A stretch of DNA of 64,000 nucleotides from Melaminivora suipulveris (GTDB taxonomy: Bacteria > Pseudomonadota > Gammaproteobacteria > Burkholderiales > Burkholderiaceae_C): the NCBI RefSeq assembly GCF_003008575.1, contig NZ_CP027667.1, positions 1,368,501 to 1,432,500 of the forward strand, in the 5' to 3' direction. Positions within the stretch are counted from its first letter, which is position 1. Each line of letters starts with the position of its first letter. The notes beneath the pieces were generated by a model. The model saw only the letters and a list, made by a program, of their open reading frames with translations, was not told the DNA's origin and made no database searches. Position numbers and translations under genes: made by a program. Positions 1 to 64,000 of this stretch are shown here, piece after piece.

Positions 1-1
1 G

Positions 2-277
2 CACACCGGGCGCAACGCGCAGCCGACCGGGCTGTGGCTGGACGAGGTGGGCCGCGCCTACCTGCTCACCGACCTGGGCTTCGGACTGGTGCACAGCCAG
101 GATGTGGTCCTGATGGCGCAAGCCGTCGAACAGGGGCGCTGGGTGCCCGAGGAGATCGCCGCGGCCGCCATGCCCGCACGCTTCGGCTTCATCGCCAGCC
201 CGCAGCAGCAGGCGGGCGGCGCAAGCGACTCCACGGCCACCGCGACGGATCAGAATCGCTCGCCCGGCCCCAGGTAG
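2..277 (+). CDS. C-terminal part of an unidentified protein (truncated by window edge)
   Basis: The reading frame is open from the first complete codon at base 2 to a TAG at 275-277, so only the last 91 residues are present. The visible part has a compact segment containing TGLWLDEVGRAYLL and LGFGLVHSQDV, followed by a Gln/Gly/Ala/Ser-rich tail that looks disordered. I do not recognise the family. The stop lies 28 bases inside the 3' end of the convergent pseudouridine synthase gene, so the two coding regions overlap tail to tail. That the frame is coding is inferred from its uninterrupted length up to the window edge and its amino-acid composition. Confidence 0.55.
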   Translation, partial: HTGRNAQPTGLWLDEVGRAYLLTDLGFGLVHSQDVVLMAQAVEQGRWVPEEIAAAAMPARFGFIASPQQQAGGASDSTATATDQNRSPGPR

Positions 278-1206
278 CGCCACTGCCCTACCGGCAGCTG
301 CCCCAGCAGCACGCGGCCGATGCGGATGCGCTTGAGGCCCACCACCTTCAGGCCTACCTGTTCGCACATGCGGCGGATCTGGCGCTTCTTGCCCTCGGTC
401 AGCACGAAGCGCAGCTGCTCGGCGTTCTGCCATTCGACCTGCGCGGGCTTCAAAGGCTGGCCGTCCAGGCTGAGGCCGTGGCGCAGCCGCTCCAGTTGCT
501 GCGCCGGAAAGGCCGTGCGCACTTCCTGCGCCACGTCGCCGTATTGCACGCGCACCAGGTATTCCTTGTCGATGGTCGAGTCCTCGCCGATCAACTGGCG
601 CGCCACGCGGCCGTCCTGCGTCAGCACCAGCAGGCCGACAGAGTCGATGTCGAGCCGCCCGCATGGCGCCAGGCCTCGCAACTGCGCCGGCGAAAAGCGT
701 GTGCGGCTGGCGTCGCCCGCCCAGTGCGTGCGCGGGCCGATCAAGGCGACCGCCGGCGTGTGCCCGTCCTCGGCCTGGCCGCTGACGTAGCCCATGGGCT
801 TGTGCAGCACGATGGTCACCTGCTCGCGCTGCTGGCCCTGCGCGGCGCGGTCGATGTCGATGTGGGCGTGGGCGGCGACCTGCTGGCCCATGACGGCGAC
901 CTGGCCGTCGACGCGCACCCAGCCGCGCTCGATCCACGCATCAGCCTCGCGGCGCGAGCACAGGCCCAGCTCGGCCATGCGCTTGTTCAGCCGCTGCAAG
1001 GCCTGCGGCGTATCCGGGCGCGCTGCCGGAGCCTGCCTGGGAGCGTCAGCCCGCGCCACATTGGGTCGCGGCGCAGGCGGGCGCGGCGGCGCAGGGCGGG
1101 CCGCAGGACGAGGAGCGGGCGCGGCGGGGCCGCCCGGATGGCGCAGGGTCAGGCGCGGACGGGCCGCGTCGGGCGCGGACGGGGAGCGTGGGGGCCGGTC
1201 GGACAT
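250..1206 (-). CDS. rRNA pseudouridine synthase, RsuA/RluB/RluF family
   Basis: This 318-residue protein should convert a specific uridine in ribosomal RNA to pseudouridine. An Ala/Pro/Arg-rich, probably disordered extension of about 65 residues precedes an S4 RNA-binding domain (LNKRMAELGLCSRREADAWI, about 73-92). The catalytic domain carries the family motif GRLDIDSVGLLVLTQDG, with the catalytic Asp in RLD, and a C-terminal GKKRQIRRM motif. The family usually has about 240-290 residues, so the N-terminal extension accounts for the excess length. The exact target (RluB, RluE, RluF or RsuA type) cannot be assigned by eye, so no symbol is given. It converges with the preceding partial gene and overlaps it by 28 bases. 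Confidence 0.9.
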   Translation of the reverse strand: MSDRPPRSPSAPDAARPRLTLRHPGGPAAPAPRPAARPAPPRPPAPRPNVARADAPRQAPAARPDTPQALQRLNKRMAELGLCSRREADAWIERGWVRVDGQVAVMGQQVAAHAHIDIDRAAQGQQREQVTIVLHKPMGYVSGQAEDGHTPAVALIGPRTHWAGDASRTRFSPAQLRGLAPCGRLDIDSVGLLVLTQDGRVARQLIGEDSTIDKEYLVRVQYGDVAQEVRTAFPAQQLERLRHGLSLDGQPLKPAQVEWQNAEQLRFVLTEGKKRQIRRMCEQVGLKVVGLKRIRIGRVLLGQLPVGQWRYLGPGERF

Positions 1207-1235
1207 GGTGGCGCCATTGTCGCGCGCCCGGCTGG

Positions 1236-2012
1236 TCAGCCCGTGGCGGCTGCGTGCCCGCGGATGCCGCGCGCATGTCCGCGCGCGGGCGGCTGCGCTG
1301 GCTCGTCGAACCGGCCGCTGCGCAGCGCCGCCAGGTCCAGCACGCGCAGGCCGCCGTATTCCACGCGGATCACGCCGCGGGCTTCCAGAAAGGCCAGCGC
1401 CTCGTTCACGCGCTGGCGCGACAGGCCCACCAGGTAGGCCATCTCCTGCTGCGTGATGCGCAGCACGTCGCCCACGCCGGGGTACAGCACCGGGTTGAAC
1501 AGCGCCGCCAGGCTGCGCGCCACGCGCAGGTCGGGGCGGTTCATGCGGTCGATCTCGCGCGCGGAGATGAACTGGGCCAGCCGCTCGTTGAGCTGGTTCA
1601 TGATGAAGCGGTTGAAGCCGATGGAGTGGTCCAGCAGCCAGTGGAAGGTCTCCATGGGCAGGCCGGCGACCACGCTTGTCCTGAGCGCCTGGATGTTGTA
1701 GCGGTAGGGCTCGCGCTTGACGGCCGTGCCCTCGCCGAACCAGCCGCCGGGCGGCACACCGGTGAACGTCATGGTCAGGCCGTCGGCGTTGTCCGCGCTC
1801 ATCTTCAGCAGGCCTTCGACCACGCCGAACCAGTAGGTCACCGGCCGCCCTACGCGGCAGACGTAGTCGCCGGCGCGCGCGTCGCCCACGACGATGGACG
1901 CCACGGCGCGCTCGCGCTCGCTGGGCAGCAGGCGGTCCAGCCAGGGAATGCCGCCAAGTTCGTCCGCCGTGGGCGGGCGTCGGCGCTGGTGCAGGGAGGC
2001 GTCTTGCGTCAT
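1236..2012 (-). CDS. Crp/Fnr-family transcriptional regulator
   Basis: The 258-residue protein has an N-terminal cyclic-nucleotide-binding-like beta roll (about 30-150, with WFGEGTAVKREPYRYN in the phosphate-binding-cassette position) and a C-terminal winged helix. The recognition region reads RITQQEMAYLVGLSRQRVNEAL, here split as RITQQEMAYLVG and LSRQRVNEAL. The N terminus lacks the Cys cluster of true Fnr, so it is not an iron-sulfur oxygen sensor. I chose the ATG at 2012 (MTQDASL) because the upstream in-frame extension is low-complexity. It is transcribed away from the acyl-CoA ligase gene, with a 365-bp shared region between them. Control of the ligase and transporter cluster is therefore a reasonable inference but is not shown directly. 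Confidence 0.85.
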   Translation of the reverse strand: MTQDASLHQRRRPPTADELGGIPWLDRLLPSERERAVASIVVGDARAGDYVCRVGRPVTYWFGVVEGLLKMSADNADGLTMTFTGVPPGGWFGEGTAVKREPYRYNIQALRTSVVAGLPMETFHWLLDHSIGFNRFIMNQLNERLAQFISAREIDRMNRPDLRVARSLAALFNPVLYPGVGDVLRITQQEMAYLVGLSRQRVNEALAFLEARGVIRVEYGGLRVLDLAALRSGRFDEPAQPPARGHARGIRGHAAATG

Positions 2013-2377
2013 GGCACCGAGCTTGTTGGCAAAGGCGGCCGCGCTGGTACCGGGATTACCACGACGGCATGCGCTCGGGGCTTCCATATCACGCAGCAAA
2101 TCACTATCAATAAAGTAGCAAACTACCTATAGAACACGCCGACTGAGGGCTGATTTCATCAAAAAAGCGCTCTTTTTTGGTCGCGCAGTGCCCATGCTCG
2201 GCCGCGCTTGCATCGCTTCAGGGTTTGACCCCTCAGGACTAACCCGCAAATTGTCGTCGCAAAGACAGGATAACGTCAAAGTCGTTCCTACCATTGCTTG
2301 CAATTTCTGGTGGCGGACTGTTTGCGGCGTGGGCCGGAACAGCGCGCCAGCGCCCCCGAACCCGACAGGATCCGGCA
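2013..2377. promoter_or_regulatory. Divergent intergenic region between Crp/Fnr regulator and acyl-CoA ligase
   Basis: No gene is seen in these 365 bp. The first part is AT-rich compared with its surroundings. CTGATTTCATCAA at 2150-2162 resembles an Fnr/Crp-type dyad (TGAT...ATCA) but has a 3-bp rather than the usual 4-bp centre. An A-tract / GCGC / T-tract dyad (about 2161-2177) follows directly. Purine-rich ACAGGA at 2365-2370 is a plausible ribosome binding site for the ATG at 2378. Binding by the adjacent regulator is inference. Confidence 0.4.
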
Positions 2378-4315
2378 ATGACGAGCACGTTCCCTCACCT
2401 GCTGCTGCGCCACGCGGCCGATCGCCCCCAGGCGACGGCGCTGCGCGAGAAAGAGTACGGCATCTGGCAGACCTGGAGCTGGCAGGCAGCCGCCGCCGAA
2501 GTGCGCGCCATGGCCTGCGGCCTGCTGTCGCTGGGTTTCCAGCGCGGCCAGAACCTGGCGCTGATCAGCGACAACCGCCCGCACGTGTACATGGGCTTTC
2601 TGGCGGTGCAGAGCGTGGGCGGCGTGCCCATTCCGCTGTACCAGGATGCCGTGGCCGCCGAGATGACCTTCGTCATGCAGGACGCGGACGTCACCTTCGC
2701 CTTCGCCGAGAACCAGGAGCAGGTCGACAAGCTGCTGGAGGTGCGGGGCACCGTGCCCGGCATCCGCCACATCATCTATGACGATCCGCGCGGCCTGCGC
2801 AACTACGACCAGCCCGGCCTGATCAGCACGCAGCAACTGGTGGCGCGCGGCGCCGAGTGGGACCGCGCCAACCCCGGCATCTTCGAGGCGCTGCTGGGCG
2901 GCATCGGCGCCGATGATGTCTCGGTCATCCTCTACACCTCGGGCACCACCGGCAAACCCAAGGGCGTGTGCCTGACGCACAACTCCTTCATCGGCTCGGC
3001 ACGCGGCGGCATCGAGGTCGACCGACTGAATCCGTCGGACGACGTGCTGTCGTACCTGCCCCCGGCGTGGGTGGGCGACCACCTGTTCTCGTTCGCGCAG
3101 TGGATGGTGGCCGGCTTCACCATCAACTGCCCCGAATCCGCCAACACGGTGGCCATCGACATGCGCGAGATCGGGCCGAGCTATTACTTCGCGCCGCCGC
3201 GGGTGTTCGAGGGCATGCTGACCTCGGTGTCGATCCGCATGGAAGACGCTGCCCGCCCGAAGCGCTGGCTGTTCGACAAGTGCATGGAGCTGGCGCGCCG
3301 CGTGGGCTCGGACATCCTGGACGGCAAGAGCGTCGGCGCGCTGGACCGCTTCAAGTACAAGCTGGCGGACCTGGCTATCTACGGCCCGCTGCGCAACGTC
3401 ATGGGCCTGTCGCGCATCCGCGTGGCCTACACGGCGGGCGCGGCCATCGGGCCGGATCTGTTTCGGTTTTTCCGCTCCATCGGCATCAATTTGAAGCAGC
3501 TGTACGGCCAGACCGAGACCTGCGCCTACGTGTGCCTGCAGCGCGATGGGCAAGTCCACCTCGATAGCGTGGGGCCGGCGGCGCCCGGCATCGAGCTGAA
3601 GATTGCCGACAACGGCGAGGTGCTGGTCAAGGGTGTATCGGTGCTCAAGGAGTACTACAAGCGCCCCGACGCCACGGCCGAGGTGATCGACGAGAACGGC
3701 TACTTCAAGACGGGCGATGCCGGCCTGATCGACGCGCAGGGGCAGTTGCGCATCATCGACCGCGCCAAGGACGTGGGCAAGATGGCCAGCGGCGCGATGT
3801 TTGCGCCCAACTACATCGAGAACAAGCTCAAGTTCTTCCCCCACATCAAGGAAGCCGTGTGCTTTGGCAACGGCCGCGCGGCGGTGTGCGCCTTCATCAA
3901 CATCGACTACGAGGCCGTGGGCAACTGGGCCGAGCGCCAGGGCGTGCCCTACGGCGGCTACGTGGACCTGGCGTCCAAGCCGCAGGTGCTGCAACTGATG
4001 GCCGAGTGCGTGGCCAAGGTCAACGCCGATCTGGCCAGCGAGGACGGCATGGAGGGCACCCAGGTCGCGCGCTTTCTGGTGCTGCACAAGGAGCTGGACC
4101 CGGACGACGACGAGCTCACGCGCACGCGCAAGGTGCGCCGCGGCTTCATCGCCGACAAGTACGGCGTGCTGGTCGATGCGCTGTATGCCGGCCGCAGCGA
4201 GCAGTTCATCGAGACACAGGTCAAGTTCGAGGACGGGCGCACCGGCAGCGTGAGCGCCACGCTCAAGCTGGTGGACGCCAAGACCTACCCGGCCAACGCG
4301 CGCGCCGCCGCCTGA
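2378..4315 (+). CDS. AMP-forming long-chain acyl-CoA synthetase-like ligase
   Basis: The 645-residue enzyme belongs to the ANL adenylating superfamily. It should activate a carboxylic acid with ATP and transfer the acyl group to CoA. The P-loop-like motif VILYTSGTTGKPKGV lies at about residues 184-198, the YGQTET adenine-binding motif around 373, and the hinge motif IDRAKDVGK near 460. Length and overall pattern match the long-chain fatty-acid-CoA ligase (FAA1/FadD15-like) branch more than short-chain ligases. The ATG at 2378 was chosen because ACAGGA lies 7 bases upstream. It is the first gene of a same-strand cluster with a Liv-type ABC transporter and a second CoA ligase, so its substrate is probably what that transporter imports. 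Confidence 0.85.
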   Translation: MTSTFPHLLLRHAADRPQATALREKEYGIWQTWSWQAAAAEVRAMACGLLSLGFQRGQNLALISDNRPHVYMGFLAVQSVGGVPIPLYQDAVAAEMTFVMQDADVTFAFAENQEQVDKLLEVRGTVPGIRHIIYDDPRGLRNYDQPGLISTQQLVARGAEWDRANPGIFEALLGGIGADDVSVILYTSGTTGKPKGVCLTHNSFIGSARGGIEVDRLNPSDDVLSYLPPAWVGDHLFSFAQWMVAGFTINCPESANTVAIDMREIGPSYYFAPPRVFEGMLTSVSIRMEDAARPKRWLFDKCMELARRVGSDILDGKSVGALDRFKYKLADLAIYGPLRNVMGLSRIRVAYTAGAAIGPDLFRFFRSIGINLKQLYGQTETCAYVCLQRDGQVHLDSVGPAAPGIELKIADNGEVLVKGVSVLKEYYKRPDATAEVIDENGYFKTGDAGLIDAQGQLRIIDRAKDVGKMASGAMFAPNYIENKLKFFPHIKEAVCFGNGRAAVCAFINIDYEAVGNWAERQGVPYGGYVDLASKPQVLQLMAECVAKVNADLASEDGMEGTQVARFLVLHKELDPDDDELTRTRKVRRGFIADKYGVLVDALYAGRSEQFIETQVKFEDGRTGSVSATLKLVDAKTYPANARAAA

Positions 4316-4329
4316 ACCCGCACACAGCC

Positions 4330-5115
4330 ATGACCCAGAAAAAAGTCGGCGACGTCATCCTGGACGTCAAGAACATCAGCCTGCGCTTTGGCGGCGTGAA
4401 GGCGCTCACGGACATCTCGTTCGACGTGCGCGAACACGAGATCCGCTCGATCATCGGCCCCAACGGCGCGGGCAAGAGCTCGATGCTCAACTGCATCAAC
4501 GGCGTGTACACCCCGTCCGAGGGCTCGATCACCTTCCGCGGCAAGACCTTCTCGCACATGAACAGCCGCCAGGTGGCCGAGATGGGCGTGGCGCGCACCT
4601 TCCAGAACCTGGCGCTGTTCAAGGGCATGAGCGTGATCGACAACATCATGACCGGGCGCAACCTGAAGATCAAAAGCAACCTGCTGCTGCAGGCGCTGCG
4701 CATCGGCCCGGCCGAGCGCGAGGAGATCCGCCACCGCGAGTTCGTCGAGCACATCATCGACTTCCTGGAGATCCAGGCGCACCGCAAGACACCCGTGGGC
4801 CAGCTCCCCTACGGCCTGCAAAAGCGCGTGGACCTGGGCCGCGCCCTGGCCATGGAGCCGCAGGTGCTGCTGCTCGATGAGCCCATGGCCGGCATGAACG
4901 TCGAGGAAAAGCAGGACATGAGCCGCTTCATCCTGGACGTGAACGACGAATTCGGCACCACCATCGTGCTGATCGAGCACGACATGGGCGTGGTGATGGA
5001 CATCTCCGACCGCGTCGTGGTGCTGGACTACGGCAAGAAGATCGGCGACGGCGCGCCCGACGATGTGCGCGCCAACGAGGACGTGATCCGCGCCTACCTG
5101 GGCGCCGGGCACTGA
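4330..5115 (+). CDS. livG: Branched-chain amino acid-type ABC transporter ATP-binding protein LivG
   Basis: This 261-residue cytoplasmic ATPase energises a Liv-type importer. Visible motifs are Walker A GPNGAGKSSM (about residues 41-50), an ABC signature region LPYGLQKRVDLGRALA, and Walker B VLLLDEPMAGMN, ending in the C-terminal extension IGDGAPDDVRANEDVIRAYLG that is characteristic of LivG. The ATG at 4330 follows the ligase stop by 14 bases. The next gene, livH, starts 16 bases after its stop. The signature is LPYGLQ rather than LSYGQQ, a mild variation. The substrate need not be a branched-chain amino acid: Liv-type systems next to CoA ligases commonly carry aromatic or other carboxylates. 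Confidence 0.9.
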   Translation: MTQKKVGDVILDVKNISLRFGGVKALTDISFDVREHEIRSIIGPNGAGKSSMLNCINGVYTPSEGSITFRGKTFSHMNSRQVAEMGVARTFQNLALFKGMSVIDNIMTGRNLKIKSNLLLQALRIGPAEREEIRHREFVEHIIDFLEIQAHRKTPVGQLPYGLQKRVDLGRALAMEPQVLLLDEPMAGMNVEEKQDMSRFILDVNDEFGTTIVLIEHDMGVVMDISDRVVVLDYGKKIGDGAPDDVRANEDVIRAYLGAGH

Positions 5116-5131
5116 AGCGAGGCAAACGCAA

Positions 5132-6061
5132 ATGGCATTCTTTCTGGAAACCTTCATCGGCGGCCTGATGGCCGGCATGCTCTACGCGCTGGTCGCCCTG
5201 GGGTTCGTGCTGATCTTCAAGGCCTCGGGCGTCTTCAACTTCGCGCAGGGGGCGATGGTGCTGTTCGCGGCGCTGGCCATGGCGCGCTTTGCCGAGTGGT
5301 TCCCCAAGTGGACAGGGATCGACAACGCCATCGTGGCCAACGTGGTGGCCTTCGTCATCGCCGGCGCCATCATGTTCGCGGTGGCTTGGGTTGTCGAGCG
5401 GCTGGTGCTGCGCCACCTGGTCAACCAGGAGGGCGCGACGCTCCTGATGGCCACGCTGGGCATCACCTACTTCCTGGAGGGCCTGGGCCAGAGCCTGTTC
5501 GGCAGCGACATCTACAAGATCGACGTGGGCATGCCCAAGGACCCGATGTTCATTCTGGAGTCGGTGCTGGAAGGCGGCGTGCTGGTCAGCAAGGAAGACC
5601 TGATCGCCGCGCTGATCGCCGCCGTGCTGGTGGTGCTGCTGAGCCTGTTCTTCCAGAAGACCGGCACCGGCCGCGCGCTGCGCGCCGTGGCCGACGACCA
5701 CCAGGCGGCGCAGTCCATCGGCATCCCGCTCAACCACATCTGGGTCATCGTCTGGTGCGTGGCCGGTGTGGTGGCGCTGGTGGCGGGCGTGATCTGGGGC
5801 AGCAAGCTGGGCGTGCAGTTCTCGCTGGCCACCGTGGCGCTGCGCGCGCTGCCGGTGGTGATTTTGGGCGGGCTGACCTCGGTGCCGGGCGCCATCATCG
5901 GTGGACTGATCATCGGCGTGGGCGAGAAGCTCTCGGAGGTGTACCTGGGCCCGTTCGTGGGCGGGGGCATCGAGATCTGGTTCGCCTATGTGCTGGCGCT
6001 GGTGTTCCTGCTGTTCAGGCCGCAGGGCTTGTTCGGCGAGAAAATCATTGACCGCGTGTGA
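5132..6061 (+). CDS. livH: ABC transporter permease LivH
   Basis: A 309-residue integral inner-membrane protein of the LivH family. It begins with LETFIGGLMAGMLYALVALG and has about eight hydrophobic segments. The GKLGVQFSLATVALRALPVV-like stretch and the GLTSVPGAIIGGLIIGVGE motif near the C terminus (about 245-265) form the EAA-like loop that docks the ATPases. It pairs with LivM as the translocation heterodimer. It lies in tight tandem (16 bases after livG, 29 bases before livM), which supports one transcript. Its length matches the family norm of about 290-310. Confidence 0.9.
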   Translation: MAFFLETFIGGLMAGMLYALVALGFVLIFKASGVFNFAQGAMVLFAALAMARFAEWFPKWTGIDNAIVANVVAFVIAGAIMFAVAWVVERLVLRHLVNQEGATLLMATLGITYFLEGLGQSLFGSDIYKIDVGMPKDPMFILESVLEGGVLVSKEDLIAALIAAVLVVLLSLFFQKTGTGRALRAVADDHQAAQSIGIPLNHIWVIVWCVAGVVALVAGVIWGSKLGVQFSLATVALRALPVVILGGLTSVPGAIIGGLIIGVGEKLSEVYLGPFVGGGIEIWFAYVLALVFLLFRPQGLFGEKIIDRV

Positions 6062-6090
6062 CAGGCCGTCGCAACGACTGAGGAAAAGCC

Positions 6091-7167
6091 ATGTTTTATC
6101 GTGAAAACGGCCAGTTCAAGACCAGCTACCGCGCCGACCAGCAGATCTTCCCTGTGGCGCAGGACCGCATCGCCGTGCTGGTGCTCGTCGCCGCCGCCTT
6201 CATCCTGGTGCCGCTGTTTGCCAGCGACTACCTGTACCGCGCCATCCTGATCCCGCTGGTCATCATGTCCATGGCCGCGCTGGGCGTGAACATCCTGGTG
6301 GGCTACTGCGGGCAGATCTCGCTGGGCTCGGGCGCCTTCATGGCCGTGGGGGCCTACGGCGCGTTCAACTTCTTCGTGCGCTTTCCGGGTCTGCCGCTCA
6401 TCCCGGCGCTGATCCTGGGCGGGCTGTGCGCAACGTTCTTCGGCATCCTGTTCGGGCTGCCCAGCCTGCGCGTCAAGGGCCTGTACCTGGCGGTGGCGAC
6501 TCTGGCCGCGCAGTTCTTCTCGGACTGGATGTTCCTGCGCATCAAGTGGTTCACCAACAACTCGGACTCGGGCTCGGTCTCGGTCAGCCACCTGCAGGTG
6601 CTGGGCATGCCGCTGGAGAGCGCATTTTCCAAATACATGTTCTGTCTGGCGCTGCTGGCGGTGATCGCCCTGCTGGCCAAGAACCTGGTGCGCGGCGCCA
6701 TCGGGCGCGAGTGGATGGCGATCCGCGACATGGATGTGGCCGCCGCCGTGATCGGCATCCGCCCGATGTACGCCAAGCTGTCGGCCTTCGCCGTGAGCTC
6801 CTTCATCATCGGCGTGGCCGGCGCGCTGTGGGCCTTCGTGCATCTGAGTGCCTGGGAGCCGGCGGCGTTCTCGGTCGAGGTGTCGCTGCGCCTCCTGTTC
6901 ATGGTCATCATCGGCGGGCTGGGCTCCATCATGGGCAGCTTCTTCGGCGCGGCCTTCATCGTGTTGCTGCCCATCTTGCTCAACCAGGTGCTGCCGCCGC
7001 TGTTTTCGCTGTTCGGGCTGGACATCTCCACCGCCGGCCTGTCGCACACCGAACTGATGATCTTCGGCGCGCTGATCGTCTGGTTCCTGATCGTCGAGCC
7101 GCACGGCCTGGCCAAGCTGTGGTCCACCGGCAAGCAGAAGATGCGCGTATGGCCCTTCCCGCACTGA
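6091..7167 (+). CDS. livM: ABC transporter permease LivM
   Basis: A 358-residue multi-spanning permease of the LivM family. The N terminus is a soluble stretch of about 35 residues, followed by repeated hydrophobic helices. Diagnostic features are NILVGYCGQISLGSGAFMAVGAYG (in two parts, NILVGYCGQISLG and SGAFMAVGAYG) and the docking loop IGGLGSIMGSFFGAAFIVLLP around 270-290. It probably forms the channel with LivH. It is followed after 69 bases by the binding-protein gene. The C-terminal segment WFLIVEPHGLAKLW is typical of the family. Confidence 0.9.
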   Translation: MFYRENGQFKTSYRADQQIFPVAQDRIAVLVLVAAAFILVPLFASDYLYRAILIPLVIMSMAALGVNILVGYCGQISLGSGAFMAVGAYGAFNFFVRFPGLPLIPALILGGLCATFFGILFGLPSLRVKGLYLAVATLAAQFFSDWMFLRIKWFTNNSDSGSVSVSHLQVLGMPLESAFSKYMFCLALLAVIALLAKNLVRGAIGREWMAIRDMDVAAAVIGIRPMYAKLSAFAVSSFIIGVAGALWAFVHLSAWEPAAFSVEVSLRLLFMVIIGGLGSIMGSFFGAAFIVLLPILLNQVLPPLFSLFGLDISTAGLSHTELMIFGALIVWFLIVEPHGLAKLWSTGKQKMRVWPFPH

Positions 7168-7236
7168 CCGCCCGAATGCCTGTTTTTTGATTTCCTCCCG
7201 CGCTACGCAACTACCCAACCACTAGGAGACAACGCC

Positions 7237-8565
7237 ATGAAGCTGACAAAACTCGCCCTGGCCGCTGCCGTGCTGGCCGCCGCCGGCGCATCCGTATCCA
7301 CCAGCGCGCTCGCACAGGCGAACGAGCAGTTCTTCCCGCTGCTGTCCTACCGCACCGGCCCCTACGCGCCCAACGGAACGCCCTGGGCCAACGGCAAGCA
7401 GGACTATCTGAAACTCATCAACGCGCGCGACGGCGGCGTCAACGGCGTCAAGCTGACGTTCGAGGAGTGCGAAACCGGCTACGCCACCGACCGCGGCGTG
7501 GAGTGCTATGAGCGCCTGAAGAGCCGCCCCGGCGTGGCCCTGTTCGATCCGCAGGCCACCGGCATCACCTTCGCGCTGACCGAAAAGGCCCCCGTCGACA
7601 AGATCCCCCTGATGACGCTGGGCTATGGCCTGTCGGTGGCGCAGGACGGCATGGCCTTCAAGTGGAACTTCCCGTACATGGGCAGCTACTGGACCGGCGC
7701 CGACATCCTGATCCAGCACATCGGCAAGGAAGCCGGCGGCCTGGACAAGCTCAAGGGCAAGAAGATCGCCCTGGTCTACCACGACAGCCCGTTCGGCAAG
7801 GAGCCCATCCCGCTCTTGCAGGAGCGCGCCAGGATGCATGGCTTCGAGCTGCAGTTGCTGCCCGTGACGGCGCCCGGCGTGGAGCAAAAGGCCACCTGGC
7901 TGCAGGTGCGCAAGGACCGTCCGGACTACGTGCTGCTGTGGGGCTGGGGTGTGATGAACTCCACGGCGCTGAAGGAAGCGCAGGCCACGGGCTATCCGCG
8001 CGAGAAGATGTATGGCGTGTGGTGGGCCGGCGCCGAGCCGGACGTGCGCGATGTGGGCGATGGCGCCAAGGGCTACCACGCGCTGGCGCTGAACGGCTAT
8101 GGCACCCAATCCAAGGTCATCCAGGACATCCTGAAACACGTACACGACAAGGGCCAGGGCACGGGCGCCAAGGACGAAGTCGGCTCGGTGCTGTACACGC
8201 GCGGCGTCATCATCCAGATGCTGGGTGTGGAGGCCGTGCGACGCGCGCAGGAGCGCTTTGGCAAGGGCAAGGTCATGACCGGCGAGCAGGTGCGCTGGGG
8301 CATGGAAAACCTGGCACTGGACCAGAAGAAGCTGGACGCACTGGGCTTCAAGGACGTGATGCGCCCGCTGTCCACCAGTTGCAGCGACCACATGGGCTCG
8401 ACCTGGGCGCGCGTGCACACCTGGGACGGCAAGAAGTGGAACTTCTCCTCCGACTGGTACCAGGCCGACGAGCAGATCATCAAGCCCATGGTCAAGGCCG
8501 GCGCCGACAAGTACCTGTCGGACAAGAAGATGCAACGCCGCGAGACTGGCGACTGCCAGTCTTGA
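7237..8565 (+). CDS. livK: Periplasmic substrate-binding protein of Liv-type ABC transporter
   Basis: A 442-residue type-I periplasmic binding protein. Residues 1-26 form a Sec signal peptide (positively charged start, Ala-rich core, cleavage after ALAQA). The mature part shows the two-lobe Peripla_BP_6 pattern, for example KIALVYHDSPFGKEP near 176. At 442 residues it is longer than classical LivK (about 370). This is usual for binding proteins of Liv-type systems that take up aromatic or other organic acids. A clear AGGAG ribosome binding site lies 9 bases before the ATG. It is followed by a 320-bp non-coding gap before livF. Confidence 0.88.
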   Translation: MKLTKLALAAAVLAAAGASVSTSALAQANEQFFPLLSYRTGPYAPNGTPWANGKQDYLKLINARDGGVNGVKLTFEECETGYATDRGVECYERLKSRPGVALFDPQATGITFALTEKAPVDKIPLMTLGYGLSVAQDGMAFKWNFPYMGSYWTGADILIQHIGKEAGGLDKLKGKKIALVYHDSPFGKEPIPLLQERARMHGFELQLLPVTAPGVEQKATWLQVRKDRPDYVLLWGWGVMNSTALKEAQATGYPREKMYGVWWAGAEPDVRDVGDGAKGYHALALNGYGTQSKVIQDILKHVHDKGQGTGAKDEVGSVLYTRGVIIQMLGVEAVRRAQERFGKGKVMTGEQVRWGMENLALDQKKLDALGFKDVMRPLSTSCSDHMGSTWARVHTWDGKKWNFSSDWYQADEQIIKPMVKAGADKYLSDKKMQRRETGDCQS

Positions 8566-8885
8566 TTCGGCACATCCCCCTGAGCCGCTGCGCGGCTCGG
8601 TGCGGCCGCCAGAGGCGGCAGCCCTTCGGGCACGTCCAAGCCTGCGCAGGCAGGCTCGGAGCCGCGGCCCTCAGCCCCTTCTCTGGCGCCCGCTTGCAGC
8701 GCGCTAGGAAGGGGGACGACACTGGTGGACTGGCGAAGCCAGATCCACGGCGTCTGCTGGCCTGGCGGGCGCCAGTCGGGTCGGACGGGGCGAAATTTGG
8801 CGGTGGCTGTGTGCAGCCGCCAATCGCAAGGGTTGCGTCAGCAGGCCTTGCGATTGGCACCCAACGTGAAGAGGCAGTGAGAGCT
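8566..8885. other. 320-bp intergenic region with several hairpins between livK and livF
   Basis: No gene is supported. Right after the livK stop, GAGCCG-CTGCG-CGGCTC (about 8583-8599) forms a strong stem-loop. This part has the look of the short palindromic intergenic repeats common in Comamonadaceae. Further on there are GCGGCTG/CAGCCGC-type dyads and the long dyad at 8819-8858. Such a structured gap inside a transporter operon may set differential expression, protecting or terminating the abundant binding-protein message before livF. That role is inferred. Confidence 0.5.
8819..8858. repeat. 13-bp perfect inverted repeat upstream of livF
   Basis: GCCAATCGCAAGG at 8819-8831 is the exact reverse complement of CCTTGCGATTGGC at 8846-8858, separated by 14 bases. 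It sits 27 bases before the livF ATG. It could be an operator or a stem-loop in the mRNA. There is no T-tract after it, so a simple intrinsic terminator is unlikely. Confidence 0.8.
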
Positions 8886-9695
8886 ATGGACACCAGAAAC
8901 ATCGTCCTGAACGTCAACGGCATCGAGGTCATCTACAACCACGTGATCCTGGTGCTCAAGGGCGTGTCGCTGCAACTGCCCGAGCGCGGCATCGTCGCGC
9001 TGCTGGGCGGCAACGGCGCGGGCAAGACGACCACGCTGCGGGCGATCTCCAATTTGCTCAAGGGCGAGCGCGGCGAGGTCACCAAGGGCTCGATCGAGCT
9101 GCGCGGCGAGCGCATCGAGAACCTCTCGCCGGCCGACCTGGTCAAGCGCGGCGTGGTGCAGGTCATGGAAGGGCGCCACTGCTTCGCCCACTTGACCATC
9201 GAGGAGAACCTGCTCACCGGCGCCTACACCCGCACCGACAAGGCCGAGATCGCCGCCAACCTGGAGAAGGTCTACAACTACTTTCCCCGCCTGAAGACGC
9301 GCCGCACCAGCCAGGCGGCCTACACCTCGGGCGGCGAGCAGCAGATGTGCGCCATCGGCCGGGCCCTCATGTGCAACCCCTCCATCGTGCTGCTGGACGA
9401 GCCCTCCATGGGCCTGGCGCCGCAGATCGTCGAAGAGGTGTTCAACATCGTCAAGGACTTGAACGGCAAGGAGGGCACCACCTTCCTGCTGGCCGAACAG
9501 AACACCAACATGGCGCTGAAGTACGCCGACTACGGCTACATCATGGAAAGCGGCCGCATCGTCATGGACGGCCCGGCGCAGGAGCTGGCCAGCAACGAAG
9601 ACGTCAAGGAGTTCTACCTGGGCGTGGGCGGCGGCGAGAGGAAGAGCTTCAAGGACGTCAAGAGCTACAAGCGCCGCAAACGCTGGCTGGCCTGA
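8886..9695 (+). CDS. livF: Branched-chain amino acid-type ABC transporter ATP-binding protein LivF
   Basis: A 269-residue ABC ATPase of the LivF family. Walker A is GGNGAGKTTT (about residues 40-49), the signature region is TSGGEQQMCAIGRALM, and Walker B is IVLLDEPSMGLAP. The SGGEQQ signature with SMGLAP is typical of LivF and distinguishes it from LivG. The ATG at 8886 is preceded by GAGGCAGTGAGAG as a purine-rich ribosome binding region. It has an atypical basic C terminus (KSYKRRKRW). It should pair with LivG as the heterodimeric motor of the importer. Confidence 0.9.
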   Translation: MDTRNIVLNVNGIEVIYNHVILVLKGVSLQLPERGIVALLGGNGAGKTTTLRAISNLLKGERGEVTKGSIELRGERIENLSPADLVKRGVVQVMEGRHCFAHLTIEENLLTGAYTRTDKAEIAANLEKVYNYFPRLKTRRTSQAAYTSGGEQQMCAIGRALMCNPSIVLLDEPSMGLAPQIVEEVFNIVKDLNGKEGTTFLLAEQNTNMALKYADYGYIMESGRIVMDGPAQELASNEDVKEFYLGVGGGERKSFKDVKSYKRRKRWLA

Positions 9696-9791
9696 CAGTA
9701 CTTTTACTCACTTTTCAATAGCTACAGGCCCTTTATTCACAACGGCTTGCGGCTTTTTTCATCCGAAATCTGCAAACTGGAGCCATAGGGC

Positions 9792-11045
9792 ATGAGCATG
9801 ACGTCCTTCTACGACGCGCTGGAGACGCGCAGCAGCGCGGAGCGCGAAGCCGCTTTCATGGCCGCCCTGCCGCAACAGGTGGCCCACGCGCAGCAGGCGT
9901 CCAGCGCCTTTGCCGAGATCCTGGCGGGTGTGGACGCTCAGGCCGTGACCAGCCGCGAGGCCCTGGCGCACCTGCCTGTCACGCGCAAGACGCAACTGGC
10001 CGAGCGCCAGCAGGCCGAGCGCGAGCGCGACGTCTTCGGCGGCTTTGCCAGCATCGGCTTCGGCGCTGCCATGCCGCGCGTGTTCTCCAGCCCCGGCCCG
10101 CTGTACGAGCCCGAAGGCCAGCGGCGCGACTACTGGCGCATGGCGCGCGCGCTGTACGCCGCAGGCTTTCGCGCTGGCGAGCTGGTGCACAACTGCTTTT
10201 CCTACCACTTCGTGCCCGCCGGCTCGATGATGGAATCCGGCGCGCACGCGCTGGGCTGCACGGTGTTTCCAGGCGGCACGGGGCAGACCGAGCAGCAGGT
10301 ACAGGCCATGGCCGATCTGAAGCCCGCTGCCTACGCCGGCACGCCGAGCTTTCTGAAAATCATCGTCGAGAGGGCGCAGGAGATGGGCGTGGCCCTGCCC
10401 AGCCTGAAGAAGGCCATGCTCTCGGCCGAGGCGCTGCCGCCGTCGCTGCGCGATTGGTTCGGCGAGCGCGGCATTGCCGCCTACCAAAGCTACGGCACGG
10501 CCGACCTGGGCTTGATCGCCTACGAAACCAGTGCGCGCGAGGGTCTGGTGCTGGATGAAGGCGTGATCGTCGAGATCGTGCGCCCCGGCACTGGCGATCC
10601 GGTGCCCGAAGGCGAGGTGGGCGAGCTGGTGGTGACCACGCTGAACCCCGACTACCCGCTGATTCGCTTCGGCACGGGCGACCTGTCCGCAGTGTTGCCC
10701 GGCCAATGCCCCACCGGGCGCACCAACACGCGCATCAAGGGCTGGATGGGCCGCGCCGACCAGACGACCAAGGTGCGCGGCATGTTCGTGCATCCGGGAC
10801 AGATCGCCGCCGTGACCCGGCGCTTTCCGCAGGTGCAGCGCGCGCGCCTGGTGGTCAGCGGCGAAATGGCCAACGACCAGATGGTGCTGCACGTGGAGAC
10901 CACCGAGACCGCCGCCGGCTTCGCCCAGCAGGTGCAGGAAGCCCTGCGCGAAGTGACCAAGCTGCGTGGCGAGGTGCAGATGGTGGCGCCGGGCTCGCTG
11001 CCCAACGACGGCAAGGTCATCGAGGACGCGCGCAGCTACAAGTGA
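9792..11045 (+). CDS. PaaK-like phenylacetate-CoA ligase family protein
   Basis: A 417-residue AMP-forming ligase of the phenylacetate-CoA ligase type, which activates an aryl or alkyl carboxylate with ATP and CoA. The family's AMP-binding motif is seen as FSSPGPLYEP (about 97-106). YQSYGTADLGLIAYE near 231-245 is the adenine-pocket motif, followed by GELVVTTLNPDYPLIRFGTGD with the ribose-binding Asp. The C-terminal lid carries KVRGMFVHPGQI. PaaK enzymes have about 430 residues, so the length fits. The N-terminal motif is modified from the canonical SSGTTG (here SSPGP), so substrate or mechanism may differ. It closes the Liv cluster, with a 96-base gap after livF. Confidence 0.82.
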   Translation: MSMTSFYDALETRSSAEREAAFMAALPQQVAHAQQASSAFAEILAGVDAQAVTSREALAHLPVTRKTQLAERQQAERERDVFGGFASIGFGAAMPRVFSSPGPLYEPEGQRRDYWRMARALYAAGFRAGELVHNCFSYHFVPAGSMMESGAHALGCTVFPGGTGQTEQQVQAMADLKPAAYAGTPSFLKIIVERAQEMGVALPSLKKAMLSAEALPPSLRDWFGERGIAAYQSYGTADLGLIAYETSAREGLVLDEGVIVEIVRPGTGDPVPEGEVGELVVTTLNPDYPLIRFGTGDLSAVLPGQCPTGRTNTRIKGWMGRADQTTKVRGMFVHPGQIAAVTRRFPQVQRARLVVSGEMANDQMVLHVETTETAAGFAQQVQEALREVTKLRGEVQMVAPGSLPNDGKVIEDARSYK

Positions 11046-11069
11046 TCCACCGCGCCCCGGTGGCGCGCC

Positions 11070-11405
11070 TCACCAGATCACGTCGTGGTCTTCGGCGGCG
11101 CTGCGGCGCAGCATGTCGATGAGGGGCACGGCGCGCTGGCGCAGGCTCACGGCCTCGCGTGGCTGGCCGTCGCCGTCCTGCGCGGCGTCGTCGGTACCTT
11201 CGCCGCTGGCCTGGCCCTGCTCGCGCGCGGCGGCCTCTTCAGCCGCCGCCGCGGCTTGCAGCGCCTCGATGGCGGCGGGAATCTGTGCGACGGTGATGAT
11301 GCCGTGCGGCTCATCGCCCTTGCCGATGATCTTCAGCAGCTGACGGCCATTGGCCTCCAGCATGATGACGTCGGCGGTGGAGCGGGACTTGAATTTGTAG
11401 AGCAT
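11070..11405 (-). CDS. DUF1840 domain-containing protein
   Basis: A 111-residue protein starting MLYKFKSRSTADVIML, which I recognise as DUF1840, a small uncharacterised family common in Burkholderiales. The N-terminal 45 residues hold the conserved core (NGRQLLKIIGK). A low-complexity Ala/Glu-rich linker follows, then a helical end. The ATG at 11405 is preferred over the in-frame TTG at 11411 because GAGGA sits 6 bases upstream of the ATG. It converges with the PaaK-like gene. The function is unknown. Confidence 0.8.
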   Translation of the reverse strand: MLYKFKSRSTADVIMLEANGRQLLKIIGKGDEPHGIITVAQIPAAIEALQAAAAAEEAAAREQGQASGEGTDDAAQDGDGQPREAVSLRQRAVPLIDMLRRSAAEDHDVIW

Positions 11406-11459
11406 GCGCAATCCTCGGTGGGTGGTGACTGTCGTGCGCCGAGGATAAGCCGCCGCGCC

Positions 11460-12746
11460 TCAATCGGCTGCAGCGCAAGCGCCCTCGTACATGTAGGAGC
11501 GATCGAAGGGGTAGTCGCTTTGCGCGCCCTTCAGGCTGCCGTCGTCGCCGCGCCCGCTGGGGCGCGTGGCCAGGATCTGGTGCAGCGCGATCCAGCCACG
11601 CTCAAACGCCAGCGCGCAACCGGCCAGGTACAGCCGGTAGGCGCGCAGGGCGCGCTCGCCGCGCTCCTGGCCGTGCTGGGCCACCAGGATGGCCAGCGCC
11701 TCGTCCTGGCGCGCCTCCAGCGCGTCCGACCAGGCCCACAGGGTGCGCGCGTAGTGCGGGCGCAGGTTTTCCGTGTCCACCATCTCCAGGCCGCTGGCGG
11801 CCATCTCGTGCAGCGCCACGCTCACGTGCAGCAACTCGCCGCCGGGGAAGATATAGCGCTCGATGAAGTCGCCCATGCCCGCGCCCAGGCCGTCGTTGTC
11901 CAGGCCGCCGGCGGTGATGCCGTGGTTCAGCAGCAACCCGCCGGGGCGCAACAGGCGGTGCACGGTGCCGAAATAGCGCCCCATCTGCGTGCGCCCGACA
12001 TGTTCGAACATGCCCACCGAGGCGATCTTGTCGAAGGGCTGCGGCGTCTGCAGCTCGCGGTAGTCCAGCAGTTGCATGCGCACCCGGCCCGACAGGCCGC
12101 GCTCGTCGATCAGCCGCTGCACATGGGCGTGCTGGTTGTGCGACAGGGTGATGCCCGTGGCGTCGACGCCGTAGTGCTCGGCGGCCCACAGCAGCAGGCC
12201 GCCCCAGCCGGCGCCGACGTCCAGAAAGCGCTCGCCAGGGCGCAGCATGAGCTTTTTGCAGATGTGGTCCAGCTTGGCCTCCTGCGCCTGCGCCAGGGTC
12301 ATGTCCGCGCCTTGGTAATAGGCGCAGGAATACACGCGGCGCGGATCGAGCCACAGGGCGTAGAAGTCGTCGGACAGGTCGTAGTGGAATTCGATGTTCT
12401 GCGCATCGCCGGCCAGCGTGTGCGCGGCCATGGAACGCGCGCGCGCCAGCACCCGCTGCCACCAGCCCATCTGCACGTCGCGCGCCGGATCGAGCCGCAG
12501 CAGCGCCGCCGCCGCGGTCATCAGCTGGCGCATGCTGCCCTCCAGCGCCACGCGGCCCTCGACGATGGCCGCGCCGACGTTGCCGATCTCGCCCATGGCC
12601 AGCGCCACCACGGCCATGCGGTCGGCCAGGCGCAGGCGCACGTCGGCGTCGGCGCGGCCCAGGCGGGCGCCATCGGGCAGCTCCACCGCCACGCCCACCG
12701 GCGACAGGGCCAGGTGCTCTTCCAGCGAGTTCAGCAAGTTTTTCAT
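11460..12746 (-). CDS. cfa: Cyclopropane-fatty-acyl-phospholipid synthase family methyltransferase
   Basis: A 428-residue SAM-dependent enzyme that adds a methylene bridge across cis double bonds of membrane phospholipid acyl chains, or a close homologue. The C-terminal domain has FHYDLSDDFYALWLDP, YSCAYY, the SAM-binding motif FLDVGAGWGGLLLWAAEHYG and GITLSHNQ, all in the order of Cfa/CMAS enzymes. The N-terminal 120 residues form the lipid-binding-like domain. The length is slightly above E. coli Cfa (382). The start at 12746 is set by AGGAGGG 8 bases upstream. Cyclopropane lipids are typically made in stationary phase or under acid stress. Confidence 0.87.
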   Translation of the reverse strand: MKNLLNSLEEHLALSPVGVAVELPDGARLGRADADVRLRLADRMAVVALAMGEIGNVGAAIVEGRVALEGSMRQLMTAAAALLRLDPARDVQMGWWQRVLARARSMAAHTLAGDAQNIEFHYDLSDDFYALWLDPRRVYSCAYYQGADMTLAQAQEAKLDHICKKLMLRPGERFLDVGAGWGGLLLWAAEHYGVDATGITLSHNQHAHVQRLIDERGLSGRVRMQLLDYRELQTPQPFDKIASVGMFEHVGRTQMGRYFGTVHRLLRPGGLLLNHGITAGGLDNDGLGAGMGDFIERYIFPGGELLHVSVALHEMAASGLEMVDTENLRPHYARTLWAWSDALEARQDEALAILVAQHGQERGERALRAYRLYLAGCALAFERGWIALHQILATRPSGRGDDGSLKGAQSDYPFDRSYMYEGACAAAD

Positions 12747-13067
12747 CTCGTGCCCTCCTGCTTGTCCGGTGCCAGCGTCACCAGGGATTCTTGAAGCGAG
12801 GGGGGCGAGGGTCAAGGGATGCCGGCCGACACGCTCGCGGGGCATTGGCTGACACCAAGGGCACAGACGGCCCAGCAGGAGAAATTCGCATCAAAACCGA
12901 CCTCAGCCGACGCCCATCAAGCGTTTTAAGCTATCGATATGATTGCAAAAACTGGCGCAGACCCGCCCCGATCCGCAGCACCCCGAACCCCAGACCGCAG
13001 CCGGCACTTCCGGCTGTGGCCTAATAACGCCCTTTCGCCATTTTTTCCTTTCGATTCAGGACTCATC
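12747..13067. other. Intergenic region between cfa and small basic-protein gene
   Basis: This 321-bp stretch separates divergent genes. I see no coding sequence with a credible start and no strong hairpin. An AT-rich patch at about 12921-12945 (TTTTAAGCTATCGATATGAT) may hold a promoter. AGGACTCATC before the ATG at 13068 supplies a ribosome binding site. Confidence 0.4.
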
Positions 13068-13229
13068 ATGGGCAACAAAATCGTCACCGAAGCCGACCGC
13101 AAGGCCACTCCGCGTCCCACCCCCATGCCCGGCATGCCCCAGGTCAGGCACGGCCGTGGCCAGCGCATCAGTCTGGAGCGCGGCGTGAACACGCACCACA
13201 AGAAGAACCCCGGCAAGCGCCATCGTTGA
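13068..13229 (+). CDS. Small basic hypothetical protein (53 aa)
   Basis: The 53-residue product begins MGNKIVTEADRKATPRPTP and ends HHKKNPGKRHR. It is strongly basic and rich in Arg, His and Pro with no hydrophobic core. It resembles in style small ribosome- or nucleic-acid-associated proteins, but I do not recognise it. The gene has its own AGGA ribosome binding site and an intrinsic terminator 20 bases after the stop. Both support it being real. It is the last chromosomal gene before the ICE: the attachment core lies in its terminator. Confidence 0.65.
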   Translation: MGNKIVTEADRKATPRPTPMPGMPQVRHGRGQRISLERGVNTHHKKNPGKRHR

Positions 13230-13249
13230 TTGGCTGCCGCGTTTCGAAC

Positions 13250-13274
13250 AAGCCCTCCGCGCGAGGGCTTTTTC
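13250..13274 (+). terminator. Intrinsic terminator of the small basic-protein gene
   Basis: AAGCCCTC (13250-13257) pairs with GAGGGCTT (13263-13270) around a CGCGC loop, and the T-run extends to 13273. It stands 20 bases after the stop at 13229. The T-tract overlaps the ICE attachment core TTTTTCAT, so insertion of the element preserves the terminator. Confidence 0.85.
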
Positions 13275-13276
13275 AT
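13269..13276 (+). other. Putative attL core of Tn4371-family ICE (TTTTTCAT)
   Basis: TTTTTCAT at 13269-13276 equals the 8-bp attachment core known for Tn4371-family ICEs. It lies 175 bases before the integrase start, exactly where the chromosome-like sequence ends and ICE-type genes begin. The matching attR copy would be past the right end of the window and cannot be seen here. Confidence 0.75.
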
Positions 13277-13451
13277 TTCACCATGACTCCAGCACCGAAC
13301 TTCGCTGGACTACGCCGAAGCCCGATACAGCAGGTTTATCAATAACTTAGGCGAGTCCAACATATGCCGGTGCTTTCCGAAACCTGACCTGGCTTCCCCT
13401 CTGCTGGCCCCTACAAGGCTCCTGGGAATCGGGTCTTTCCGAGGAGTCATC

Positions 13452-14648
13452 ATGGCGAAAATCAAACTCACCAAGTCCGCAGTCGATGCGGCACAACCCC
13501 AGGCGCAGGCCGTCGAACTCCGGGACACGCTGGTGCCCGGCTTCCTGTGCAAGGTTACACCAGCGGGCCGCAAGGTGTTCATGCTCCAGTACCGCACGAA
13601 CGCTGGCGAGCGACGCAAGCCCGCCCTGGGCTTGTATGGGGAACTGACGGTCGAACAGGCCCGCTCGCTGGCCCAGGAATGGCTGGCCGAGGTTCGCCGA
13701 GGCGGCGACCCCAGCGCGGCCAAGGCCGCCGCCCGTTCAGCCCCCACGGTCAAGGAGCTGTGCACCAAGTTCATGGAGGACTACTCCAAACAGCGCAACA
13801 AGCCCAGCACCCAGCGCGGGTATCAGGCCGTCATCGACCGTTGCATCGTTCCGATGCTGGGCCGTTTGAAGGTTCAGGACGTGAAGCGGCCGGACGTGGC
13901 CACGGCGATGAAGAAGATGGCGCACAAGCCCGCCGAGGCCAACCGTGCTTTCAGCGTGATGCGCAAGATGTTCAACCTGGCCGAGGTGTGGGGCCATCGG
14001 CCCGACGGCACCAACCCCTGCCGCCACGTCCCGATGTACCCCAACGGCAAGGCCACCCACCTCATCAGCGACGAGGACATGGGCAAGCTCTTTCGGCGAC
14101 TGGAGCACATCGAAGCCGAGGGTCTGGAAAACTACGTCATCCCGCTGGCGATCCGCCTGCAATTCGAGTTTGCCGGCCGCCGCTCGGAAATCGTGACACT
14201 CCAATGGGATTGGGTCGATCTGGACAACCGCCGCGTGGTCTGGCCGGACAGCAAGACGGGTGGCATGTCCAAGCCCATGAGCGAGGAAGCCTATCGGCTG
14301 CTCTCGACGGCGCCACGGCAGGAAGGCATTCCCTACGTGCTGCCGTCGCCGAACCATCCCGGCAAGCACCTGACCACGGGCGAGTATTACGGCGGCTGGA
14401 GCCGTGCGCTCAAGGCGGCGGGCGCCACGCACGTCGGAACGCATGGCATCCGCCACCGCTCGGCCACCGACATTGCCAACTCGGGCATCCCGGTCAAGGT
14501 CGGCATGGCGCTGACGGCGCACAAGACCGTGGCGATGTTCATGCGCTACGTCCACACCGAGGACGACCCGGTGCGCAAGGCCGCCGAGCTGGTGGCGAAC
14601 CGGCGCAAGACGATCACCGGGGCGCAACGGCCCGCGGAGGTGGCCTGA
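13452..14648 (+). CDS. int: Tyrosine-type site-specific integrase (DUF4102 / P4-like)
   Basis: A 398-residue recombinase that should integrate and excise the element at TTTTTCAT. It has an N-terminal DUF4102 arm-binding domain (LRDTLVPGFLCKVTPAGRK, about 23-41), a core-binding domain (about 98-190) and a C-terminal catalytic domain. Visible catalytic residues are Arg244 in AGRRSE, Lys268 in DSKTG, His331 and Arg334 in HGIRHR, His357 in AHKT, and the nucleophile Tyr366 in MRYVH. All expected residues are present, so it is probably active. CGAGGAGTCATC directly precedes the ATG at 13452. It reads inward from the left end, as in other Tn4371-like ICEs. Confidence 0.93.
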   Translation: MAKIKLTKSAVDAAQPQAQAVELRDTLVPGFLCKVTPAGRKVFMLQYRTNAGERRKPALGLYGELTVEQARSLAQEWLAEVRRGGDPSAAKAAARSAPTVKELCTKFMEDYSKQRNKPSTQRGYQAVIDRCIVPMLGRLKVQDVKRPDVATAMKKMAHKPAEANRAFSVMRKMFNLAEVWGHRPDGTNPCRHVPMYPNGKATHLISDEDMGKLFRRLEHIEAEGLENYVIPLAIRLQFEFAGRRSEIVTLQWDWVDLDNRRVVWPDSKTGGMSKPMSEEAYRLLSTAPRQEGIPYVLPSPNHPGKHLTTGEYYGGWSRALKAAGATHVGTHGIRHRSATDIANSGIPVKVGMALTAHKTVAMFMRYVHTEDDPVRKAAELVANRRKTITGAQRPAEVA

Positions 14649-14845
14649 CCAGGAAGACGCCTGCGTCGGCGGGAGCCTTATTGGGTAGCGCGGCCTTGAT
14701 CTTGGTACAGGCCCACTCGAATTTTCTGCTCGACACGACATCAACCTCTGCCAAGAGGTATCGATTTAGTGCTTTAGTATCCAATCTATTCCCCCTAGGC
14801 ACTTCACATTCGGCTCGGCATACTGATCGGTAGGAAAGGCAACGC

Positions 14846-15820
14846 ATGACATCTCAGAGCAACCCCCAGGAGTTTCACCGTGGACCGCAGATAACGCTGT
14901 CGATGCAACTCACGGCTGAACAGCTCGCTGTAATGAAGGAATGGCACGCGAGCGTTCCCACTCTCTATTTCTTAGATATTTGCGTTGTTGGAGCAACAAA
15001 GCTTTCCGATGCCGCCCTGGAAAGAGACGCTCGCAAGAAAAGACTCGTTGAGCACCTTCAAAATTTGGATAGATCCCAACATGCCTTCTCGTACCTTTTG
15101 GCCGTGTTGGAAAAGGTAAGCGATTCACGCGGTGTAGCTACAGATGCTGAGCTGGAGGAGCAGATTTTGGGTGATCTCACCGCACTACGTGCGTTCTTCA
15201 AGAATGCTCGCGTGCATGAGCCCGATGAGTTCGTGATCCAGTTCCTCAGAGATTTGAGACGACAGCCCATCGAACTTCAACGATCCAACTACCTGAGTTT
15301 CTTGGAGGCGGTCAACAACCGGTTCGTACTTAAAGATCCAGTAGCACCAGCACTCAGACTCCAGAAAGCTAAAGAGATATTGAATGAGGCGGACTCCTTG
15401 TCGATCAGTAGACAGCAGCCGGTAGTAGCCTTGGCGTTAGCTTGCCTCTACGGAAATCGGGCTGCCAAGAAGCTAATGAAGTTCAAATCGACGGCTGAGG
15501 AATTCAATGCAGAGAACGCGCTGGCCGACATCATGGCAATACCACGATTAGCACGGTTTAAGCTGGAAATTGAATACATGGGACGCCAGGGAGGGAGATA
15601 TTTACGATTGGATTTCATAACTGACGACGATGGACTTATCGGCGTGCTAGATTGCTTTGAGCCCACCGCAGTGAAGCATGAAAACTCAAGCGATGTGTCC
15701 GGCACGCAATACACATTCACTGTAAAGTTAAAGCGGCTTTTGACAGAGATAGGGCCAGACGAATACGAGGAACTTCTCGATCTACTCATCGCCGAATCAG
15801 GAGTGACACCAGAGATGTGA
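14846..15820 (+). CDS. Hypothetical protein with PIN-like features
   Basis: A 324-residue protein I cannot name. TLYFLDICVV (about 39-48) has the shape of a PIN-nuclease first strand with its acidic residue. VVALALACLYGNRAAKKLM (about 193-211), followed by ENALADIMAIPRL, resembles the later helices of PIN-like proteins. The last third (about 230-324) is a mixed alpha/beta domain with many acidic residues. AGGAAAGG lies upstream of the ATG. The gene is noticeably more AT-rich than the integrase and sits in the accessory slot next to it. It was therefore probably acquired separately and may be a defence or toxin-type function; that is inference. Confidence 0.55.
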   Translation: MTSQSNPQEFHRGPQITLSMQLTAEQLAVMKEWHASVPTLYFLDICVVGATKLSDAALERDARKKRLVEHLQNLDRSQHAFSYLLAVLEKVSDSRGVATDAELEEQILGDLTALRAFFKNARVHEPDEFVIQFLRDLRRQPIELQRSNYLSFLEAVNNRFVLKDPVAPALRLQKAKEILNEADSLSISRQQPVVALALACLYGNRAAKKLMKFKSTAEEFNAENALADIMAIPRLARFKLEIEYMGRQGGRYLRLDFITDDDGLIGVLDCFEPTAVKHENSSDVSGTQYTFTVKLKRLLTEIGPDEYEELLDLLIAESGVTPEM

Positions 15821-16230
15821 GGCGTTGAGCACGGCGGGGATGTGCGTGTAACCAGTGCCTTCGATCCACCGCCACTTGCCAGGACCGTATCTTCTTGCTC
15901 GAAGGAGCAACGTTCCAGCGGACCTACAAGGCGCTTCGTGCTCACCATCGCGCACCGCAGTCGCAGGGGGCTCGACGGCGAGATCGGGGGAATGAAACTC
16001 CAGTAGTAACCGGGTGCCCCAATGTTCCGCTGTCGGCCTTACTGCTCAAGCCTTTGCTGGGGCTGAACGGGCCGCAGATCGTTGAGTGGGCTTGTGTCGT
16101 GGTGGCTCAAGACTGGCAGCCCGAGGCTTGCCAACGCGGTGATCCGGGGCGAAGTCTCGTCGACAGGGTTCACTGGTGGTAAAATTCAGCGGTATCTGCG
16201 CTCGTCGCAGCCCGTGAGAAAGCAAGCGCC
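15821..16230. other. Intergenic region before the XRE-IetAS operon
   Basis: This 410-bp stretch holds no gene I can support. A 95-codon plus-strand frame at 15895-16182 has an odd composition and no ribosome binding site. The last 60 bases are the presumed promoter and leader of the XRE gene, with GAGAAAG ahead of its ATG. The rest may be a remnant of older accessory DNA. Confidence 0.4.
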
Positions 16231-16548
16231 ATGAATGTTGGACAAGCCATTCGACTGTGCCGAACGCAACGGGGCGCCTCTCAAAGCGCCATTGCGAGCA
16301 GAGCCAATTGCTCCGTATCCTACCTGTCGATGCTTGAGAACAATAAGCGCGACCCGACACTTTCGACGGTCACCAAGATTGCCGAGGCGTTGCATGTGCC
16401 TGTCGGCCTGCTGTTCGTTCTGGCTGCCGATCAAAATGAACTGGGTGCGATCGACGAGCACCTCGCCGATCAGTTGATGCAGTCTGCGCTGGCATCGCTG
16501 GGAACATCGACCAACCTGACAGCGCATGTGGGAGGCCACTATGGCTAA
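16231..16548 (+). CDS. XRE-family helix-turn-helix regulator of the IetAS-like operon
   Basis: A 105-residue protein with a Cro/CI-type HTH in residues 4-60: AIRLCRTQRGASQSAIASRA, then SVSYLSMLENNKRDPTLSTV with the recognition helix, then KIAEALHVPVGLLF. The C-terminal 40 residues are short and acidic, possibly a dimerisation or partner-binding tail. Its stop overlaps the ATPase start by 8 bases (ATGGCTAA), so the two are translationally coupled. The likely role is autoregulation of the ATPase-protease operon, inferred from position. Confidence 0.85.
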   Translation: MNVGQAIRLCRTQRGASQSAIASRANCSVSYLSMLENNKRDPTLSTVTKIAEALHVPVGLLFVLAADQNELGAIDEHLADQLMQSALASLGTSTNLTAHVGGHYG

Positions 16549-17572
16549 TGCCGAACAACTCAAGGCGTTGGTGAAATCCCATATCGAGCGGGATGACCGA
16601 CACTTCTACTCTGTCGCCATGCAGGTCGCGGCCCGTGAAGCGAAGGTGGGCCACGGCAAGCTCGCCGAAGAACTGCGTGACATGATCGACGCGGCGAAAG
16701 CCCGTGTCTCGCCGGATAACTCCGAGGGCAAACTGGTGCCGCTGGCTCGTCCGCGCGGTGAACTGGCGAACCTGTTGACAGTTTCCTATCCGAAGAATCG
16801 TCTGGCAGACATGGTGCTCGATGCGGAAATGGCTGAACAGCTTGGCCGCATCATGAAAGAGCAGAAGCACCATTCGCGCATCCGCGAGCATGGCCTGTCG
16901 CCGAGACGCAAGCTGCTGCTGGTCGGCCCGCCAGGCACTGGCAAGACGATGACCGCCTCTGTGCTGGCCGGTGAACTTGGCATCCCGCTGTTTGCTGTTC
17001 GACTGGATGCCCTGATTACCAAGTTCATGGGGGAGACTGCCGCCAAGTTGCGCCAGATCTTCGATGCCATCAATGAGGTCCGCGGCGTTTACTTTTTCGA
17101 CGAGTTCGATGCCATTGGTTCGCAGAGAGGACTGGCCAACGATGTGGGCGAGATTCGGCGGGTGCTGAACAGCTTCCTGCAAATGATCGAGAGCGACCAA
17201 TCCCATAGCTTGATCGTCGCGGCGACCAACCATGTGGAGATTCTTGATTACGCGCTTTTTCGTCGATTCGACGATGTGATCGAGTATCGGCTTCCGACTA
17301 CGCCGCAGGCCGCCAAGCTGCTCCAGTCTCGGTTGGGCAAGTTTGCGCCCAAGCCTTTTCCGCTCAAGGCCATCACGGCCAAGGCGGAAGGCTTGAGTTA
17401 CGCAGAGATCAAACGCGCTGTGGATGAATCCATCAAGGAGGCGGTAATGCACGACGAGGAGCGCGTGAAGGCAGATGTGCTGGCACGCGCTTTCGATGAG
17501 CGCCGCAAATTCAGCTTCAGAATGAACAACAAGAAGGTCGTGCCGAACCATGCCGGATCAACAACAAGCTAA
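16541..17572 (+). CDS. ietA: AAA+ ATPase, IetA-like
   Basis: A 343-residue classical AAA ATPase. Walker A GPPGTGKT is at residues 129-136, Walker B VYFFDEFD with Asp187-Glu188, sensor-1 VAATNH near 220, and an arginine-finger region LFRRFDD. A helical N-terminal domain of about 115 residues precedes the AAA core. AAA ATPase followed by a subtilisin-like serine protease is the arrangement of IetAS, known as a plasmid incompatibility/stability module and listed among experimentally tested anti-phage systems. It is coupled to the XRE gene upstream by an 8-base overlap. The protease start lies 23 bases inside its 3' end. The partner is disrupted here, so this ATPase is probably orphaned. Confidence 0.85.
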   Translation: MANAEQLKALVKSHIERDDRHFYSVAMQVAAREAKVGHGKLAEELRDMIDAAKARVSPDNSEGKLVPLARPRGELANLLTVSYPKNRLADMVLDAEMAEQLGRIMKEQKHHSRIREHGLSPRRKLLLVGPPGTGKTMTASVLAGELGIPLFAVRLDALITKFMGETAAKLRQIFDAINEVRGVYFFDEFDAIGSQRGLANDVGEIRRVLNSFLQMIESDQSHSLIVAATNHVEILDYALFRRFDDVIEYRLPTTPQAAKLLQSRLGKFAPKPFPLKAITAKAEGLSYAEIKRAVDESIKEAVMHDEERVKADVLARAFDERRKFSFRMNNKKVVPNHAGSTTS

Positions 17573-17695
17573 ACGTCCGCATTTCATTCTTCGAGACACA
17601 TCACAAGCTGTCGAATTTAAGGCGCACTCTGCTGGAGGCAGATCGACGCGCGACGTACCGGTGCTACCCCGGCAGCAGCACGGTGCGTCCCTTAG

Positions 17696-18892
17696 GGAAG
17701 GTCTGCAAAACCTCGTTCATCAGGGCTGACGGGCGGATCGGCATGGCGGCCGTATCGTGATGCGGAACTAGCGGCGAATTTCGAGCAGATTTGGTGGCAA
17801 ATCTCAGCACCAGCGACCACCGCCGCACCTGTCGGGCACGGTGCGGACGCACTCATCCCTGCGCTGGCATCAACTGCCGACGCGCCATCCACAAATTGCC
17901 CAGCGCAAACAGCATCGTGAGGCGCGCCGTGTTTTTGGCCAGCCCCAGGTAGCGGACCTTGGCGTAGCCAAATTGCTGTTTGACGAGTCGAAATGGGTGC
18001 TCGACCTTGGCACGGATGCTGGCCTTGAGCTTCTCGGCCTTCTCCAGTAGCTGATGCAACTCGCGCTCGGGATCAAGGGCGCGGCGCTTGCCCGGGCGCA
18101 TTGCCACTTCCCAACGCACTTTGCTGCCCTTGAACTCCTCGCGCTTGTCCACGCCCTGGTAGCCCGCATCGCCCCAGGCATCGGCCTCCTGGCCATGCAA
18201 CAAGTTCGCCGCTTGGGTCACGTCGGCCACGTTGGCTGCGGTGCCAACCACCGTGTGCACCAAACCCGAGGCGGCATCCACACCGATGTGCGCCTTCATC
18301 CCGAAGTGCCATTGGTTGCCCTTCTTGCTCTGGTGCATCTCTGGGTCGCGCTCACCCTTGCGGTTCTTGGTCGAACTCGGCGCGGCAATGATGGTGGCAT
18401 CGACCACCGTGCCGGTCTTGAGCATCAGGCCCTGCTGGGCCAAGGTCGCGTTGATCGCAGCCAACACCTGGGGCGCCAGCTCGTGCTTTTCCAGCAGGTG
18501 CCGAAACCGCAAAATGGTCGTCTCGTCAGGCAGTCGCGCGGCACCGTCCAGGCCGACGAAGCGGCGGTATAGCGGACGCTCGTGCAGTTCCTCCTCCATG
18601 GCCGGATCGCTCAGGTTCCACCACAGCTGCAGGCAGTGGATGCGCAGCATCGTCTCCACGGCAAACCGCGGGCGTCCGCCCAGCGCCTGATGCGCGCCGC
18701 TCGCGTGCGGTTGAATGAGCGTCACCAGCGCCGCCCAGGGCACGACCTGGTTCATCTCTTCGAGGAAGACCTCCTTGCGGGTCTTTTTGGGCAGCGGCTC
18801 AAGGCCAAGCGTGATCTGGTTCATGAACGCCATCGTCGCCTGTCGTCAGGCTTCATGCCACTCGGGATGACGAGAGGTTTTGCAGACCTTCC
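17696..18892 (-). mobile_element. IS5-family insertion sequence, 1,197 bp, complete
   Basis: The terminal inverted repeats GGAAGGTCTGCAAAACCTC (17696-17714) and its exact complement (18874-18892) bound the element. The 4-bp target duplication TTAG lies at 17692-17695 and 18893-18896, matching the YTAR preference of the IS5 group. The size is typical of that group. One transposase gene fills most of the element on the minus strand. Perfect ends and duplication indicate a recent, simple transposition. Confidence 0.93.
17853..18833 (-). CDS. IS5-family transposase
   Basis: A 326-residue DDE transposase. The N-terminal DUF772-type DNA-binding segment contains GGRPRFAVETMLRIHCLQLW (about 53-72). 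The catalytic core shows the first Asp in GTVVDATIIAAP (about 141), the second in DAWGDAGYQG, and the Glu in KVEHPFRLVKQQFGY, the characteristic IS5 Y-(2)-R-(3)-E-like C-terminal signature. No frameshift is needed, unlike IS elements with split frames, and the enzyme looks intact. An internal Met at codon 4 (18824) is an alternative start. Confidence 0.93.
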   Translation of the reverse strand: MAFMNQITLGLEPLPKKTRKEVFLEEMNQVVPWAALVTLIQPHASGAHQALGGRPRFAVETMLRIHCLQLWWNLSDPAMEEELHERPLYRRFVGLDGAARLPDETTILRFRHLLEKHELAPQVLAAINATLAQQGLMLKTGTVVDATIIAAPSSTKNRKGERDPEMHQSKKGNQWHFGMKAHIGVDAASGLVHTVVGTAANVADVTQAANLLHGQEADAWGDAGYQGVDKREEFKGSKVRWEVAMRPGKRRALDPERELHQLLEKAEKLKASIRAKVEHPFRLVKQQFGYAKVRYLGLAKNTARLTMLFALGNLWMARRQLMPAQG

Positions 18893-21264
18893 TTAGCGGT
18901 CAGATTGACAGCTTGAAGCCCGCAGCAACACAAGCTGCGCAGGCCCAACGAGACCTACAACTGGAAAGCGGGCTGGGTCTGCAGATCCAGTTCACCAGCC
19001 AGCCGGATGTCGAATTTGCGTTCGAGAGCTTGGCAAACGAGACCAAGAAAATCGAGCTTCTCAGTGTGCGCCACGAGGGCAATCGGACTTTCGCCAATGT
19101 CTTTGTCCCTGATGGGGGCCTTGCGCATTTTGAGAAGTACGTCTCCGACTATCTGGCGGAGAAGAAGGACAGCCGCGGTCAGGCGCGTGACCACCGGAAA
19201 CTGCTGGATGCCATCGAGTCCATTCGAGCGGCAGAAGTCCGAGCCTTGTGGACTGACGATCCCGCCCTCTTGCCTGCTGATTTGACAGTTGCCTTTTGGT
19301 GGGAGGTATGGCTGCCTGTTCGAGGTCAAGGGCAACGGCAGGTCGTCGTGGAAGACTTCAAAAAGCTCGCTCGCTTGGCGGAATGTGTCGTCAGCGACAA
19401 ACAGGTCAACTTTCCCGAGCGCACGGTGCTGCTGATGCACGGATCGCAGCAACAGCTTTCACGATCGGTGATGACGCTGAACTGCGTTGCCGAGCTTCGC
19501 TATGCCAAGGAAACTGCCGAATTCTTCGATGGCATGGGTGTGGGTGAGCAACGCGAATGGGCAGACGATTTGCAGCGACGTGCCCAATTGCCGCCACCGG
19601 ACGATGCGGCCCCCCGAGTCTGCCTACTAGACTCCGGCGTGACGCGCGCGCATCCGCTGCTGGCCCCCCTGATGGATGAAGGAGACCTGCATACGGTAGA
19701 ACCGGCATGGGGCGTGGATGACGAAGCGGATCACGGTACGGGCCTGGCCGGCTTGGCGGCCTATGGCGATCTTACGGATGCCTTGTCCTCTGCTGACCCG
19801 ATCAGCGTCCCGCATCGGCTGGAGTCGGTCAAGCTGGTGCCTGCAGAAGGCGCCAACGAAGGCGATGCGCGTCACCATGCTTATCTTTTTACTGAAGGCG
19901 TCGCGCGCCCTGAAATCTCCGCCCCGAACCGGCAGCGCGTGTTTACGTCGGCTGTGACAGCTTCGGACTACCGTGATCGTGGTCGTCCGTCGTCATGGTC
20001 TGCTGCTGTCGATGGCCTTGCTGCGGATACCGATGGGGCTAGCGAAAGTCCGCGCCTGTTCGTGCTGTCCGCTGGCAACACGCGCGATCCCAATGCGTGG
20101 GCTGGGTATCCCGATAGCCTTTCCACCAATCTTGTGCACGACCCCGGCCAGGCATGGAACGCGATCACGGTGGGCGCTTGCACCGACAAGATCGACACAG
20201 AAGGACATCCTTCCTTGAATCCGGTCGCTGAAGTCGGTGGCCTCAGTCCCTTCACGACGACAACCAGAACGTGGGATCGGGCATGGCCCTTGAAACCCGA
20301 AGTGGTGCTGGAAGGTGGCAATGCGGCCAAGGATGATCTTGGCGCGGTTGGCATGGCCAGCCTGAACTTGCTGACGACCCACAACCAGCCGCTGAATCGC
20401 TTGTTCACCACCAGCAACGCCACCAGCGCAGCGTCGGCATTGTGTGCGGGGATGGCGGCGCAGATCATGGCGGCCTATCCGCACCTCCGACCGGAGACCG
20501 TGCGTGCGTTGTTGGTGCATTCGGCGCAATGGAGCGAGACCATGCGCGGGATGTTCTTGCCCGCAGTGCCAAACAAGGATGACTATGTTCACCTGATCCG
20601 TCACTGCGGATGGGGCGCCCCGGATTTGAGTCGGGCGCTCTGGAGCGCGGGGGACTCGCTGACCTTGCTGGTTGAAGACCAGGTGCACCCCTATGCGAAG
20701 GTTCAGGGCAAGGGCATCGTGACGCGCGACATGAATCTGCATTCCTTGCCGTGGCCGAAGGATGAACTGGAGGCGTTGCAGGACACGCCTGTCGAGATGC
20801 GTGTCACGCTCTCCTATTTCATTGAACCCAATCCGTCGGCGCGTGGCGCTGCATCCAAGTATCACTACCCTTCGCATCGTCTGCGATTCGATGTGCAGCG
20901 TCCGCTTGATGCGTCCACCGAGAACTTTGTCGCACGGGTGAATGCAGCGGCCCAGCGCGAGGATGAGGGCGATCCTGTGAATCCCTCTGATCCCAACTGG
21001 CTGCTGGGTGAACGGCAACGACATCGTGGTTCGCTGCACCAGGATGTGTGGAGAGGCACGGCGGCTGAATTGGCCAGCCGTGGCTTCATTGCTGTCTATC
21101 CTTCGGCAGGGTGGTGGCGGACGCGGCCTGCGCTGGAACGCTATGGCCTGCCAGCACGGTATAGCCTTGTAGTGTCCATTCAGACGCAGCAGACGGATAT
21201 TGATCTTTACGCTGCTGTCGCCCAGAAAATCCCTGTGGCCAATGCCGTCGTCGTGAATACGTAA

Positions 21265-21592
21265 CGAGCGTCCCGGCGTGCCGCCTTCGGGCTCGCGGGC
21301 TGCGCCCCGCGCTTCGTGCCGAATCGCGGCCATTCGGCTTTGATCCCTGACGCCTCCGGCCCTCTCGGGCCTGCGCGCTCCGCTTGCCCCAAAAACCGAG
21401 TGTGTGCAGTGGGCGGGGTGTGGGCGGTCTTGCTGTTCCCTTCACCGTATCACGGCGTTCTCGCCGTCAAGGGCGGCGCGCGCTCGTGCGCGCTTGCGTC
21501 CTGGCGGCCGTCTGCGACCCCTGACTGCTTGCGCTGCGCCGTGCCCCGGAAGGGTCGGGCAATTCCGCCCGGCAACCTTTCAGGAGTTCACC
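21265..21592. repeat. Intergenic region with copy A of a dispersed ICE repeat
   Basis: No gene is seen. About 21281-21392 is a degenerate copy of a GC-rich element found again at about 22000-22110, 26569-26755 and 27791-27980. Shared words include GGGCTGCGCCCCG, GGCCATTCGGCTT and GGGCCTGCGCGCT. The remainder is GC-rich leader sequence ending with CAGGAG before the DUF2958 start at 21593. Confidence 0.6.
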
Positions 21593-21943
21593 ATGAACAA
21601 CGCACTCATCACTGCCGAGCAGCGCATCGTGCTGCTGGCCAACGGCCGCGAATCGCTGGAGAACCCGGACTTCGATCCGGCCCCGGTGGTCAAGCTGTTC
21701 ACGCCGGACGGCGGCGCGACCTGGCTGCTGACCGAGATTGATCCCGATGACCACGATCACGCCTTTGGTCTTTGCGACCTGGGCCTGGGGATGCCGGAAA
21801 TCGGCTGGGTCAGCCTGGGCGAGCTGGCGACGGTGCGCGGCGGGCTGGGCCTGCCGATTGAGCGCGACCTGTCGTTCCGCGCCGAGAAGCGGCTGAGCGC
21901 CTATGCGCGCGATGCGCGGCTGGCCGGGCGGGTCATTGTCTGA
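21593..21943 (+). CDS. DUF2958 domain-containing protein (copy 1)
   Basis: A 116-residue protein with the DUF2958 pattern: PVVKLFTPDGGATWLLTEID (about 29-48), FGLCDLGLGMPEIGWVSL and RDLSFRAEKRLSAY. The family is common on ICEs and conjugative plasmids and has no established function. Short length and acidic character are normal for it. CAGGAG stands 8 bases before the ATG. A second divergent copy is found at 28515-28862 in the same element. Confidence 0.85.
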   Translation: MNNALITAEQRIVLLANGRESLENPDFDPAPVVKLFTPDGGATWLLTEIDPDDHDHAFGLCDLGLGMPEIGWVSLGELATVRGGLGLPIERDLSFRAEKRLSAYARDARLAGRVIV

Positions 21944-22672
21944 CCCGGCCCTGGGGCGTCGCGGGACGCCCCTTCGCATCGCGCCCACGCGGCGCGATGC
22001 CTGCGCGCCTTCGGCTTGCTCTCCAGGGGAAAGCCCTGCGGGCTATCCCCACCGCGCAGGCTTGGCGCCCCTGAGCACTGCCGACCCGGCTACGCCGGAT
22101 CGGCCAGACCGCATTCGCAGCAGATCCACGATGCCTTGCGTGGACTCGTCCTGATCTTGCATTGAAGGCTGGGCGTCCCCGGCCCTCTGGGAGATGACCG
22201 GTCGCGCTGTCGTGCTGCGCATCGAGCCCCCTGCGGGGTCTCGCCCCTGACGGGCTTCCATCGTTCCCTCGCTCCGCTCGGCTGACGCCTCCGGCCCGGC
22301 TTCCAGCTTCGGGCCTGCGCGCTTCGCTTGCCGTGCGGTCGGCGTGTGGAGGGCCGTTGCCTTGTCCAGCCGTCTTCCCTGACCTCATCACCTTGTCCGC
22401 GACTGTAGCCCGCGCCCGTGCGCCATCAAGGCGCGCAGGGCCGAGTCCTCGGCTGCGCCTGCGGGCCGCACCAACCCTGCGCTTGTCTCCTTGACGGCCC
22501 CCGTCCGCGCGCTCCTGACCGTCGCGGGCGATGAACTCAGGAAAGACGGTGGCAACAGGGCCAACCGGGTTCCTCGTGCCGACCGCACCGAACAGCCACA
22601 AAGGCTGGGCTCCGAATCTAGGAATCCGGTGTGCGGTTTTCTTCAACAGCCTTTTTGTTCAGGAGAAAGACC
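21944..22672. repeat. 729-bp gene-free stretch with copy B of the dispersed ICE repeat
   Basis: No credible coding frame is seen on either strand. About 22000-22110 carries the right half of the dispersed repeat (GGGGAAAGCCCTGCGGGCTA, CCGCGCAGGCTTGGCGCCCC, CGGCTACGCCGGATCGGC). About 22256-22336 carries a degenerate left half, so the copy is split or rearranged. The last 70 bases lead to the DUF932 gene, with CAGGAGAAAG before its ATG. Confidence 0.6.
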
Positions 22673-23500
22673 ATGCAACTCGCCTCCCGTTTCGCTTCCC
22701 ATTCCCCCGCACTGCGCAGCGACACCCCGCTGTCCGATGACCAGATTCGCAGGGTGGCCCCGTCCATCTTCGCGGACGCCCCGCATGAGAGCCGTTCCGA
22801 GCGGTACAGCTACATCCCCACGGCTGCCGTGCTGACCGAGCTTCGCAAGGAGGGGTTTCAGCCCTTCATGGTGTGCCAGACCCGCGTGCGCAACGAGGGC
22901 CGGCGCGACCACACGAAACACATGCTGCGCCTGCGCCACGCCAACCAGATCAACGCCCGCGAAGCCAACGAAATCATCCTGCTGAACTCGCACGACGGCA
23001 CGAGCAGCTATCAATTACTGGGTGGCATGTTCCGCTTCGTTTGCAGCAATGGCCTTGTCTGCGGCGACACCGTGGGCGATGTGCGCGTGCCCCACAAGGG
23101 CGACGTGGCGGGCCAAGTCATCGAGGGCGCCTATCAGGTGCTGGGCGGCTTCGAGCATGCGCAGGCATCGCGCGAATCCATGCAGGCCATTACCTTGGAT
23201 GCCGGGGAATCGGAAGTGTTCGCCCGCGCCGCGCTGGCCCTCAAGTACGACGACCCGGACAAGCCCGCGCCCATCACGGAATCGCAAATCCTGATGCCGC
23301 GCCGCTTCGACGACCGCCGCCCCGACCTGTGGAGCGTGTTCAACCGCACGCAGGAGAACTTGACCAAGGGCGGATTGCATGGCCGCAGCGCCAACGGACG
23401 CCGCCAGCAGACCCGGCCCGTGCAGGGCATTGATTCGGAAATTCGCCTGAACCGCGCCCTGTGGCTGCTGGCCGATGGCATGCGCGCCCTCAAGGCCTGA
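22673..23500 (+). CDS. DUF932 (DUF945, phage/plasmid-like) domain-containing protein
   Basis: A 275-residue protein of the DUF932 family, widespread on phages, plasmids and ICEs and of unknown biochemical function. Recognisable parts are YIPTAAVLTELRKEGFQP (about 46-63), HMLRLRH, NEIILLNSHDGTSSYQLLGG and FRFVCSNGLVCGD (about 121-133). Residues 235-275 form a polar tail ending LNRALWLLADGMRAL. The start follows CAGGAGAAAGACC. It stands directly upstream of the ParB-like gene (74-base gap) in an arrangement typical of ICE maintenance blocks. Confidence 0.85.
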   Translation: MQLASRFASHSPALRSDTPLSDDQIRRVAPSIFADAPHESRSERYSYIPTAAVLTELRKEGFQPFMVCQTRVRNEGRRDHTKHMLRLRHANQINAREANEIILLNSHDGTSSYQLLGGMFRFVCSNGLVCGDTVGDVRVPHKGDVAGQVIEGAYQVLGGFEHAQASRESMQAITLDAGESEVFARAALALKYDDPDKPAPITESQILMPRRFDDRRPDLWSVFNRTQENLTKGGLHGRSANGRRQQTRPVQGIDSEIRLNRALWLLADGMRALKA

Positions 23501-23574
23501 CCCCCTCTGACGTTTTCCCCGCCGGAGGGGCGGTTCCCCTCCATTCCCTTGTTTCACTTGATTGGAGATTCACC

Positions 23575-25629
23575 ATGAACGCCGTTACCTACACCGAAGC
23601 CCAAGCCCTCAACACCCGCGCTAACGTGCTGCAAGCCGCCGACCCGAGCAAGCACATGATTCTGGTGCCGCTGTCGCGGCTGGTGCTGCGCCCCACGGGC
23701 CGCAACGTGCGCAAGACCGTCCCGCGCATGTCCATCCCCGAGTTGGCCGCGAGCATCCAGCGCGTGGGCCTGCTGCAAAACCTGATCGTGATCCCCGCCG
23801 CCGATGGCGAGCACTACGAGGTCGTGGCCGGTAGCCGTCGCCTCGCCGCGCTGAAGTTGCTGGTGAAGAAGCACCGCATCGCCAAGGATTGGCAGGTGCC
23901 ATGTCTGCAGGTGGCCGATGGCACGGCCCGCACCGCCAGCCTCACCGAGAACGTGCAGCGCGAAGCCATGCACCCGGCAGACCAGTTCGAGGCATTCGCC
24001 GCGCTGGTGGCCGAAGGCCGACCCATCGAGGACATTGCGGCGGATTTCTCCGTCACGCCGCTGGTGGTGCAGCGCCGCTTGAAGCTGGCGAATGTCTCGC
24101 CGCGCCTGATGGCGGACTATCGGGCCGATGCCGTGAGCCTTGACCAATTGATGGCCCTGGCCGGGACGGATGACCATGCGGCACAGGAAGCCGCCTACTA
24201 CGACGCCCCGCAGTGGCAGCGCCAACCGTCGGCGCTGCGCGAACGCCTGACGGAGCGCGAGATTGACGCCTACCGGCATCCGCTGGTGCGTTTCGTCGGG
24301 CTGGACGCCTACGAGCAGGCGGGCGGTGGCATCCGCCGTGACCTGTTCGCGGAGGACGATGCGGGCGTGTACCTGACCGATGCCGCGCTGTTGGAACGAC
24401 TGGCGCAGAACAAGCTGGCGGGCATCGCCGCCGAGGTGAAGGCCGAGGGCTGGGCTTGGGCCGACGCCACGCCGGGCGTGACCCATGCCGACCTGCACGC
24501 TTTCCAGCGTGCCCCGAGGGAGCGGCGCGAGCCGAGCAAGCGCGAAGCGCAGCGCATCGAAAAACTGCAAGCCAAGATGCAGGAGGTAGCCGAAGCCATT
24601 GATGCCGCGACGGACGCCGACGACGAGGACAAGGCCGACGCAATGCAGGAGGAAGGCGAAGCCCTGGGCGAGCAGTTGCAGGCGCTGGAAGATGGCTTGC
24701 AAGGGTACGGCGCGAACGTGAAGGCCGCAGCGGGGGCCATCGTCACCATTGACCGCAACGGCGAGGCCGTGATTCATCGTGGGCTGCTGCGTGAAGCCGA
24801 AGCGAAGGCGCTGCGCACACTGGAGAAGCTGCGCCAAGGGTTCAGCGACCCAGATGCCGCGAACGATGACGAAGGCGAGGAAGACATGCAGCCGAAGGCC
24901 GCAGCGATTTCCGACCGACTGGCCCAGCGCCTGAGCGCCCATCGCACCGCCGCGCTGCAAATCGAGGTGGCCCGGCATCCGCAAGTCGCGCTGGCTGCGC
25001 TGGTGCATGACATGGTGCAGACCGTCTTGCAGGGCCGCTACTACGGCCACGATATTCCGCTGGGCGTGAGCCTGAAAGTCCAAGACCGGCTTGAAGGCAT
25101 GGCCCCGGACTGGCCGGAATCGCCCGCTGCCGTGGCGCTGCGTGAATTGCAGCAGGCGTGGAGCGGCAAGCTGCCCGAGGACAGCGCCGAACTGTTTGCC
25201 GCGCTGCTGGCGATGGAGCAAGGCGAACTGGTCAAGCTGCTGGCCGTGTGCGTGGCTTCGACGGTGGACGTGGTGACGCCGCGCGCCACGCCGCACCAGC
25301 CCGGCGCGGAACTGGCGCGGGCCGTGGGCCTCGATATGGCCGCATGGTGGCAGCCGACCGCCGAGGGGTATTTCAAGCACGTTCCGAAGGCGGCAGTTCT
25401 GCAAGCCGTGGGCGAGTACGCGCCCGATCAGGTTTCCCGGCTGGCGAAGCTGAAGAAGGCCGACATTGCCAGCGAAGCCGAGCGGCTGGCCGATGGCACG
25501 GGCTGGATGCCTGCCATCTTCAAGGCCGAAGGCCCGCAGGATGCCGCGCAGGAGGCAGGCCCGGAGCAGGACGCCCCGGAGGATGCCGAGGAAATGGCGG
25601 ATGAACCCGCCGAGGCGCTGGCCGCTTGA
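23575..25629 (+). CDS. ParB/RepB/Spo0J family partition-like protein
   Basis: A 684-residue protein with an N-terminal ParB nuclease-like/CTPase domain: LVPLSRLVLRPTGRNVRKT (about 25-43), ELAASIQRVGLLQNLIV, HYEVVAGSRRLAALKLL and LTENVQREAMHPADQFEAF. It then has an HTH region (IEDIAADFSVTPLVVQRRLK, about 144-163). The long C-terminal half includes a predicted coiled coil (about 320-370) and an acidic tail. Canonical chromosomal ParB is about 300 residues, so this belongs to the extended ICE/plasmid type. It is not adjacent to the ParA at 31447. It probably binds DNA for maintenance or regulation; a direct partition role is inferred. Confidence 0.87.
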   Translation: MNAVTYTEAQALNTRANVLQAADPSKHMILVPLSRLVLRPTGRNVRKTVPRMSIPELAASIQRVGLLQNLIVIPAADGEHYEVVAGSRRLAALKLLVKKHRIAKDWQVPCLQVADGTARTASLTENVQREAMHPADQFEAFAALVAEGRPIEDIAADFSVTPLVVQRRLKLANVSPRLMADYRADAVSLDQLMALAGTDDHAAQEAAYYDAPQWQRQPSALRERLTEREIDAYRHPLVRFVGLDAYEQAGGGIRRDLFAEDDAGVYLTDAALLERLAQNKLAGIAAEVKAEGWAWADATPGVTHADLHAFQRAPRERREPSKREAQRIEKLQAKMQEVAEAIDAATDADDEDKADAMQEEGEALGEQLQALEDGLQGYGANVKAAAGAIVTIDRNGEAVIHRGLLREAEAKALRTLEKLRQGFSDPDAANDDEGEEDMQPKAAAISDRLAQRLSAHRTAALQIEVARHPQVALAALVHDMVQTVLQGRYYGHDIPLGVSLKVQDRLEGMAPDWPESPAAVALRELQQAWSGKLPEDSAELFAALLAMEQGELVKLLAVCVASTVDVVTPRATPHQPGAELARAVGLDMAAWWQPTAEGYFKHVPKAAVLQAVGEYAPDQVSRLAKLKKADIASEAERLADGTGWMPAIFKAEGPQDAAQEAGPEQDAPEDAEEMADEPAEALAA

Positions 25630-25691
25630 CCCACGCCGAAGGCAAGCGCCCCGGCTTCGACCGGGGCGCTTCGCTGAAAGGAGACGCCCCC

Positions 25692-25901
25692 ATGACCCGC
25701 ACCACCACCAGCCGCCCGCGCATGGCGGCGGTCTATGCACCCGGCACGGTGCGCGCCCGCCGCTGGCACGGCGATGGCGACGTGCGCGGCTACCGCCCGC
25801 CCTCGGGCTGGTCGGCCCGCGCTGACCTCACCGACATACATCCCATCACGGGCCGCGCCTTGCCGCGTGCAGTGTGGTGGATCATCGAGACGAAGGAATG
25901 A
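25692..25901 (+). CDS. Small ICE-conserved hypothetical protein (69 aa)
   Basis: A 69-residue protein starting MTRTTTSRPRMAAVYAPGTV and ending AVWWIIETKE. It is basic at the N terminus with several Trp residues. GAAAGGAG precedes the ATG, and it follows the ParB-like gene by 62 bases in the same direction, so it is probably cotranscribed. No family is recognised. Two strong hairpins follow its stop. Confidence 0.6.
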   Translation: MTRTTTSRPRMAAVYAPGTVRARRWHGDGDVRGYRPPSGWSARADLTDIHPITGRALPRAVWWIIETKE

Positions 25902-25911
25902 CCGCGTTCAG

Positions 25912-25983
25912 CACCGCGCCCAGATCGTTCCGTCCTGGGCGCGGTGAAACGCAAAATCCGGGCGCGGCGGTGGCCGCGCCCGG
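25912..25983. terminator. Two perfect hairpins between convergent genes
   Basis: CACCGCGCCCAG (25912-25923) is exactly complementary to CTGGGCGCGGTG (25935-25946). CCGGGCGCGGC (25958-25968) is exactly complementary to GCCGCGCCCGG (25973-25983). They lie just after the stop of the 69-aa gene and before the end of the convergent GNAT gene. They lack long T-runs, so a bidirectional transcription-blocking role is inferred. Confidence 0.6.
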
Positions 25984-26031
25984 TGTTGAAACCGAATAGC
26001 CGGGGCATTACGCCGCCGCCTTCGCTGGCAC

Positions 26032-26508
26032 TCAGGCGGCGGCGTTGAAGGCATCGCTGTACTGCGCGATGCCTTCGGGCACTGGCCCGTGGAAGGCCAG
26101 TGCCATGAAATAGCCGGGCGGCACGCCCGGCAGTTGCAGGCCCGCATGGGCCTGGAAGCCAAAGCGCCCGTAGTACGCGGGCTCTCCGAGCAGCACACAG
26201 CCTGCGGCCTGCATGGCCCGCAGTTCAGACAGCGCCTGTTTCATCAGGCGCGAGCCGATGCCGTGCCCCTGCCTCTGCGGCAGGACGGAGATCGGCCCCA
26301 GGCCGTACCAGCCTTTGGCCTTGTGGCCGATGACCTGACCATGTTCTTCGGCCACGAGGGAAAGCGCCAGTTCGCCAGCATCGCGCAGCGCACGCACGAT
26401 GAATTGCTCCGTGTGGCTGGTGTGCGGTGCATTGGCGAAGGCGGCAATGGTCACGGCTTCGATGGCGGCAATGTCGTTCGTGGTTTCGTGTCGTAGCTGG
26501 ATGGTCAT
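26032..26508 (-). CDS. GNAT-family N-acetyltransferase (YhbS-like)
   Basis: A 158-residue acetyl-CoA-dependent transferase. Residues after MTIQLRHETTNDIAAIEAV give the GNAT fold. The acetyl-CoA-binding motif A is LGPISVLPQRQGHGIGSRLM (about 69-88), with the Q/RxxGxG/A loop QRQGHGIG. GCVLLGEPAYYGRFGF downstream is characteristic of the YhbS-like subgroup. ATG 26508 was chosen because the sequence matches the family from that residue and upstream codons are low-complexity. Its substrate is unknown. It runs opposite to the surrounding maintenance genes and is probably an accessory insertion. Confidence 0.87.
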   Translation of the reverse strand: MTIQLRHETTNDIAAIEAVTIAAFANAPHTSHTEQFIVRALRDAGELALSLVAEEHGQVIGHKAKGWYGLGPISVLPQRQGHGIGSRLMKQALSELRAMQAAGCVLLGEPAYYGRFGFQAHAGLQLPGVPPGYFMALAFHGPVPEGIAQYSDAFNAAA

Positions 26509-27316
26509 GGTGTTCTGCGTTCTCTGCTGAAAATATAGAACGGCCTGGGCGTGTCGGCGCGATGCGCCGCCGGGCTTTCGGGCTGCGCCCCGTGCCGACT
26601 TCGCTGTCACGGCCATTCGGCTTCAATCCCTCACGCCTTCGCGCCTGCGGCGCTGCGCGCTTCGCTTGCCTCCGAGGGATCGGCGCAAGGCCCATCCCCG
26701 CCGCGCAGGCTTGGCGCCCCTCGATACCGCCGAACCGGCTACGCCGGATCGGCAGGCCAGCGCCCCGCTGCAATGGACGAGGCTTGGCGAACACGCTAGA
26801 GCTTGCTGCGGCAGGTTGTGCGAATCGGTGCCGTCCTCAACGCTGGCGGTTCTCGCCCATCACGTCACGAAGGACGGTTCACGGACATCCCGCCCGGCAT
26901 CGCCATGGAGCTTCCACGCCACGCCTCAAGACCAGCGCTGCAAGGTGCGGCCGGGGCGTTCTCGCCCGTCGTTGAGGTGTTGACCTGGCCCGCGCCTGGG
27001 GCGAGCCGGTACAGCCTTCGTGCGGGGATGCAGAGCCGGCCCTGCCTCCTGTCGGTGCGGTTCGGCCCAAGGCGTCCTTGTGCTGTTGTGAATCCTGGCG
27101 GTGGCGCGGCTGCGCCTCGAGCTTCATGGCTGCAACCGTCCAGCGAAAACAATTTCCCCTGCACTGCGTGCATTCCTCGCGGGACAAATTCTTTTCGCCT
27201 ACCGGCTCTCCACTGCGTTGCGACCGCAAGCGGTGCAGCCCGCCCGTCCCCCGCCGGCCGGATCACAACAAGGACGCGATGGGCGCGAACCTTGTTCCAC
27301 CAAAAGGAGATCCATC
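26509..27316. repeat. 808-bp gene-free stretch with copy C of the dispersed ICE repeat
   Basis: The most complete early copy of the dispersed repeat is at 26569-26755: GGGCTGCGCCCCGTGCCGAC, CTCACGCCTTCGCGCC, GCTGCGCGCTTCGCTTGCC, CCGCGCAGGCTTGGCGCCCC and CGGCTACGCCGGATCGGC in that order. The remaining 560 bp show no supported gene. They end with AAAAGGAGATCC, a strong ribosome binding site for the DUF736 gene. Confidence 0.65.
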
Positions 27317-27631
27317 ATGGCCAACATCGGCACCTTCACCGCAGACAAAGACGGCTTCACCGGCACGCTTCGCACCCTGACGCTCAACGTCAAGGTCAAG
27401 CTGGTGCCCAACGACAAGGGCGACAACGAGAAAGCCCCGGATTTCCGCCTGCAGGCCGCCAGCCACGACATCGGCGCGGCGTGGAAGAAGACCAGCGAGG
27501 CCGGGCGGGAATACATCTCCGTGACCCTCGACGATCCTTCGTTCCCGGCCACGGTCTACGCCCGCCTGATCGAAGGCGAGAACGGCACACACGACCTGAT
27601 CTGGTCGCGCAGCAAGCCCCAGGCGGCCTGA
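27317..27631 (+). CDS. DUF736 family protein
   Basis: A 104-residue protein that matches DUF736: [60 protein letters not shown] and a closing LIWSRSKP. The family is a hallmark of ICEs and large plasmids of alpha- and betaproteobacteria and has no known biochemical role. The predicted fold is mainly beta. AAAGGAG lies 8 bases before the ATG. It is usually a highly expressed single gene, consistent with its strong ribosome binding site and long flanking spacers. Confidence 0.9.
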
Positions 27632-27790
27632 CGGCCGCCAGCGCCCCGCCCACCCGTGGCGGGGCGCTGTGCTGCTTTCGCGGCACTTCAAGGAGGCGAC
27701 ACCATCTTCTGGACTCTGCCGTGTCGAGTTGCTTCCTGCACGTTGCAGTCCTCGGGTGCAAGAATGGCCGGGCGTGCCGGTGTCTTGCCC

Positions 27791-27980
27791 CGCCGGGCTT
27801 TGCGGGCTGCGCCCCGTGCCGACTTCGCCGTCACGGCCATCCGGCTCCAATCCCTCACGCCTTCGCGCCTGCGGGCGCTGCGCGCTTCGCTTGCCTCCGG
27901 GGAAAGCCCTGCGGGCTATCCCCGCCGCGCAGGGCTTGGCGCCCCTGCATACCCCGAACCGGCGGGGCCGGATCGGCCAT
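27791..27980. repeat. Copy D of the dispersed ICE repeat, within the 366-bp gap 27632-27997
   Basis: This copy is nearly collinear with copy C. It shares GGGCTGCGCCCCGTGCCGAC, ATCCCTCACGCCTTCGCGCC, GCGCTTCGCTTGCCTCCG, TATCCCCGCCGCGCAGG and GGCTTGGCGCCCCT in the same order and orientation. It has an extra GGAAAGCCCTGCGGGCTAT block also present in copy B. No gene is seen in the gap. Confidence 0.7.
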
Positions 27981-27997
27981 GCCAGCGCCGGCGTGCG

Positions 27998-28291
27998 CTA
28001 TGGCGTGTCACTCTTCTTCGCCACAGTCTCCAACTCCTGGCGCACCTGCACCAGAAGCTGATCGACCTGCTGCAGGTCGTCGCCGGCATAGGCCAGGGTC
28101 AGCAGCGTGAGCGGGTGCACCTCCATGACCTCGCACAGCTCGGCCAGCTTGTTCAGGGTCGGACTTTTGAGGTCGCGCTCCAGCGTGCTCATGTAGGTGC
28201 GGCTGGACACGTCGGAGAACGCCTCCTGGCTCAATCCACGCGCTTTCCTGATGGTCTTCAATGCCTCCGACAATGTATGTTTCGCTGCCAA
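27998..28291 (-). CDS. XRE-family transcriptional regulator (TTG start)
   Basis: A 97-residue protein whose HTH spans residues 8-64: EALKTIRKARGLSQEAFSDV, SSRTYMSTLERDLKSPTL (recognition helix), NKLAELCEVMEVHPLTLL. The C-terminal part is a leucine-rich helix (QQVDQLLVQVRQELETV), probably for dimerisation. No ATG is available. The TTG at 28291 is preceded by GGGGAG at a spacing of about 8, so it is taken as the start. It is transcribed away from the second DUF2958 gene, and the shared region holds paired CTATAG words that could be its operator. It probably represses ICE functions. Confidence 0.83.
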   Translation of the reverse strand: MAAKHTLSEALKTIRKARGLSQEAFSDVSSRTYMSTLERDLKSPTLNKLAELCEVMEVHPLTLLTLAYAGDDLQQVDQLLVQVRQELETVAKKSDTP

Positions 28292-28333
28292 CCCTGGATC
28301 TCCCCAAAATCCAAGATGACAGCCGATTGCGCC

Positions 28334-28354
28334 CTATAGGACTACAATCTATAG
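28334..28354. promoter_or_regulatory. Paired CTATAG palindromes between XRE regulator and DUF2958 gene
   Basis: CTATAG occurs at 28334-28339 and again at 28349-28354, a 15-bp phase. Each is self-complementary. They lie in the divergent spacer 43 bases upstream of the XRE start. An operator for the XRE protein or a promoter -10 element is possible; neither is shown. Confidence 0.35.
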
Positions 28355-28514
28355 TGTTCAACTATGCCCGCCTGCCGCTTTCGTGCTTTTACGGAAATCC
28401 GTATCTGCGGCTTCTCGCAGAAGTGCAAAGCCGCATCCGTGCCTTTCCACAAACCCGCCGATGCGGTTTTGCGCTTTCACGCTTCGGCGGTTTTGTGCGA
28501 ATGAGGTGACGCCC

Positions 28515-28862
28515 ATGAACCAGCTCATCTCCGAGGACGAGCGCAGGCTGTTGCTGGAACACGGCCAGGCCCGCGCCGCTGGCCGGGCCATCGACCCGCT
28601 GCCCGTGGTGCGGCTGTTCACGCCGGACGCACACGCCACCTGGCTGCTGGTGTCGCTCGACCCCGCCGACGGCGATACGGCCCATGGCCTGATCGACTTG
28701 GGGATCGGCATGCCCGAGCTGGGCGAGATCAAGCTGTCCGACCTCGCATCCATCGTCGGGCCGCGCCAGCAGCCCGTGATGCGGGACCGGTATTTCCGGG
28801 CGGTGCGCCCGTTGTCGGAGTACCTGCGGCTGGCCCAGGAGAATGGTTCCGTCCTCGATTGA
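28515..28862 (+). CDS. DUF2958 domain-containing protein (copy 2)
   Basis: A 115-residue protein with the DUF2958 pattern: PVVRLFTPDAHATWLLVSLD (about 30-49), HGLIDLGIGMPELGEIKLSD and RDRYFRAVRPLSEYLRLA. It is clearly related to the protein at 21593 but diverged over much of its length, so it is an old paralogue or independent acquisition, not a recent duplication. GAGGTGACGCCC lies before the ATG. A GC-rich hairpin follows the stop (about 28869-28890). Confidence 0.85.
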   Translation: MNQLISEDERRLLLEHGQARAAGRAIDPLPVVRLFTPDAHATWLLVSLDPADGDTAHGLIDLGIGMPELGEIKLSDLASIVGPRQQPVMRDRYFRAVRPLSEYLRLAQENGSVLD

Positions 28863-29203
28863 GCCGTTCGCGCCCCGGCCAAGCCGGGCGCATTGAGACT
28901 ATTTCGGTCTTGCTCCATACCCGTCAGGTCTTAATCCGCACTGTTGCACCAAACCAGTGCCACCCTGACGCAAACGGTCATGACGCCAGCCGTGCCATCG
29001 GGCACGGTGGATAGCGCAGGAGGCCGCATTTCCTCGCGCGCCACCGTCGCATTCAGACGATCCGCGCAATCCATCGGATGCTTTTCGTCTTGACACGCAA
29101 GTTACTAATCTACCAGCTTATTCACGATTGGATGCTAGTTCGATGCGGTGACGTTTGCGTGTGAAACCGGTGACGGTAGTCCTGCTCTACGGGAGCTTGC
29201 GTC
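28863..29203. other. Intergenic region before the DUF2285 gene
   Basis: This 341-bp stretch has a GC-rich stem-loop just after the DUF2958 stop (CCCGGCC/GCCGGG, about 28873-28887). It also has an AT-richer patch with TTGACA at 29090-29095, which could be a -35 element for the gene at 29204. No good -10 at the normal distance was found. No gene is supported; the small minus-strand frame here lacks a start signal. Confidence 0.4.
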
Positions 29204-29953
29204 ATGGCCGAACCGCACCACCTCGCGCACTGGTATCCGACCGCCGCCTACCTCTACGTGCTGTGCCTGGATACGCTGGCACTGGCCTGGGAGTATCTGC
29301 GCCGCCATCCCGACTACCGGCTCGACTGGCTGCACCGTGCGCGCCGCCTCGATGCTGCGCATCGCTGGGGCTTGCGTCTGCTGGAAGACCCGGCCCTGGA
29401 TGCGCGTGACGCGCATCCGGCCTGGCTCCCCGGCCATGGGGCCGTGGTGCAGCTCTACCCTGACGCTGATCCGCCATCCAACGCTGCTGCATTCGACTTC
29501 TGGTGCATCCCCGGTCACAAGCAACTGTTGCATGACGGCAAGGGCCTGGCGCTGATCGCGCGCAGTTCAGGCCATTGTCTGCGCTATGCGCTGGCGCCTG
29601 GCCTGGAGGACGGCATGGCCGTGGCTTACGCCCACCGCGGTCGCGGCACCACGCATGTGCCCGACACGCCTGCGCCAATGGCGCGGCCCAGGCCACCGCC
29701 TGCGGCGCTGCTGGAGTTGCACACCCTGCAGACGCTCGACGCCACCCTCGCGGGTGCGTCCTTGCGCGACGTGGCCGAGGGCTTGTTCGGCGTCGATGCC
29801 GCGGCCGGTTGGTACAGCGATGGCGGCCTGCGCTCCAAGGTGCGCCGCCTGGTGCGGCGTGGCGATGCGTTGATGCGCGGCGGCTATCGCCGCCTAGCAC
29901 AACTGTCGTCGCTTGAGAAGGGTCGTTTTGAAGAGAGCACAAAACGACCCTGA
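29204..29953 (+). CDS. DUF2285 domain-containing protein
   Basis: A 249-residue protein. The N-terminal part (WYPTAAYLYVLCLDTLALAW, then EYLRRHPDYRLDWLHRAR, about 10-48) matches the transcriptional-regulator-like N-domain seen before DUF2285. The C-terminal DUF2285 region includes LDATLAGASLRDVAEGLFG (about 178-196) and KVRRLVRRGDALMRGGYRRL. These proteins occur in the repA-proximal part of Tn4371-like and other ICEs and probably bind DNA, since the C-terminal region has an HTH look. Biochemical function is unknown. It is followed by the AlpA-like gene with an 83-base gap. Confidence 0.83.
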   Translation: MAEPHHLAHWYPTAAYLYVLCLDTLALAWEYLRRHPDYRLDWLHRARRLDAAHRWGLRLLEDPALDARDAHPAWLPGHGAVVQLYPDADPPSNAAAFDFWCIPGHKQLLHDGKGLALIARSSGHCLRYALAPGLEDGMAVAYAHRGRGTTHVPDTPAPMARPRPPPAALLELHTLQTLDATLAGASLRDVAEGLFGVDAAAGWYSDGGLRSKVRRLVRRGDALMRGGYRRLAQLSSLEKGRFEESTKRP

Positions 29954-30036
29954 GCAAGAGGGCTTCGTTTTCTGAGACTGCCTCCATCCGGTTGCGCTGT
30001 GTGGCCGGAGCCCTGCAACCGATGGAGGTTCTCACC

Positions 30037-30318
30037 ATGCGTCCTGCTCCCTTGCGGCCTGCCGCCGCTCCCATTGTTTCCGCTGCGCAGCCGCAGCGCT
30101 ATCTCACCAACGACGAGGCCGCAGAGTATTTGCGCCTGTCGCCCCGCACCCTGGAGAAACAGCGCGTGCTGGGTGGCGGCCCCAAGTTCCGCAAGTTCGG
30201 CCGCCGCGTCATGTACGCCGTGGCCGACCTCGATGCCTGGGCTTCCGAGCGCAGCTTCGAGAGCACATCAGATCCCGAGTACGCCGAGCAGCATTCGGCG
30301 GACAGCCGTGCGCGTTGA
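30037..30318 (+). CDS. AlpA/excisionase-like helix-turn-helix protein
   Basis: A 93-residue protein containing a MerR-type HTH_17 domain: YLTNDEAAEYLRLSPRTLEK (about 24-43), then GGGPKFRKFGRRVMYAVADL. Such proteins act as excisionases or local activators on ICEs. ATG 30037 is preferred over an in-frame ATG at 30022 because GGAGG is located 8-12 bases before it. It stands immediately upstream of repA (26-base gap), as in related elements. Whether it is the Xis of this ICE or a repA regulator cannot be decided from sequence. Confidence 0.82.
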   Translation: MRPAPLRPAAAPIVSAAQPQRYLTNDEAAEYLRLSPRTLEKQRVLGGGPKFRKFGRRVMYAVADLDAWASERSFESTSDPEYAEQHSADSRAR

Positions 30319-30344
30319 TCGCTTGCGCGCGGGTGGCCTTCGCC

Positions 30345-31193
30345 ATGTCCAGCCCATCCGGGGCAGTCAGGCAGGAGCGCGAACAGCTCGATCTGTTCCG
30401 CGCCTTGCCGGGCGACATGGCGCCGCGCGACAGCCAGGACCTGATGGCCTTTCCGTTCTTCTCGCTGGCGAAGTCGCGGCGCACGGCGCCGATCGACTTC
30501 CAGGCCAGCGGCGTGACGATCCGCGTGGAGGGGACGCAGGAGCATGGCATCGCGACGATTTGGGACGCGGACGTGCTCATTTGGGCGGCCTCGCAGATCG
30601 TGGAGGCGCGCGACGCGGGCTTGCGTCCGTCGCGGCTGATGCAGGCCACGCCCTACGAGATCCTGCGCTTCATTGGGCGCGGTACATCGCTGCGCGACTA
30701 CCAGCGCCTCAAGGCGGCCTTGGATCGCCTGCAATCGACCACCGTGGCCACGTCGATCCGCGAGACGACCGGGCGGCGGCTACACCGCTTCTCGTGGATC
30801 AACGAGTGGAAGGAACTCGCCGATGCCAAGGGCACCCCCTTGGGGCTGGAACTGATCCTGCCGGACTGGTTCTATGGAGGCGTGCTGGATGCGGCACTGG
30901 TGCTGACCATCGACCCGGCGTATTTCCAGCTCACGGGCGGGATCGAGCGATGGCTGTACCGCCTGGTGCGCAAGCACGGCGGGCGACAGCCTGGCGGCTG
31001 GCAATTCGACTTCCGGCACCTGCACCGCAAGTCGGGCAGCACGGCCAAGCCCTACGACTTCGCCTGCGACCTGCGCGCCCTGGTGGCGCGGCAGTCGCTG
31101 CCGGGCTACGTCCTGGGCATAGAGCGGCTGAATGGCGCCGAGCTGCTGACGTTCCGGCCAGGGCGTCCCGTGCCGCCCACGGCACGGGGATAA
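30345..31193 (+). CDS. repA: RepA-type replication initiator of the ICE
   Basis: A 282-residue protein of the plasmid replication initiator type found in Tn4371-family ICEs. Visible segments are FFSLAKSRRTAPIDFQ (about 38-53), a winged-helix-like stretch around PYEILRFIGRGTSLRDYQRL (about 102-121), and FDFRHLHRKSGSTAKPYDFA (about 225-244). It probably supports replication of the excised circle. The ATG at 30345 is taken over an upstream TTG. Three 16-bp direct repeats lie 25 bases after its stop and are good candidates for its binding sites. parA follows about 250 bases on. Confidence 0.83.
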   Translation: MSSPSGAVRQEREQLDLFRALPGDMAPRDSQDLMAFPFFSLAKSRRTAPIDFQASGVTIRVEGTQEHGIATIWDADVLIWAASQIVEARDAGLRPSRLMQATPYEILRFIGRGTSLRDYQRLKAALDRLQSTTVATSIRETTGRRLHRFSWINEWKELADAKGTPLGLELILPDWFYGGVLDAALVLTIDPAYFQLTGGIERWLYRLVRKHGGRQPGGWQFDFRHLHRKSGSTAKPYDFACDLRALVARQSLPGYVLGIERLNGAELLTFRPGRPVPPTARG

Positions 31194-31218
31194 CCGGGGC
31201 AAAGCCTGTGGACGGACT

Positions 31219-31281
31219 CGTGCTATCAGGCGTGCCAGGTGTCGTGCTATCAGGCGTGGGACTATCGTGCTATCAGGCGTG
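31219..31281. repeat. Three iteron-like 16-bp direct repeats downstream of repA
   Basis: CGTGCTATCAGGCGTG occurs perfectly at 31219-31234, 31243-31258 and 31266-31281, with start-to-start spacing of 24 and 23 bp, about two helical turns. Position next to repA and regular phasing are iteron-like, suggesting an origin or autoregulatory site. A fourth copy with one mismatch is at 33497-33512. Confidence 0.8.
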
Positions 31282-31446
31282 TCCATCGGCCGCAAAGCCA
31301 ATGCTGGCACGGGTTTCGGCCTCCCTTAACTTCCCTAACTTAAAACCTCTAACTGGTAGTAGCAGCGCCGCGCCGCGGTGGACAACCACCACGCGGCCAG
31401 AAATGCAGCAGCAACAGCCGGGCTCTCCAACGCGGAGGGCCAGGCC

Positions 31447-32085
31447 ATGATCGTCGCGCTGCTCAACCAGAAAGGCGGCGTGGGCAAGACCACGCTCGCC
31501 ACCCACATCGCCGGCGAGCTGGCGATGCGCGGGCAGCACGTCGTGTTGCTGGACGCTGATCCGCAGGGCTCCGCGCTGGACTGGACGCAGCGCCGCAGCC
31601 AGCAAGGTTTGCCACGGCTGTTCAGCGCCGTGGGCTTGGCACGCGAAACGCTGCATCAGGAAGCGCCAGAACTCGCCAGGCGGGCCGATCACGTCGTCAT
31701 CGACGGGCCGCCGCGCATCGCCGCCTTGGCGCGCTCCGCGCTACTGGCTGCCGAGCGCGTACTGATCCCGGTGCAGCCCAGCCCCTACGACCTGTGGGCT
31801 TCTGCCGAGATGGTGGCGCTGATCCGCGAGGCGCAGGTGTTTCGGCCTGCGCTCCGCGCAGCCTTTGTCATCAACCGGCGCGTCAGCACCACCGTGATCG
31901 GACGTGAGGCACGCGGCGCGCTGGCCGAGCAGCCGCTGCCTGCGCTGCGCGCGGAAGTGCATCAGCGCATCGTGTTCGCCGACAGCGTGGCCGCTGGTCG
32001 GCTGGCCCGCGAGACGGCACCCGACAGCGCCGCCGCGCGCGAAATCACTGCGCTGGTGGATGAACTGCTGCGGTGGCCGTCATGA
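31447..32085 (+). CDS. parA: ParA-family partition ATPase
   Basis: A 212-residue Walker-type ATPase. The deviant Walker A is KGGVGKTTL (residues 10-18), A' is VVLLDADPQGSALDW, and Walker B is DHVVIDGPPR. There is no N-terminal HTH, so it is of the short ParF/type Ib class. It is expected to work with a small ribbon-helix-helix partner rather than a ParB of the long class. The next gene overlaps its stop by ATGA and encodes such a small protein. ATG 31447 was chosen because the conserved fold begins right there (MIVALLNQKGG). Confidence 0.9.
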   Translation: MIVALLNQKGGVGKTTLATHIAGELAMRGQHVVLLDADPQGSALDWTQRRSQQGLPRLFSAVGLARETLHQEAPELARRADHVVIDGPPRIAALARSALLAAERVLIPVQPSPYDLWASAEMVALIREAQVFRPALRAAFVINRRVSTTVIGREARGALAEQPLPALRAEVHQRIVFADSVAAGRLARETAPDSAAAREITALVDELLRWPS

Positions 32086-32345
32086 GCAGTCCCGCCAGCA
32101 AGCGCACGGGCAAGCGCATCGGCATCGGCGCGCGTCCACCCGCGAATCCGCACGCCGAGGCGTGGATTCGCCAGGGCAGCGCCGATGGCCTCCAGAAGGG
32201 CGACCTCTACACGGCGCGCCTGACCCTCGACATCACGCCCGCCATGCGGGCGCGCATCAAGGTATCGGCCTTCACGCAGGGCGTCACGGTGGCTGATCTG
32301 TTGCGCGCGCTGCTGGAGCGCGAATTCCCGGAGAAGACCTCATGA
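32082..32345 (+). CDS. Small ParG-like / ribbon-helix-helix partner of ParA
   Basis: An 87-residue protein. It has a basic flexible N terminus (SKRTGKRIGIGARPPANP) and a C-terminal half with the strand-helix-helix look of RHH proteins: DLYTARLTLDITPAMRARIK, then VSAFTQGVTVADLLRALLER. It overlaps parA by 4 bases (ATGA), and its own stop overlaps the DUF2840 start likewise. Size, order and fold fit a type Ib partition DNA-binding protein. Assignment is by inference from context. Confidence 0.7.
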   Translation: MSSPASKRTGKRIGIGARPPANPHAEAWIRQGSADGLQKGDLYTARLTLDITPAMRARIKVSAFTQGVTVADLLRALLEREFPEKTS

Positions 32346-32875
32346 ACACACCCGCCTCGACGACTTCGACTGCATCGGCGCCGCCGTCCATCCCGCCTGT
32401 CGGCGTGGCCGACGGCGTACCGCTGACGCGCGTTGCGCTCGCATACATCGACCAACGCTTCGACCTCTATCTGCGCTTCGGTGATCCTGTTCGCATCATC
32501 CGGTTCGACCGCTGGCGCCGCTGCGCGGTGTTCACGCCGAACGCGGTTCTCTGCCGCATCCGTTGGCAGGCCAACGACTACGGCACGATCCGCTGGCAGC
32601 TCATGGTGATGCAGGCGTGCATGCCGATGGATGGCGCGCAGCGCATTCCCGGCGTGCAACCAGGCGCACACCTGTTGCTGCACGCCGAGGGTGAGCAATC
32701 GGTGCGTGCCGTGCTGGCGCGCATCGACGCCATCGAGGCGCTGGGCATTGCACCTGCTGGCGCCTCGCCCGCGTACTGGCGCACGCTGGGCAATCGGCTC
32801 GCGGCGCGCTTGCCGCTGCCCGAATACAGCGCCGAGCGGCACGCCGCCTGGCTGGCCGGGAGGGCGCTGCCATGA
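32342..32875 (+). CDS. DUF2840 domain-containing protein
   Basis: A 177-residue protein matching DUF2840, found between parA and traF in Tn4371-like ICEs. The conserved core covers TRVALAYIDQRFDLYLRFGD (about 30-49), RFDRWRRCAVFTPNAVLCRI and RWQANDYGTIRWQLMVMQA. It ends in a basic helix (LGNRLAARLPLPEY). No enzymatic motif is visible and the function is unknown. The start and stop overlap the neighbouring genes by 4 bases, so it is part of a tightly coupled parA-traF operon. Confidence 0.85.
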   Translation: MNTPASTTSTASAPPSIPPVGVADGVPLTRVALAYIDQRFDLYLRFGDPVRIIRFDRWRRCAVFTPNAVLCRIRWQANDYGTIRWQLMVMQACMPMDGAQRIPGVQPGAHLLLHAEGEQSVRAVLARIDAIEALGIAPAGASPAYWRTLGNRLAARLPLPEYSAERHAAWLAGRALP

Positions 32876-33459
32876 CCACGATTTCTGTTCCCACTGCTGT
32901 CACGCATCCTCGCTCGCGCCTGCTCGCTCGCCTCATGCTGGCGGGCCTGTCCACCTGCGGCCTCGCTGCGCTGGCCTGGGCGTCCTTCGTGCATCCACTG
33001 CCGCGCCTAACCTACAACCCGTCCGACAGCGTGGCAGTCGGCTGGTATCGCGTCGATCCGCTCGACCATCGCACCAGCTCGCCACCACGTCCGTTGTCCG
33101 TGGGCAGCATCGTGCTGGTTCCGCTGCCCGCCGAGGCTGCCGCGCTCGCTGCGCAGCGCGGCTACCTACCAACGCGCATCCCGCTGCTCAAGCGCGTGGG
33201 TGCGGTGGCACCGCAAGAGGTGTGCATCGCTGACGGCAGCGTCCGCATCAACGGCGTGCCTTCGGCCGCCGTGCTGCCTGCCGACCGCTGGGGTCGCCCG
33301 CTGCCATCCTGGCAGCAGTGCCGCCGCCTTCGGCCTGGCGAGCTGTTCCTGCTCAGCGTCACCAATCCGGCGTCGTTCGACAGCCGGTATTTCGGGCCGG
33401 TCAGCGCATCCGCCGTGATCGGCGTCGCGCATCCGGTCTGGCTGGAATCCCGCCCATGA
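32872..33459 (+). CDS. traF: Conjugative transfer signal peptidase TraF (S26 family)
   Basis: A 195-residue membrane-anchored S26 peptidase that matures and in IncP-type systems cyclises the TrbC pilin. A TM anchor lies at about residues 19-40 (LLARLMLAGLSTCGLAALAW). The catalytic Ser is in NPSDSVAVGWYRVD (about 49-62), and the catalytic Lys in PLLKRVGAV (about 105-112). The C-terminal FDSRYFGPVSASAVIG is the family's conserved end. It should process the trbC product encoded at 56769. Start overlaps DUF2840 by 4 bases. Confidence 0.9.
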   Translation: MTTISVPTAVTHPRSRLLARLMLAGLSTCGLAALAWASFVHPLPRLTYNPSDSVAVGWYRVDPLDHRTSSPPRPLSVGSIVLVPLPAEAAALAAQRGYLPTRIPLLKRVGAVAPQEVCIADGSVRINGVPSAAVLPADRWGRPLPSWQQCRRLRPGELFLLSVTNPASFDSRYFGPVSASAVIGVAHPVWLESRP

Positions 33460-33919
33460 TGGCCGCCGACTCGCTGCACGTTTCCGTGCATCTCATCGTG
33501 CTATCGGGCGTGTCATTCCGGCTGCTGTTGCCATGTCGTCGCGCGTGCAGTGCGAGCGCATCCGCGCTGCACTTCGCGCTGCCTCCGGCGCAGCCGTCCC
33601 ACGTGCAGGCGTCTTGCCTCGAACACGGCTGGCCTGCGGCCATTGCCGTGTTCGCCGGTGCGCTGGCTGCTGGTGCAGCCTTGCCACCGGGCCGCAATTG
33701 CCGGGAGCGAGAACCTGGAGTGCCAGGGGAGGCAAATGCGGAAGGCAAGACAAAAGGGTGCGGCACCTGTCGGCCCGCAAAGCCAGTCTGCACGTGGGGG
33801 TGGCGCGGCACGGCGCAGCTTCGCCGCCGTGCCGCTGGGGGCGCGAGGCCCGCGCCGATACGGGCATGTCCGCGTGCTTCGCACGACGGGACACGCCAGA
33901 GCTTGCAAGGAGAACGGCC
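33460..33919. other. 460-bp traF-relaxase intergenic region, candidate oriT
   Basis: The region holds a one-mismatch copy of the iteron-like word at 33497-33512 (CGTGCTATCGGGCGTG). It also holds a perfect 11-bp dyad GCGGCACGGCG (33805-33815) / CGCCGTGCCGC (33825-33835) with a 9-base loop, about 85 bases upstream of the relaxase ATG. Transfer origins normally lie beside the relaxase gene and contain such a dyad next to the nick site. An oriT here is likely but no nic consensus could be matched. CAAGGAG precedes the relaxase start. Confidence 0.5.
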
Positions 33920-35917
33920 ATGAGCGACCGCCGTGATGATGATTTCCATGTGCGCCCCAGCGTCCCGAAGAACCGCGGCAAGGGCCAGGGGCAGAGCTTC
34001 GTTTCACAGGTGCTCAAGCAGACCGGCAAGGCCAGCGGCGGCAAGTCCTCAATGCGCCGTCCTGGCGAGTCGGGTGGCACCGGCCAGCGGCCCAGCTCGC
34101 GCCTGGGGCGTGGCCACACGGCCGCGCGCTTTGCGGGCGCGAAGCTCACGCCCATGTCCCGGCGCGTGACCATCAAGACCTTGCTGGTCAATCAGCAGCG
34201 GGCCAGCCCGCAGTCGCTCGCCAAGCACCTGCGCTACATCGAGCGCGACGGTGTGGGCCGCGATGGCGAGCCGGGCCAAGCCTACGGGCCGCAGACCGAC
34301 ATGGCCGACCTCGACGCCTTCAAGGAACGCTGCGCCGACGACCGGCACCATTTCCGCTTTATCCTCTCGCCCGAGGACGGCGCGGAGCTGGAAGACCTGC
34401 GCACCTACACGCGGCATCTCATGGGCCGCATGGAGGCCGACCTGGGCACGGGCCTCGATTGGGTGGCCGTCAACCACTGGAACACGGACAACCCGCACGC
34501 CCACCTGATCGTGCGCGGGTGCGATGACTCCGGCAAAGACCTCATCATCGCGGGCGACTACATCGCCCACGGCTTCCGTCATCGAGCCGCCGAACTGGCG
34601 ACCGAATGGCTGGGGCCGCGCACCGAGTTGGAGATCCAGCAGACATTACAGCGCGAGGTGGAGCAAGAGCGGTGGACGAGCTTGGATCGCACCCTGAAGC
34701 GCGAGCTTGGCGACGACGTCCAAGTGCAGATCGACCGCTTCAACGAACCGCGGCTGCAACGCCAGCGCCTGCTGCTGATCGGCCGCCTGCAACGCTTGCA
34801 GCGCCTGGGCCTCGCCGACGAGACGCAGCCGGGCACGTGGGTTGTCCATGCCGACGCGGAAAAGACCCTGCGCGCCCTGGGCGAGCGCGGCGACATCATC
34901 CGCACCATGCAGCGGGCCATGCGCGGCGAGCCGCGCGAGTTGGCGGTGTTCGAGCCGGGCCAGGATGCCGATGGAAGCGGCCGAACCATCCTCGGCCGCG
35001 TGGCCGCGAAGGGGCTGGCCGACGAGCTGCGCGACCGGGGCTATCTGGTCATCGACGGCGTGGACGGCAAAGCTCACTACGTCGCGCTCAATGCGCGCGA
35101 CGAGCTGGCGAACTATCCGACCGGCGCTGTGGTGGAAGTGAAGGGATCGGCCGACGTGCGCGCGGCCGACAAGAACATCGCCGCGCTGGCGAGCGATAGC
35201 CTGTACCGCACCGACCACCACCTCGCCATCGCGCAGGGGCAGGCCGTGCCGGGCCGTGATCCGCAGGAAGTCGTCGCGGCCCATGTTCGCCGGCTGGAAG
35301 CCCTGCGCCGCGCCGGCATCGTGGAGCGCGTGGCCGAGGGACTATGGAAGGTGCCGGACGATCTGCCCGAGCGTGGCCGTCAGTACGACGCGCAGCGCCT
35401 GGGCGGCGTGGCCGTGGAGCTGAAATCGCACCTGCCCATCGAGCGGCAGGCGCGCGTGATCGGCGCGACTTGGCTGGATCAGCAGTTGATCGGCGGTGGC
35501 TCGGGTCTGGGCGACCTGGGCTTTGGCAGTGAGGCCAAGCAGGCGATGCAGCAACGCGCCGACTTCCTGGCCGAACAGGGGCTGGCCGAGCGGCACGGGC
35601 AGCGTGTGATCCTGGCGCGCAACCTGCTGGGAACGCTGCGCAGCCGGGAGCTGGCGCAGGCCGCCAAGGACATTGCTGCCGACACTGGCCTTGAGCATCG
35701 GCCTGTGGCCGACGGGCAGCGCGTGACCGGCATTTACCGGCGCTCCGTCATGCTTGCCAGTGGGCGCTACGCCATGCTTGATGACGGCATGGGGTTCAGC
35801 CTGGTGCCGTGGAAGCCGGTGATCGAGCAGCGGCTAGGACAGCAGATCGCTGCAACGGTGCGCGGCGGTGGGGTGTCGTGGGAGATCGGGCGACAGAGAG
35901 GACCTTCCCTGGGATAG
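33920..35917 (+). CDS. VirD2-like relaxase with DUF3363 domain
   Basis: A 665-residue relaxase that should nick oriT and pilot the strand into the recipient. The basic N terminus (1-80) is followed by the relaxase domain: RHLRYIERDG-like segment HLRYIERDGVGRDG (about 103-116, a possible nicking Tyr106) and the metal-binding motif HWNTDNPHAHLIVRG with His186, His193 and His195. The DUF3363 region fills the C-terminal two thirds. It is the expected relaxase of Tn4371-family elements. Start chosen at 33920 from AAGGAGA and the family alignment. The frame is open further upstream only because of high GC. It is the last backbone gene before the cargo. Confidence 0.9.
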   Translation: MSDRRDDDFHVRPSVPKNRGKGQGQSFVSQVLKQTGKASGGKSSMRRPGESGGTGQRPSSRLGRGHTAARFAGAKLTPMSRRVTIKTLLVNQQRASPQSLAKHLRYIERDGVGRDGEPGQAYGPQTDMADLDAFKERCADDRHHFRFILSPEDGAELEDLRTYTRHLMGRMEADLGTGLDWVAVNHWNTDNPHAHLIVRGCDDSGKDLIIAGDYIAHGFRHRAAELATEWLGPRTELEIQQTLQREVEQERWTSLDRTLKRELGDDVQVQIDRFNEPRLQRQRLLLIGRLQRLQRLGLADETQPGTWVVHADAEKTLRALGERGDIIRTMQRAMRGEPRELAVFEPGQDADGSGRTILGRVAAKGLADELRDRGYLVIDGVDGKAHYVALNARDELANYPTGAVVEVKGSADVRAADKNIAALASDSLYRTDHHLAIAQGQAVPGRDPQEVVAAHVRRLEALRRAGIVERVAEGLWKVPDDLPERGRQYDAQRLGGVAVELKSHLPIERQARVIGATWLDQQLIGGGSGLGDLGFGSEAKQAMQQRADFLAEQGLAERHGQRVILARNLLGTLRSRELAQAAKDIAADTGLEHRPVADGQRVTGIYRRSVMLASGRYAMLDDGMGFSLVPWKPVIEQRLGQQIAATVRGGGVSWEIGRQRGPSLG

Positions 35918-36327
35918 TCGCCGTCAATGAATATCCGTAATTCGGATTGCCCGACCAGTACTGCGTGGAGTCCCCGTCATGTTGTGCTCACCCCCGATAG
36001 AAGGTCGGAATATGAGCTCAACGTCAAACCGAAGTATTAAATTGTTCACCTTGTAATAACAATTCCTTCTTCAAAACCTTTGGGGTAGGCAAGCCAGCCA
36101 GAAATGTATCGACTCCTGAAGACAGAATCAGCCTTGAAGGCATCATCCTCTTAAAAAGAGCCTTGATTCTAGCTTGCCTCTCACTTGACCTGCTTGCTTT
36201 TAGGTCGGAAGCGGCAAAATTTTATCGCCGTCTTTACAGACATGCATGATCCTGCAGAGTACCATTTTCTATACTTATTGCGCGTCCAAAGATGCAGCTA
36301 ACTAGCTGCTTCGAATAGAGAGGTGGT
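35918..36327. other. Junction region between ICE backbone and osmoadaptation cargo
   Basis: Base composition drops from GC-rich to AT-rich across these 410 bp, marking the cargo boundary. No IS, integrase or clear direct repeat at the junction was recognised. An AT-rich segment with several A/T runs (about 36031-36070 and 36200-36290) may contain the otsA promoter. AGAGAGGTGGT precedes the otsA ATG. Confidence 0.5.
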
Positions 36328-37773
36328 ATGGCTGGAAGGCTAATTGTGGTGTCCAATCGTTTGGCCGATTTTCATAAACCAGCTGCTGGCGGGCTTGCCG
36401 TTGCGCTTAGTGGCATTCTGCGGCAGCGAGGGGGGGTATGGTTGGGCTGGAGCGGGAAGATCGTTAACCGTGGAAAAGAGGATGCACAAATAATTCGTAC
36501 AGCGGTCGGGAATGTAGAGTATCTTTCGATCGATCTCAACGAAGAAGAGTTCAACGGCTACTATAAAGGATATGCAAATGCAACGCTTTGGCCAATTTTA
36601 CATCATCGTGTTGATTTGGCAAAATTCGACAAGGCATCCGAAAAAATATATCGTTTGATGAATGCACGGTTTGCCAAGGTGCTATTGACTGAAATTCAGG
36701 ATGATGATGTGGTTTGGGTGCATGACTACCACTTAATTCCCCTTGGTGAAGAACTTCGCGCCGCCGGCAAACTTAATAAGGTCGGGTTCTTTCTCCATAC
36801 ACCGCTTCCGCCCTCCGCCATCCTGGCAACTTTGCCGAATAATTCATCATTGTTGAGTTCTCTTTTTTCATATGATTTGATTGGATTTCAATCGCAAGAG
36901 GACAAGAGAAATTTTCTTAATTATGTAGAGTGGCAATTTGGAAAAGATTCAGTTGAAGGATCAAAAGTCATTCGCAGGGGAAAGTCAGTTGTAGGAGCAT
37001 TCCCAATTGGAATTGATGTCTGCGAATTTCAGAGCATCGCCCAGTCCAAGACAGCGCAAGCCATGCGAGATGGGATGCGGGAGGAGTATTCCAAGCGGCA
37101 GCTGGTTGTTGGTGTTGACAGGTTGGATTATTCAAAAGGCATTCCTCATCGCGTCCATTCTTTTGGTGAGTTTTTGCATAGATTTCCGCAAATGCAGCGC
37201 AGTGCAACGCTCATACAGATCGCCTCTCCCAGTCGAGGTGAAATAGAGACATATGCTGATATCCAGCGAGAGCTGGAAGCCTTGTGTGGATCAGTCAATG
37301 GAGATCTTGGAGAGCTTGACTGGATGCCCGTCAGATATATCCACAAGACTCTGTGTCAAGAAGAATTGGCTGGTTTGTATCAAGCGGCGAAAGTTGCCCT
37401 GGTCACACCTTTGAGAGACGGGATGAATCTTGTCGCAAAGGAGTTTGTAGCCGCACAAAACCCATATAAACCAGGCGTACTAGTCCTTTCGCGATTCGCC
37501 GGAGTTGCTGAGCAAATGCCAGAGGCCTTGATTGTTAATCCATATGATACGGAATCAGTAGCATATGCCATACACCGCGCTCTCGTCATGCCTCTCGCGG
37601 AGCGTCAGGAACGGCATCGTGCGCTTTTGGGAAAGATCAAGGATAACGATCTTCACTGGTGGTGCAGAAGCTTCTTGCAGCGACTGACTCAACCTGAGTT
37701 CGAATCCAGATCGATCAAATCTGTCTTGAAGAACTTCTGGGCTCGTTTGGATCCAAATTCAAATCACGCCTGA
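36328..37773 (+). CDS. otsA: Trehalose-6-phosphate synthase OtsA
   Basis: A 481-residue GT20 glycosyltransferase that makes trehalose-6-phosphate from UDP-glucose and glucose-6-phosphate. Recognised motifs are LIVVSNRL at the N terminus, GGLAVALSGIL (about 22-32), VWVHDYHLIPLGEELR (about 129-144), HTPLPPS, VDRLDYSKGIPHR (about 259-271), and RDGMNLVAKEFVAAQ for nucleotide-sugar binding. Length equals E. coli OtsA (474). The next gene starts at its stop codon (TGATG), so they are coupled. The gene is clearly AT-richer than the ICE backbone. Trehalose is a compatible solute, matching the Kdp neighbours; the phosphatase is encoded convergently. Confidence 0.95.
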   Translation: MAGRLIVVSNRLADFHKPAAGGLAVALSGILRQRGGVWLGWSGKIVNRGKEDAQIIRTAVGNVEYLSIDLNEEEFNGYYKGYANATLWPILHHRVDLAKFDKASEKIYRLMNARFAKVLLTEIQDDDVVWVHDYHLIPLGEELRAAGKLNKVGFFLHTPLPPSAILATLPNNSSLLSSLFSYDLIGFQSQEDKRNFLNYVEWQFGKDSVEGSKVIRRGKSVVGAFPIGIDVCEFQSIAQSKTAQAMRDGMREEYSKRQLVVGVDRLDYSKGIPHRVHSFGEFLHRFPQMQRSATLIQIASPSRGEIETYADIQRELEALCGSVNGDLGELDWMPVRYIHKTLCQEELAGLYQAAKVALVTPLRDGMNLVAKEFVAAQNPYKPGVLVLSRFAGVAEQMPEALIVNPYDTESVAYAIHRALVMPLAERQERHRALLGKIKDNDLHWWCRSFLQRLTQPEFESRSIKSVLKNFWARLDPNSNHA

Positions 37774-38117
37774 TGAATCCGGTAGCTACTTTTTTCTGGG
37801 TCCTTGCATTGGCCAACCTATTTCTCTCGACAGCTTTGCAGTTACGGGTGGCACGGCTTCAGAATACTAAGAATATAAAATTAATGAAAGGTCAAAGAAA
37901 AGACGACTGGCTGGGTGCAATCATTATGTCTTTTACTATCATTTGTGATAGCACCTCCTTGACAGGATGGCTCTATCTCAAAGTACGGGAGCTCGCAAGC
38001 ACCACCTTTGGTGATTTGTCGAGCATTGTCGGTGTTGTTTATCTCCTGAGCACAATAACAATAGCTTGGCTACTAAAAAGGACAGTCCAACGACTTGCTT
38101 TATTATCATGGCGATAG
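37773..38117 (+). CDS. Small membrane protein coupled to otsA
   Basis: A 114-residue protein with three likely membrane segments: residues 4-24 (VATFFWVLALANLFLSTAL), about 47-67 (WLGAIIMSFTIICDSTSLTG) and about 85-104 (IVGVVYLLSTITIAWLLK). Its ATG overlaps the otsA stop by one base, so translation is coupled. The family is not recognised. Association with otsA suggests a role in the same stress response, but no transport or enzyme motif is visible. It converges on otsB with a 16-base gap. Confidence 0.75.
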   Translation: MNPVATFFWVLALANLFLSTALQLRVARLQNTKNIKLMKGQRKDDWLGAIIMSFTIICDSTSLTGWLYLKVRELASTTFGDLSSIVGVVYLLSTITIAWLLKRTVQRLALLSWR

Positions 38118-38133
38118 CAGTTGGATTGTGTCA

Positions 38134-38946
38134 TTAATCGACACCTCTTATTGGGTTAATTGATGCGCACAGTATTTCGAGCCACTGATCGACATGGGTA
38201 ACTGAGGCCAATCTATACTTGGCACATGTTGAACCTGAGCCAATCTTGAAGCTCATTCCTCCCATTTCATTAACCACCTCAAACGCAGACTCATCGGTGG
38301 CATCATCACCAAAATACACAGGGCTGCGCTCCCGGAATGGTGGCATTTGCATAAAGGCACGGACAGCATTACCTTTGAATATATCCGCAGGTATGACTTC
38401 AAAAACATACTTCCCGGGAATGACTTCAACCCCGGAGTACCCTTGAATTAGCTGATCTATGAGCTCTCTGATCAATAATCCTTTTTCCGGTGCCTGGCGA
38501 TAATGAACGGCGATGGCGCGCTCTCCCTTTTTCTCCAGATAAATATCTGGATGCTCACATCCTAAACGTAATACTGCCTCAGCTAATGGCTTGGGTAGCG
38601 TGTTAGATGTAAGTAGCTTGACGCGATTGTTAAAACGAATCTCAGCGCCATGAACTCCTGCAGTTGGCAAAACCAATGGCCGCAGGAAATGATCCAACTC
38701 ATCTAGCGATCTACCACTGACTATAGCCATAGATCGTATTTTTTCAAAAACATGTCGAAGCTGGACAATTCGACGAGGTGGGACTTTTATTTGGTCAGGA
38801 TGCATTCCCAACTCCACTAGCGTTCCATCAAAATCAAAGAACAGTGCATGGCGATCCAGCAAATCGACTTTATTTATGAGGTGGATTTCTTTTCCTGCTC
38901 TAGATAAGGGATCATCTTCGCTGAATGTACTGCACTGCATCTTCAT
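38134..38946 (-). CDS. otsB: Trehalose-6-phosphate phosphatase OtsB
   Basis: A 270-residue HAD-superfamily phosphatase that releases trehalose from trehalose-6-phosphate. The nucleophile motif is FFDFDGTL with Asp38 and Asp40. Motif II is MAIVSGRS. The C-terminal metal-binding motif is VYFGDDATDESAF. GVHGAEIRF in the cap is typical of OtsB. It is the last gene of the minus-strand kdp train and overlaps the GNAT gene upstream by 4 bases. The physical split of otsA and otsB into convergent transcripts is unusual, since they often form otsBA operons. Expression of otsB may therefore follow KdpDE while otsA is separately driven. Confidence 0.93.
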   Translation of the reverse strand: MKMQCSTFSEDDPLSRAGKEIHLINKVDLLDRHALFFDFDGTLVELGMHPDQIKVPPRRIVQLRHVFEKIRSMAIVSGRSLDELDHFLRPLVLPTAGVHGAEIRFNNRVKLLTSNTLPKPLAEAVLRLGCEHPDIYLEKKGERAIAVHYRQAPEKGLLIRELIDQLIQGYSGVEVIPGKYVFEVIPADIFKGNAVRAFMQMPPFRERSPVYFGDDATDESAFEVVNEMGGMSFKIGSGSTCAKYRLASVTHVDQWLEILCASINPIRGVD

Positions 38947-39383
38947 ATCAGTTTGGATAGAACAATGAGCGGGAGGCCAGGGAGGTAGTCTGGGAGGCGG
39001 TGTATGATCTTGTAACCTCTCCCCACGTAAAGATTCGCGGTCTTGACAGACAGCGATTCGATCCGAGATTCAATGCATCCCTTTGTGGCAGCATCACTTT
39101 CCGCGGTTTTGAGAAGACTAGATCCAATGCCATTTCCACGATAGCAATGTTCGACCCAAAGGTACTCTATATATAGGCGGCGCAATTCCATATGACCGCA
39201 GATGCCTCCAATCAATGCGCCATCAATGCGAGCACCGAAATGAATTGATCTTGGAGCTCCCGCCCCAACGGAGACACGGTCATGCAGAATTACCTTGTGG
39301 ATAATATGCTCCTGCTCGTTTCTGCTTAATTTATTTGTATATTCGACTTCCATACATACCCAGTCATTGACTGACCTAACCAC
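38943..39383 (-). CDS. GNAT-family N-acetyltransferase between kdpE and otsB
   Basis: A 146-residue acetyltransferase. The core follows IHFGARIDGALIGGICGHME (about 47-66), motif A is YIEYLWVEHCYRGNGIGSSL with the RGNGIG pyrophosphate loop (about 71-90), and the C-terminal strand is NLYVGRGYKIIHRLPDYLPG. The arrangement resembles the small GNATs that act on low-molecular-weight amines or amino acids. It lies 10 bases after kdpE and overlaps otsB by 4 bases, so it belongs to the kdp-otsB transcript. A role in making an acetylated osmolyte is a possibility but not visible from the sequence. An internal Met at codon 11 is an alternative start. Confidence 0.8.
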   Translation of the reverse strand: MVRSVNDWVCMEVEYTNKLSRNEQEHIIHKVILHDRVSVGAGAPRSIHFGARIDGALIGGICGHMELRRLYIEYLWVEHCYRGNGIGSSLLKTAESDAATKGCIESRIESLSVKTANLYVGRGYKIIHRLPDYLPGLPLIVLSKLI

Positions 39384-39393
39384 TTCTTTACAG

Positions 39394-40122
39394 TTAATTC
39401 TTTTGATCCGTTGGTTTCTCGGTACCGACGAATCGCAGGCCCACGCCGGGCTCCGTCATGATGTATCGAGGCGCGGATGCATCGTCGTGCAACTTGTGGC
39501 GCAACTTTCCGACGAGGATGCGCAGGTAATGCGCATCCTCTTCATGGGAGGGGCCCCATACACCGCGCAGCAGCTGTGCTTGGGTGATGAGCCTTCCTGG
39601 CTGCTGGATGAGCAAGGCCAGTAGCGCGAATTCTTTGCGCGTGAGCGCAATGGCCTCACCTGAAATACGCACCTCCCGCTGGGCAAGGTCTACACGCAGG
39701 ATTCCATCGTCGTAGATGGGACCTGCCGTACCACGCAGGTGAGCAGTGCGGAGAAAAGCCCGGATGCGTGCCATTAACTCCTCTATGCCGAATGGCTTGG
39801 TGACATAGTCATTCGCCCCGGCATCCAGCAGGGCGACTTTCTCTTCTTCGCCAGAGCGAACCGTCAGAACGACGACCGGCACACTCGACCATTGCCGCAA
39901 TTCCTTGAGCACATCCTGACCATCACGGTCTGGCAAGCCAAGATCCAGTACCACGATGTCTGCGCCCTTGCTGGCCAGAAGCGCCAGGCCTTGCTGTCCC
40001 GTTTCGGCAAGCAGGGTGGCGTAGCCTTGTGATCGCAAGCTGATATCGACGAATTTGCGTATCTGCGGTTCATCGTCAATGACGAGTACCCGTGGCATAG
40101 ATGCATTTTCAGTTGGGTTCAT
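39394..40122 (-). CDS. kdpE: Response regulator KdpE
   Basis: A 242-residue OmpR/PhoB-class regulator. The receiver has the acidic pocket DDE (16-18), phospho-acceptor Asp60 in VVLDLGLPD, Thr in VLTVRSGEEEKV and Lys in YVTKPFG. The C-terminal winged helix (about 140-235) reads LTRKEFALLALLIQQPGRLI and RILVGKLRHKLHDD. YIMTEPGVGLRF closes the domain. It should activate the kdp promoter when phosphorylated by KdpD. It is separated from kdpD by 3 bases. The first residues before MPRVLVIDD may be non-native; Met9 is an alternative start. Confidence 0.94.
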   Translation of the reverse strand: MNPTENASMPRVLVIDDEPQIRKFVDISLRSQGYATLLAETGQQGLALLASKGADIVVLDLGLPDRDGQDVLKELRQWSSVPVVVLTVRSGEEEKVALLDAGANDYVTKPFGIEELMARIRAFLRTAHLRGTAGPIYDDGILRVDLAQREVRISGEAIALTRKEFALLALLIQQPGRLITQAQLLRGVWGPSHEEDAHYLRILVGKLRHKLHDDASAPRYIMTEPGVGLRFVGTEKPTDQKN

Positions 40123-40125
40123 CTC

Positions 40126-42837
40126 TTATGGCTCCAAAGCCGGCGGCTCGCCGCGTGGCAAGACCATGCGGATGAGCGTTCCCCGCCCGTTCGGGCCGGG
40201 CAGCGCTTCCACTTTTCCCATATGGGCACCCACAATCCCTTGGACGATGGTCAACCCTAGGCCTGTTCCGTGCTTTCCCCGATCACCACGCTCGACGCTA
40301 TAGAACATGTCGAATATCCGACGCCGCTCTGCCTCGGGGATACCTGGCCCCATGTCGGAGATGTCTATGCGAACCGTATTGCATTCAAATGGCACAGCGC
40401 TGACCTCAATGGGTCTGTCGGGAGGCGAGTATTTTGCGGCGTTCTCCATGACGTTAAAGATGGCCTGCTCAATCAATGCCGGGTGTACGTGGATAAGGCC
40501 TAAGCTTGGATCGATCTGGCTTTGAATCTTCACGCCCGGCACATACCGTTGGAGACGATGCCCTGCTGAGCCAATCAATTCATCAACACCGATCCAGTCG
40601 CGCGTCAATGTCAGTCCCTGTTGGCCAAGCCGGGTCATGTCCAGCAGGTTCTGGATATAGCGGTCCAGACGCTCTCCTTCGGTGTGGATCGTCTCCAACA
40701 AGCTGTTCTGGTCATCCGTCCCCATATCCTTGCCATAGCGGCTGAGGCTTTCGGCGGCACCGATGATCGAGGAGAGTGGGGAACGCAGGTCGTGCGATAC
40801 GGAGGAAAGTAAGGCCGAACGCAGACGCTCGGTTTCACTAGTGATCCGCGCTGTCTCCAACTCATCGACCAAGCATGTGCGCAGGGCCGCTTGCCCTATG
40901 TCCTCCACCATGCTCTCCGCGAGGCGACGTTGCTCAAATGCAAGACGGCCGGTATTGGCTGGAAACCGCAGGCCAACCACTCCCAGCGCCTCCGTGTCCG
41001 AGAGAATCGGCAGGAACCACCAGTTCGAGTCAGTAAGTGTGTCCGTATGGCGGCCGCTCGGTTGCCCATGCCGCTGCGCCCAGTCGGCCGCCACCATGTC
41101 TGTTTCAGTCATCTCGCGAACAGCGTCTGCAGGCCCAGAATCTCCTTTGATTCGTATCCATGCTTGTGCACGCATGGTTGCCTGTAGAACCGACGATCCT
41201 GCACTAATCACTTGCCCCAGATCAGCCGACTTCGAGAGCGCGCGCCCCAGCTTCTGCATTGCTGCGGCGTGGCCATTGGCGGCACGCAACGCCACAACTT
41301 GCATTCGCAGCCGGGATGCCAGCCGCCCCGCGATCAGGGCCGCACCGAGAAACAACAACACCGTGGCCACCCCGCGGTGGGCACTGATCAGGAAAGTAAA
41401 GCGTGGCTCGATGAAAAAGAAGTCATAGGCCAAAAAGCAAATCACTGCGGTGATAACCGCCGAAGTCATGCGCGTGCGAGAGGCGACCAATAGCACAGCC
41501 ACCAGGAAAACCATGGAAAGGTCTTGCAGCCCTGCAAAGCGCTCAACCAGAGCCGCCACAGCAGTGGCGCCCGCGCTGGTCAGCAAGATCAACATTGGTT
41601 CTCGCCGCGAGAGGCGCTTGCTTGCGACTTCGGCTAGCCGCAACGAGCGGCGGCGGGCTTGGGGTGTACTGATGATGGTCAGTTCGTAGCGCGCACCACG
41701 TGACAGCAGTTGCTGAGTCAGCGTGCGGTTAAACATCCGTGCGACCGGTCTTTCGCGCGTGCGGCCGATGACGATGGATTTGGCGCCTCGCAGCTCGGCT
41801 GCGTCCAGCAGGCCTTGGGCGATGTCCGTGTCGTGAAGCACTTCCGTTTCGCCGCCAAGGCTGCGTGCCAGGGCGAATGCCTTGTCAATTTCCAGCTGGC
41901 GTGCTTGCTCCACCCGAATGACTGCCGAAGCGCCGCCTGGCGCGTCCGCAGCAGAAATTGTTGCTTGTGCGGAGTGGCCCGTGTCTACGGTCACCACCGA
42001 CCACGGGGCGCCACGGCGCTCCGCAATACGAACCCCGGCTCGCACCATGTATTCGGATTGGCCCATACCGTCGATTGCTATCAGCACGTGGCGCCGTATC
42101 GAGACGCCTGTCAAGCCGCGGGCGGTGCGTGTCTCTCGCAGGTCGGCATCGACATGCTCAGCCACGGTTTGCATCGCTAATTCGCGCAACGCTGTGAGAT
42201 TAGACGGTGAAAAGAAGGCTTGCAGAGCTCTCGCGGCCTGCTCTGGAAGGTAGACCTTCCCGTCATTGAGCCGCTCAATCAGTTCACGTGCAGGGAGATC
42301 CACGAGACGGATGTCCCTCAGACGCTCGAACACTGCATCGGGTACTGTCTCGCTCACACGAATACCGGTGATCTGATGCACCACGTCATTCAGGCTTTCT
42401 AGATGCTGAATGTTGACGGTGGTGTAAACATCGATACCTGCATCCAGCAGTTCGTCGACGTCTTGCCATCGGCGCTCGTGCCGGCTCCCCGGGGCATTGC
42501 GGTGAGCAAGTTCATCCACCAATGCTATTGCCGGCTTTCGCGCCAGCAGACCATCGAGGTCCATTTCCTCCAGAACACGTCCTTGGTATTCGACTTTCCG
42601 ACGTGGCAACTGGGGCAATCCTTCCAGCAAGGCGAGGGTTTCCGCTCGTCCGTGAGTCTCCACAATGCCGATGAGCACATCGATGCGTTGGCGGTGCAAC
42701 TCGCGTGCACGCATCAGCATTGCGTAGGTCTTCCCTACCCCTGGGGCAGCCCCTAGAAACACCGTAAGCCGGCCGGCGGCCTGGCGGCGAAGCTCGCCTA
42801 TGAGAGCATCAGCCTTTTTTGCATTCTCGATACTCAT
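40126..42837 (-). CDS. kdpD: Osmosensitive K+ channel histidine kinase KdpD
   Basis: A 903-residue sensor kinase responding to K+ limitation and salt stress. It has an N-terminal KdpD domain with Walker A GAAPGVGKT (29-37) and Walker B ALVDELAHRN (105-114), a universal-stress-like domain (about 248-390), four TM helices (about 415-510), a GAF-like region (about 520-650), then HisKA with His682 in SSVSHDLRSPL. The ATPase domain ends with DMGPGIPEAERRRIF and GTGLGLTIVQGIVGAH. Length equals E. coli KdpD (894). An EIIA-Ntr-type protein, a known KdpD partner in E. coli, is encoded immediately upstream on the same strand. Confidence 0.95.
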   Translation of the reverse strand: MSIENAKKADALIGELRRQAAGRLTVFLGAAPGVGKTYAMLMRARELHRQRIDVLIGIVETHGRAETLALLEGLPQLPRRKVEYQGRVLEEMDLDGLLARKPAIALVDELAHRNAPGSRHERRWQDVDELLDAGIDVYTTVNIQHLESLNDVVHQITGIRVSETVPDAVFERLRDIRLVDLPARELIERLNDGKVYLPEQAARALQAFFSPSNLTALRELAMQTVAEHVDADLRETRTARGLTGVSIRRHVLIAIDGMGQSEYMVRAGVRIAERRGAPWSVVTVDTGHSAQATISAADAPGGASAVIRVEQARQLEIDKAFALARSLGGETEVLHDTDIAQGLLDAAELRGAKSIVIGRTRERPVARMFNRTLTQQLLSRGARYELTIISTPQARRRSLRLAEVASKRLSRREPMLILLTSAGATAVAALVERFAGLQDLSMVFLVAVLLVASRTRMTSAVITAVICFLAYDFFFIEPRFTFLISAHRGVATVLLFLGAALIAGRLASRLRMQVVALRAANGHAAAMQKLGRALSKSADLGQVISAGSSVLQATMRAQAWIRIKGDSGPADAVREMTETDMVAADWAQRHGQPSGRHTDTLTDSNWWFLPILSDTEALGVVGLRFPANTGRLAFEQRRLAESMVEDIGQAALRTCLVDELETARITSETERLRSALLSSVSHDLRSPLSSIIGAAESLSRYGKDMGTDDQNSLLETIHTEGERLDRYIQNLLDMTRLGQQGLTLTRDWIGVDELIGSAGHRLQRYVPGVKIQSQIDPSLGLIHVHPALIEQAIFNVMENAAKYSPPDRPIEVSAVPFECNTVRIDISDMGPGIPEAERRRIFDMFYSVERGDRGKHGTGLGLTIVQGIVGAHMGKVEALPGPNGRGTLIRMVLPRGEPPALEP

Positions 42838-42896
42838 CGTTGTTCATCCCATTTCATCCTAGGGCGGTATTTGTAGAACTGCTTTATTGAAAAAAA

Positions 42897-42963
42897 GGAC
42901 GGCTGGTCAAGGACCAATCCTCTAGTAGCTGCAATCTGCAATCGCGTATCCTCCCAGCCGTCC
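42897..42963 (-). terminator. Stem with T-run between ptsN-like gene and kdpD
   Basis: On the minus strand GGACGGCTGG (42963-42954) is followed 47 bases later by its exact complement CCAGCCGTCC (42906-42897), then seven T residues. The intervening segment has its own GGATTGGTCC dyad. The shape is that of an intrinsic terminator with a long structured loop, lying between the EIIA-Ntr gene and kdpD. It could be an attenuator or the end of a small RNA. No known riboswitch class was recognised. Confidence 0.55.
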
Positions 42964-43044
42964 AAAAGGGAAACCGTTTGGCTCCTACACAGCGATCACT
43001 ACGCCTTCATGACCGATCCTCATGTCGAGATTGAAGCAACCCGC

Positions 43045-43500
43045 TCAATGGGGCCATCGTTCAAATAGCCGCAACACATCAGCAGGGTTCAGACAAGCGC
43101 GCAGTGCCGTCCTGAACCCTGGTTCAGAAAACAGTGATGCGACATGGGCGAGGACATCCAGATGCTCTTGCGTCGCTGGCGCGGGTACGAGCAAAACAAC
43201 AATGTCAGTGACTGGATGGCCGTCTGCCGCATAGGACATCATTGGCACAATTGGTCGCACGTAAAGAACCCGAATATTGTTGAGGCCGATTACGCGTGCA
43301 TGAGGAACAGCTACGCCATTACCCAAAGCGGTTGATGCCGCAAGCTCCCGCCGATGCAAGGCGGCCGTGACGGACTCGTGGGCGACCCGATGGGTCTTTT
43401 CCATGTGTTGACCGATCGCCTCGAACAGGCATTTTTTGCTCGCGGCTTGAAGATTCAGAAGAATATCCTCGTTCGCAAGATGACGGCTCAGGGTACTCAT
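43045..43500 (-). CDS. PTS EIIA-Ntr (PtsN)-like regulatory protein in the kdp cluster
   Basis: A 151-residue EIIA domain of the fructose/nitrogen-PTS type. The phosphorylatable histidine is His67 in GNGVAVPHARV, and DIVVLLVPAPATQEHLDVLA followed by LASLF-type helix VASLFSEPGFR matches PtsN. In E. coli, unphosphorylated EIIA-Ntr binds KdpD and stimulates kdp expression. A copy placed between kdpB and kdpD strongly suggests a dedicated partner. No EI, NPr or membrane component is nearby, so it would depend on host PTS-Ntr for phosphorylation. It is longer than a bare domain only by a few residues. ptsN is not given as symbol because the host should hold its own. Confidence 0.85.
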   Translation of the reverse strand: MSTLSRHLANEDILLNLQAASKKCLFEAIGQHMEKTHRVAHESVTAALHRRELAASTALGNGVAVPHARVIGLNNIRVLYVRPIVPMMSYAADGHPVTDIVVLLVPAPATQEHLDVLAHVASLFSEPGFRTALRACLNPADVLRLFERWPH

Positions 43501-43607
43501 ACGGCTTCCTCACTCCCCGTACAACGGCTTTCATTTCGATATCGCTCATAGAAACCCCAAAGAGGGATGTGCCATCCGCTTGCGATGGGGGTATACGAAA
43601 ATGGATC

Positions 43608-43633
43608 GGGGGCGACGCTTTCATATCGCCCCC
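43608..43633. other. 8-bp inverted repeat between kdpB and the EIIA-Ntr gene
   Basis: GGGGGCGA (43608-43615) and TCGCCCCC (43626-43633) form a strong stem with a 10-base loop, 21 bases beyond the kdpB stop on the minus strand. There is no T-run, so processing or stabilisation of the kdpFACB message is more likely than termination. Confidence 0.5.
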
Positions 43634-43654
43634 ACCAAAGCGCCGCGGCTGCTA

Positions 43655-45754
43655 TCAGAAGAATGGGGTCAACAGGATGTCGATCAGCTTGATCCCGATG
43701 AATGGTGCGATGAGGCCACCGACCCCGTAGATCAGCAGGTTGCGCCTGAGCAGATGCGAGGCAGGTTCGGCCCGATACTTCACCCCACGCAGGGCAAGCG
43801 GGATCAAGGCAACGATGATCAGCGCATTGAAGATCACTGCGGACAGAATCGCCGAACTGGGGCTGTGCAGTCCCATCACGTTCAAGGCCCCTAATGCCGG
43901 ATAAGTGGCGACGAACGCGGCCGGAATGATCGCGAAGTACTTCGCCAGGTCATTCGCCACACTGAACGTGGTCAATGCCCCTCGCGTCATGATCATTTGT
44001 TTGCCCACCTCGACGACACGCAGAAGCTTGGTGGGATTGCTGTCCAGATCCACCATGTTGCCGGCTTCCTTCGCTGCTTGTGTGCCACTGTTCATGGCCA
44101 CGGCCACGTCAGCCTGCGCAAGGGCTGGCGCGTCGTTGGTACCGTCGCCCGTCATGGCCACCAAGTGGCCCTCGGCTTGGTACTTGCGGATCAGATTCAA
44201 TTTGTCTTCGGGCGTGGCTTCAGCCAGGAAGTCGTCCACGCCCGCGTCAGCGGCAATCGTAGCGGCAGTGAGCTTGTTGTCGCCCGTGATCATGACCGTC
44301 TTGATGCCCATAGAACGCAGTTGGCCGAAGCGCTCCTTGATCCCACGCTTGATGATGTCTTTGAGCTCGACAACGCCGATGACGCGGGGGCCATCGGCCA
44401 CAACCAGCGGAGTGCTGCCGCGCCGAGAAATTTCCTCGACTGTCAGGTTGACGGCTTCAGGGAACGTCCCGCCGGCACGCTCCACGTAGGCGCGGATCGC
44501 CGATGCGGCCCCTTTGCGCAGTTGCCGATCATCGATGTCGATGCCGCTCATGCGGGTCGTTGCACTGAAGGGGATGGGCTCGGCACCATCCAGTGTCCGA
44601 GACTTGACATTGAAGCTGCCTTTGGCCAGCGTCACAATGGAACGGCCTTCCGGCGTTTCGTCAGCCAGCGAAGCCAGGTAGGCAGCATTGGCAACAGCCG
44701 ACTCTGACAGGCCCGGAGCGGAGACAAATCTGACAGCCTCGCGGTTGCCCAAGGTGATCGTGCCAGTCTTATCGAGCAGGAGCACGTCAACGTCACCGGC
44801 AGCTTCAATTGCACGACCAGAGGTCGCCAGAACATTGGCATTCATCATCCGGCTCATACCGGCGATGCCTACTGCCGAGAGTAGCGCGCCAATGGTGGTC
44901 GGAATCAGGCACACCAGCAAGGCAATGAGGACCGTGATGCTCACTGGCTGTCCTGCGCCATTGACCTGTACGCCGAAAATAGAGAATGGCAACAGTGTCA
45001 TGCACACCAGCAGGAAGATCAGCGTCAGGGCGACCAACAGGATGTTCAGCGCAAGCTCGTTCGGTGTCTTGCCTCGCTTGGCACCCTCGACCATAGCGAT
45101 CATGCGGTCAAGGAACGCCTCGCCAGGCTTCGCCGTGACACGCATGATGATCCAGTCGGAAAGAACGCGGGTCCCGCCGGTAACCGAGCTGAGATCGCCA
45201 CCAGCCTCGCGGATCACCGGGGCCGACTCCCCAGTGATGGCTGACTCATCGACCGAAGCGACACCAACCAGGACTTCACCGTCCGCTGGGATGGTCTCTC
45301 CGGCGTTGACGTGGACATAGGCGCCCACGGCCAATTCGTCGCTGGGAACAGGCCAACTCGTACTGTCCAGACGGGGTTCCTTGAGTACACGGGCAACCAC
45401 TCGCCGGCGAGAGGCGCGCAGCGCCTGGGCATGCGCTTTGCCGCGGCCTTCGGCCAAGGCCTCGGCTCCGTTGGCGAAGAGCACGGTGAACCAGAGCCAG
45501 GCAGCCACTGCAAAAATGAAGCCCGCAGGGGCGTCGCCATCTCCTCGCACGGCCTGAATCCCCAGAACCGTTGCCACGATGCTGCCGACATACACGACAA
45601 ACATCACTGGATTCTTCATCTGTACACGCGGAGACAGCTTACGGAACGCTTCACCAATGATTGAGGTCCATGGCAAGGCGCCGGGCTGAGGGTCTGGCTG
45701 TTTCCCAGACGGGCCGGTGCTATTGGTAGATGTGATGACTTCTGTTTGGGACAT
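43655..45754 (-). CDS. kdpB: K+-transporting P-type ATPase subunit KdpB
   Basis: The 699-residue catalytic subunit of the high-affinity K+ pump KdpFABC. The phosphorylation motif is [12 protein letters not shown] with Asp328, the actuator motif is ITGES (173-177), and the hinge is [23 protein letters not shown] is the KdpB nucleotide-domain signature. Membrane segments lie at about 48-66, 78-95, 233-260, 270-297 and three near the C terminus. All key residues are present. It lies downstream of kdpC rather than between kdpA and kdpC, which departs from the usual kdpFABC order. The spacer to kdpC is 14 bases. Confidence 0.96.
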
Positions 45755-45768
45755 AAAAACTCCCAGCC

Positions 45769-46443
45769 TTATTGAGTGACTGGCCGGGCCTTGAAGGCCT
45801 CGTCCAGTGCGAGGTTGAGTTCCAGCACGTTGACGCGGGGTTCGCCAAGAACGCCGAGCTGACGTTGCGCTGTGTTCTGTTCCAGCACCGACAGCACATC
45901 CTGCTCAGGCACATTGCGCGCCTTTGCCACCCGGGACACTTGCAGCCGGGCGTTCGCTAACGAGATGTGCGGATCAAGACCGGAGGCAGATGCGGTCACC
46001 GCATCGACCGGTACCTTCGCATCGGCGGCCAGACCGTTTTCCTCGCGATAGGCTTTGGTGCGCTCTGCCACGGCGTCGAGCAGTTTCTTGCTCAACGCAC
46101 CTTGGTTGCTCGCACCGCTGTTGGCAGCGTTGTACGGCTGGTCGATCGAATTGGCTGGATCGTTCGGGTCTGTGCCGGAGGTGGCACTGGGGCGGCCATG
46201 GAAATACTGAGGCTGCGTGAAAAGCTGACCAATGACACGCGAGCCTACGGCCTGCCCATTGCGAGCAACCAAGCTGCCCTGCGCCTGATCGCGAAACAGC
46301 AGTTGGGCCGCACCGGTGGTTGCCAGTGGATACATCAGCCCGGTCACGACCATGAAGAACACTGCAGAAACAAGCACCGGGCGGACGACACCGCTGAATG
46401 CCGATGTCACGGCCGGGCTGACCTGTGTTTGAATTTCAGTCAT
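45769..46443 (-). CDS. kdpC: K+-transporting ATPase subunit KdpC
   Basis: A 224-residue single-pass subunit that stabilises the Kdp complex. The TM helix is at about residues 22-45 ([20 protein letters not shown]). The periplasmic part has [20 protein letters not shown] (about 67-86), [10 protein letters not shown] and [19 protein letters not shown] with [12 protein letters not shown], all diagnostic of KdpC. It is about 30 residues longer than E. coli KdpC, mostly in the middle and the C-terminal tail. It sits 9 bases after kdpA and 14 bases before kdpB. Confidence 0.95.
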
Positions 46444-46452
46444 AGCTACTCC

Positions 46453-48156
<1,704 letters not shown>

Positions 48157-48168
48157 CTTGGACTCCGA

Positions 48169-48252
48169 TCAGATTTTTTCGAGGCCAACGATGAACCCCG
48201 CCGTGATTACGAAAAATCCGCAAGTTAATGCGAAAAACAAGAAATCACCCAT
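48169..48252 (-). CDS. 27-aa single-pass membrane peptide between kdpF and kdpA
   Basis: An open frame of 28 codons: MGDFLFFALTCGFFV, then ITAGFIVGLEKI. Almost the whole peptide is one hydrophobic helix ending in Glu-Lys-Ile. It begins 34 bases after the kdpF stop and ends 12 bases before the kdpA ATG, preceded by GAGGTGC as a ribosome binding site. Similar very short hydrophobic frames occur beside kdpF in many betaproteobacterial kdp operons and are rarely annotated. It may be an extra small subunit or regulator of the pump; that is inference. Confidence 0.65.
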   Translation of the reverse strand: MGDFLFFALTCGFFVITAGFIVGLEKI

Positions 48253-48286
48253 AAATGCACCTCGATTGATTTGTATGATTTTGCGA

Positions 48287-48367
48287 TCAGAATTTCTCAG
48301 GTTTTACCAGTGCATAAAGCAAATATGCAAACAATCCAAACGATATCAATCCGACAATAAAATTCAT
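48287..48367 (-). CDS. kdpF: KdpF small subunit of the K+ pump
   Basis: A 26-residue peptide, MNFIVGLISFGLFAYLLYAL then VKPEKF. One TM helix followed by the short polar end YALVKPEKF is the KdpF pattern, and the length is normal (about 29 in E. coli). AAGGTGG lies 4 bases before the ATG. It is the first pump gene after the TorF-like porin gene, 47 bases downstream of the porin stop. KdpF stabilises the KdpABC complex in the membrane. Confidence 0.85.
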   Translation of the reverse strand: MNFIVGLISFGLFAYLLYALVKPEKF

Positions 48368-48414
48368 GATCCACCTTTATTGAAAATTCCGTGCGGCGGG
48401 CAAGTTATTAATTT

Positions 48415-49116
48415 TTAGAAAGAGGCTTGCAGGGCAAACTCAACACGAGAGCCGGCCATACCGGGAAACATTCTTTTTGCGGCGGAGTCCGTCCCGTGCA
48501 GCATCAGCCTTGCCTCGAATGGGGCTTGAAATGCCCACACCACGCCCAGGGAACCGTGCGTGTAGCTATCCGCGTAGGCGCTGTCCAGGAAGTAGCGCGC
48601 TAGCGTGCCCTCGATACGCCATTTGTCATTGACGGGGTATCGCGCACCGACGAGCGCATAGGTACCAGTTGTCTTGCTGGCCATCGCGTTCGTGGAGTGC
48701 CCCACCGACAGCCAGTAGTTGTCGCGCCAAGTGAGCGCCACGTTGATTTCGTTCCAGTTGGGGGAGCCTTGCGCACCGGGGTATTGGTAGCGCAGGTAGT
48801 ACGCATCAAGCGCCCAGTCTTCTGCCAGCTTGCCGCTCCAGCCCAGAGCGATATCGAATTCGCTACTGGCATCGTTATCTGGCTTGAACTTGACGTTGGA
48901 GCCCCAAACCGAGGCATAGAAGCCGGAGTCGTGGGCGTACTTGACCCCTGCCTGAACCGCCGGCTTCTCACGTGTCTGTGAGGAGCCGCGCCACACGTAG
49001 TCAGACGTCAGGCTGACATTGCCGGTGAGCTGCGCGGCGGCCATTGAGGGCAGCATCGAAAGAACGGCACCGCCAAGCGCTGCCGCATAGCTCAGGGATG
49101 AAAGGGATTTGGACAT
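48415..49116 (-). CDS. TorF-family putative outer-membrane porin
   Basis: A 233-residue protein with a signal peptide (MSKSLSSLSYAAALGGAVLS to SMAAAQ). The mature part opens with LTGNVSLTSDYVWRGSSQT, the TorF-family (TIGR02001) hallmark. Alternating hydrophobic/aromatic strands, many Trp/Tyr residues and the terminal VEFALQASF with C-terminal Phe indicate an outer-membrane beta barrel. The ATG at 49116 is taken because it begins the signal peptide. It heads the kdp train, suggesting K+ or solute entry across the outer membrane under the same control; that link is inferred. Confidence 0.85.
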   Translation of the reverse strand: MSKSLSSLSYAAALGGAVLSMLPSMAAAQLTGNVSLTSDYVWRGSSQTREKPAVQAGVKYAHDSGFYASVWGSNVKFKPDNDASSEFDIALGWSGKLAEDWALDAYYLRYQYPGAQGSPNWNEINVALTWRDNYWLSVGHSTNAMASKTTGTYALVGARYPVNDKWRIEGTLARYFLDSAYADSYTHGSLGVVWAFQAPFEARLMLHGTDSAAKRMFPGMAGSRVEFALQASF

Positions 49117-49170
49117 ACCAGGAATTCTTTGAGTGGCGAAATTGCCATTCACCAGTATTTGCCAACACCC

Positions 49171-49262
49171 CGTAAATTTTCCATTCTCAAATCACGCCTC
49201 GGCGTAAATTTTGCGTAATTTTTTCGATATCTCCTTCGGACGAAATTTATGCGGAATTTACG
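49171..49262. promoter_or_regulatory. AT-rich repeat cluster in the divergent kdp/RimK control region
   Basis: CGTAAATTTT occurs at 49171-49180 and 49203-49212, a variant CGTAATTTTT at 49214-49223, CGAAATTTAT at 49241-49250, and the inverse AATTTACG at 49255-49262. The cluster lies between the porin start (49116) and the plus-strand microprotein operon (49316). KdpE targets in E. coli are AT-rich with TTTA words, so these are candidate KdpE or common regulator sites. A perfect TTGACA (49267-49272) on the plus strand is a possible -35 element. Confidence 0.5.
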
Positions 49263-49315
49263 AGACTTGACATTGAATCGACCTATAGTTTATCCACCTT
49301 TTTAACTTGGCGTGG

Positions 49316-49471
49316 ATGGTAATGTCGCAGGCACTTCAAGACATATTTTTTGTCGCGCTTGTAGCTGTAGGTTTTGTAGCTTTTTTTCGAGGATTCGATC
49401 GTCTCCTGAAGTTGCTCGAAATGTCTCGTCGCTGTAACGAGAGCTCCCACAGTGCCCCCTATGAAAAATGA
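49316..49471 (+). CDS. 51-aa membrane microprotein, first gene of the GNAT-RimK-like operon
   Basis: An open frame of 52 codons starting MVMSQALQDIFFVAL, with a hydrophobic helix to about residue 24 followed by FRGFDRLLKLLEMSRR and a short polar end. The layout (DIFFVAL then a helix ending in FDRLL) resembles the short membrane peptides found in betaproteobacterial kdp operons. A second ATG at 49322 is possible. It overlaps the next small frame by 11 bases, which in turn overlaps the GNAT gene. The chain of overlaps supports translation. A minus-strand frame at 49283-49507 overlaps it and is considered less likely. Confidence 0.5.
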   Translation: MVMSQALQDIFFVALVAVGFVAFFRGFDRLLKLLEMSRRCNESSHSAPYEK

Positions 49472-49607
49472 CTTCTGGCTTGCCTGCCTTGCCTTGCTTG
49501 TCGTCATCGTGCCACTACTATTGGCATGGTTTATCGTCAGTCTTCCCGATCAAATAAAAAGACGGGAGCTCAAGAAAAGAGCACGAATAACAAATGAAAG
49601 ACTTTGA
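49461..49607 (+). CDS. 48-aa single-pass membrane microprotein upstream of GNAT
   Basis: A frame of 49 codons: MKNDFWLACLALLVVIV, then PLLLAWFIVSLPDQ, then a basic tail rich in Lys and Arg (IKRRELKKRARITNERL). One TM helix of about 22 residues with a positive C-terminal tail is clear. It starts inside the end of the preceding microprotein gene and its last 14 bases overlap the GNAT start. This compact arrangement indicates a real operon member. The family and function are unknown. It could anchor or regulate its enzyme neighbours. Confidence 0.55.
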   Translation: MKNDFWLACLALLVVIVPLLLAWFIVSLPDQIKRRELKKRARITNERL

Positions 49608-50154
49608 TATCCGATTGGCTATAAATACTGATCTTCAAGCCCTTTACGAATTGGAAAAAAGGGCATTTTTCACTGATCGGATCAGCTTACGTAGTTGGCG
49701 CAGAATGCTCATTAGTCCGTCTGCGACGGTGATCGTCGCCACATCAGAAAACATCATCGTTGGATCAGCAGTTGTTCTTTTCAGAAATAGTACTTCTGTT
49801 TCGCGCATTTACTCGGTAGCTGTCAGCGAAGATTTTCAACATTGTGGCATCGGGCGGGCATTGATAACTTATGCATGCCTGATCGCAAATAAGAAAAATC
49901 ATCGCGAAGTTCGACTTGAGAGTCGAATCGATAACGCAAGCGCTCATAGGCTTTTCCGCTCTCTCGGTTTCTCCCCTTGGGGGAAGCCGGTGGACGGATA
50001 CTATGCAGATGGAACAGCAGCATGCCGGTTTCGCTTCAGGCTACCGGTTTCACAGCCCGTTTTGAATGAAAAACCCATGGCGATTCATCACTTACCACAC
50101 AGGTCAGAAGAATCTGATCCCGGGGCAGCCTCATTCAGTCGCGCGCACCATTGA
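49594..50154 (+). CDS. GNAT-family acetyltransferase paired with RimK-like ligase
   Basis: A 186-residue acetyltransferase. LYELEKRAFFTDRISLRSWR (about 17-36) and VSRIYSVAVSEDFQHCGIGR with the QHCGIG acyl-CoA loop (about 69-88) match the GNAT domain that in many gammaproteobacteria is fused to a C39-like peptidase and encoded beside a RimK-family protein. Here the peptidase part is missing: the conserved homology ends near residue 150 and a low-complexity tail follows. It is 36 bases before the ligase gene. It probably acetylates an amine that the ligase makes or uses; this is inference. Confidence 0.8.
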   Translation: MKDFDIRLAINTDLQALYELEKRAFFTDRISLRSWRRMLISPSATVIVATSENIIVGSAVVLFRNSTSVSRIYSVAVSEDFQHCGIGRALITYACLIANKKNHREVRLESRIDNASAHRLFRSLGFSPWGKPVDGYYADGTAACRFRFRLPVSQPVLNEKPMAIHHLPHRSEESDPGAASFSRAHH

Positions 50155-50190
50155 TTTAACTAGGCAAATGCGCGCGCACAGGAGAATTTT

Positions 50191-51840
50191 ATGAACTCGG
50201 ATCATCTTATCATCGTTGAGAAGGCTTCGGATTTCCGCTGGAGTAATCCGGAAATTGAGATTGTGACTGCGGAGCAATATCTTGCCGATGGGCCTCGAAT
50301 ACGAAGTCGTCCGCGAAAAGTCATCAATCTGTGCCGCAGCTACAGCTATTTGAGTGTGGGCTACTATTGTTCACTTCTCGCGGAGGCTCGTGGAGACAGG
50401 GTAACGCCAAGTGTTGAGACCATCCTGGAAGTGGCTCGGCGCAAACCCCAAGCCACCATGCTGCCGATGCTCAGTTCTCTGGTCGGCCCTCTCAAGGATG
50501 TGCCGCGCTCCGTGCGAAGTCTTACGTTGCACGTGTTCTTTGGGGAAATTGAAGATCCTCAGTTGGCCACGCTTGCCCGCAAGAGTTTCGAGTTATTCCA
50601 TTGCCCTTTGCTGGAAATTGAAATTGAACGAGCTGGGAAATCCCATATTTGGGAGGTGTCCGCAGTCCACCCGCTCAAACCATCGGATGTGAGTCCCGAG
50701 CAAGACGATATCCTGGTCCGCGGCTTGGCCAGGTTTACCCGACGCGCTTGGAATCCCGCTCCACGCCCGCGGACTTATCGCATGGCACTCGCGATACTGC
50801 ATGATCCCAAAGATCCTCTTCCCCCATCCAACTTGAAGACCTTGGCGAGAATTGCAGAAATAGGCGAGAGCATGGATATTTCGGTTGAATTGATCGAAAA
50901 AAAAGATCTCTCCAGATTAACCCAGTTTGATGCGCTTTTCATTCGCGAAACGACGGCAGTATCACATCATACTTATGAATTTGCGCGTAAGGCAGAATTA
51001 GCGGGAATGCCAGTTATTGATGATCCGGCATCTATTCTTCGGTGTGCCAACAAGGCATATCTTGCTGAACTCCTTAAGGGAAACGACATCCCCACTCCAA
51101 AGACTTTTCTAATAAGCAAGCAGAGTCTGAATAGTATGGCGATGCTCCTTCCTTATCCGGTAGTGCTGAAGGTCCCTGATGGGGCATTCAGCAAAAGTGT
51201 AAAAAAGGCAAATGATGCAACTCAGCTTCATGATATCTCCCGCGAAATGCTGAAAGAGTCGGATGTTATCCTTGCGCAGGAATTCATGTACACCGCCTTC
51301 GATTGGCGTATTGGTGTTTTGGATGGAAAGCCATTGTTTGCCGCCCGCTATCACATGTGCAAAGACCATTGGCAGATCATCAAACATGCTGGGGACGGGA
51401 AGTTCCAGGAAGGCCGCGTGGAATCTGTCCAACTGACCGACGTTCCAGGTTCAATTCTGGCGCTGGCATGCACGTCAGCAAAACTGATTGGAGATGGGCT
51501 TTACGGCATTGACATCAAATCCAACGATCAGAAATCTTTCGTTATCGAAATCAATGATAATCCAAATATTGATGTTGACATGGAGGATTATCATGAGGGC
51601 GTCGATATTTACAGAAAAATACTAGCCCATCTACTGGAGCGCTTTGAGAAGCGTCACAAAATATCAAAGGAATATGAAAATATTTCTATTGAATCCACAA
51701 GTAGAAAATTCAACAAAAATACACGCCATATTAATTCAGATGAAGGAAAGGTGGCCAACAAACAGAGTTCTCAAGGTCCAAACTCAAAAACTCGGAATCG
51801 AGATAATTTGATTGAAGCTGGTATTGTCAATATTAATTAA
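50191..51840 (+). CDS. RimK-family ATP-grasp ligase with pre-ATP-grasp domain
   Basis: A 549-residue protein. Residues 1-180 form the RimK-like N-terminal domain ([36 protein letters not shown]). The ATP-grasp fold follows: [20 protein letters not shown] (about 248-267), [20 protein letters not shown] (about 289-308), [15 protein letters not shown], and metal-binding [16 protein letters not shown] near 450-465. It should ligate an amino acid or amine to a carboxylate using ATP. The last 75 residues are a polar, Ser/Asn/Lys-rich extension not typical of the family. It is AT-rich. It ends 31 bases before traR, so transcription may run into the transfer regulator. Confidence 0.85.
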
Positions 51841-51871
51841 TAATTTCGGCAGAGTCAGGGGTGGATAGATA

Positions 51872-52783
51872 ATGGAATTACGCCATCTCCGTTGCTTTCT
51901 GGCCGTGGCTGAGGAGCTGCATTTCGCCAGAGCTGCCGAGCGACTTCACATTGACCAATCTCCGCTGTCGCGCACCATCAAGGAACTGGAGGAGGAGCTT
52001 GGCGCACGCTTGTTCGTTCGCACGACCCGTAGCACTCAGCTCACGCGAGCGGGGCGGTTGTTCCTGGAGCATGTCCGACGTGTTTTCCTGGTTCTTAGCC
52101 AGGCACGTGATAGTGTGAAGTCCGTTGCCAACGGGTTTCACGGCCAGTTGCGCATTGCGTTGTCCGACGGGATCACGCCATCGCGTCTTCCGACACTTTT
52201 GGCGCAGTGCCGCGAAGAAGACCCTGAAGTCGAGATCCGGCTGTTCGAGGTGCCGCTGGCCCAGCAGATCAAGGGCTTGCACGACGACCTGTACGACGCA
52301 GGGTTTTCGATGGCCGAGGACGCGGGCGACGGTATTGTGGTCACTCCCGCATGGCAAGACGAATTGATGGTGGCGGTGCCTGCTCGCCATCCGTTGCTCG
52401 CGTTCAAGAAGGTGCCGCTGGAGGAAGTACTGCGCTATCCGCTGGCGCTGGGCGACCCGGCCATCTGCGAAGGCCACGCTCGCCAGGTCGATCGCTTTCT
52501 ACGCAAGCTCGCGCAGGAACCGCTGATCGCGCAGCGCGTGGCAACCTTTGATGTGATGATGACCCTGGTTTCCGCTGGCTTGGCCTTGGGGCTGGCTGGC
52601 GAGGCACATATCGCATCGAGCCGCGAGCCGGGCGTCGTGTCTCGGCGACTGGCAGGCAAGCAGCTCATGCTGACGACCTATCTGCTTCGTCGGGATGCCG
52701 AGCCATGCGAGATGTTGGCGCGGTTCATCGAACGTGTGGCCTTCATTGATTCGGCGGACGGTCTTGACTCCGAGAACTCCTAA
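51872..52783 (+). CDS. traR: LysR-type regulator (TraR of Tn4371-family ICE)
   Basis: A 303-residue LysR-family regulator. The N-terminal winged HTH is MELRHLRCFLAVAEELHFAR, AAERLHIDQSPLSRTIKELE, and LGARLFVRTTRSTQLTRAG (residues 1-60). The effector-binding domain follows from about 90 (GQLRIALSDGITPSRLPTLL). A LysR gene here, just before traG, is a fixed feature of Tn4371-family ICEs and is named traR; control of transfer is inferred from that position. It lies only 31 bases after the cargo RimK-like gene with no room for a long native promoter region, so the cargo insertion may have changed its expression. Confidence 0.88.
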   Translation: MELRHLRCFLAVAEELHFARAAERLHIDQSPLSRTIKELEEELGARLFVRTTRSTQLTRAGRLFLEHVRRVFLVLSQARDSVKSVANGFHGQLRIALSDGITPSRLPTLLAQCREEDPEVEIRLFEVPLAQQIKGLHDDLYDAGFSMAEDAGDGIVVTPAWQDELMVAVPARHPLLAFKKVPLEEVLRYPLALGDPAICEGHARQVDRFLRKLAQEPLIAQRVATFDVMMTLVSAGLALGLAGEAHIASSREPGVVSRRLAGKQLMLTTYLLRRDAEPCEMLARFIERVAFIDSADGLDSENS

Positions 52784-52807
52784 TCATTCAGTGAAAGGGT
52801 TGGAACC

Positions 52808-53035
52808 ATGAACAAAGTGATGCTTCTGGCGGTAGCTGCCACGTTGGCGGCATGCGGCCGCTCTCAACCGTCGGAAACCGTGGAATTCCTCGTAGCCCAT
52901 CCCGAGCGCATCAAGGAGATTCAACGGCAATGCAAGGAAGAGCGCGCCAAGGTCGGTGAAGAACTCTGTCGACGTGCTGCCGAAGCCGCCAACAGGCGCT
53001 TCTTCGGTGATCGGCCGGAGCAAAAATCCAAGTAG
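52808..53035 (+). CDS. eexN: EexN-family entry-exclusion lipoprotein
   Basis: A 75-residue lipoprotein precursor: MNKVMLLAVAATLAACGRSQ with lipobox LAAC (Cys16). The mature part, ETVEFLVAHPERIKEIQRQC KEERAKVGEELCRRA, here split in two, matches EexN with its conserved Cys pair and helical hairpin. EexN proteins prevent redundant conjugative transfer into cells that already carry the element. It lies 24 bases after traR in the same direction. About 217 bases then separate it from traG. Confidence 0.85.
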   Translation: MNKVMLLAVAATLAACGRSQPSETVEFLVAHPERIKEIQRQCKEERAKVGEELCRRAAEAANRRFFGDRPEQKSK

Positions 53036-53252
53036 CGCACTTCGCCGTCGCCTCGCTGCGACGAAGTTCTCGTTGTTACCCCATCACGCCGCAGCGCGCT
53101 CACGCCTGCGGCATTTTTATTGCCTTCGCCACTGCAAGAAATCTGGCTTTCTCGGTCTGAATCCCCGCCATAACGGCCTTTGACCGGCCTGCACGCACGC
53201 CTTGATCCTCAGTGCTGCGGCACCTCCGTGTGCCGTGATCGGAGGCGAGGTT

Positions 53253-55253
53253 ATGCAAGGGACGAACGTGCTGTTCGGTCAGATCGCCGTGGTATTCGGC
53301 ATCGTGATCGCCGGCGTGTGGGCAGCCACACAATGGACAGCCGCCGCCCTGGGCTATCAGCTACGCCTTGGCTCGCCCTGGTTCGACTTCTTCGGCACGC
53401 CGGTCTATCACCCCTGGCGGCTGTTCGAGTGGTGGTTCTTCTTCGACGCCTACGCGCCGCGCGTCTTTGACATCGGCGGCGCCATTGCGGGCGGCAGCGG
53501 CCTGGTGGCCGTGCTGGTGGCCATCGGCATGTCGATCTGGCGCTCCCGGCAATCGCGCCTGGTCACGACCTACGGCTCAGCGCGCTGGGCGAACGCGGAG
53601 GACATTCGCAAGGCCGGCCTCACGCAGCCGGCCGGCGTGTTTCTCGGCCAGCACGAACGCCAGTACCTGCGCCACGAAGGCCCGGAACACGTCCTGACCT
53701 TCGCGCCCACGCGCTCGGGCAAAGGTGTCGGTCTGGTGGTGCCGACCTTGTTGAGCTGGCCTGCGTCCGCCGTCATCCACGACATCAAGGGCGAGAACTG
53801 GAGCATCACCGCGGGCTGGCGATCGCGCTTCTCGCACTGTCTGCTGTTCAACCCGACCGATGCGAAGTCAGCGGCCTACAACCCGCTGCTGGAAGTCCGG
53901 CGCGGCGCGCATGAAGTGCGCGACGTGCAGAACATCGCGGACATTCTGGTCGATCCCGAAGGCGCACTGGAGAAGCGCAACCACTGGGAGAAGACTTCGC
54001 ACGCGCTGTTGGTCGGGGCCATCCTGCATGTGCTCTACGCGGGCGAAGACAAGACGCTGCGCGGTGTCGCCAACTTCCTCAGCGATCCGGCTTGCCCATT
54101 CGAGCTGACGCTGCACCGGATGATGACCACGCCGCATTTGGGCGATGGGCCGCACCCTGTTGTCGCGTCTGCGGCCCGTGAGGTTCTGAACAAATCGGAC
54201 AACGAACGCTCGGGCGTGCTGTCCACGGCCATGTCGTTCCTGGGCCTCTACCGCGACCCTACGGTGGCCGAAGTCACGTCGCGTTGCGACTGGCGCATTG
54301 CCGACCTGATCGCGGCCGAGCATCCGGTGTCGCTGTATCTGGTGGTGCCGCCTTCGGACATTTCGCGGACGAAGCCGCTCATTCGCCTGATCCTCAACCA
54401 GATCGGGCGACGCCTCACCGAATCGCTCGACGGCTCCGATGGCATCGAGCGCCGCCACAAGCTGCTGCTGATGCTCGACGAGTTTCCGGCGCTGGGGCGC
54501 CTGGACTTCTTCGAGACGGCGCTGGCCTTCATGGCGGGCTACGGCATCCGCAGCTTCCTCATCGCGCAGTCGCTCAACCAGATCGACAAGGCGTATGGAC
54601 AAAACCACTCCATCCTCGACAACTGCCATGTGCGCGTGACGTTCGCCACGAACGACGAGCGCACCGCCAAACGGATTTCCGAGACGCTGGGCACGGCCAC
54701 CGAGCTGCGCGCCCAGCGCAACTACGCGGGCCACCGGCTCGCGCCGTGGCTGGGTCACCTGATGGTGTCGCGCCAGGAAACCGCGCGCCCGCTGCTGACG
54801 CCGGGCGAAGTCATGCAGCTTCCGCCCGACGAAGCCGTGGTGATGGTGTCCAGCGTGGCGCCGATCAAGGCGAAGAAGCTGCGCTACTACGCGGACGCCA
54901 ATTTCAAGCGGCGCGTGTTGCCGCCGCCCGCGCTGGCGGACGTGCAGTACGCAGATGCGCCGCCGCTGCGCCTCGACGACTGGAGCGGGCTGGCGATCCC
55001 TGCCGTGCCCGCTACGCCTGCGACCGATGCCGCCGAAGGCTTCGGCGCCTCGACCGACGACGGCGGCCCGCGCCGTCAGCCCGAACTCTCCGAAACCGTT
55101 GCCTACGACCCTGAGCTGGCCGCGCCACTAGCCGACCTCGGGTTGCTCGATGACGACGACGCACCGCTTCCCCTCCCGCGCCAGCTTGATCCGGCCATGC
55201 AGCGCACGGCCCGGCTGGCTTCCCTCGACCCCAACGACGGAATCGAGCTATGA
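53253..55253 (+). CDS. traG: Type IV coupling protein TraG (VirD4 family)
   Basis: A 666-residue inner-membrane ATPase that links the relaxase-DNA complex to the mating channel. TM segments lie at about 10-30 (IAVVFGIVIAGVWAATQWTA) and about 70-95. Walker A is FAPTRSGKGVGLVVPTLL (about 150-167), and Walker B is LLLMLDEFPALGRLDFF. GYGIRSFLIAQSLNQIDKAYG is a typical VirD4 motif. A Pro/Asp-rich, non-conserved tail follows residue 560. ATG 53253 is selected from GGAGGCGAGG just upstream. The RHH gene starts inside its stop codon (ATGA). Confidence 0.93.
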   Translation: MQGTNVLFGQIAVVFGIVIAGVWAATQWTAAALGYQLRLGSPWFDFFGTPVYHPWRLFEWWFFFDAYAPRVFDIGGAIAGGSGLVAVLVAIGMSIWRSRQSRLVTTYGSARWANAEDIRKAGLTQPAGVFLGQHERQYLRHEGPEHVLTFAPTRSGKGVGLVVPTLLSWPASAVIHDIKGENWSITAGWRSRFSHCLLFNPTDAKSAAYNPLLEVRRGAHEVRDVQNIADILVDPEGALEKRNHWEKTSHALLVGAILHVLYAGEDKTLRGVANFLSDPACPFELTLHRMMTTPHLGDGPHPVVASAAREVLNKSDNERSGVLSTAMSFLGLYRDPTVAEVTSRCDWRIADLIAAEHPVSLYLVVPPSDISRTKPLIRLILNQIGRRLTESLDGSDGIERRHKLLLMLDEFPALGRLDFFETALAFMAGYGIRSFLIAQSLNQIDKAYGQNHSILDNCHVRVTFATNDERTAKRISETLGTATELRAQRNYAGHRLAPWLGHLMVSRQETARPLLTPGEVMQLPPDEAVVMVSSVAPIKAKKLRYYADANFKRRVLPPPALADVQYADAPPLRLDDWSGLAIPAVPATPATDAAEGFGASTDDGGPRRQPELSETVAYDPELAAPLADLGLLDDDDAPLPLPRQLDPAMQRTARLASLDPNDGIEL

Positions 55254-55726
55254 GCCACTACCGCCTCAACCTGTTCATCCAACCGGAGCACGCCAAGCGT
55301 CTGGACGAGCTGGCCGCCAAGAAAGGCGTATCGAAATCCAGCATCGTCGCGGCGGCGCTTGCATCGTGGCTATCGCCCGATGCCGCCGATCAGCGCGAGG
55401 CCGCCATCGCCAAGCGGCTTGATCGCCTGTCGCGCCACGCCGAGCGCATGGAACGCGACCAGAACATCCAGATCGAAACGCTGGCGCTGTTCATCCGCTA
55501 CTACCTCACGGTCAGCACGCCCGTGCCCGAAGCGCATCAGGACGCGGCGCGCGCCCAGGGCAAGGCGCGCTTCGAGCAGTTCGTGGAGCAGTTGGGCCGC
55601 CATCTGCTGCGCGGGCGCAGTCTGGTGCGTGACGTGGTGGAGGAACTGCACCCCCAGGATCGTGAGTTTGGGATGCGCATGGATGACGCGGCGGCAGTTG
55701 CCGAAGCGCAGGAGCGTGCCTCATGA
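55250..55726 (+). CDS. CopG-like ribbon-helix-helix protein between traG and trbB
   Basis: A 158-residue protein with an N-terminal RHH fold: YRLNLFIQPEHAKRLDELAA (about 3-22) and KKGVSKSSIVAAALASWLSP (about 23-42). A long helical region follows (QREAAIAKRLDRLSRHAERM, ETLALFIRYYLTV, FEQFVEQLGRHLLRGRSLV). It is always present between traG and trbB in Tn4371-type and related ICEs and is thought to be regulatory. It overlaps traG and trbB by 4 bases each. Confidence 0.85.
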   Translation: MSHYRLNLFIQPEHAKRLDELAAKKGVSKSSIVAAALASWLSPDAADQREAAIAKRLDRLSRHAERMERDQNIQIETLALFIRYYLTVSTPVPEAHQDAARAQGKARFEQFVEQLGRHLLRGRSLVRDVVEELHPQDREFGMRMDDAAAVAEAQERAS

Positions 55727-56772
55727 GTGCCGCACCTTCGTCTTTCGCCATCTCGCTCGACCGCCGCATCCAGATGCTGCGCACGGCAATGGGGCCGCTG
55801 ATCGCCGCTGCGCTCGAAGACCCGGACGTGGTGGAAGTGATGCTCAACCCCGACCGCACCCTTTGGGTGGATCGGCTGTCCTCGGGCCGCGCGCCGATGG
55901 GCGTGGAGCTGTCCGAGGCGGACGGCGAGCGAATCATCCGCCTTGTCGCCGCCCACGTCGGCGCGGAAGTCCATCGCGGCCAGCCGTTGCTGTCCGCCGA
56001 GCTGCCCGAAACCGGCGAACGCTTCGAGGGCATCTTGCCGCCGGCTGCGCCGGGGCCAGCCTTCGCGCTGCGCAAGCGCGCCATCGGCGTCATTCCTCTG
56101 TCGCGCTACATCGAAGACGGAATGATGACCGCCGAGCAGGCGGGCTTTCTGGTGCGCGCCGTGCGCGAGCGGCAGAACGTCCTGATCGCCGGCGCCACCA
56201 GCAGCGGCAAGACCACGCTCGCCAATGCGCTGCTGGCCGAAATCGCCGCGACGGGCGACCGCGTGCTGGTGCTCGAAGACACGGTGGAACTGCAATGCGC
56301 GGCCCGCGACCACGTTCCGCTGCGCACGCGCGCTGGCGTGGTGTCCATGACCGAGCTGGTGCGCTCGTCCATGCGCCTGCGCCCGGATCGCGTGGTCGTC
56401 GGCGAGGTGCGCGGCGCCGAGGCGCTGGATCTCATCAAGGTGTGGGGCACCGGCCATCCGGGCGGCATTGCCACGATCCATGCCGGCTCCGCACTGGGCG
56501 CGCTGCTGCGCCTGGAGCAACTGATTCTCGAAGTGGCGGTGAACCCGCCCCGTGCGCTGATCGCGGAAGCGGTCAACGTGGTGATCCACATCGCCGGGCG
56601 CGGGCGCAAGCGCCGCATCGAGAGCATCGCCCGCGTCGTCGGCTTCGACGGCGTGGGCTACCGACTGGCGGATGCGATGGACGCGCCGTTTCCCGAGCTG
56701 CCGCCACTTTCCGATGCCGCACCCGCTGCGGCGACTTCCCCATCCCTCGACCTTTCTGGAGAACTGCCATGA
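55723..56772 (+). CDS. trbB: Conjugal transfer ATPase TrbB (VirB11 family)
   Basis: A 349-residue hexameric traffic ATPase on the inner face of the membrane. It shows the N-terminal domain (VVEVMLNPDRTLWVDRLSSG), Walker A IAGATSSGKTTLANALL (about 157-173), Asp box VLVLEDTVELQ, the Walker B region RPDRVVVGEVRGAEALDL, and the His box GTGHPGGIATIHAGSALGAL. All motifs are intact. Length matches RK2 TrbB (320) with a short C-terminal extension. It opens the trb mating-pair-formation operon. Confidence 0.94.
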   Translation: MSAAPSSFAISLDRRIQMLRTAMGPLIAAALEDPDVVEVMLNPDRTLWVDRLSSGRAPMGVELSEADGERIIRLVAAHVGAEVHRGQPLLSAELPETGERFEGILPPAAPGPAFALRKRAIGVIPLSRYIEDGMMTAEQAGFLVRAVRERQNVLIAGATSSGKTTLANALLAEIAATGDRVLVLEDTVELQCAARDHVPLRTRAGVVSMTELVRSSMRLRPDRVVVGEVRGAEALDLIKVWGTGHPGGIATIHAGSALGALLRLEQLILEVAVNPPRALIAEAVNVVIHIAGRGRKRRIESIARVVGFDGVGYRLADAMDAPFPELPPLSDAAPAAATSPSLDLSGELP

Positions 56773-57158
56773 CAACGCACGCCCATGCTTTCCGTGTTTC
56801 CGTAAATCCGCTTCCACGCCGCTCCAGTCCCGCGCGGCTGGATGGTCTGGCTCGCCCGGCCCTACAGGGCTTGATGCTCGCTGCCTTCATGCTGCTGCTT
56901 GCGGGCACTGCGCAGGCCGCCGGCTCCTCGATGCCCTGGGAAGGCCCGCTGCAATCCATCCTCGAATCCATCCAGGGGCCGGTGGCGCGCATCGTCGCGG
57001 TCATCATCATCATCGCCACGGGCCTCGCGCTCGCGTTCGGTGACACGTCCGGCGGCTTTCGCAAGCTGATCCAGATCGTGTTTGGCCTGTCCATCGCGTT
57101 CGCGGCTTCGAGCTTCTTCCTGTCGTTCTTCAGCTTCTCGGGCGGGGCCGTCGTATGA
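56769..57158 (+). CDS. trbC: Conjugative pilin TrbC (VirB2 family)
   Basis: A 129-residue pilin precursor. The long leader (1-51) ends in MLLLAGTAQAAGSS. The mature part has SSMPWEGPLQSILESIQGPV followed by two TM helices (ARIVAVIIIIATGLALAFGD, and IQIVFGLSIAFAASSFFLSF). The TraF peptidase at 32872 is the likely maturation enzyme. Start overlaps trbB by 4 bases and its stop overlaps trbD similarly. Confidence 0.9.
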   Translation: MTTHAHAFRVSVNPLPRRSSPARLDGLARPALQGLMLAAFMLLLAGTAQAAGSSMPWEGPLQSILESIQGPVARIVAVIIIIATGLALAFGDTSGGFRKLIQIVFGLSIAFAASSFFLSFFSFSGGAVV

Positions 57159-57427
57159 GCGGCCCGGACACGTTCGCGGCCGGGTTCGAGGTGCCGCTGC
57201 ATCGCTCGCTCACCGAACCGATCCTGCTGGGCGGCGCACCGCGCACCGTGGCGATCGCCAACGGCACGCTGGCCGCCGCTGTCGGCCTGGGCCTGCAACT
57301 GTGGATTCCCGGTGTCGTGCTCTGGATCGTCGGCCATTCGCTGGCGATGTGGGGCGCGCGCATCGATCCGCAGTTCATGGCCGTGTTCGCCCGGCACATC
57401 AAGCACCGCCCGTTGCTGGACATATAG
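57155..57427 (+). CDS. trbD: Conjugal transfer protein TrbD (VirB3 family)
   Basis: A 90-residue inner-membrane protein. Residues 10-20 (EVPLHRSLTEP) are the family's conserved N-terminal motif. Two closely spaced TM helices follow (VAIANGTLAAAVGLGLQLWI and PGVVLWIVGHSLAMWGARID). Ends DPQFMAVFARHIKHRPLLDI, typical of VirB3/TrbD. It partners with TrbE. The gap to trbE is 14 bases. Confidence 0.9.
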   Translation: MSGPDTFAAGFEVPLHRSLTEPILLGGAPRTVAIANGTLAAAVGLGLQLWIPGVVLWIVGHSLAMWGARIDPQFMAVFARHIKHRPLLDI

Positions 57428-57441
57428 GGGAGGACGCCGCG

Positions 57442-59913
57442 ATGCTGAACCTCGCCGAATACCGCCAGCGCCCGGCTTTGCTCGCCGACTGGCTGCCCTG
57501 GGCCGGGCTGGTGGCACCGGGCGTCGTCTTGAACAAGGACGGCAGCTTCCAGCGAACGGCGCGCTTTCGTGGCCCCGACCTCGACAGCGCGACGCAAGGC
57601 GAGCTGATCGCCACATCGGCGCGTTTGAACAACGCGCTGCGCCGCCTGGGTTCGGGCTGGGCGCTGTTCATCGAAGCCGAGCGCCGGTCTGCCGCCGACT
57701 ACCCGCACTCCGATTTCCCCGAACCACTGTCCTGGCTGGTCGATGAAGAACGCCGCGCTGCCTTCGAGGATTCGGGCAACCACTTCGAGAGCAACTATCA
57801 CCTGACGCTGGCCTACCTGCCGTCCGAGGAATCCCGCGCCCGCGCCGCGGGCCTGCTGTATGAAAACCGGCCGACCGAAGGCGTGGATTGGCGCGAACGG
57901 TTGCACGCCTTCGTCGCGGAAACGGATCGCATCTTCGACCTGCTCGATGGCGTGATGCCGGAGATTGCGTGGCTCGATGACAGCCAGACACTGACCTACC
58001 TGCATTCGACCGTCTCGACGCGGCACTACCGCATCGGCGCTCCCGAAGTGCCGTTCCACATCGACGCGCTGCTGGCCGATTCCGCCCTGGTCGGTGGCCT
58101 GGCACCCATGCTGGGCGATCAGCACCTGCGTGTGGTGTCGGTGCGCGGTTTCCCGACCTCGACCTGGCCAGGGATTCTGGACGACCTCAACCGCCTGGGC
58201 TTTGCGTACCGCTGGAGTACGCGCTTTCTCTGCCTCGACAAAGCCGAGGCGGAAAAAGAACTCACGCGCCTGCGCCGCCAGTGGTTTGCGAAAAGGAAGA
58301 ACGTCATCGCGCTGTTGCGCGAGACGATCTTCCAGCAGGAAAGCCCGCTGGTCGATACCGACGCCAACAACAAGGCAGCCGACGCCGATGCTGCCTTGCA
58401 GGAGCTGGGCAGCGATCAAGTCGCCTTCGGCTACCTGACGGCGACCGTCACCGTCATGGACGCGGACGCCGCCGTGGCCGACGAGAAGCTGCGCATGGTG
58501 GAGCGCGTCATCCAGGGCCGGGGCTTCGTCACCATCCCCGAAACGCTCAATGCCGTGGATGCCTGGCTGTCGTCCATTCCGGGCAACGCATACGCCAATG
58601 TCCGCCAGCCCATCGTTTCGACGCTGAACCTGGCGCACATGATGCCGGTGTCGGCGGTGTGGGCCGGCCAGGAGCGCAACGCGCATCTCGATGGCCCGCC
58701 GCTGATCGTCACGCGCACCGACGGCGCGACGCCGTTCCGGCTGGTGACGCACATCGGCGACGTGGGCAACACGCTGGTGGTTGGCCCCATCGGCATGGGC
58801 AAGTCGGTGCTGCTGGCGACGATGGCGATGCAGTTCCGCCGCTATCGCGGCTCGCGCATCTTCGCCTTCGACATGGGGCGCTCGATCCGTGCGGCCATCC
58901 TGGGAATGGGCGGCGAGCACTACGACCTGGGCGCGGATGACGAAATCGCCTTCCAGCCGCTGGCCCGCATCGACCGCGAGGGTTACCGCACCTGGGCCAG
59001 CGAATGGGTGGAAGGCCGCCTGCTGCATGAAGGCGCGGCCGTCGGCCCGGACGAGAAGGCGGCCATCTGGTCTGCGCTGAGGAGCTTGGCCAGCGCGCCG
59101 GTGGAGCAGCGCACGCTCACGGGCCTGACGGCCTTGCTGCAATCGAACACCTTGCGCCAGGCACTCGCGCCCTATGTCCTGGGCGGTGCGCACGGCAGGC
59201 TGCTGGATGCCGACCACGACCGCCTCGGCACGGCCGACGTGCAGGCGTTCGAGATGGAGGAGCTGATGCACAGCAAGGCTGCGGTGCTCGCGGTGCTGCG
59301 CTACCTGTTCGCGCGTTTCGAGGAGCGGCTGGACGGTGCGCCCACGCTGCTGATCCTCGATGAAGCGTGGCTGTTCCTCGACGATCCGGTGTTTGCGGCA
59401 CGCATCCGCCAGTGGCTCAAGACGCTGCGCAAGAAGAACGTCAGCGTCATCTTCGCCACGCAGTCGCTCGCGGACGTGAAGGACTCGGCCATCGCGCCGG
59501 CCATCATCGAAAGCTGCGCGAGTCGGATTTTCTTGCCGAACCCGCAAGCGACCGAACCGCAGATTCGCACGATCTACGAGGGCTTCGGCCTCAACAGCCG
59601 GCAGATCGAGATTGTCGCCACCGCGCAGCCCAAGCGCGACTACTACTACCAATCCCGCCTCGGCAACCGCGTGTTCGACCTCGACCTGGGGCCTGCGACG
59701 CTGGCCTTTGCGGGCGCTTCCACGCCGCAAGACCAGCGCGCCATTGATGAAGTTCTTGGCCGCGTGCTGCTGGACGCCGGCGTGCCCGGCTTCGCGGGCG
59801 CCTGGCTGCGCCATCGCGGCCTCGATTGGGCGGCTGACCTGCTGCCCTCGTTCCCCGGCCTCGCGCCGGGTTCCCTCCGTACCGCTGACCACCCCCAGGA
59901 GAACCTGCCATGA
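57442..59913 (+). CDS. trbE: Conjugal transfer ATPase TrbE (VirB4 family)
   Basis: An 823-residue ATPase of the type IV secretion machine. It begins MLNLAEYRQRPALLADWLPW, the CagE/VirB4 N-terminal domain extends to about 420, and Walker A is LVVGPIGMGKSVLLATMAM (about 442-460). Walker B is TLLILDEAWLFLDDP, followed by KKNVSVIFATQSLADVKDSA. The start at 57442 follows GGGGAGGA. Length matches RK2 TrbE (852). No defect was seen. Confidence 0.94.
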   Translation: MLNLAEYRQRPALLADWLPWAGLVAPGVVLNKDGSFQRTARFRGPDLDSATQGELIATSARLNNALRRLGSGWALFIEAERRSAADYPHSDFPEPLSWLVDEERRAAFEDSGNHFESNYHLTLAYLPSEESRARAAGLLYENRPTEGVDWRERLHAFVAETDRIFDLLDGVMPEIAWLDDSQTLTYLHSTVSTRHYRIGAPEVPFHIDALLADSALVGGLAPMLGDQHLRVVSVRGFPTSTWPGILDDLNRLGFAYRWSTRFLCLDKAEAEKELTRLRRQWFAKRKNVIALLRETIFQQESPLVDTDANNKAADADAALQELGSDQVAFGYLTATVTVMDADAAVADEKLRMVERVIQGRGFVTIPETLNAVDAWLSSIPGNAYANVRQPIVSTLNLAHMMPVSAVWAGQERNAHLDGPPLIVTRTDGATPFRLVTHIGDVGNTLVVGPIGMGKSVLLATMAMQFRRYRGSRIFAFDMGRSIRAAILGMGGEHYDLGADDEIAFQPLARIDREGYRTWASEWVEGRLLHEGAAVGPDEKAAIWSALRSLASAPVEQRTLTGLTALLQSNTLRQALAPYVLGGAHGRLLDADHDRLGTADVQAFEMEELMHSKAAVLAVLRYLFARFEERLDGAPTLLILDEAWLFLDDPVFAARIRQWLKTLRKKNVSVIFATQSLADVKDSAIAPAIIESCASRIFLPNPQATEPQIRTIYEGFGLNSRQIEIVATAQPKRDYYYQSRLGNRVFDLDLGPATLAFAGASTPQDQRAIDEVLGRVLLDAGVPGFAGAWLRHRGLDWAADLLPSFPGLAPGSLRTADHPQENLP

Positions 59914-60665
59914 AATTGCATACCCCCAAACTCGCCGCGTTGACCGCCGCCTGCGTGCTCGCCTTCGGCATCGCACAGCCTGCGCACGCGCTGTTCGGCG
60001 TCGGCGACATCGTGCTCGACCCGACCAATCTGATTCAGAACACTATGACTGCTGCGCGCACGCTGGAGCAGATCAACAACCAGATCCGCCAGCTCCAGAA
60101 CGAAGCGCAAATGCTCATCAACCAGGCGCGCAACCTAGCCAGCCTGCCGTCCAGCGTGGTCGGCCAGTTGCGCGCGAACCTGGCGACCACCCAGCGACTG
60201 ATCGCGCAGGCCAAGGGCTTGGCCTATGACGTGACGAGCATCGACCGGGAGTTCGCGCGCCTGTATCCCGAGAAGTACGCCGCCACGGTAAGCGGCAATC
60301 AGATGTACCTCGATGCGCAGGAGCGTTGGAAGAACACGCTGGGCGGCCTGCAAACCACCATGCAGATGCAGGCCCAGGCGTCGCAGAACCTGAGCGATGA
60401 CGAAAGCGTGCTGGCCGACCTCGTGGGCAAGAGCCAGTCGGCCGAGGGCGCGCTGCAAGCGATGCAGGCCATGAACCAGTTGCTGGCCTTGCAGGCCAAG
60501 CAGTCGATCCAGACGCAGCGGCTCCAGATCACGCAAGACCGCGCGGCCTCGCTGGAACTGGCGCGGCAGGCGGCGGCCACGGAGCGCGGGCGCGAAGTGA
60601 CGCGCCGTTTCCTGGGCGAGGGCACGCCGTACACGCCGCAGCCGGTTAATTTCTACAACCGCTGA
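59910..60665 (+). CDS. trbJ: Conjugal transfer protein TrbJ (VirB5 family)
   Basis: A 251-residue exported protein with signal peptide (LTAACVLAFGIAQPAHALFG, cleavage after AHA). The mature part is mostly helical: TMTAARTLEQINNQIRQLQN, EAQMLINQARNLASLP, and a Gln-rich helix around 140-215. TrbJ/VirB5 proteins are minor pilus components that help contact the recipient. It overlaps trbE by 4 bases. Confidence 0.9.
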   Translation: MKLHTPKLAALTAACVLAFGIAQPAHALFGVGDIVLDPTNLIQNTMTAARTLEQINNQIRQLQNEAQMLINQARNLASLPSSVVGQLRANLATTQRLIAQAKGLAYDVTSIDREFARLYPEKYAATVSGNQMYLDAQERWKNTLGGLQTTMQMQAQASQNLSDDESVLADLVGKSQSAEGALQAMQAMNQLLALQAKQSIQTQRLQITQDRAASLELARQAAATERGREVTRRFLGEGTPYTPQPVNFYNR

Positions 60666-60676
60666 CGGAGGCCGCC

Positions 60677-60946
60677 ATGCAACGCACGCCTGTCGTGTTC
60701 GCCTTCGCCGTTCATGTGCTGGTGCTGGCCGGTTGTGACCGGCCGCAGCAGTTGCCGGTGAACGCGCTCGCCGCCGACCCGGCCCGGCTGCACGCGCTGC
60801 GCGCGCAGGTGGCGCAGGCCGACCTGCGCCGCTTTCTCTCCGGCCAGGCCGGGCCGGGCGAGTACCAGACGCTGGCCGACCTGCCGCCGATCCCGCCCAG
60901 CTTCGATGAACCCGCCGATGCGCCTGGGCAGGAGGACTCGCCATGA
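60677..60946 (+). CDS. trbK: TrbK-like small lipoprotein
   Basis: An 89-residue lipoprotein precursor with lipobox LVLAGCDRP (Cys21) after a short hydrophobic leader. The mature part is a polar helix (DPARLHALRAQVAQADLRRF) and a Pro/Asp-rich end. Position between trbJ and trbL is that of TrbK, the entry-exclusion lipoprotein of IncP plasmids. Sequence similarity to RK2 TrbK is weak by eye, so the name rests on position. An EexN-like lipoprotein is also encoded at 52808, giving two potential exclusion factors. Confidence 0.7.
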   Translation: MQRTPVVFAFAVHVLVLAGCDRPQQLPVNALAADPARLHALRAQVAQADLRRFLSGQAGPGEYQTLADLPPIPPSFDEPADAPGQEDSP

Positions 60947-62295
60947 ACGACGTAACGATCATCGACCGCTTCCTCGATACCTTCTCGCGCTACATCGACT
61001 CGGGCTTCGGCCTGTTGCACGGTGAAGTGGCGTTTCTGACCGCCACGCTGATCGTCATCGACATGACGCTCGCCGGACTGTTCTGGGCGATGAGCCATGC
61101 CACCGGCCAGGGCGAGGACGTGATCGCCAAGCTGATCCGCAAGGTGCTCTATGTCGGTGCCTTCGCCTACATCATCGGCAACTTTAACTGGCTGGCCGGC
61201 ATCGTGTTTCGCTCCTTCGCGGGCCTGGGCCTGACGGCCAGCGGCTCGACCCTGAGCATGGAGAACTTCCTGCAACCGGGCCGGCTGGCGAAAGTCGGCA
61301 TCGACGCCGGCGCGCCGATCCTGAAGCAGATCGGCGACATGGCGGGCTTCCCCGAGGTGTTCGTGAACATCACGCCCATCGTCGTGATGTTCCTTTCTTG
61401 GCTAATCGTCCTGCTGTGCTTCTTCGTGCTGGCGATCCAGCTTTTCATCACGCTGATCGAGTTCAAGCTGACCACGCTCGCGGGCTTCGTGCTCGTGCCG
61501 TTCGCGCTCTGGAACAAGACCGCGTTCCTCGCCGAGAAGGTACTGGGCAACGTGGTGTCGTCAGGCATCAAGGTGCTGGTGCTCGCGGTCATCGTTGGCA
61601 TCGGCTCCGGGCTGTTCGCCGAGTTTCAGGTGCAACCGGCCGAGCCATCCATCGACCACTCCGTGGTCGTGATGCTGGCCTCGCTGACCCTGCTGGCCTT
61701 GGGCATCTTCGGGCCGGGCATTGCGACCGGGCTGGTGTCCGGCGGCCCGCAACTCGGCGCGGGTGCGATGGCCGGTGCCGCGCTGGGCGCGGCCGGTGCT
61801 GCTGTTGCCGTGGGCGCTGCGGCCACGGGTGTCGGTAGCGCGGTAGCCGCCGGGGCACGCATGGCGCCCGCTGCCGCCAAGCTGGCGGGCAGCGGAGCGC
61901 GTGCCGCTACCGGAGCCGCCAGCAGCGCCCGGTCAGCGTTTCAGGCGGGCTCTGCATCCGCCGGCGGTGGCCTCAAAGGCGCTGCCGCTGGTGTCGGCAA
62001 TGTCGCCAAGACCGGCGCGCAGGCGGCCGGGCAGAAGGTGGCCGACGGCGCACGCTCGATGAAGGAGCGTGTCGCCGCCGCCTTCCGGCCCGATGACGCT
62101 GGATCGGCGTCGGGGGCCGGTGCCGCGCAGGCGGCAACCGAGCCAACCCCATCCGCTGCGCAACCCGCCTGGGCCAAGCGCCTGCACCGCAGGCAGCAAC
62201 TCACCCATGCCGCGACGACTGCCGCCCACACGCTGCGCGGCGGCGACGGCGGCAGTTCCAGCCAAGGCCCGACCTTGCGCGATTCCGATTCCTGA
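60943..62295 (+). CDS. trbL: Conjugal transfer membrane protein TrbL (VirB6 family)
   Basis: A 450-residue polytopic protein at the core of the mating channel. The N terminus (DRFLDTFSRYIDSGFGLLHG) and about five to six TM helices lie between residues 25 and 260, including VVMFLSWLIVLLCFFVLAIQ. IALGIFGPGIATGLVSGGPQ-like segment LALGIFGPGIATGLVSGGPQ (about 252-271) precedes a low-complexity Ala/Gly-rich region. The basic C-terminal tail (320-450) is typical of P-type TrbL. It overlaps the TrbK-like gene by 4 bases. Confidence 0.92.
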   Translation: MNDVTIIDRFLDTFSRYIDSGFGLLHGEVAFLTATLIVIDMTLAGLFWAMSHATGQGEDVIAKLIRKVLYVGAFAYIIGNFNWLAGIVFRSFAGLGLTASGSTLSMENFLQPGRLAKVGIDAGAPILKQIGDMAGFPEVFVNITPIVVMFLSWLIVLLCFFVLAIQLFITLIEFKLTTLAGFVLVPFALWNKTAFLAEKVLGNVVSSGIKVLVLAVIVGIGSGLFAEFQVQPAEPSIDHSVVVMLASLTLLALGIFGPGIATGLVSGGPQLGAGAMAGAALGAAGAAVAVGAAATGVGSAVAAGARMAPAAAKLAGSGARAATGAASSARSAFQAGSASAGGGLKGAAAGVGNVAKTGAQAAGQKVADGARSMKERVAAAFRPDDAGSASGAGAAQAATEPTPSAAQPAWAKRLHRRQQLTHAATTAAHTLRGGDGGSSSQGPTLRDSDS

Positions 62296-62313
62296 TCCTC
62301 AAGGAGAACCCCT

Positions 62314-63018
62314 ATGCGATTCAAACGACCGCAGGTGCGCTACGCCGACACACCGCAGCCTGCCACTCCATACCAATCCGCCGCCCAGGTTTGGGACGAG
62401 CGTATCGGCTCGGCCCGCGTGCAGGCCAAGAACTGGCGTTTCATGGCCTTCGGCTGCCTCGCGCTGGCCGTGTTGATGGCCGGCGGCCTGGTGTGGCGCT
62501 CGGCGCAGTCGATCGTGACGCCCTATGTGATCGAGGTGGACAACGCGGGCCAGGTGCGCGCTGTTGGCGAAGCCGCCACGCCATACCGGCCCAGCGATGC
62601 GCAGATCGCCTACCACCTGGGCCGCTTTATTGGCCTGGTGCGGTCGCTGTCCATCGACCCCATCGTGGTGCGGCAGAACTGGCTGGATGCCTACGACTAC
62701 ACGACCGACAAAGGCGCGGTCGTGCTCAACGAGTACGCCCGCACGAATGACCCGTTCGCGCGCATCGGCAAGGAGTCGGTGACGGTGCAGATCACCAGCG
62801 TGACCCGCGCCAGCGACACGTCTTTCAACGTGCGCTGGACGGAAACGCGCTTCGTCAATGGCGCGCTGGATCGCACCGAACGCTGGAACGCGGTGATTTC
62901 CACAGTGCTGCAAGCCCCGCGCACCGAGCAGCGTCTGCGCAAGAACCCACTCGGCATTTACGTCAACGGCTTGTCGTGGAGCCGCGAACTGGAAGCGAAC
63001 GAAGGAGCCAAGCCATGA
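62314..63018 (+). CDS. trbF: Conjugal transfer protein TrbF (VirB8 family)
   Basis: A 234-residue bitopic protein. A cytoplasmic N terminus is followed by one TM helix (FMAFGCLALAVLMAGGLVWR, about 45-64) and a periplasmic NTF2-like domain containing VTPYVIEVDNAGQVRAVGEA, IGLVRSLSIDPIVVRQNWLD and the closing NPLGIYVNGLSWSREL. It nucleates assembly of the channel. It is preceded by AAGGAGAA and overlaps trbG by 4 bases. Confidence 0.93.
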   Translation: MRFKRPQVRYADTPQPATPYQSAAQVWDERIGSARVQAKNWRFMAFGCLALAVLMAGGLVWRSAQSIVTPYVIEVDNAGQVRAVGEAATPYRPSDAQIAYHLGRFIGLVRSLSIDPIVVRQNWLDAYDYTTDKGAVVLNEYARTNDPFARIGKESVTVQITSVTRASDTSFNVRWTETRFVNGALDRTERWNAVISTVLQAPRTEQRLRKNPLGIYVNGLSWSRELEANEGAKP

Positions 63019-64000
63019 ATGATCTTTTCCGTAAATCCGCCTTGCCGGTGATGCTTCTGGCTTCGACCGTGCTGTTCTCTGGCTGCGCCACGCAGGGCAA
63101 GCCGCCGCCGTCCATTTCGCTCGATGAGCCGGTGCAGGCCCAGCCGCTGCCGGAGCCGCCTGCTCCTGTCGAAGTGGTGGCCGTGCCGCAGGTGCTGCCG
63201 ATGCCGGCACAGATGAAACCTGTGCCGGATGCCAAGCCCGCCGCAGAACCCGCCGATGAAACCTTGCGGGTGTCCCGCGCCAACGCCGAGGCGCGCATTG
63301 CGCCCACGCGCGAAGGCTACGTCAATGCGATTCAGGTGTGGCCCTTCACGGATGGCGCGCTGTACCAGGTCTATGCGGCCGTGGGCCGCGTGACCGTGAT
63401 CGCGCTCCAGCCCGGTGAGGAACTGGTGACGGTGGCCGCAGGCGATACCGTGCGCTGGATCGTGGGCGACACATCGAGCGGCAGCGGTGATGCGCTGCGC
63501 GTCAATGTGATGGTCAAACCGATCCGCTCGGGCCTCAAGACCAATCTGGTCATCACCACCAGCCGCCGTACGTATCTGCTGGAGCTGACCTCGACCGAGA
63601 AGACGTGGATGGCGTCGGTGTCCTGGGAGTACCCCAAGGACAGGATGCTGGCCTTGCAGCGCCAGTCGCAGGTGGCCAATGCCGCCGCGCCAGTCGATGC
63701 CGGGCTGTCGCTGGAGAAAATCCGTTTCCGCTACGCCGTCAGCGGCAGTAATCCGCCGTGGAAGCCGCTGCGCGCCTTCGACGACGGCGAGAAGGTCTAC
63801 ATCCAGTTTCCGCCGGGCATCGCCCAGGGCGAGCTGCCGCCGCTGTTCGTCATCGGTGCGCAGGGCGACGGGCAACTGGTGAACTACCGCTTCCGCTCGC
63901 CGTACTACATCGTGGATCGCCTGTTCGGTGCGGCTGAGTTGCGCCTGGGCGGGGACAAGGGCGATGTGGTGCGGATCGAGCGCACAGATGGCGTTTCCGG
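63015..64000 (+). CDS. trbG: Conjugal transfer protein TrbG (VirB9 family), truncated by window edge
   Basis: At least 328 residues are visible and no stop is reached before the edge. A lipobox LFSGCATQ (Cys23) is followed by a Pro-rich linker to about residue 85. The VirB9/TrbG beta domain has EGYVNAIQVWPFTDGALYQV, GDTVRWIVGDTSSGSGDALR, KTNLVITTSRRTYLLELTST and RFRSPYYIVDRLF. It forms the outer-membrane-associated ring with TrbI and TrbH. Its start overlaps trbF (ATGA). Confidence 0.92.
   Translation, partial: MNDLFRKSALPVMLLASTVLFSGCATQGKPPPSISLDEPVQAQPLPEPPAPVEVVAVPQVLPMPAQMKPVPDAKPAAEPADETLRVSRANAEARIAPTREGYVNAIQVWPFTDGALYQVYAAVGRVTVIALQPGEELVTVAAGDTVRWIVGDTSSGSGDALRVNVMVKPIRSGLKTNLVITTSRRTYLLELTSTEKTWMASVSWEYPKDRMLALQRQSQVANAAAPVDAGLSLEKIRFRYAVSGSNPPWKPLRAFDDGEKVYIQFPPGIAQGELPPLFVIGAQGDGQLVNYRFRSPYYIVDRLFGAAELRLGGDKGDVVRIERTDGVS

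Follow-up and report, generated by a model that had tools for sequence, protein, structure and literature searches.

The 64,000-nucleotide stretch of Melaminivora suipulveris DNA analysed here (the window) carries, between a relaxase gene and a gene in the traR position, a cargo (36328-51840) of potassium uptake, trehalose, porin, acetyltransferase and ligase genes. Does this cargo form one stress response that travels with its regulator, or do unrelated genes share an insertion hotspot? In our judgement the locus is probably an ICE-borne stress regulon equipped with a regulator of its own, and in which the pump part has been exchanged.

The genes named in the original prediction (kdp with its sensor pair, ots genes, porin, two GNATs and a RimK-type ligase) were all verified by HMM searches (Table 1). 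Every subunit of the KdpFABC pump is encoded, together with KdpDE, and KdpB contains the motifs DKTGT (328), TGES (174) and GDGTNDA. The kdp order is A-C-B and not A-B-C as first proposed; the proposed microproteins are present, one of them being KdpF; and the gene between kdpB and kdpD, which had been missed, encodes a PtsN/EIIA-Ntr paralogue. The osmoadaptive role of the island is a putative one, read from its gene content.

For the host, kdp would be the clearest gain, because the genome has no KdpA match besides that of the island, and relatives of otsA (55%) and otsB (39%) are found on the chromosome (L010). Trehalose synthesis may be no gain, since these relatives exist and otsB has no match in the packages of three related loci (L009, L012 and L013). 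A glycine-rich OtsA pattern had no match. The GNAT and RimK proteins could perhaps make a small acetylated or glutamylated product. NAGGN synthesis (N-acetylglutaminylglutamine synthetase, TIGR03103) was considered and rejected: GNAT 2 scores 19.8 against a cut-off of 569, and the RimK protein, which has an RLAN domain, is unmatched.

Table 1. Positions of cargo genes, predicted regulatory sites and element landmarks
Feature	Position	Strand	Evidence or remark
attL	13269..13276	.	8-bp TTTTTCAT; also in 6 rows of Table 4, PMC2789088
ICE tyrosine integrase	13452..14648	+	PF00589
RlxS relaxase	33533..35917	+	NF041267 655.9 bits, below cut-off 850; PF11843; left border of cargo slot
Predicted KdpE-like box upstream of otsA	36221..36238	+	TTTATCGCCGTCTTTACA; spacer 6, canonical 5
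otsA, trehalose-6-phosphate synthase	36328..37773	+	TIGR02400 E 2e-166, score 554.2, just below curated cut-off 564.85; PF00982
114-aa predicted protein	37773..38117	+	No Pfam/NCBIfam match; 39-54% identity in L009, L012, L013, L014; kept in package
otsB, trehalose-6-phosphate phosphatase	38134..38946	-	TIGR00685, PF02358
GNAT acetyltransferase 1	38943..39383	-	PF00583; 52-62% in L009, L012, L013
kdpE response regulator	39394..40122	-	NF007820 E 2.6e-70, below curated cut-off; PF00072, PF00486
kdpD sensor kinase	40126..42837	-	KdpD, Usp, DUF4118, HisKA, HATPase domains
PtsN/EIIA-Ntr paralogue, kdp operon	43045..43500	-	TIGR01419 E 5e-23, PF00359
kdpB P-type ATPase subunit	43655..45754	-	TIGR01497 1019 bits; 96% to G356 ICE; one end of putative swapped cassette
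Putative exchanged cassette kdpB-kdpC-kdpA-mp27-kdpF-torF	43655..49035	-	DNA identity to G356 ICE
kdpC	45769..46443	-	TIGR00681, PF02669
kdpA	46453..48156	-	TIGR00680, PF03814
27-aa microprotein (mp27)	48169..48252	-	No family above cut-off; 93% identity to copies in the ICEs of G356 and E. caeni
kdpF	48287..48367	-	TIGR02115 37.1 bits, above cut-off 26.85; PF09604
TorF-family putative porin	48415..49116	-	TIGR02001, PF09694
Predicted KdpE-type box facing porin-kdp arm	49203..49219	-	ATTACG-N5-TTTACG; 1 mismatch to looser pattern
Predicted KdpE-type box facing GNAT-RimK arm	49246..49262	+	TTTATG-N5-TTTACG
49-aa microprotein	49322..49471	+	Match in L013
48-aa microprotein (mp48)	49461..49607	+	Matches in L009, L012, L013
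GNAT acetyltransferase 2	49594..50154	+	PF00583, PF13508
RLAN/RimK ATP-grasp ligase	50191..51840	+	PF14401 E 6e-40, PF08443; EINDNP at 453
LysR regulator in traR position	51872..52783	+	Profile matches; right border of cargo slot
eexN	52808-53035		Follows LysR gene
attR	65809-65816		Outside window, in locus L130; same TTTTTCAT as attL

Regulators and predicted KdpE sites

KdpD and KdpE match by their domains, and both, like PtsN, score below the NCBIfam equivalog cut-offs. KdpD has the HisKA motif HDLRSP at 682 and a Walker-like GAAPGVGKT; the strict Walker A pattern G-x4-GK[ST] had no match in KdpD, and a loose KdpE motif pattern had none either. We class the PtsN protein as a divergent paralogue because its TIGR01419 score (81.5) lies below the cut-off (138.7). 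It nevertheless combines an EIIA_2 domain with a phosphorylatable histidine, as expected of PtsN/EIIA-Ntr (GVAVPH, His67, by alignment to PDB 4gqx/3urr), and the host encodes one EI, one HPr and one other EIIA_2 protein. Against an EIIA-Ntr input here, the minor paralogue PtsN3 of Sinorhizobium fredii did not interact with KdpD, and PtsN1 of that species bound a GAF domain (PMC9239096, PMC3665714), a domain that a Pfam scan of the window KdpD did not find.

The Escherichia coli KdpE site is given as TTTATA-N5-TTTACA (PMC3264566). Upstream of the operon, two predicted boxes at 49.2 kb match such a site by sequence only. The one facing the GNAT-RimK arm is the only match in the window at one mismatch or fewer and the only exact match in the 3.75-Mb genome. 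The box before otsA is one of four overlapping 18-mers that tie as best conserved in the 260 bp upstream of this gene (compared with L009 and L012), and its distance to the start is 106-107 bp in each of the three loci. No KdpE box at one mismatch or fewer was found in L014, L007 or L011, the contig of the last having only 335 bp ahead of the porin match; L014 has two degenerate boxes at two mismatches.

The boxes between the divergent arms and the related box before otsA, conserved in relatives, suggest that a single sensor controls all arms of the package. Upon K+ limitation or turgor loss, KdpD would phosphorylate KdpE, assisted by unphosphorylated EIIA-Ntr (the host PtsN, the island paralogue, or both). 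KdpE would then bind and activate the two divergent promoters, and probably that of otsA too. One arm would comprise porin-kdpFACB-ptsN-kdpDE-GNAT-otsB and the other the microproteins, GNAT and RimK ligase, giving the cell high-affinity K+ uptake, trehalose and perhaps the GNAT/RimK product.

Alternatively, the island may serve K+ scavenging only, with KdpE acting on the pump operon alone, while otsA, GNAT and RimK would be unrelated passengers in the hotspot. Indeed, kdp alone is known ICE cargo (PMC2789088), and the Tn4371 ICEs of genome G356 and of Eoetvoesiella caeni carry torF-kdpFACB-DE but give no match to ots, ptsN or rimK. The non-canonical spacer of the otsA box and the chromosomal ots relatives point the same way. 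However, the gene set stays together in G004, another genome of the genus, and in L012 and L013, one predicted box faces the rimK arm, and the distance of the otsA box is nearly constant in three lineages. We regard unrelated passengers as unlikely, and prefer a jointly controlled package.

Element backbone, ends and mobility

Membership of the Tn4371 family asks for an integrase whose homology to the intTn4371 protein exceeds 70% (PMC2789088, section 7). The window integrase has 78.5% identity and 85.7% positives over 98% of its length to that of the Tn4371-like ICE on pPNAP01, used here as a proxy for intTn4371. ParB (70% identity), RepA (84%), ParA (91%), DUF2840 (68%), S26 (71%) and RlxS (68%) are collinear with the pPNAP01 element, and the maintenance and transfer genes follow the family order, with traG, trbB, trbE, trbL and a virB8-like gene downstream of eexN and trbI in L130. 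Direct repeats of the form TTTTT(C/T)(A/G)T end the elements in 12 of 18 rows of Table 4 in PMC2789088; here TTTTTCAT is identical at both ends. When the flanks were joined, the 600-bp empty site aligned across the junction in three of the four other genus genomes (G002, G003 and G004), and G001, an assembly of 840 contigs, matched over only 37-309 of the 600 bp.

The cargo was correctly predicted to be lower in GC than its surroundings: sixteen 1-kb bins (36001-52000) range from 0.445 to 0.615, compared with 0.677-0.693 in six bins at 30001-36000 and 0.647-0.682 in three bins at 53001-56000. Integrase, gene order, end repeats, the empty site in sister genomes and related cargo in other ICEs support the proposal of mobile cargo. 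Its place is the rlxS-traR slot of a Tn4371-family ICE some 52.5 kb long, a reading that we judge probable jointly with the regulon as a whole.

The ICE might also be an immobile remnant, its cargo now a fixed chromosomal asset. The original Tn4371 was not shown to transfer, according to section 7 of PMC2789088, and among the frames checked for trb genes, that at 59910-60665 has no Pfam match. Against this, the integrase, relaxase, TraG, TrbB, TrbE, TrbL, VirB8-like and TrbI frames are all uninterrupted, the end repeats are identical and the site is empty in sister genomes. A remnant seems quite improbable, and the mobile element that we prefer may transfer to this day.

Mosaic pump genes and related packages

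The pump cassette is 92.5% identical in DNA to the G356 ICE over 5382 aligned columns, while the adjoining kdpDE is only 69.4% identical. Per 100 bp, identity is 0.84-0.99 across 43701 to 49000 and at most 0.71 outside, shifting at the kdpB stop and inside torF. In trees, the window KdpA and KdpB cluster with those of the G356 and E. caeni ICEs (support 100/99 and 100/100). KdpD sits in the package clade, which also holds the G356-type KdpD, at an unsettled place within it, in a tree that carries a long-branch warning. These patterns indicate that the cassette was exchanged with another kdp-bearing Tn4371 ICE, presumably by recombination, and that the package promoter region and regulators were kept. 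If instead both elements simply inherited these genes from a common ancestor, the pump would merely be more conserved than kdpDE. KdpB changes slowly, the two elements belong to the Tn4371 ICEs and their kdpDE genes are related, and pieces of their backbones share 86.4% identity on the rlxS side and 89.4% in traG-trbB. This explanation is nevertheless very improbable given the sharp identity plateau, a traR that is, like kdpDE, only about 70% identical, and the packages of G004, L012, L013 and L014, whose pumps belong to a different clade (37-59% identity) and whose kdpD is 78-79% identical. The pump type is not unique, since the protein database holds eight further KdpC clusters at 90-96% and one at 72% in Nitrosovibrio Nv17. 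In a class-wide KdpC search, 42 of 369 genomes matched, none but the own genome above 58% identity.

The same block at a fixed locus across the genus, named beforehand as the refuting case, was not seen among the five genus genomes. Although G003 has a kdpFACB-DE locus, a native chromosomal origin can be ruled out, as that locus is a different one (KdpA, B and C 53-72%, KdpD and KdpE 35-46% identity), G001 and G002 have no kdpA match, and sister genomes carry no insert at the site occupied here. The package of G004 lies in an ICE at another place, in the order rlxS-otsA-mp114-gnat1-kdpE-kdpD-ptsN-kdpC-kdpB-kdpA-torF-mp48-gnat2-rimK-traR; a search for the ends of this ICE did not locate them. 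The cargo set also occurs in L012 and L013, where rlxS/traR are absent.

A package with another pump adjoins a MobH-type relaxase in E. caeni and in a Burkholderiales MAG. These two copies are 98.5% identical over 20 kb, compared with 77.7% DNA identity of the host rpoB loci, and E. caeni has both parental types. A near-DNA plasmid search found no whole-island copy (none of 24 records covered 80% of the query). Plasmids of Comamonas antarctica and Acinetobacter nosocomialis carry kdp genes, and the portions compared gave no match to rimK or to otsA. RimK and TorF matches on plasmids were all below 60% identity (16/16 and 27/27), and no kdp gene is listed in the RimK region of Pseudomonas aeruginosa pZYPA1927. 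PtsN relatives shared a locus with kdp in 16 of 80 loci, each of which bears the label Rhizobium, Rhizobiales or Hyphomicrobiales; the kdp count leaves out seven loci whose sole match was to KdpB at 26-28%.

More tentatively, and with some doubt, one may propose a complete portable osmotic-stress regulon, in which a mobile sensor with its own EIIA-Ntr input would drive K+ uptake, trehalose synthesis and a GNAT plus RLAN-RimK acetylated or glutamylated solute, swapped part by part and carried on two unrelated kinds of element (Tn4371-type and MobH-relaxase-type).

Significance and known systems

Resistance, metal and catabolic genes are the usual topics for ICE cargo. A stress response moving with its regulator and conserved operator-like boxes would give the recipient a turgor response and leave the network it already has as it is. 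Exchange of the pump alone amounts to modular shuffling inside one hotspot. In this way an entire stress-response circuit may be capable of passing from one bacterium to another. The original prediction put this as a possible one-step transfer of salt, desiccation or low-K+ tolerance.

The original prediction knew of no Tn4371-family ICE with such cargo. For kdp this does not hold, and kdp in the hotspot is not new: kdpFABC was described in the same variable region before traR in ICE Tn4371 6042 (P. aeruginosa PA7) and ICE Tn4371 6071 (Thioalkalivibrio sp. HL-EbGR7) (Ryan et al., 2009, PMC2789088). For the rest of the cargo it stands, as far as the main text of that paper goes, with no mention of trehalose, osmo-, ribosomal protein S6, porin, ptsN, RimK or acetyltransferase. 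This is the sole direct precedent that searches of open-licence papers gave, and the relevant portions of PMC11578231 and PMC5094676 do not describe the full cargo.

Both ICEs share with ours the Tn4371-family backbone and kdpFABC-like genes before traR; the differences are read from the text of the paper, and the two elements may contain further parts of the package that it leaves unmentioned. The ICE on pPNAP01 (Polaromonas naphthalenivorans CJ2) has the window order (int, parB, repA, parA, DUF2840, S26 peptidase, rlxS, cargo slot, LysR, eexN, traG, trbB) but carries biphenyl and efflux cargo, with no kdp annotated in 75 kb and no direct repeats given in Table 4 of PMC2789088. The PTS-Ntr-KdpDE-KdpFABC pathway of S. 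fredii and Rhizobium leguminosarum is alike in that EIIA-Ntr acts on KdpD and PtsN has paralogues; unlike the window package, it is not presented, in the relevant parts of these papers (PMC9239096, PMC3665714), as part of a mobile element. The E. coli kdpFABC promoter has the same half-site layout (PMC3264566), whereas the window has two opposed predicted boxes where the arms diverge, and a related one ahead of otsA.

Gene content and ends of the element

All genes named in the original prediction were found by HMM scans where it had placed them, and the low GC content over 36-52 kb of the window was borne out by a 1-kb composition table. To the gene list we add KdpF and a 27-residue microprotein, both upstream of kdpA. 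The pump genes are ordered A-C-B, a PtsN/EIIA-Ntr paralog sits between kdpB and kdpD, and a ParB/RepA/ParA/DUF2840/S26-peptidase backbone lies to the left of the island. Catalytic motifs were matched in KdpB (DKTGT, TGES, GDGTNDA), KdpD (HDLRSP), PtsN (PH), OtsA (HDYH, DGMNLVAKE), OtsB (FDFDGT, GDDATD) and RimK (EINDNP); three further patterns had no match in the island proteins. In the left part of the ICE there are also two genes that match the IetA/IetS defence pair in PADLOC, separated by a transposase gene.

The host genome is a single contig of 3,754,020 bases. The ICE integrase shares 78.5% identity with its counterpart on pPNAP01, in an element listed as Tn4371-like by Ryan et al. (PMC2789088). 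The commonest end repeat in Table 4 of that paper is TTTTTCAT (6 of 18 rows, with 6 rows giving none). Copies were found at both ICE ends, 183 bp upstream of the int start and 516 bp past the end of the trbI frame, for an end-to-end size of about 52.5 kb. Because exact copies occur elsewhere too, the repeat alone proves little. The joined empty site is stronger evidence, as the 600-bp sequence was matched as one stretch in three of the four other genus members. Similarity to the ICE of another genus member (G004) continues up to 65495. The flank starting at 65809 was unmatched in the 20 kb of G004 read at that place, in keeping with this right end of the ICE. Elsewhere in the host genome lies another rlxS (85%), interrupted by one in-frame stop, which suggests a further, decayed Tn4371-type element.

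Coordinates of features (window numbering unless stated otherwise)
Feature	Coordinates	Remark
Window in host contig	1368501-1432500
Integrase	13452
AAA ATPase	16526-17572	IetA/IetS match
DDE transposase	17853-18833
S8 subtilase	18880-21264	IetA/IetS match
otsB	38134-38946
KdpE-type box	49246-49262	at most 1 mismatch
trbI frame	64022-65293	PF03743
Further exact TTTTTCAT	9755, 12739, 36864
Further exact TTTTTCAT, other strand	41411, 49461, 50066, 67296
Second rlxS	G000:C1:1207958-1210309	host genome numbering
Empty site, G001	37-309 of 600 only
Empty site, G002	34-596 of 600	80%
Empty site, G003	34-585 of 600	79%
Empty site, G004	36-583 of 600	78%

Distribution, second carrier and pump exchange

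A block fixed at one chromosomal locus across the genus, named in the original prediction as evidence against mobile cargo, was looked for, and the island was found not to be fixed. KdpA was matched in three of the five genus genomes, once in each. G003 has kdpF-A-C-B-D-E (53-72% identity to the window for KdpA/B/C, 35-46% for KdpD/E), with the other package genes absent from the stretch read. G004 carries the package minus otsB between rlxS and traR at about 2.48-2.50 Mb (locus L009), and in the same genome the counterpart of the window's attachment site, at 46.9 kb, is empty. No otsB match was found in the packages of L009 or of two loci without rlxS and traR (L012 and, from E. caeni, L013); the gene seems to have joined the end of the kdp operon later.

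When 84,980 species genomes were scanned by pattern, 241 relatives of the island PtsN were found, the best 80 of which were kept. Package-type porin and pump genes were found in four of these best 80 of 241: Nitrosovibrio Nv17 (on a 6.6-kb contig), Pseudorhodoferax Leaf265 and, with otsA and rimK in addition, the Burkholderiales MAG UWPOB_RUBRI2 and Eoetvoesiella caeni DSM 25520. More distant kdp genes (in one case kdpD and kdpE only) accompany PtsN in 16 others among the best 80 of 241, L040 included, all labelled Rhizobium, Rhizobiales or Hyphomicrobiales; the PtsN-kdp linkage in the Rhizobium/Rhizobiales loci is possibly convergent or old. An rlxS relative (E 1e-50 or better) occurs in at least 17 of 399 sampled genomes of the order, and in at least two of these 17 (the host and G356) a close KdpD (76% or more) lies beside it among the matches listed; positions were compared by eye, and the counts are lower bounds because no more than two candidates per genome were scored in either search. 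On the Acinetobacter nosocomialis plasmid pHUAV/AMR-R, kdpABCDE is accompanied by genes for a TorF porin and a glutamine synthetase-family protein, with IS-element genes on both sides.

The RUBRI2 and E. caeni packages do not adjoin rlxS. Past otsA lies the gene for a 668/671-residue protein with TraI_2 and TraI_2_C domains, which we take to be a MobH-type relaxase; E. caeni has ABC-transporter genes on the opposite side, one for a permease and one for an ATPase whose CBS match falls below cut-off. The 20.4-kb loci are 98.5% identical, versus 77.7% for the hosts' rpoB loci, which points to recent transfer of the package between distant hosts. The E. caeni genome (G405) also contains four rlxS relatives (contigs C1, C11, C12 and C18), one with an in-frame stop.

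The window's pump cassette appears to have been exchanged with another kdp-bearing element. KdpD and KdpE of the packages at L009, L012, L013 and L014 are 78-79% identical to the window's, and KdpA/B/C just 37-59%, with gene order A-B-C. The window's torF-kdpF-mp27-kdpA-kdpC-kdpB stretch has 92.5% DNA identity to the Tn4371 ICE of G356, versus 69.4% for kdpDE, 86.4% and 89.4% for backbone pieces and 70.2% for traR. Identity per 100 bp is 0.84-0.99 over 43701-49000, and drops at the kdpB stop and within torF. No ptsN, ots or rimK match was found in the 20 kb of the G356 ICE read. In trees, the window's KdpA and KdpB group with G356 and E. caeni, as does TorF (7 rows), and its KdpD falls somewhere within the package clade. 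KdpD of the G356/E. caeni ICE falls in the same clade, so that in this element, too, an A-C-B pump stands beside regulators of the package type. Besides its MobH-type package, E. caeni has an ICE nearly the same as that of G356 (98.8% over 18.9 kb; host rpoB loci 85.5%), and thus both parental types in one genome.

Candidate regulation by KdpE and PtsN

The E. coli KdpE site is TTTATA-N5-TTTACA (PMC3264566). With at most one mismatch, TTTATR-N5-TTTACR has a single match in the window (0.04 expected); its exact form has one in the whole genome, and the reversed control none. A looser pattern gave four matches in the window (0.32 expected), two within otsA and two, in both orientations, in the porin/microprotein intergenic region. 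Boxes with at most one mismatch were found in the corresponding region of six of nine loci (L009, L012, L013 and L124, with single ones in L126 and L121) and in none of L014, L007 (the G003 kdp locus) and L011, counts that are descriptive, as the scan followed sighting of the motif in an alignment. L014 has two boxes at two mismatches. Among the 18-mers of the 260 bp before otsA, the KdpE-like TTTATCGCCGTCTTTACA (spacer 6) ties with three overlapping ones for best conservation, and it lies 106-107 bp from the otsA start in the window, L009 and L012.

An interaction between KdpD and the unphosphorylated form of EIIA-Ntr is known from E. coli, R. leguminosarum, P. putida and S. fredii, and S. 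fredii PtsN3 is reported not to interact (PMC9239096, PMC3665714). Besides a single EI and a single HPr, the host encodes one more EIIA_2 protein; with EI and HPr present, the island PtsN paralog could be phosphorylated by host enzymes.

Gain to the host and relation to known elements

The most likely gain is high-affinity K+ uptake, because the island kdpA is the sole KdpA match in the host genome. Since the host has chromosomal relatives of otsA (55%) and otsB (39%), the island trehalose genes would add to the gene dosage, under different control. NAGGN synthesis by the GNAT and RLAN-RimK pair was rejected, because the pair lacks a match to the known NAGGN enzyme. Our guess for the product of the pair is a small acetylated or glutamylated solute.

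The original prediction knew of no Tn4371-family ICE with this cargo. For the wider package this appears to stand: none of that package, the likely regulon structure, the pump exchange and the second carrier was found described in the open-licence literature. For kdp it does not, as Kdp in the Tn4371 hotspot has been known since 2009 (PMC2789088).
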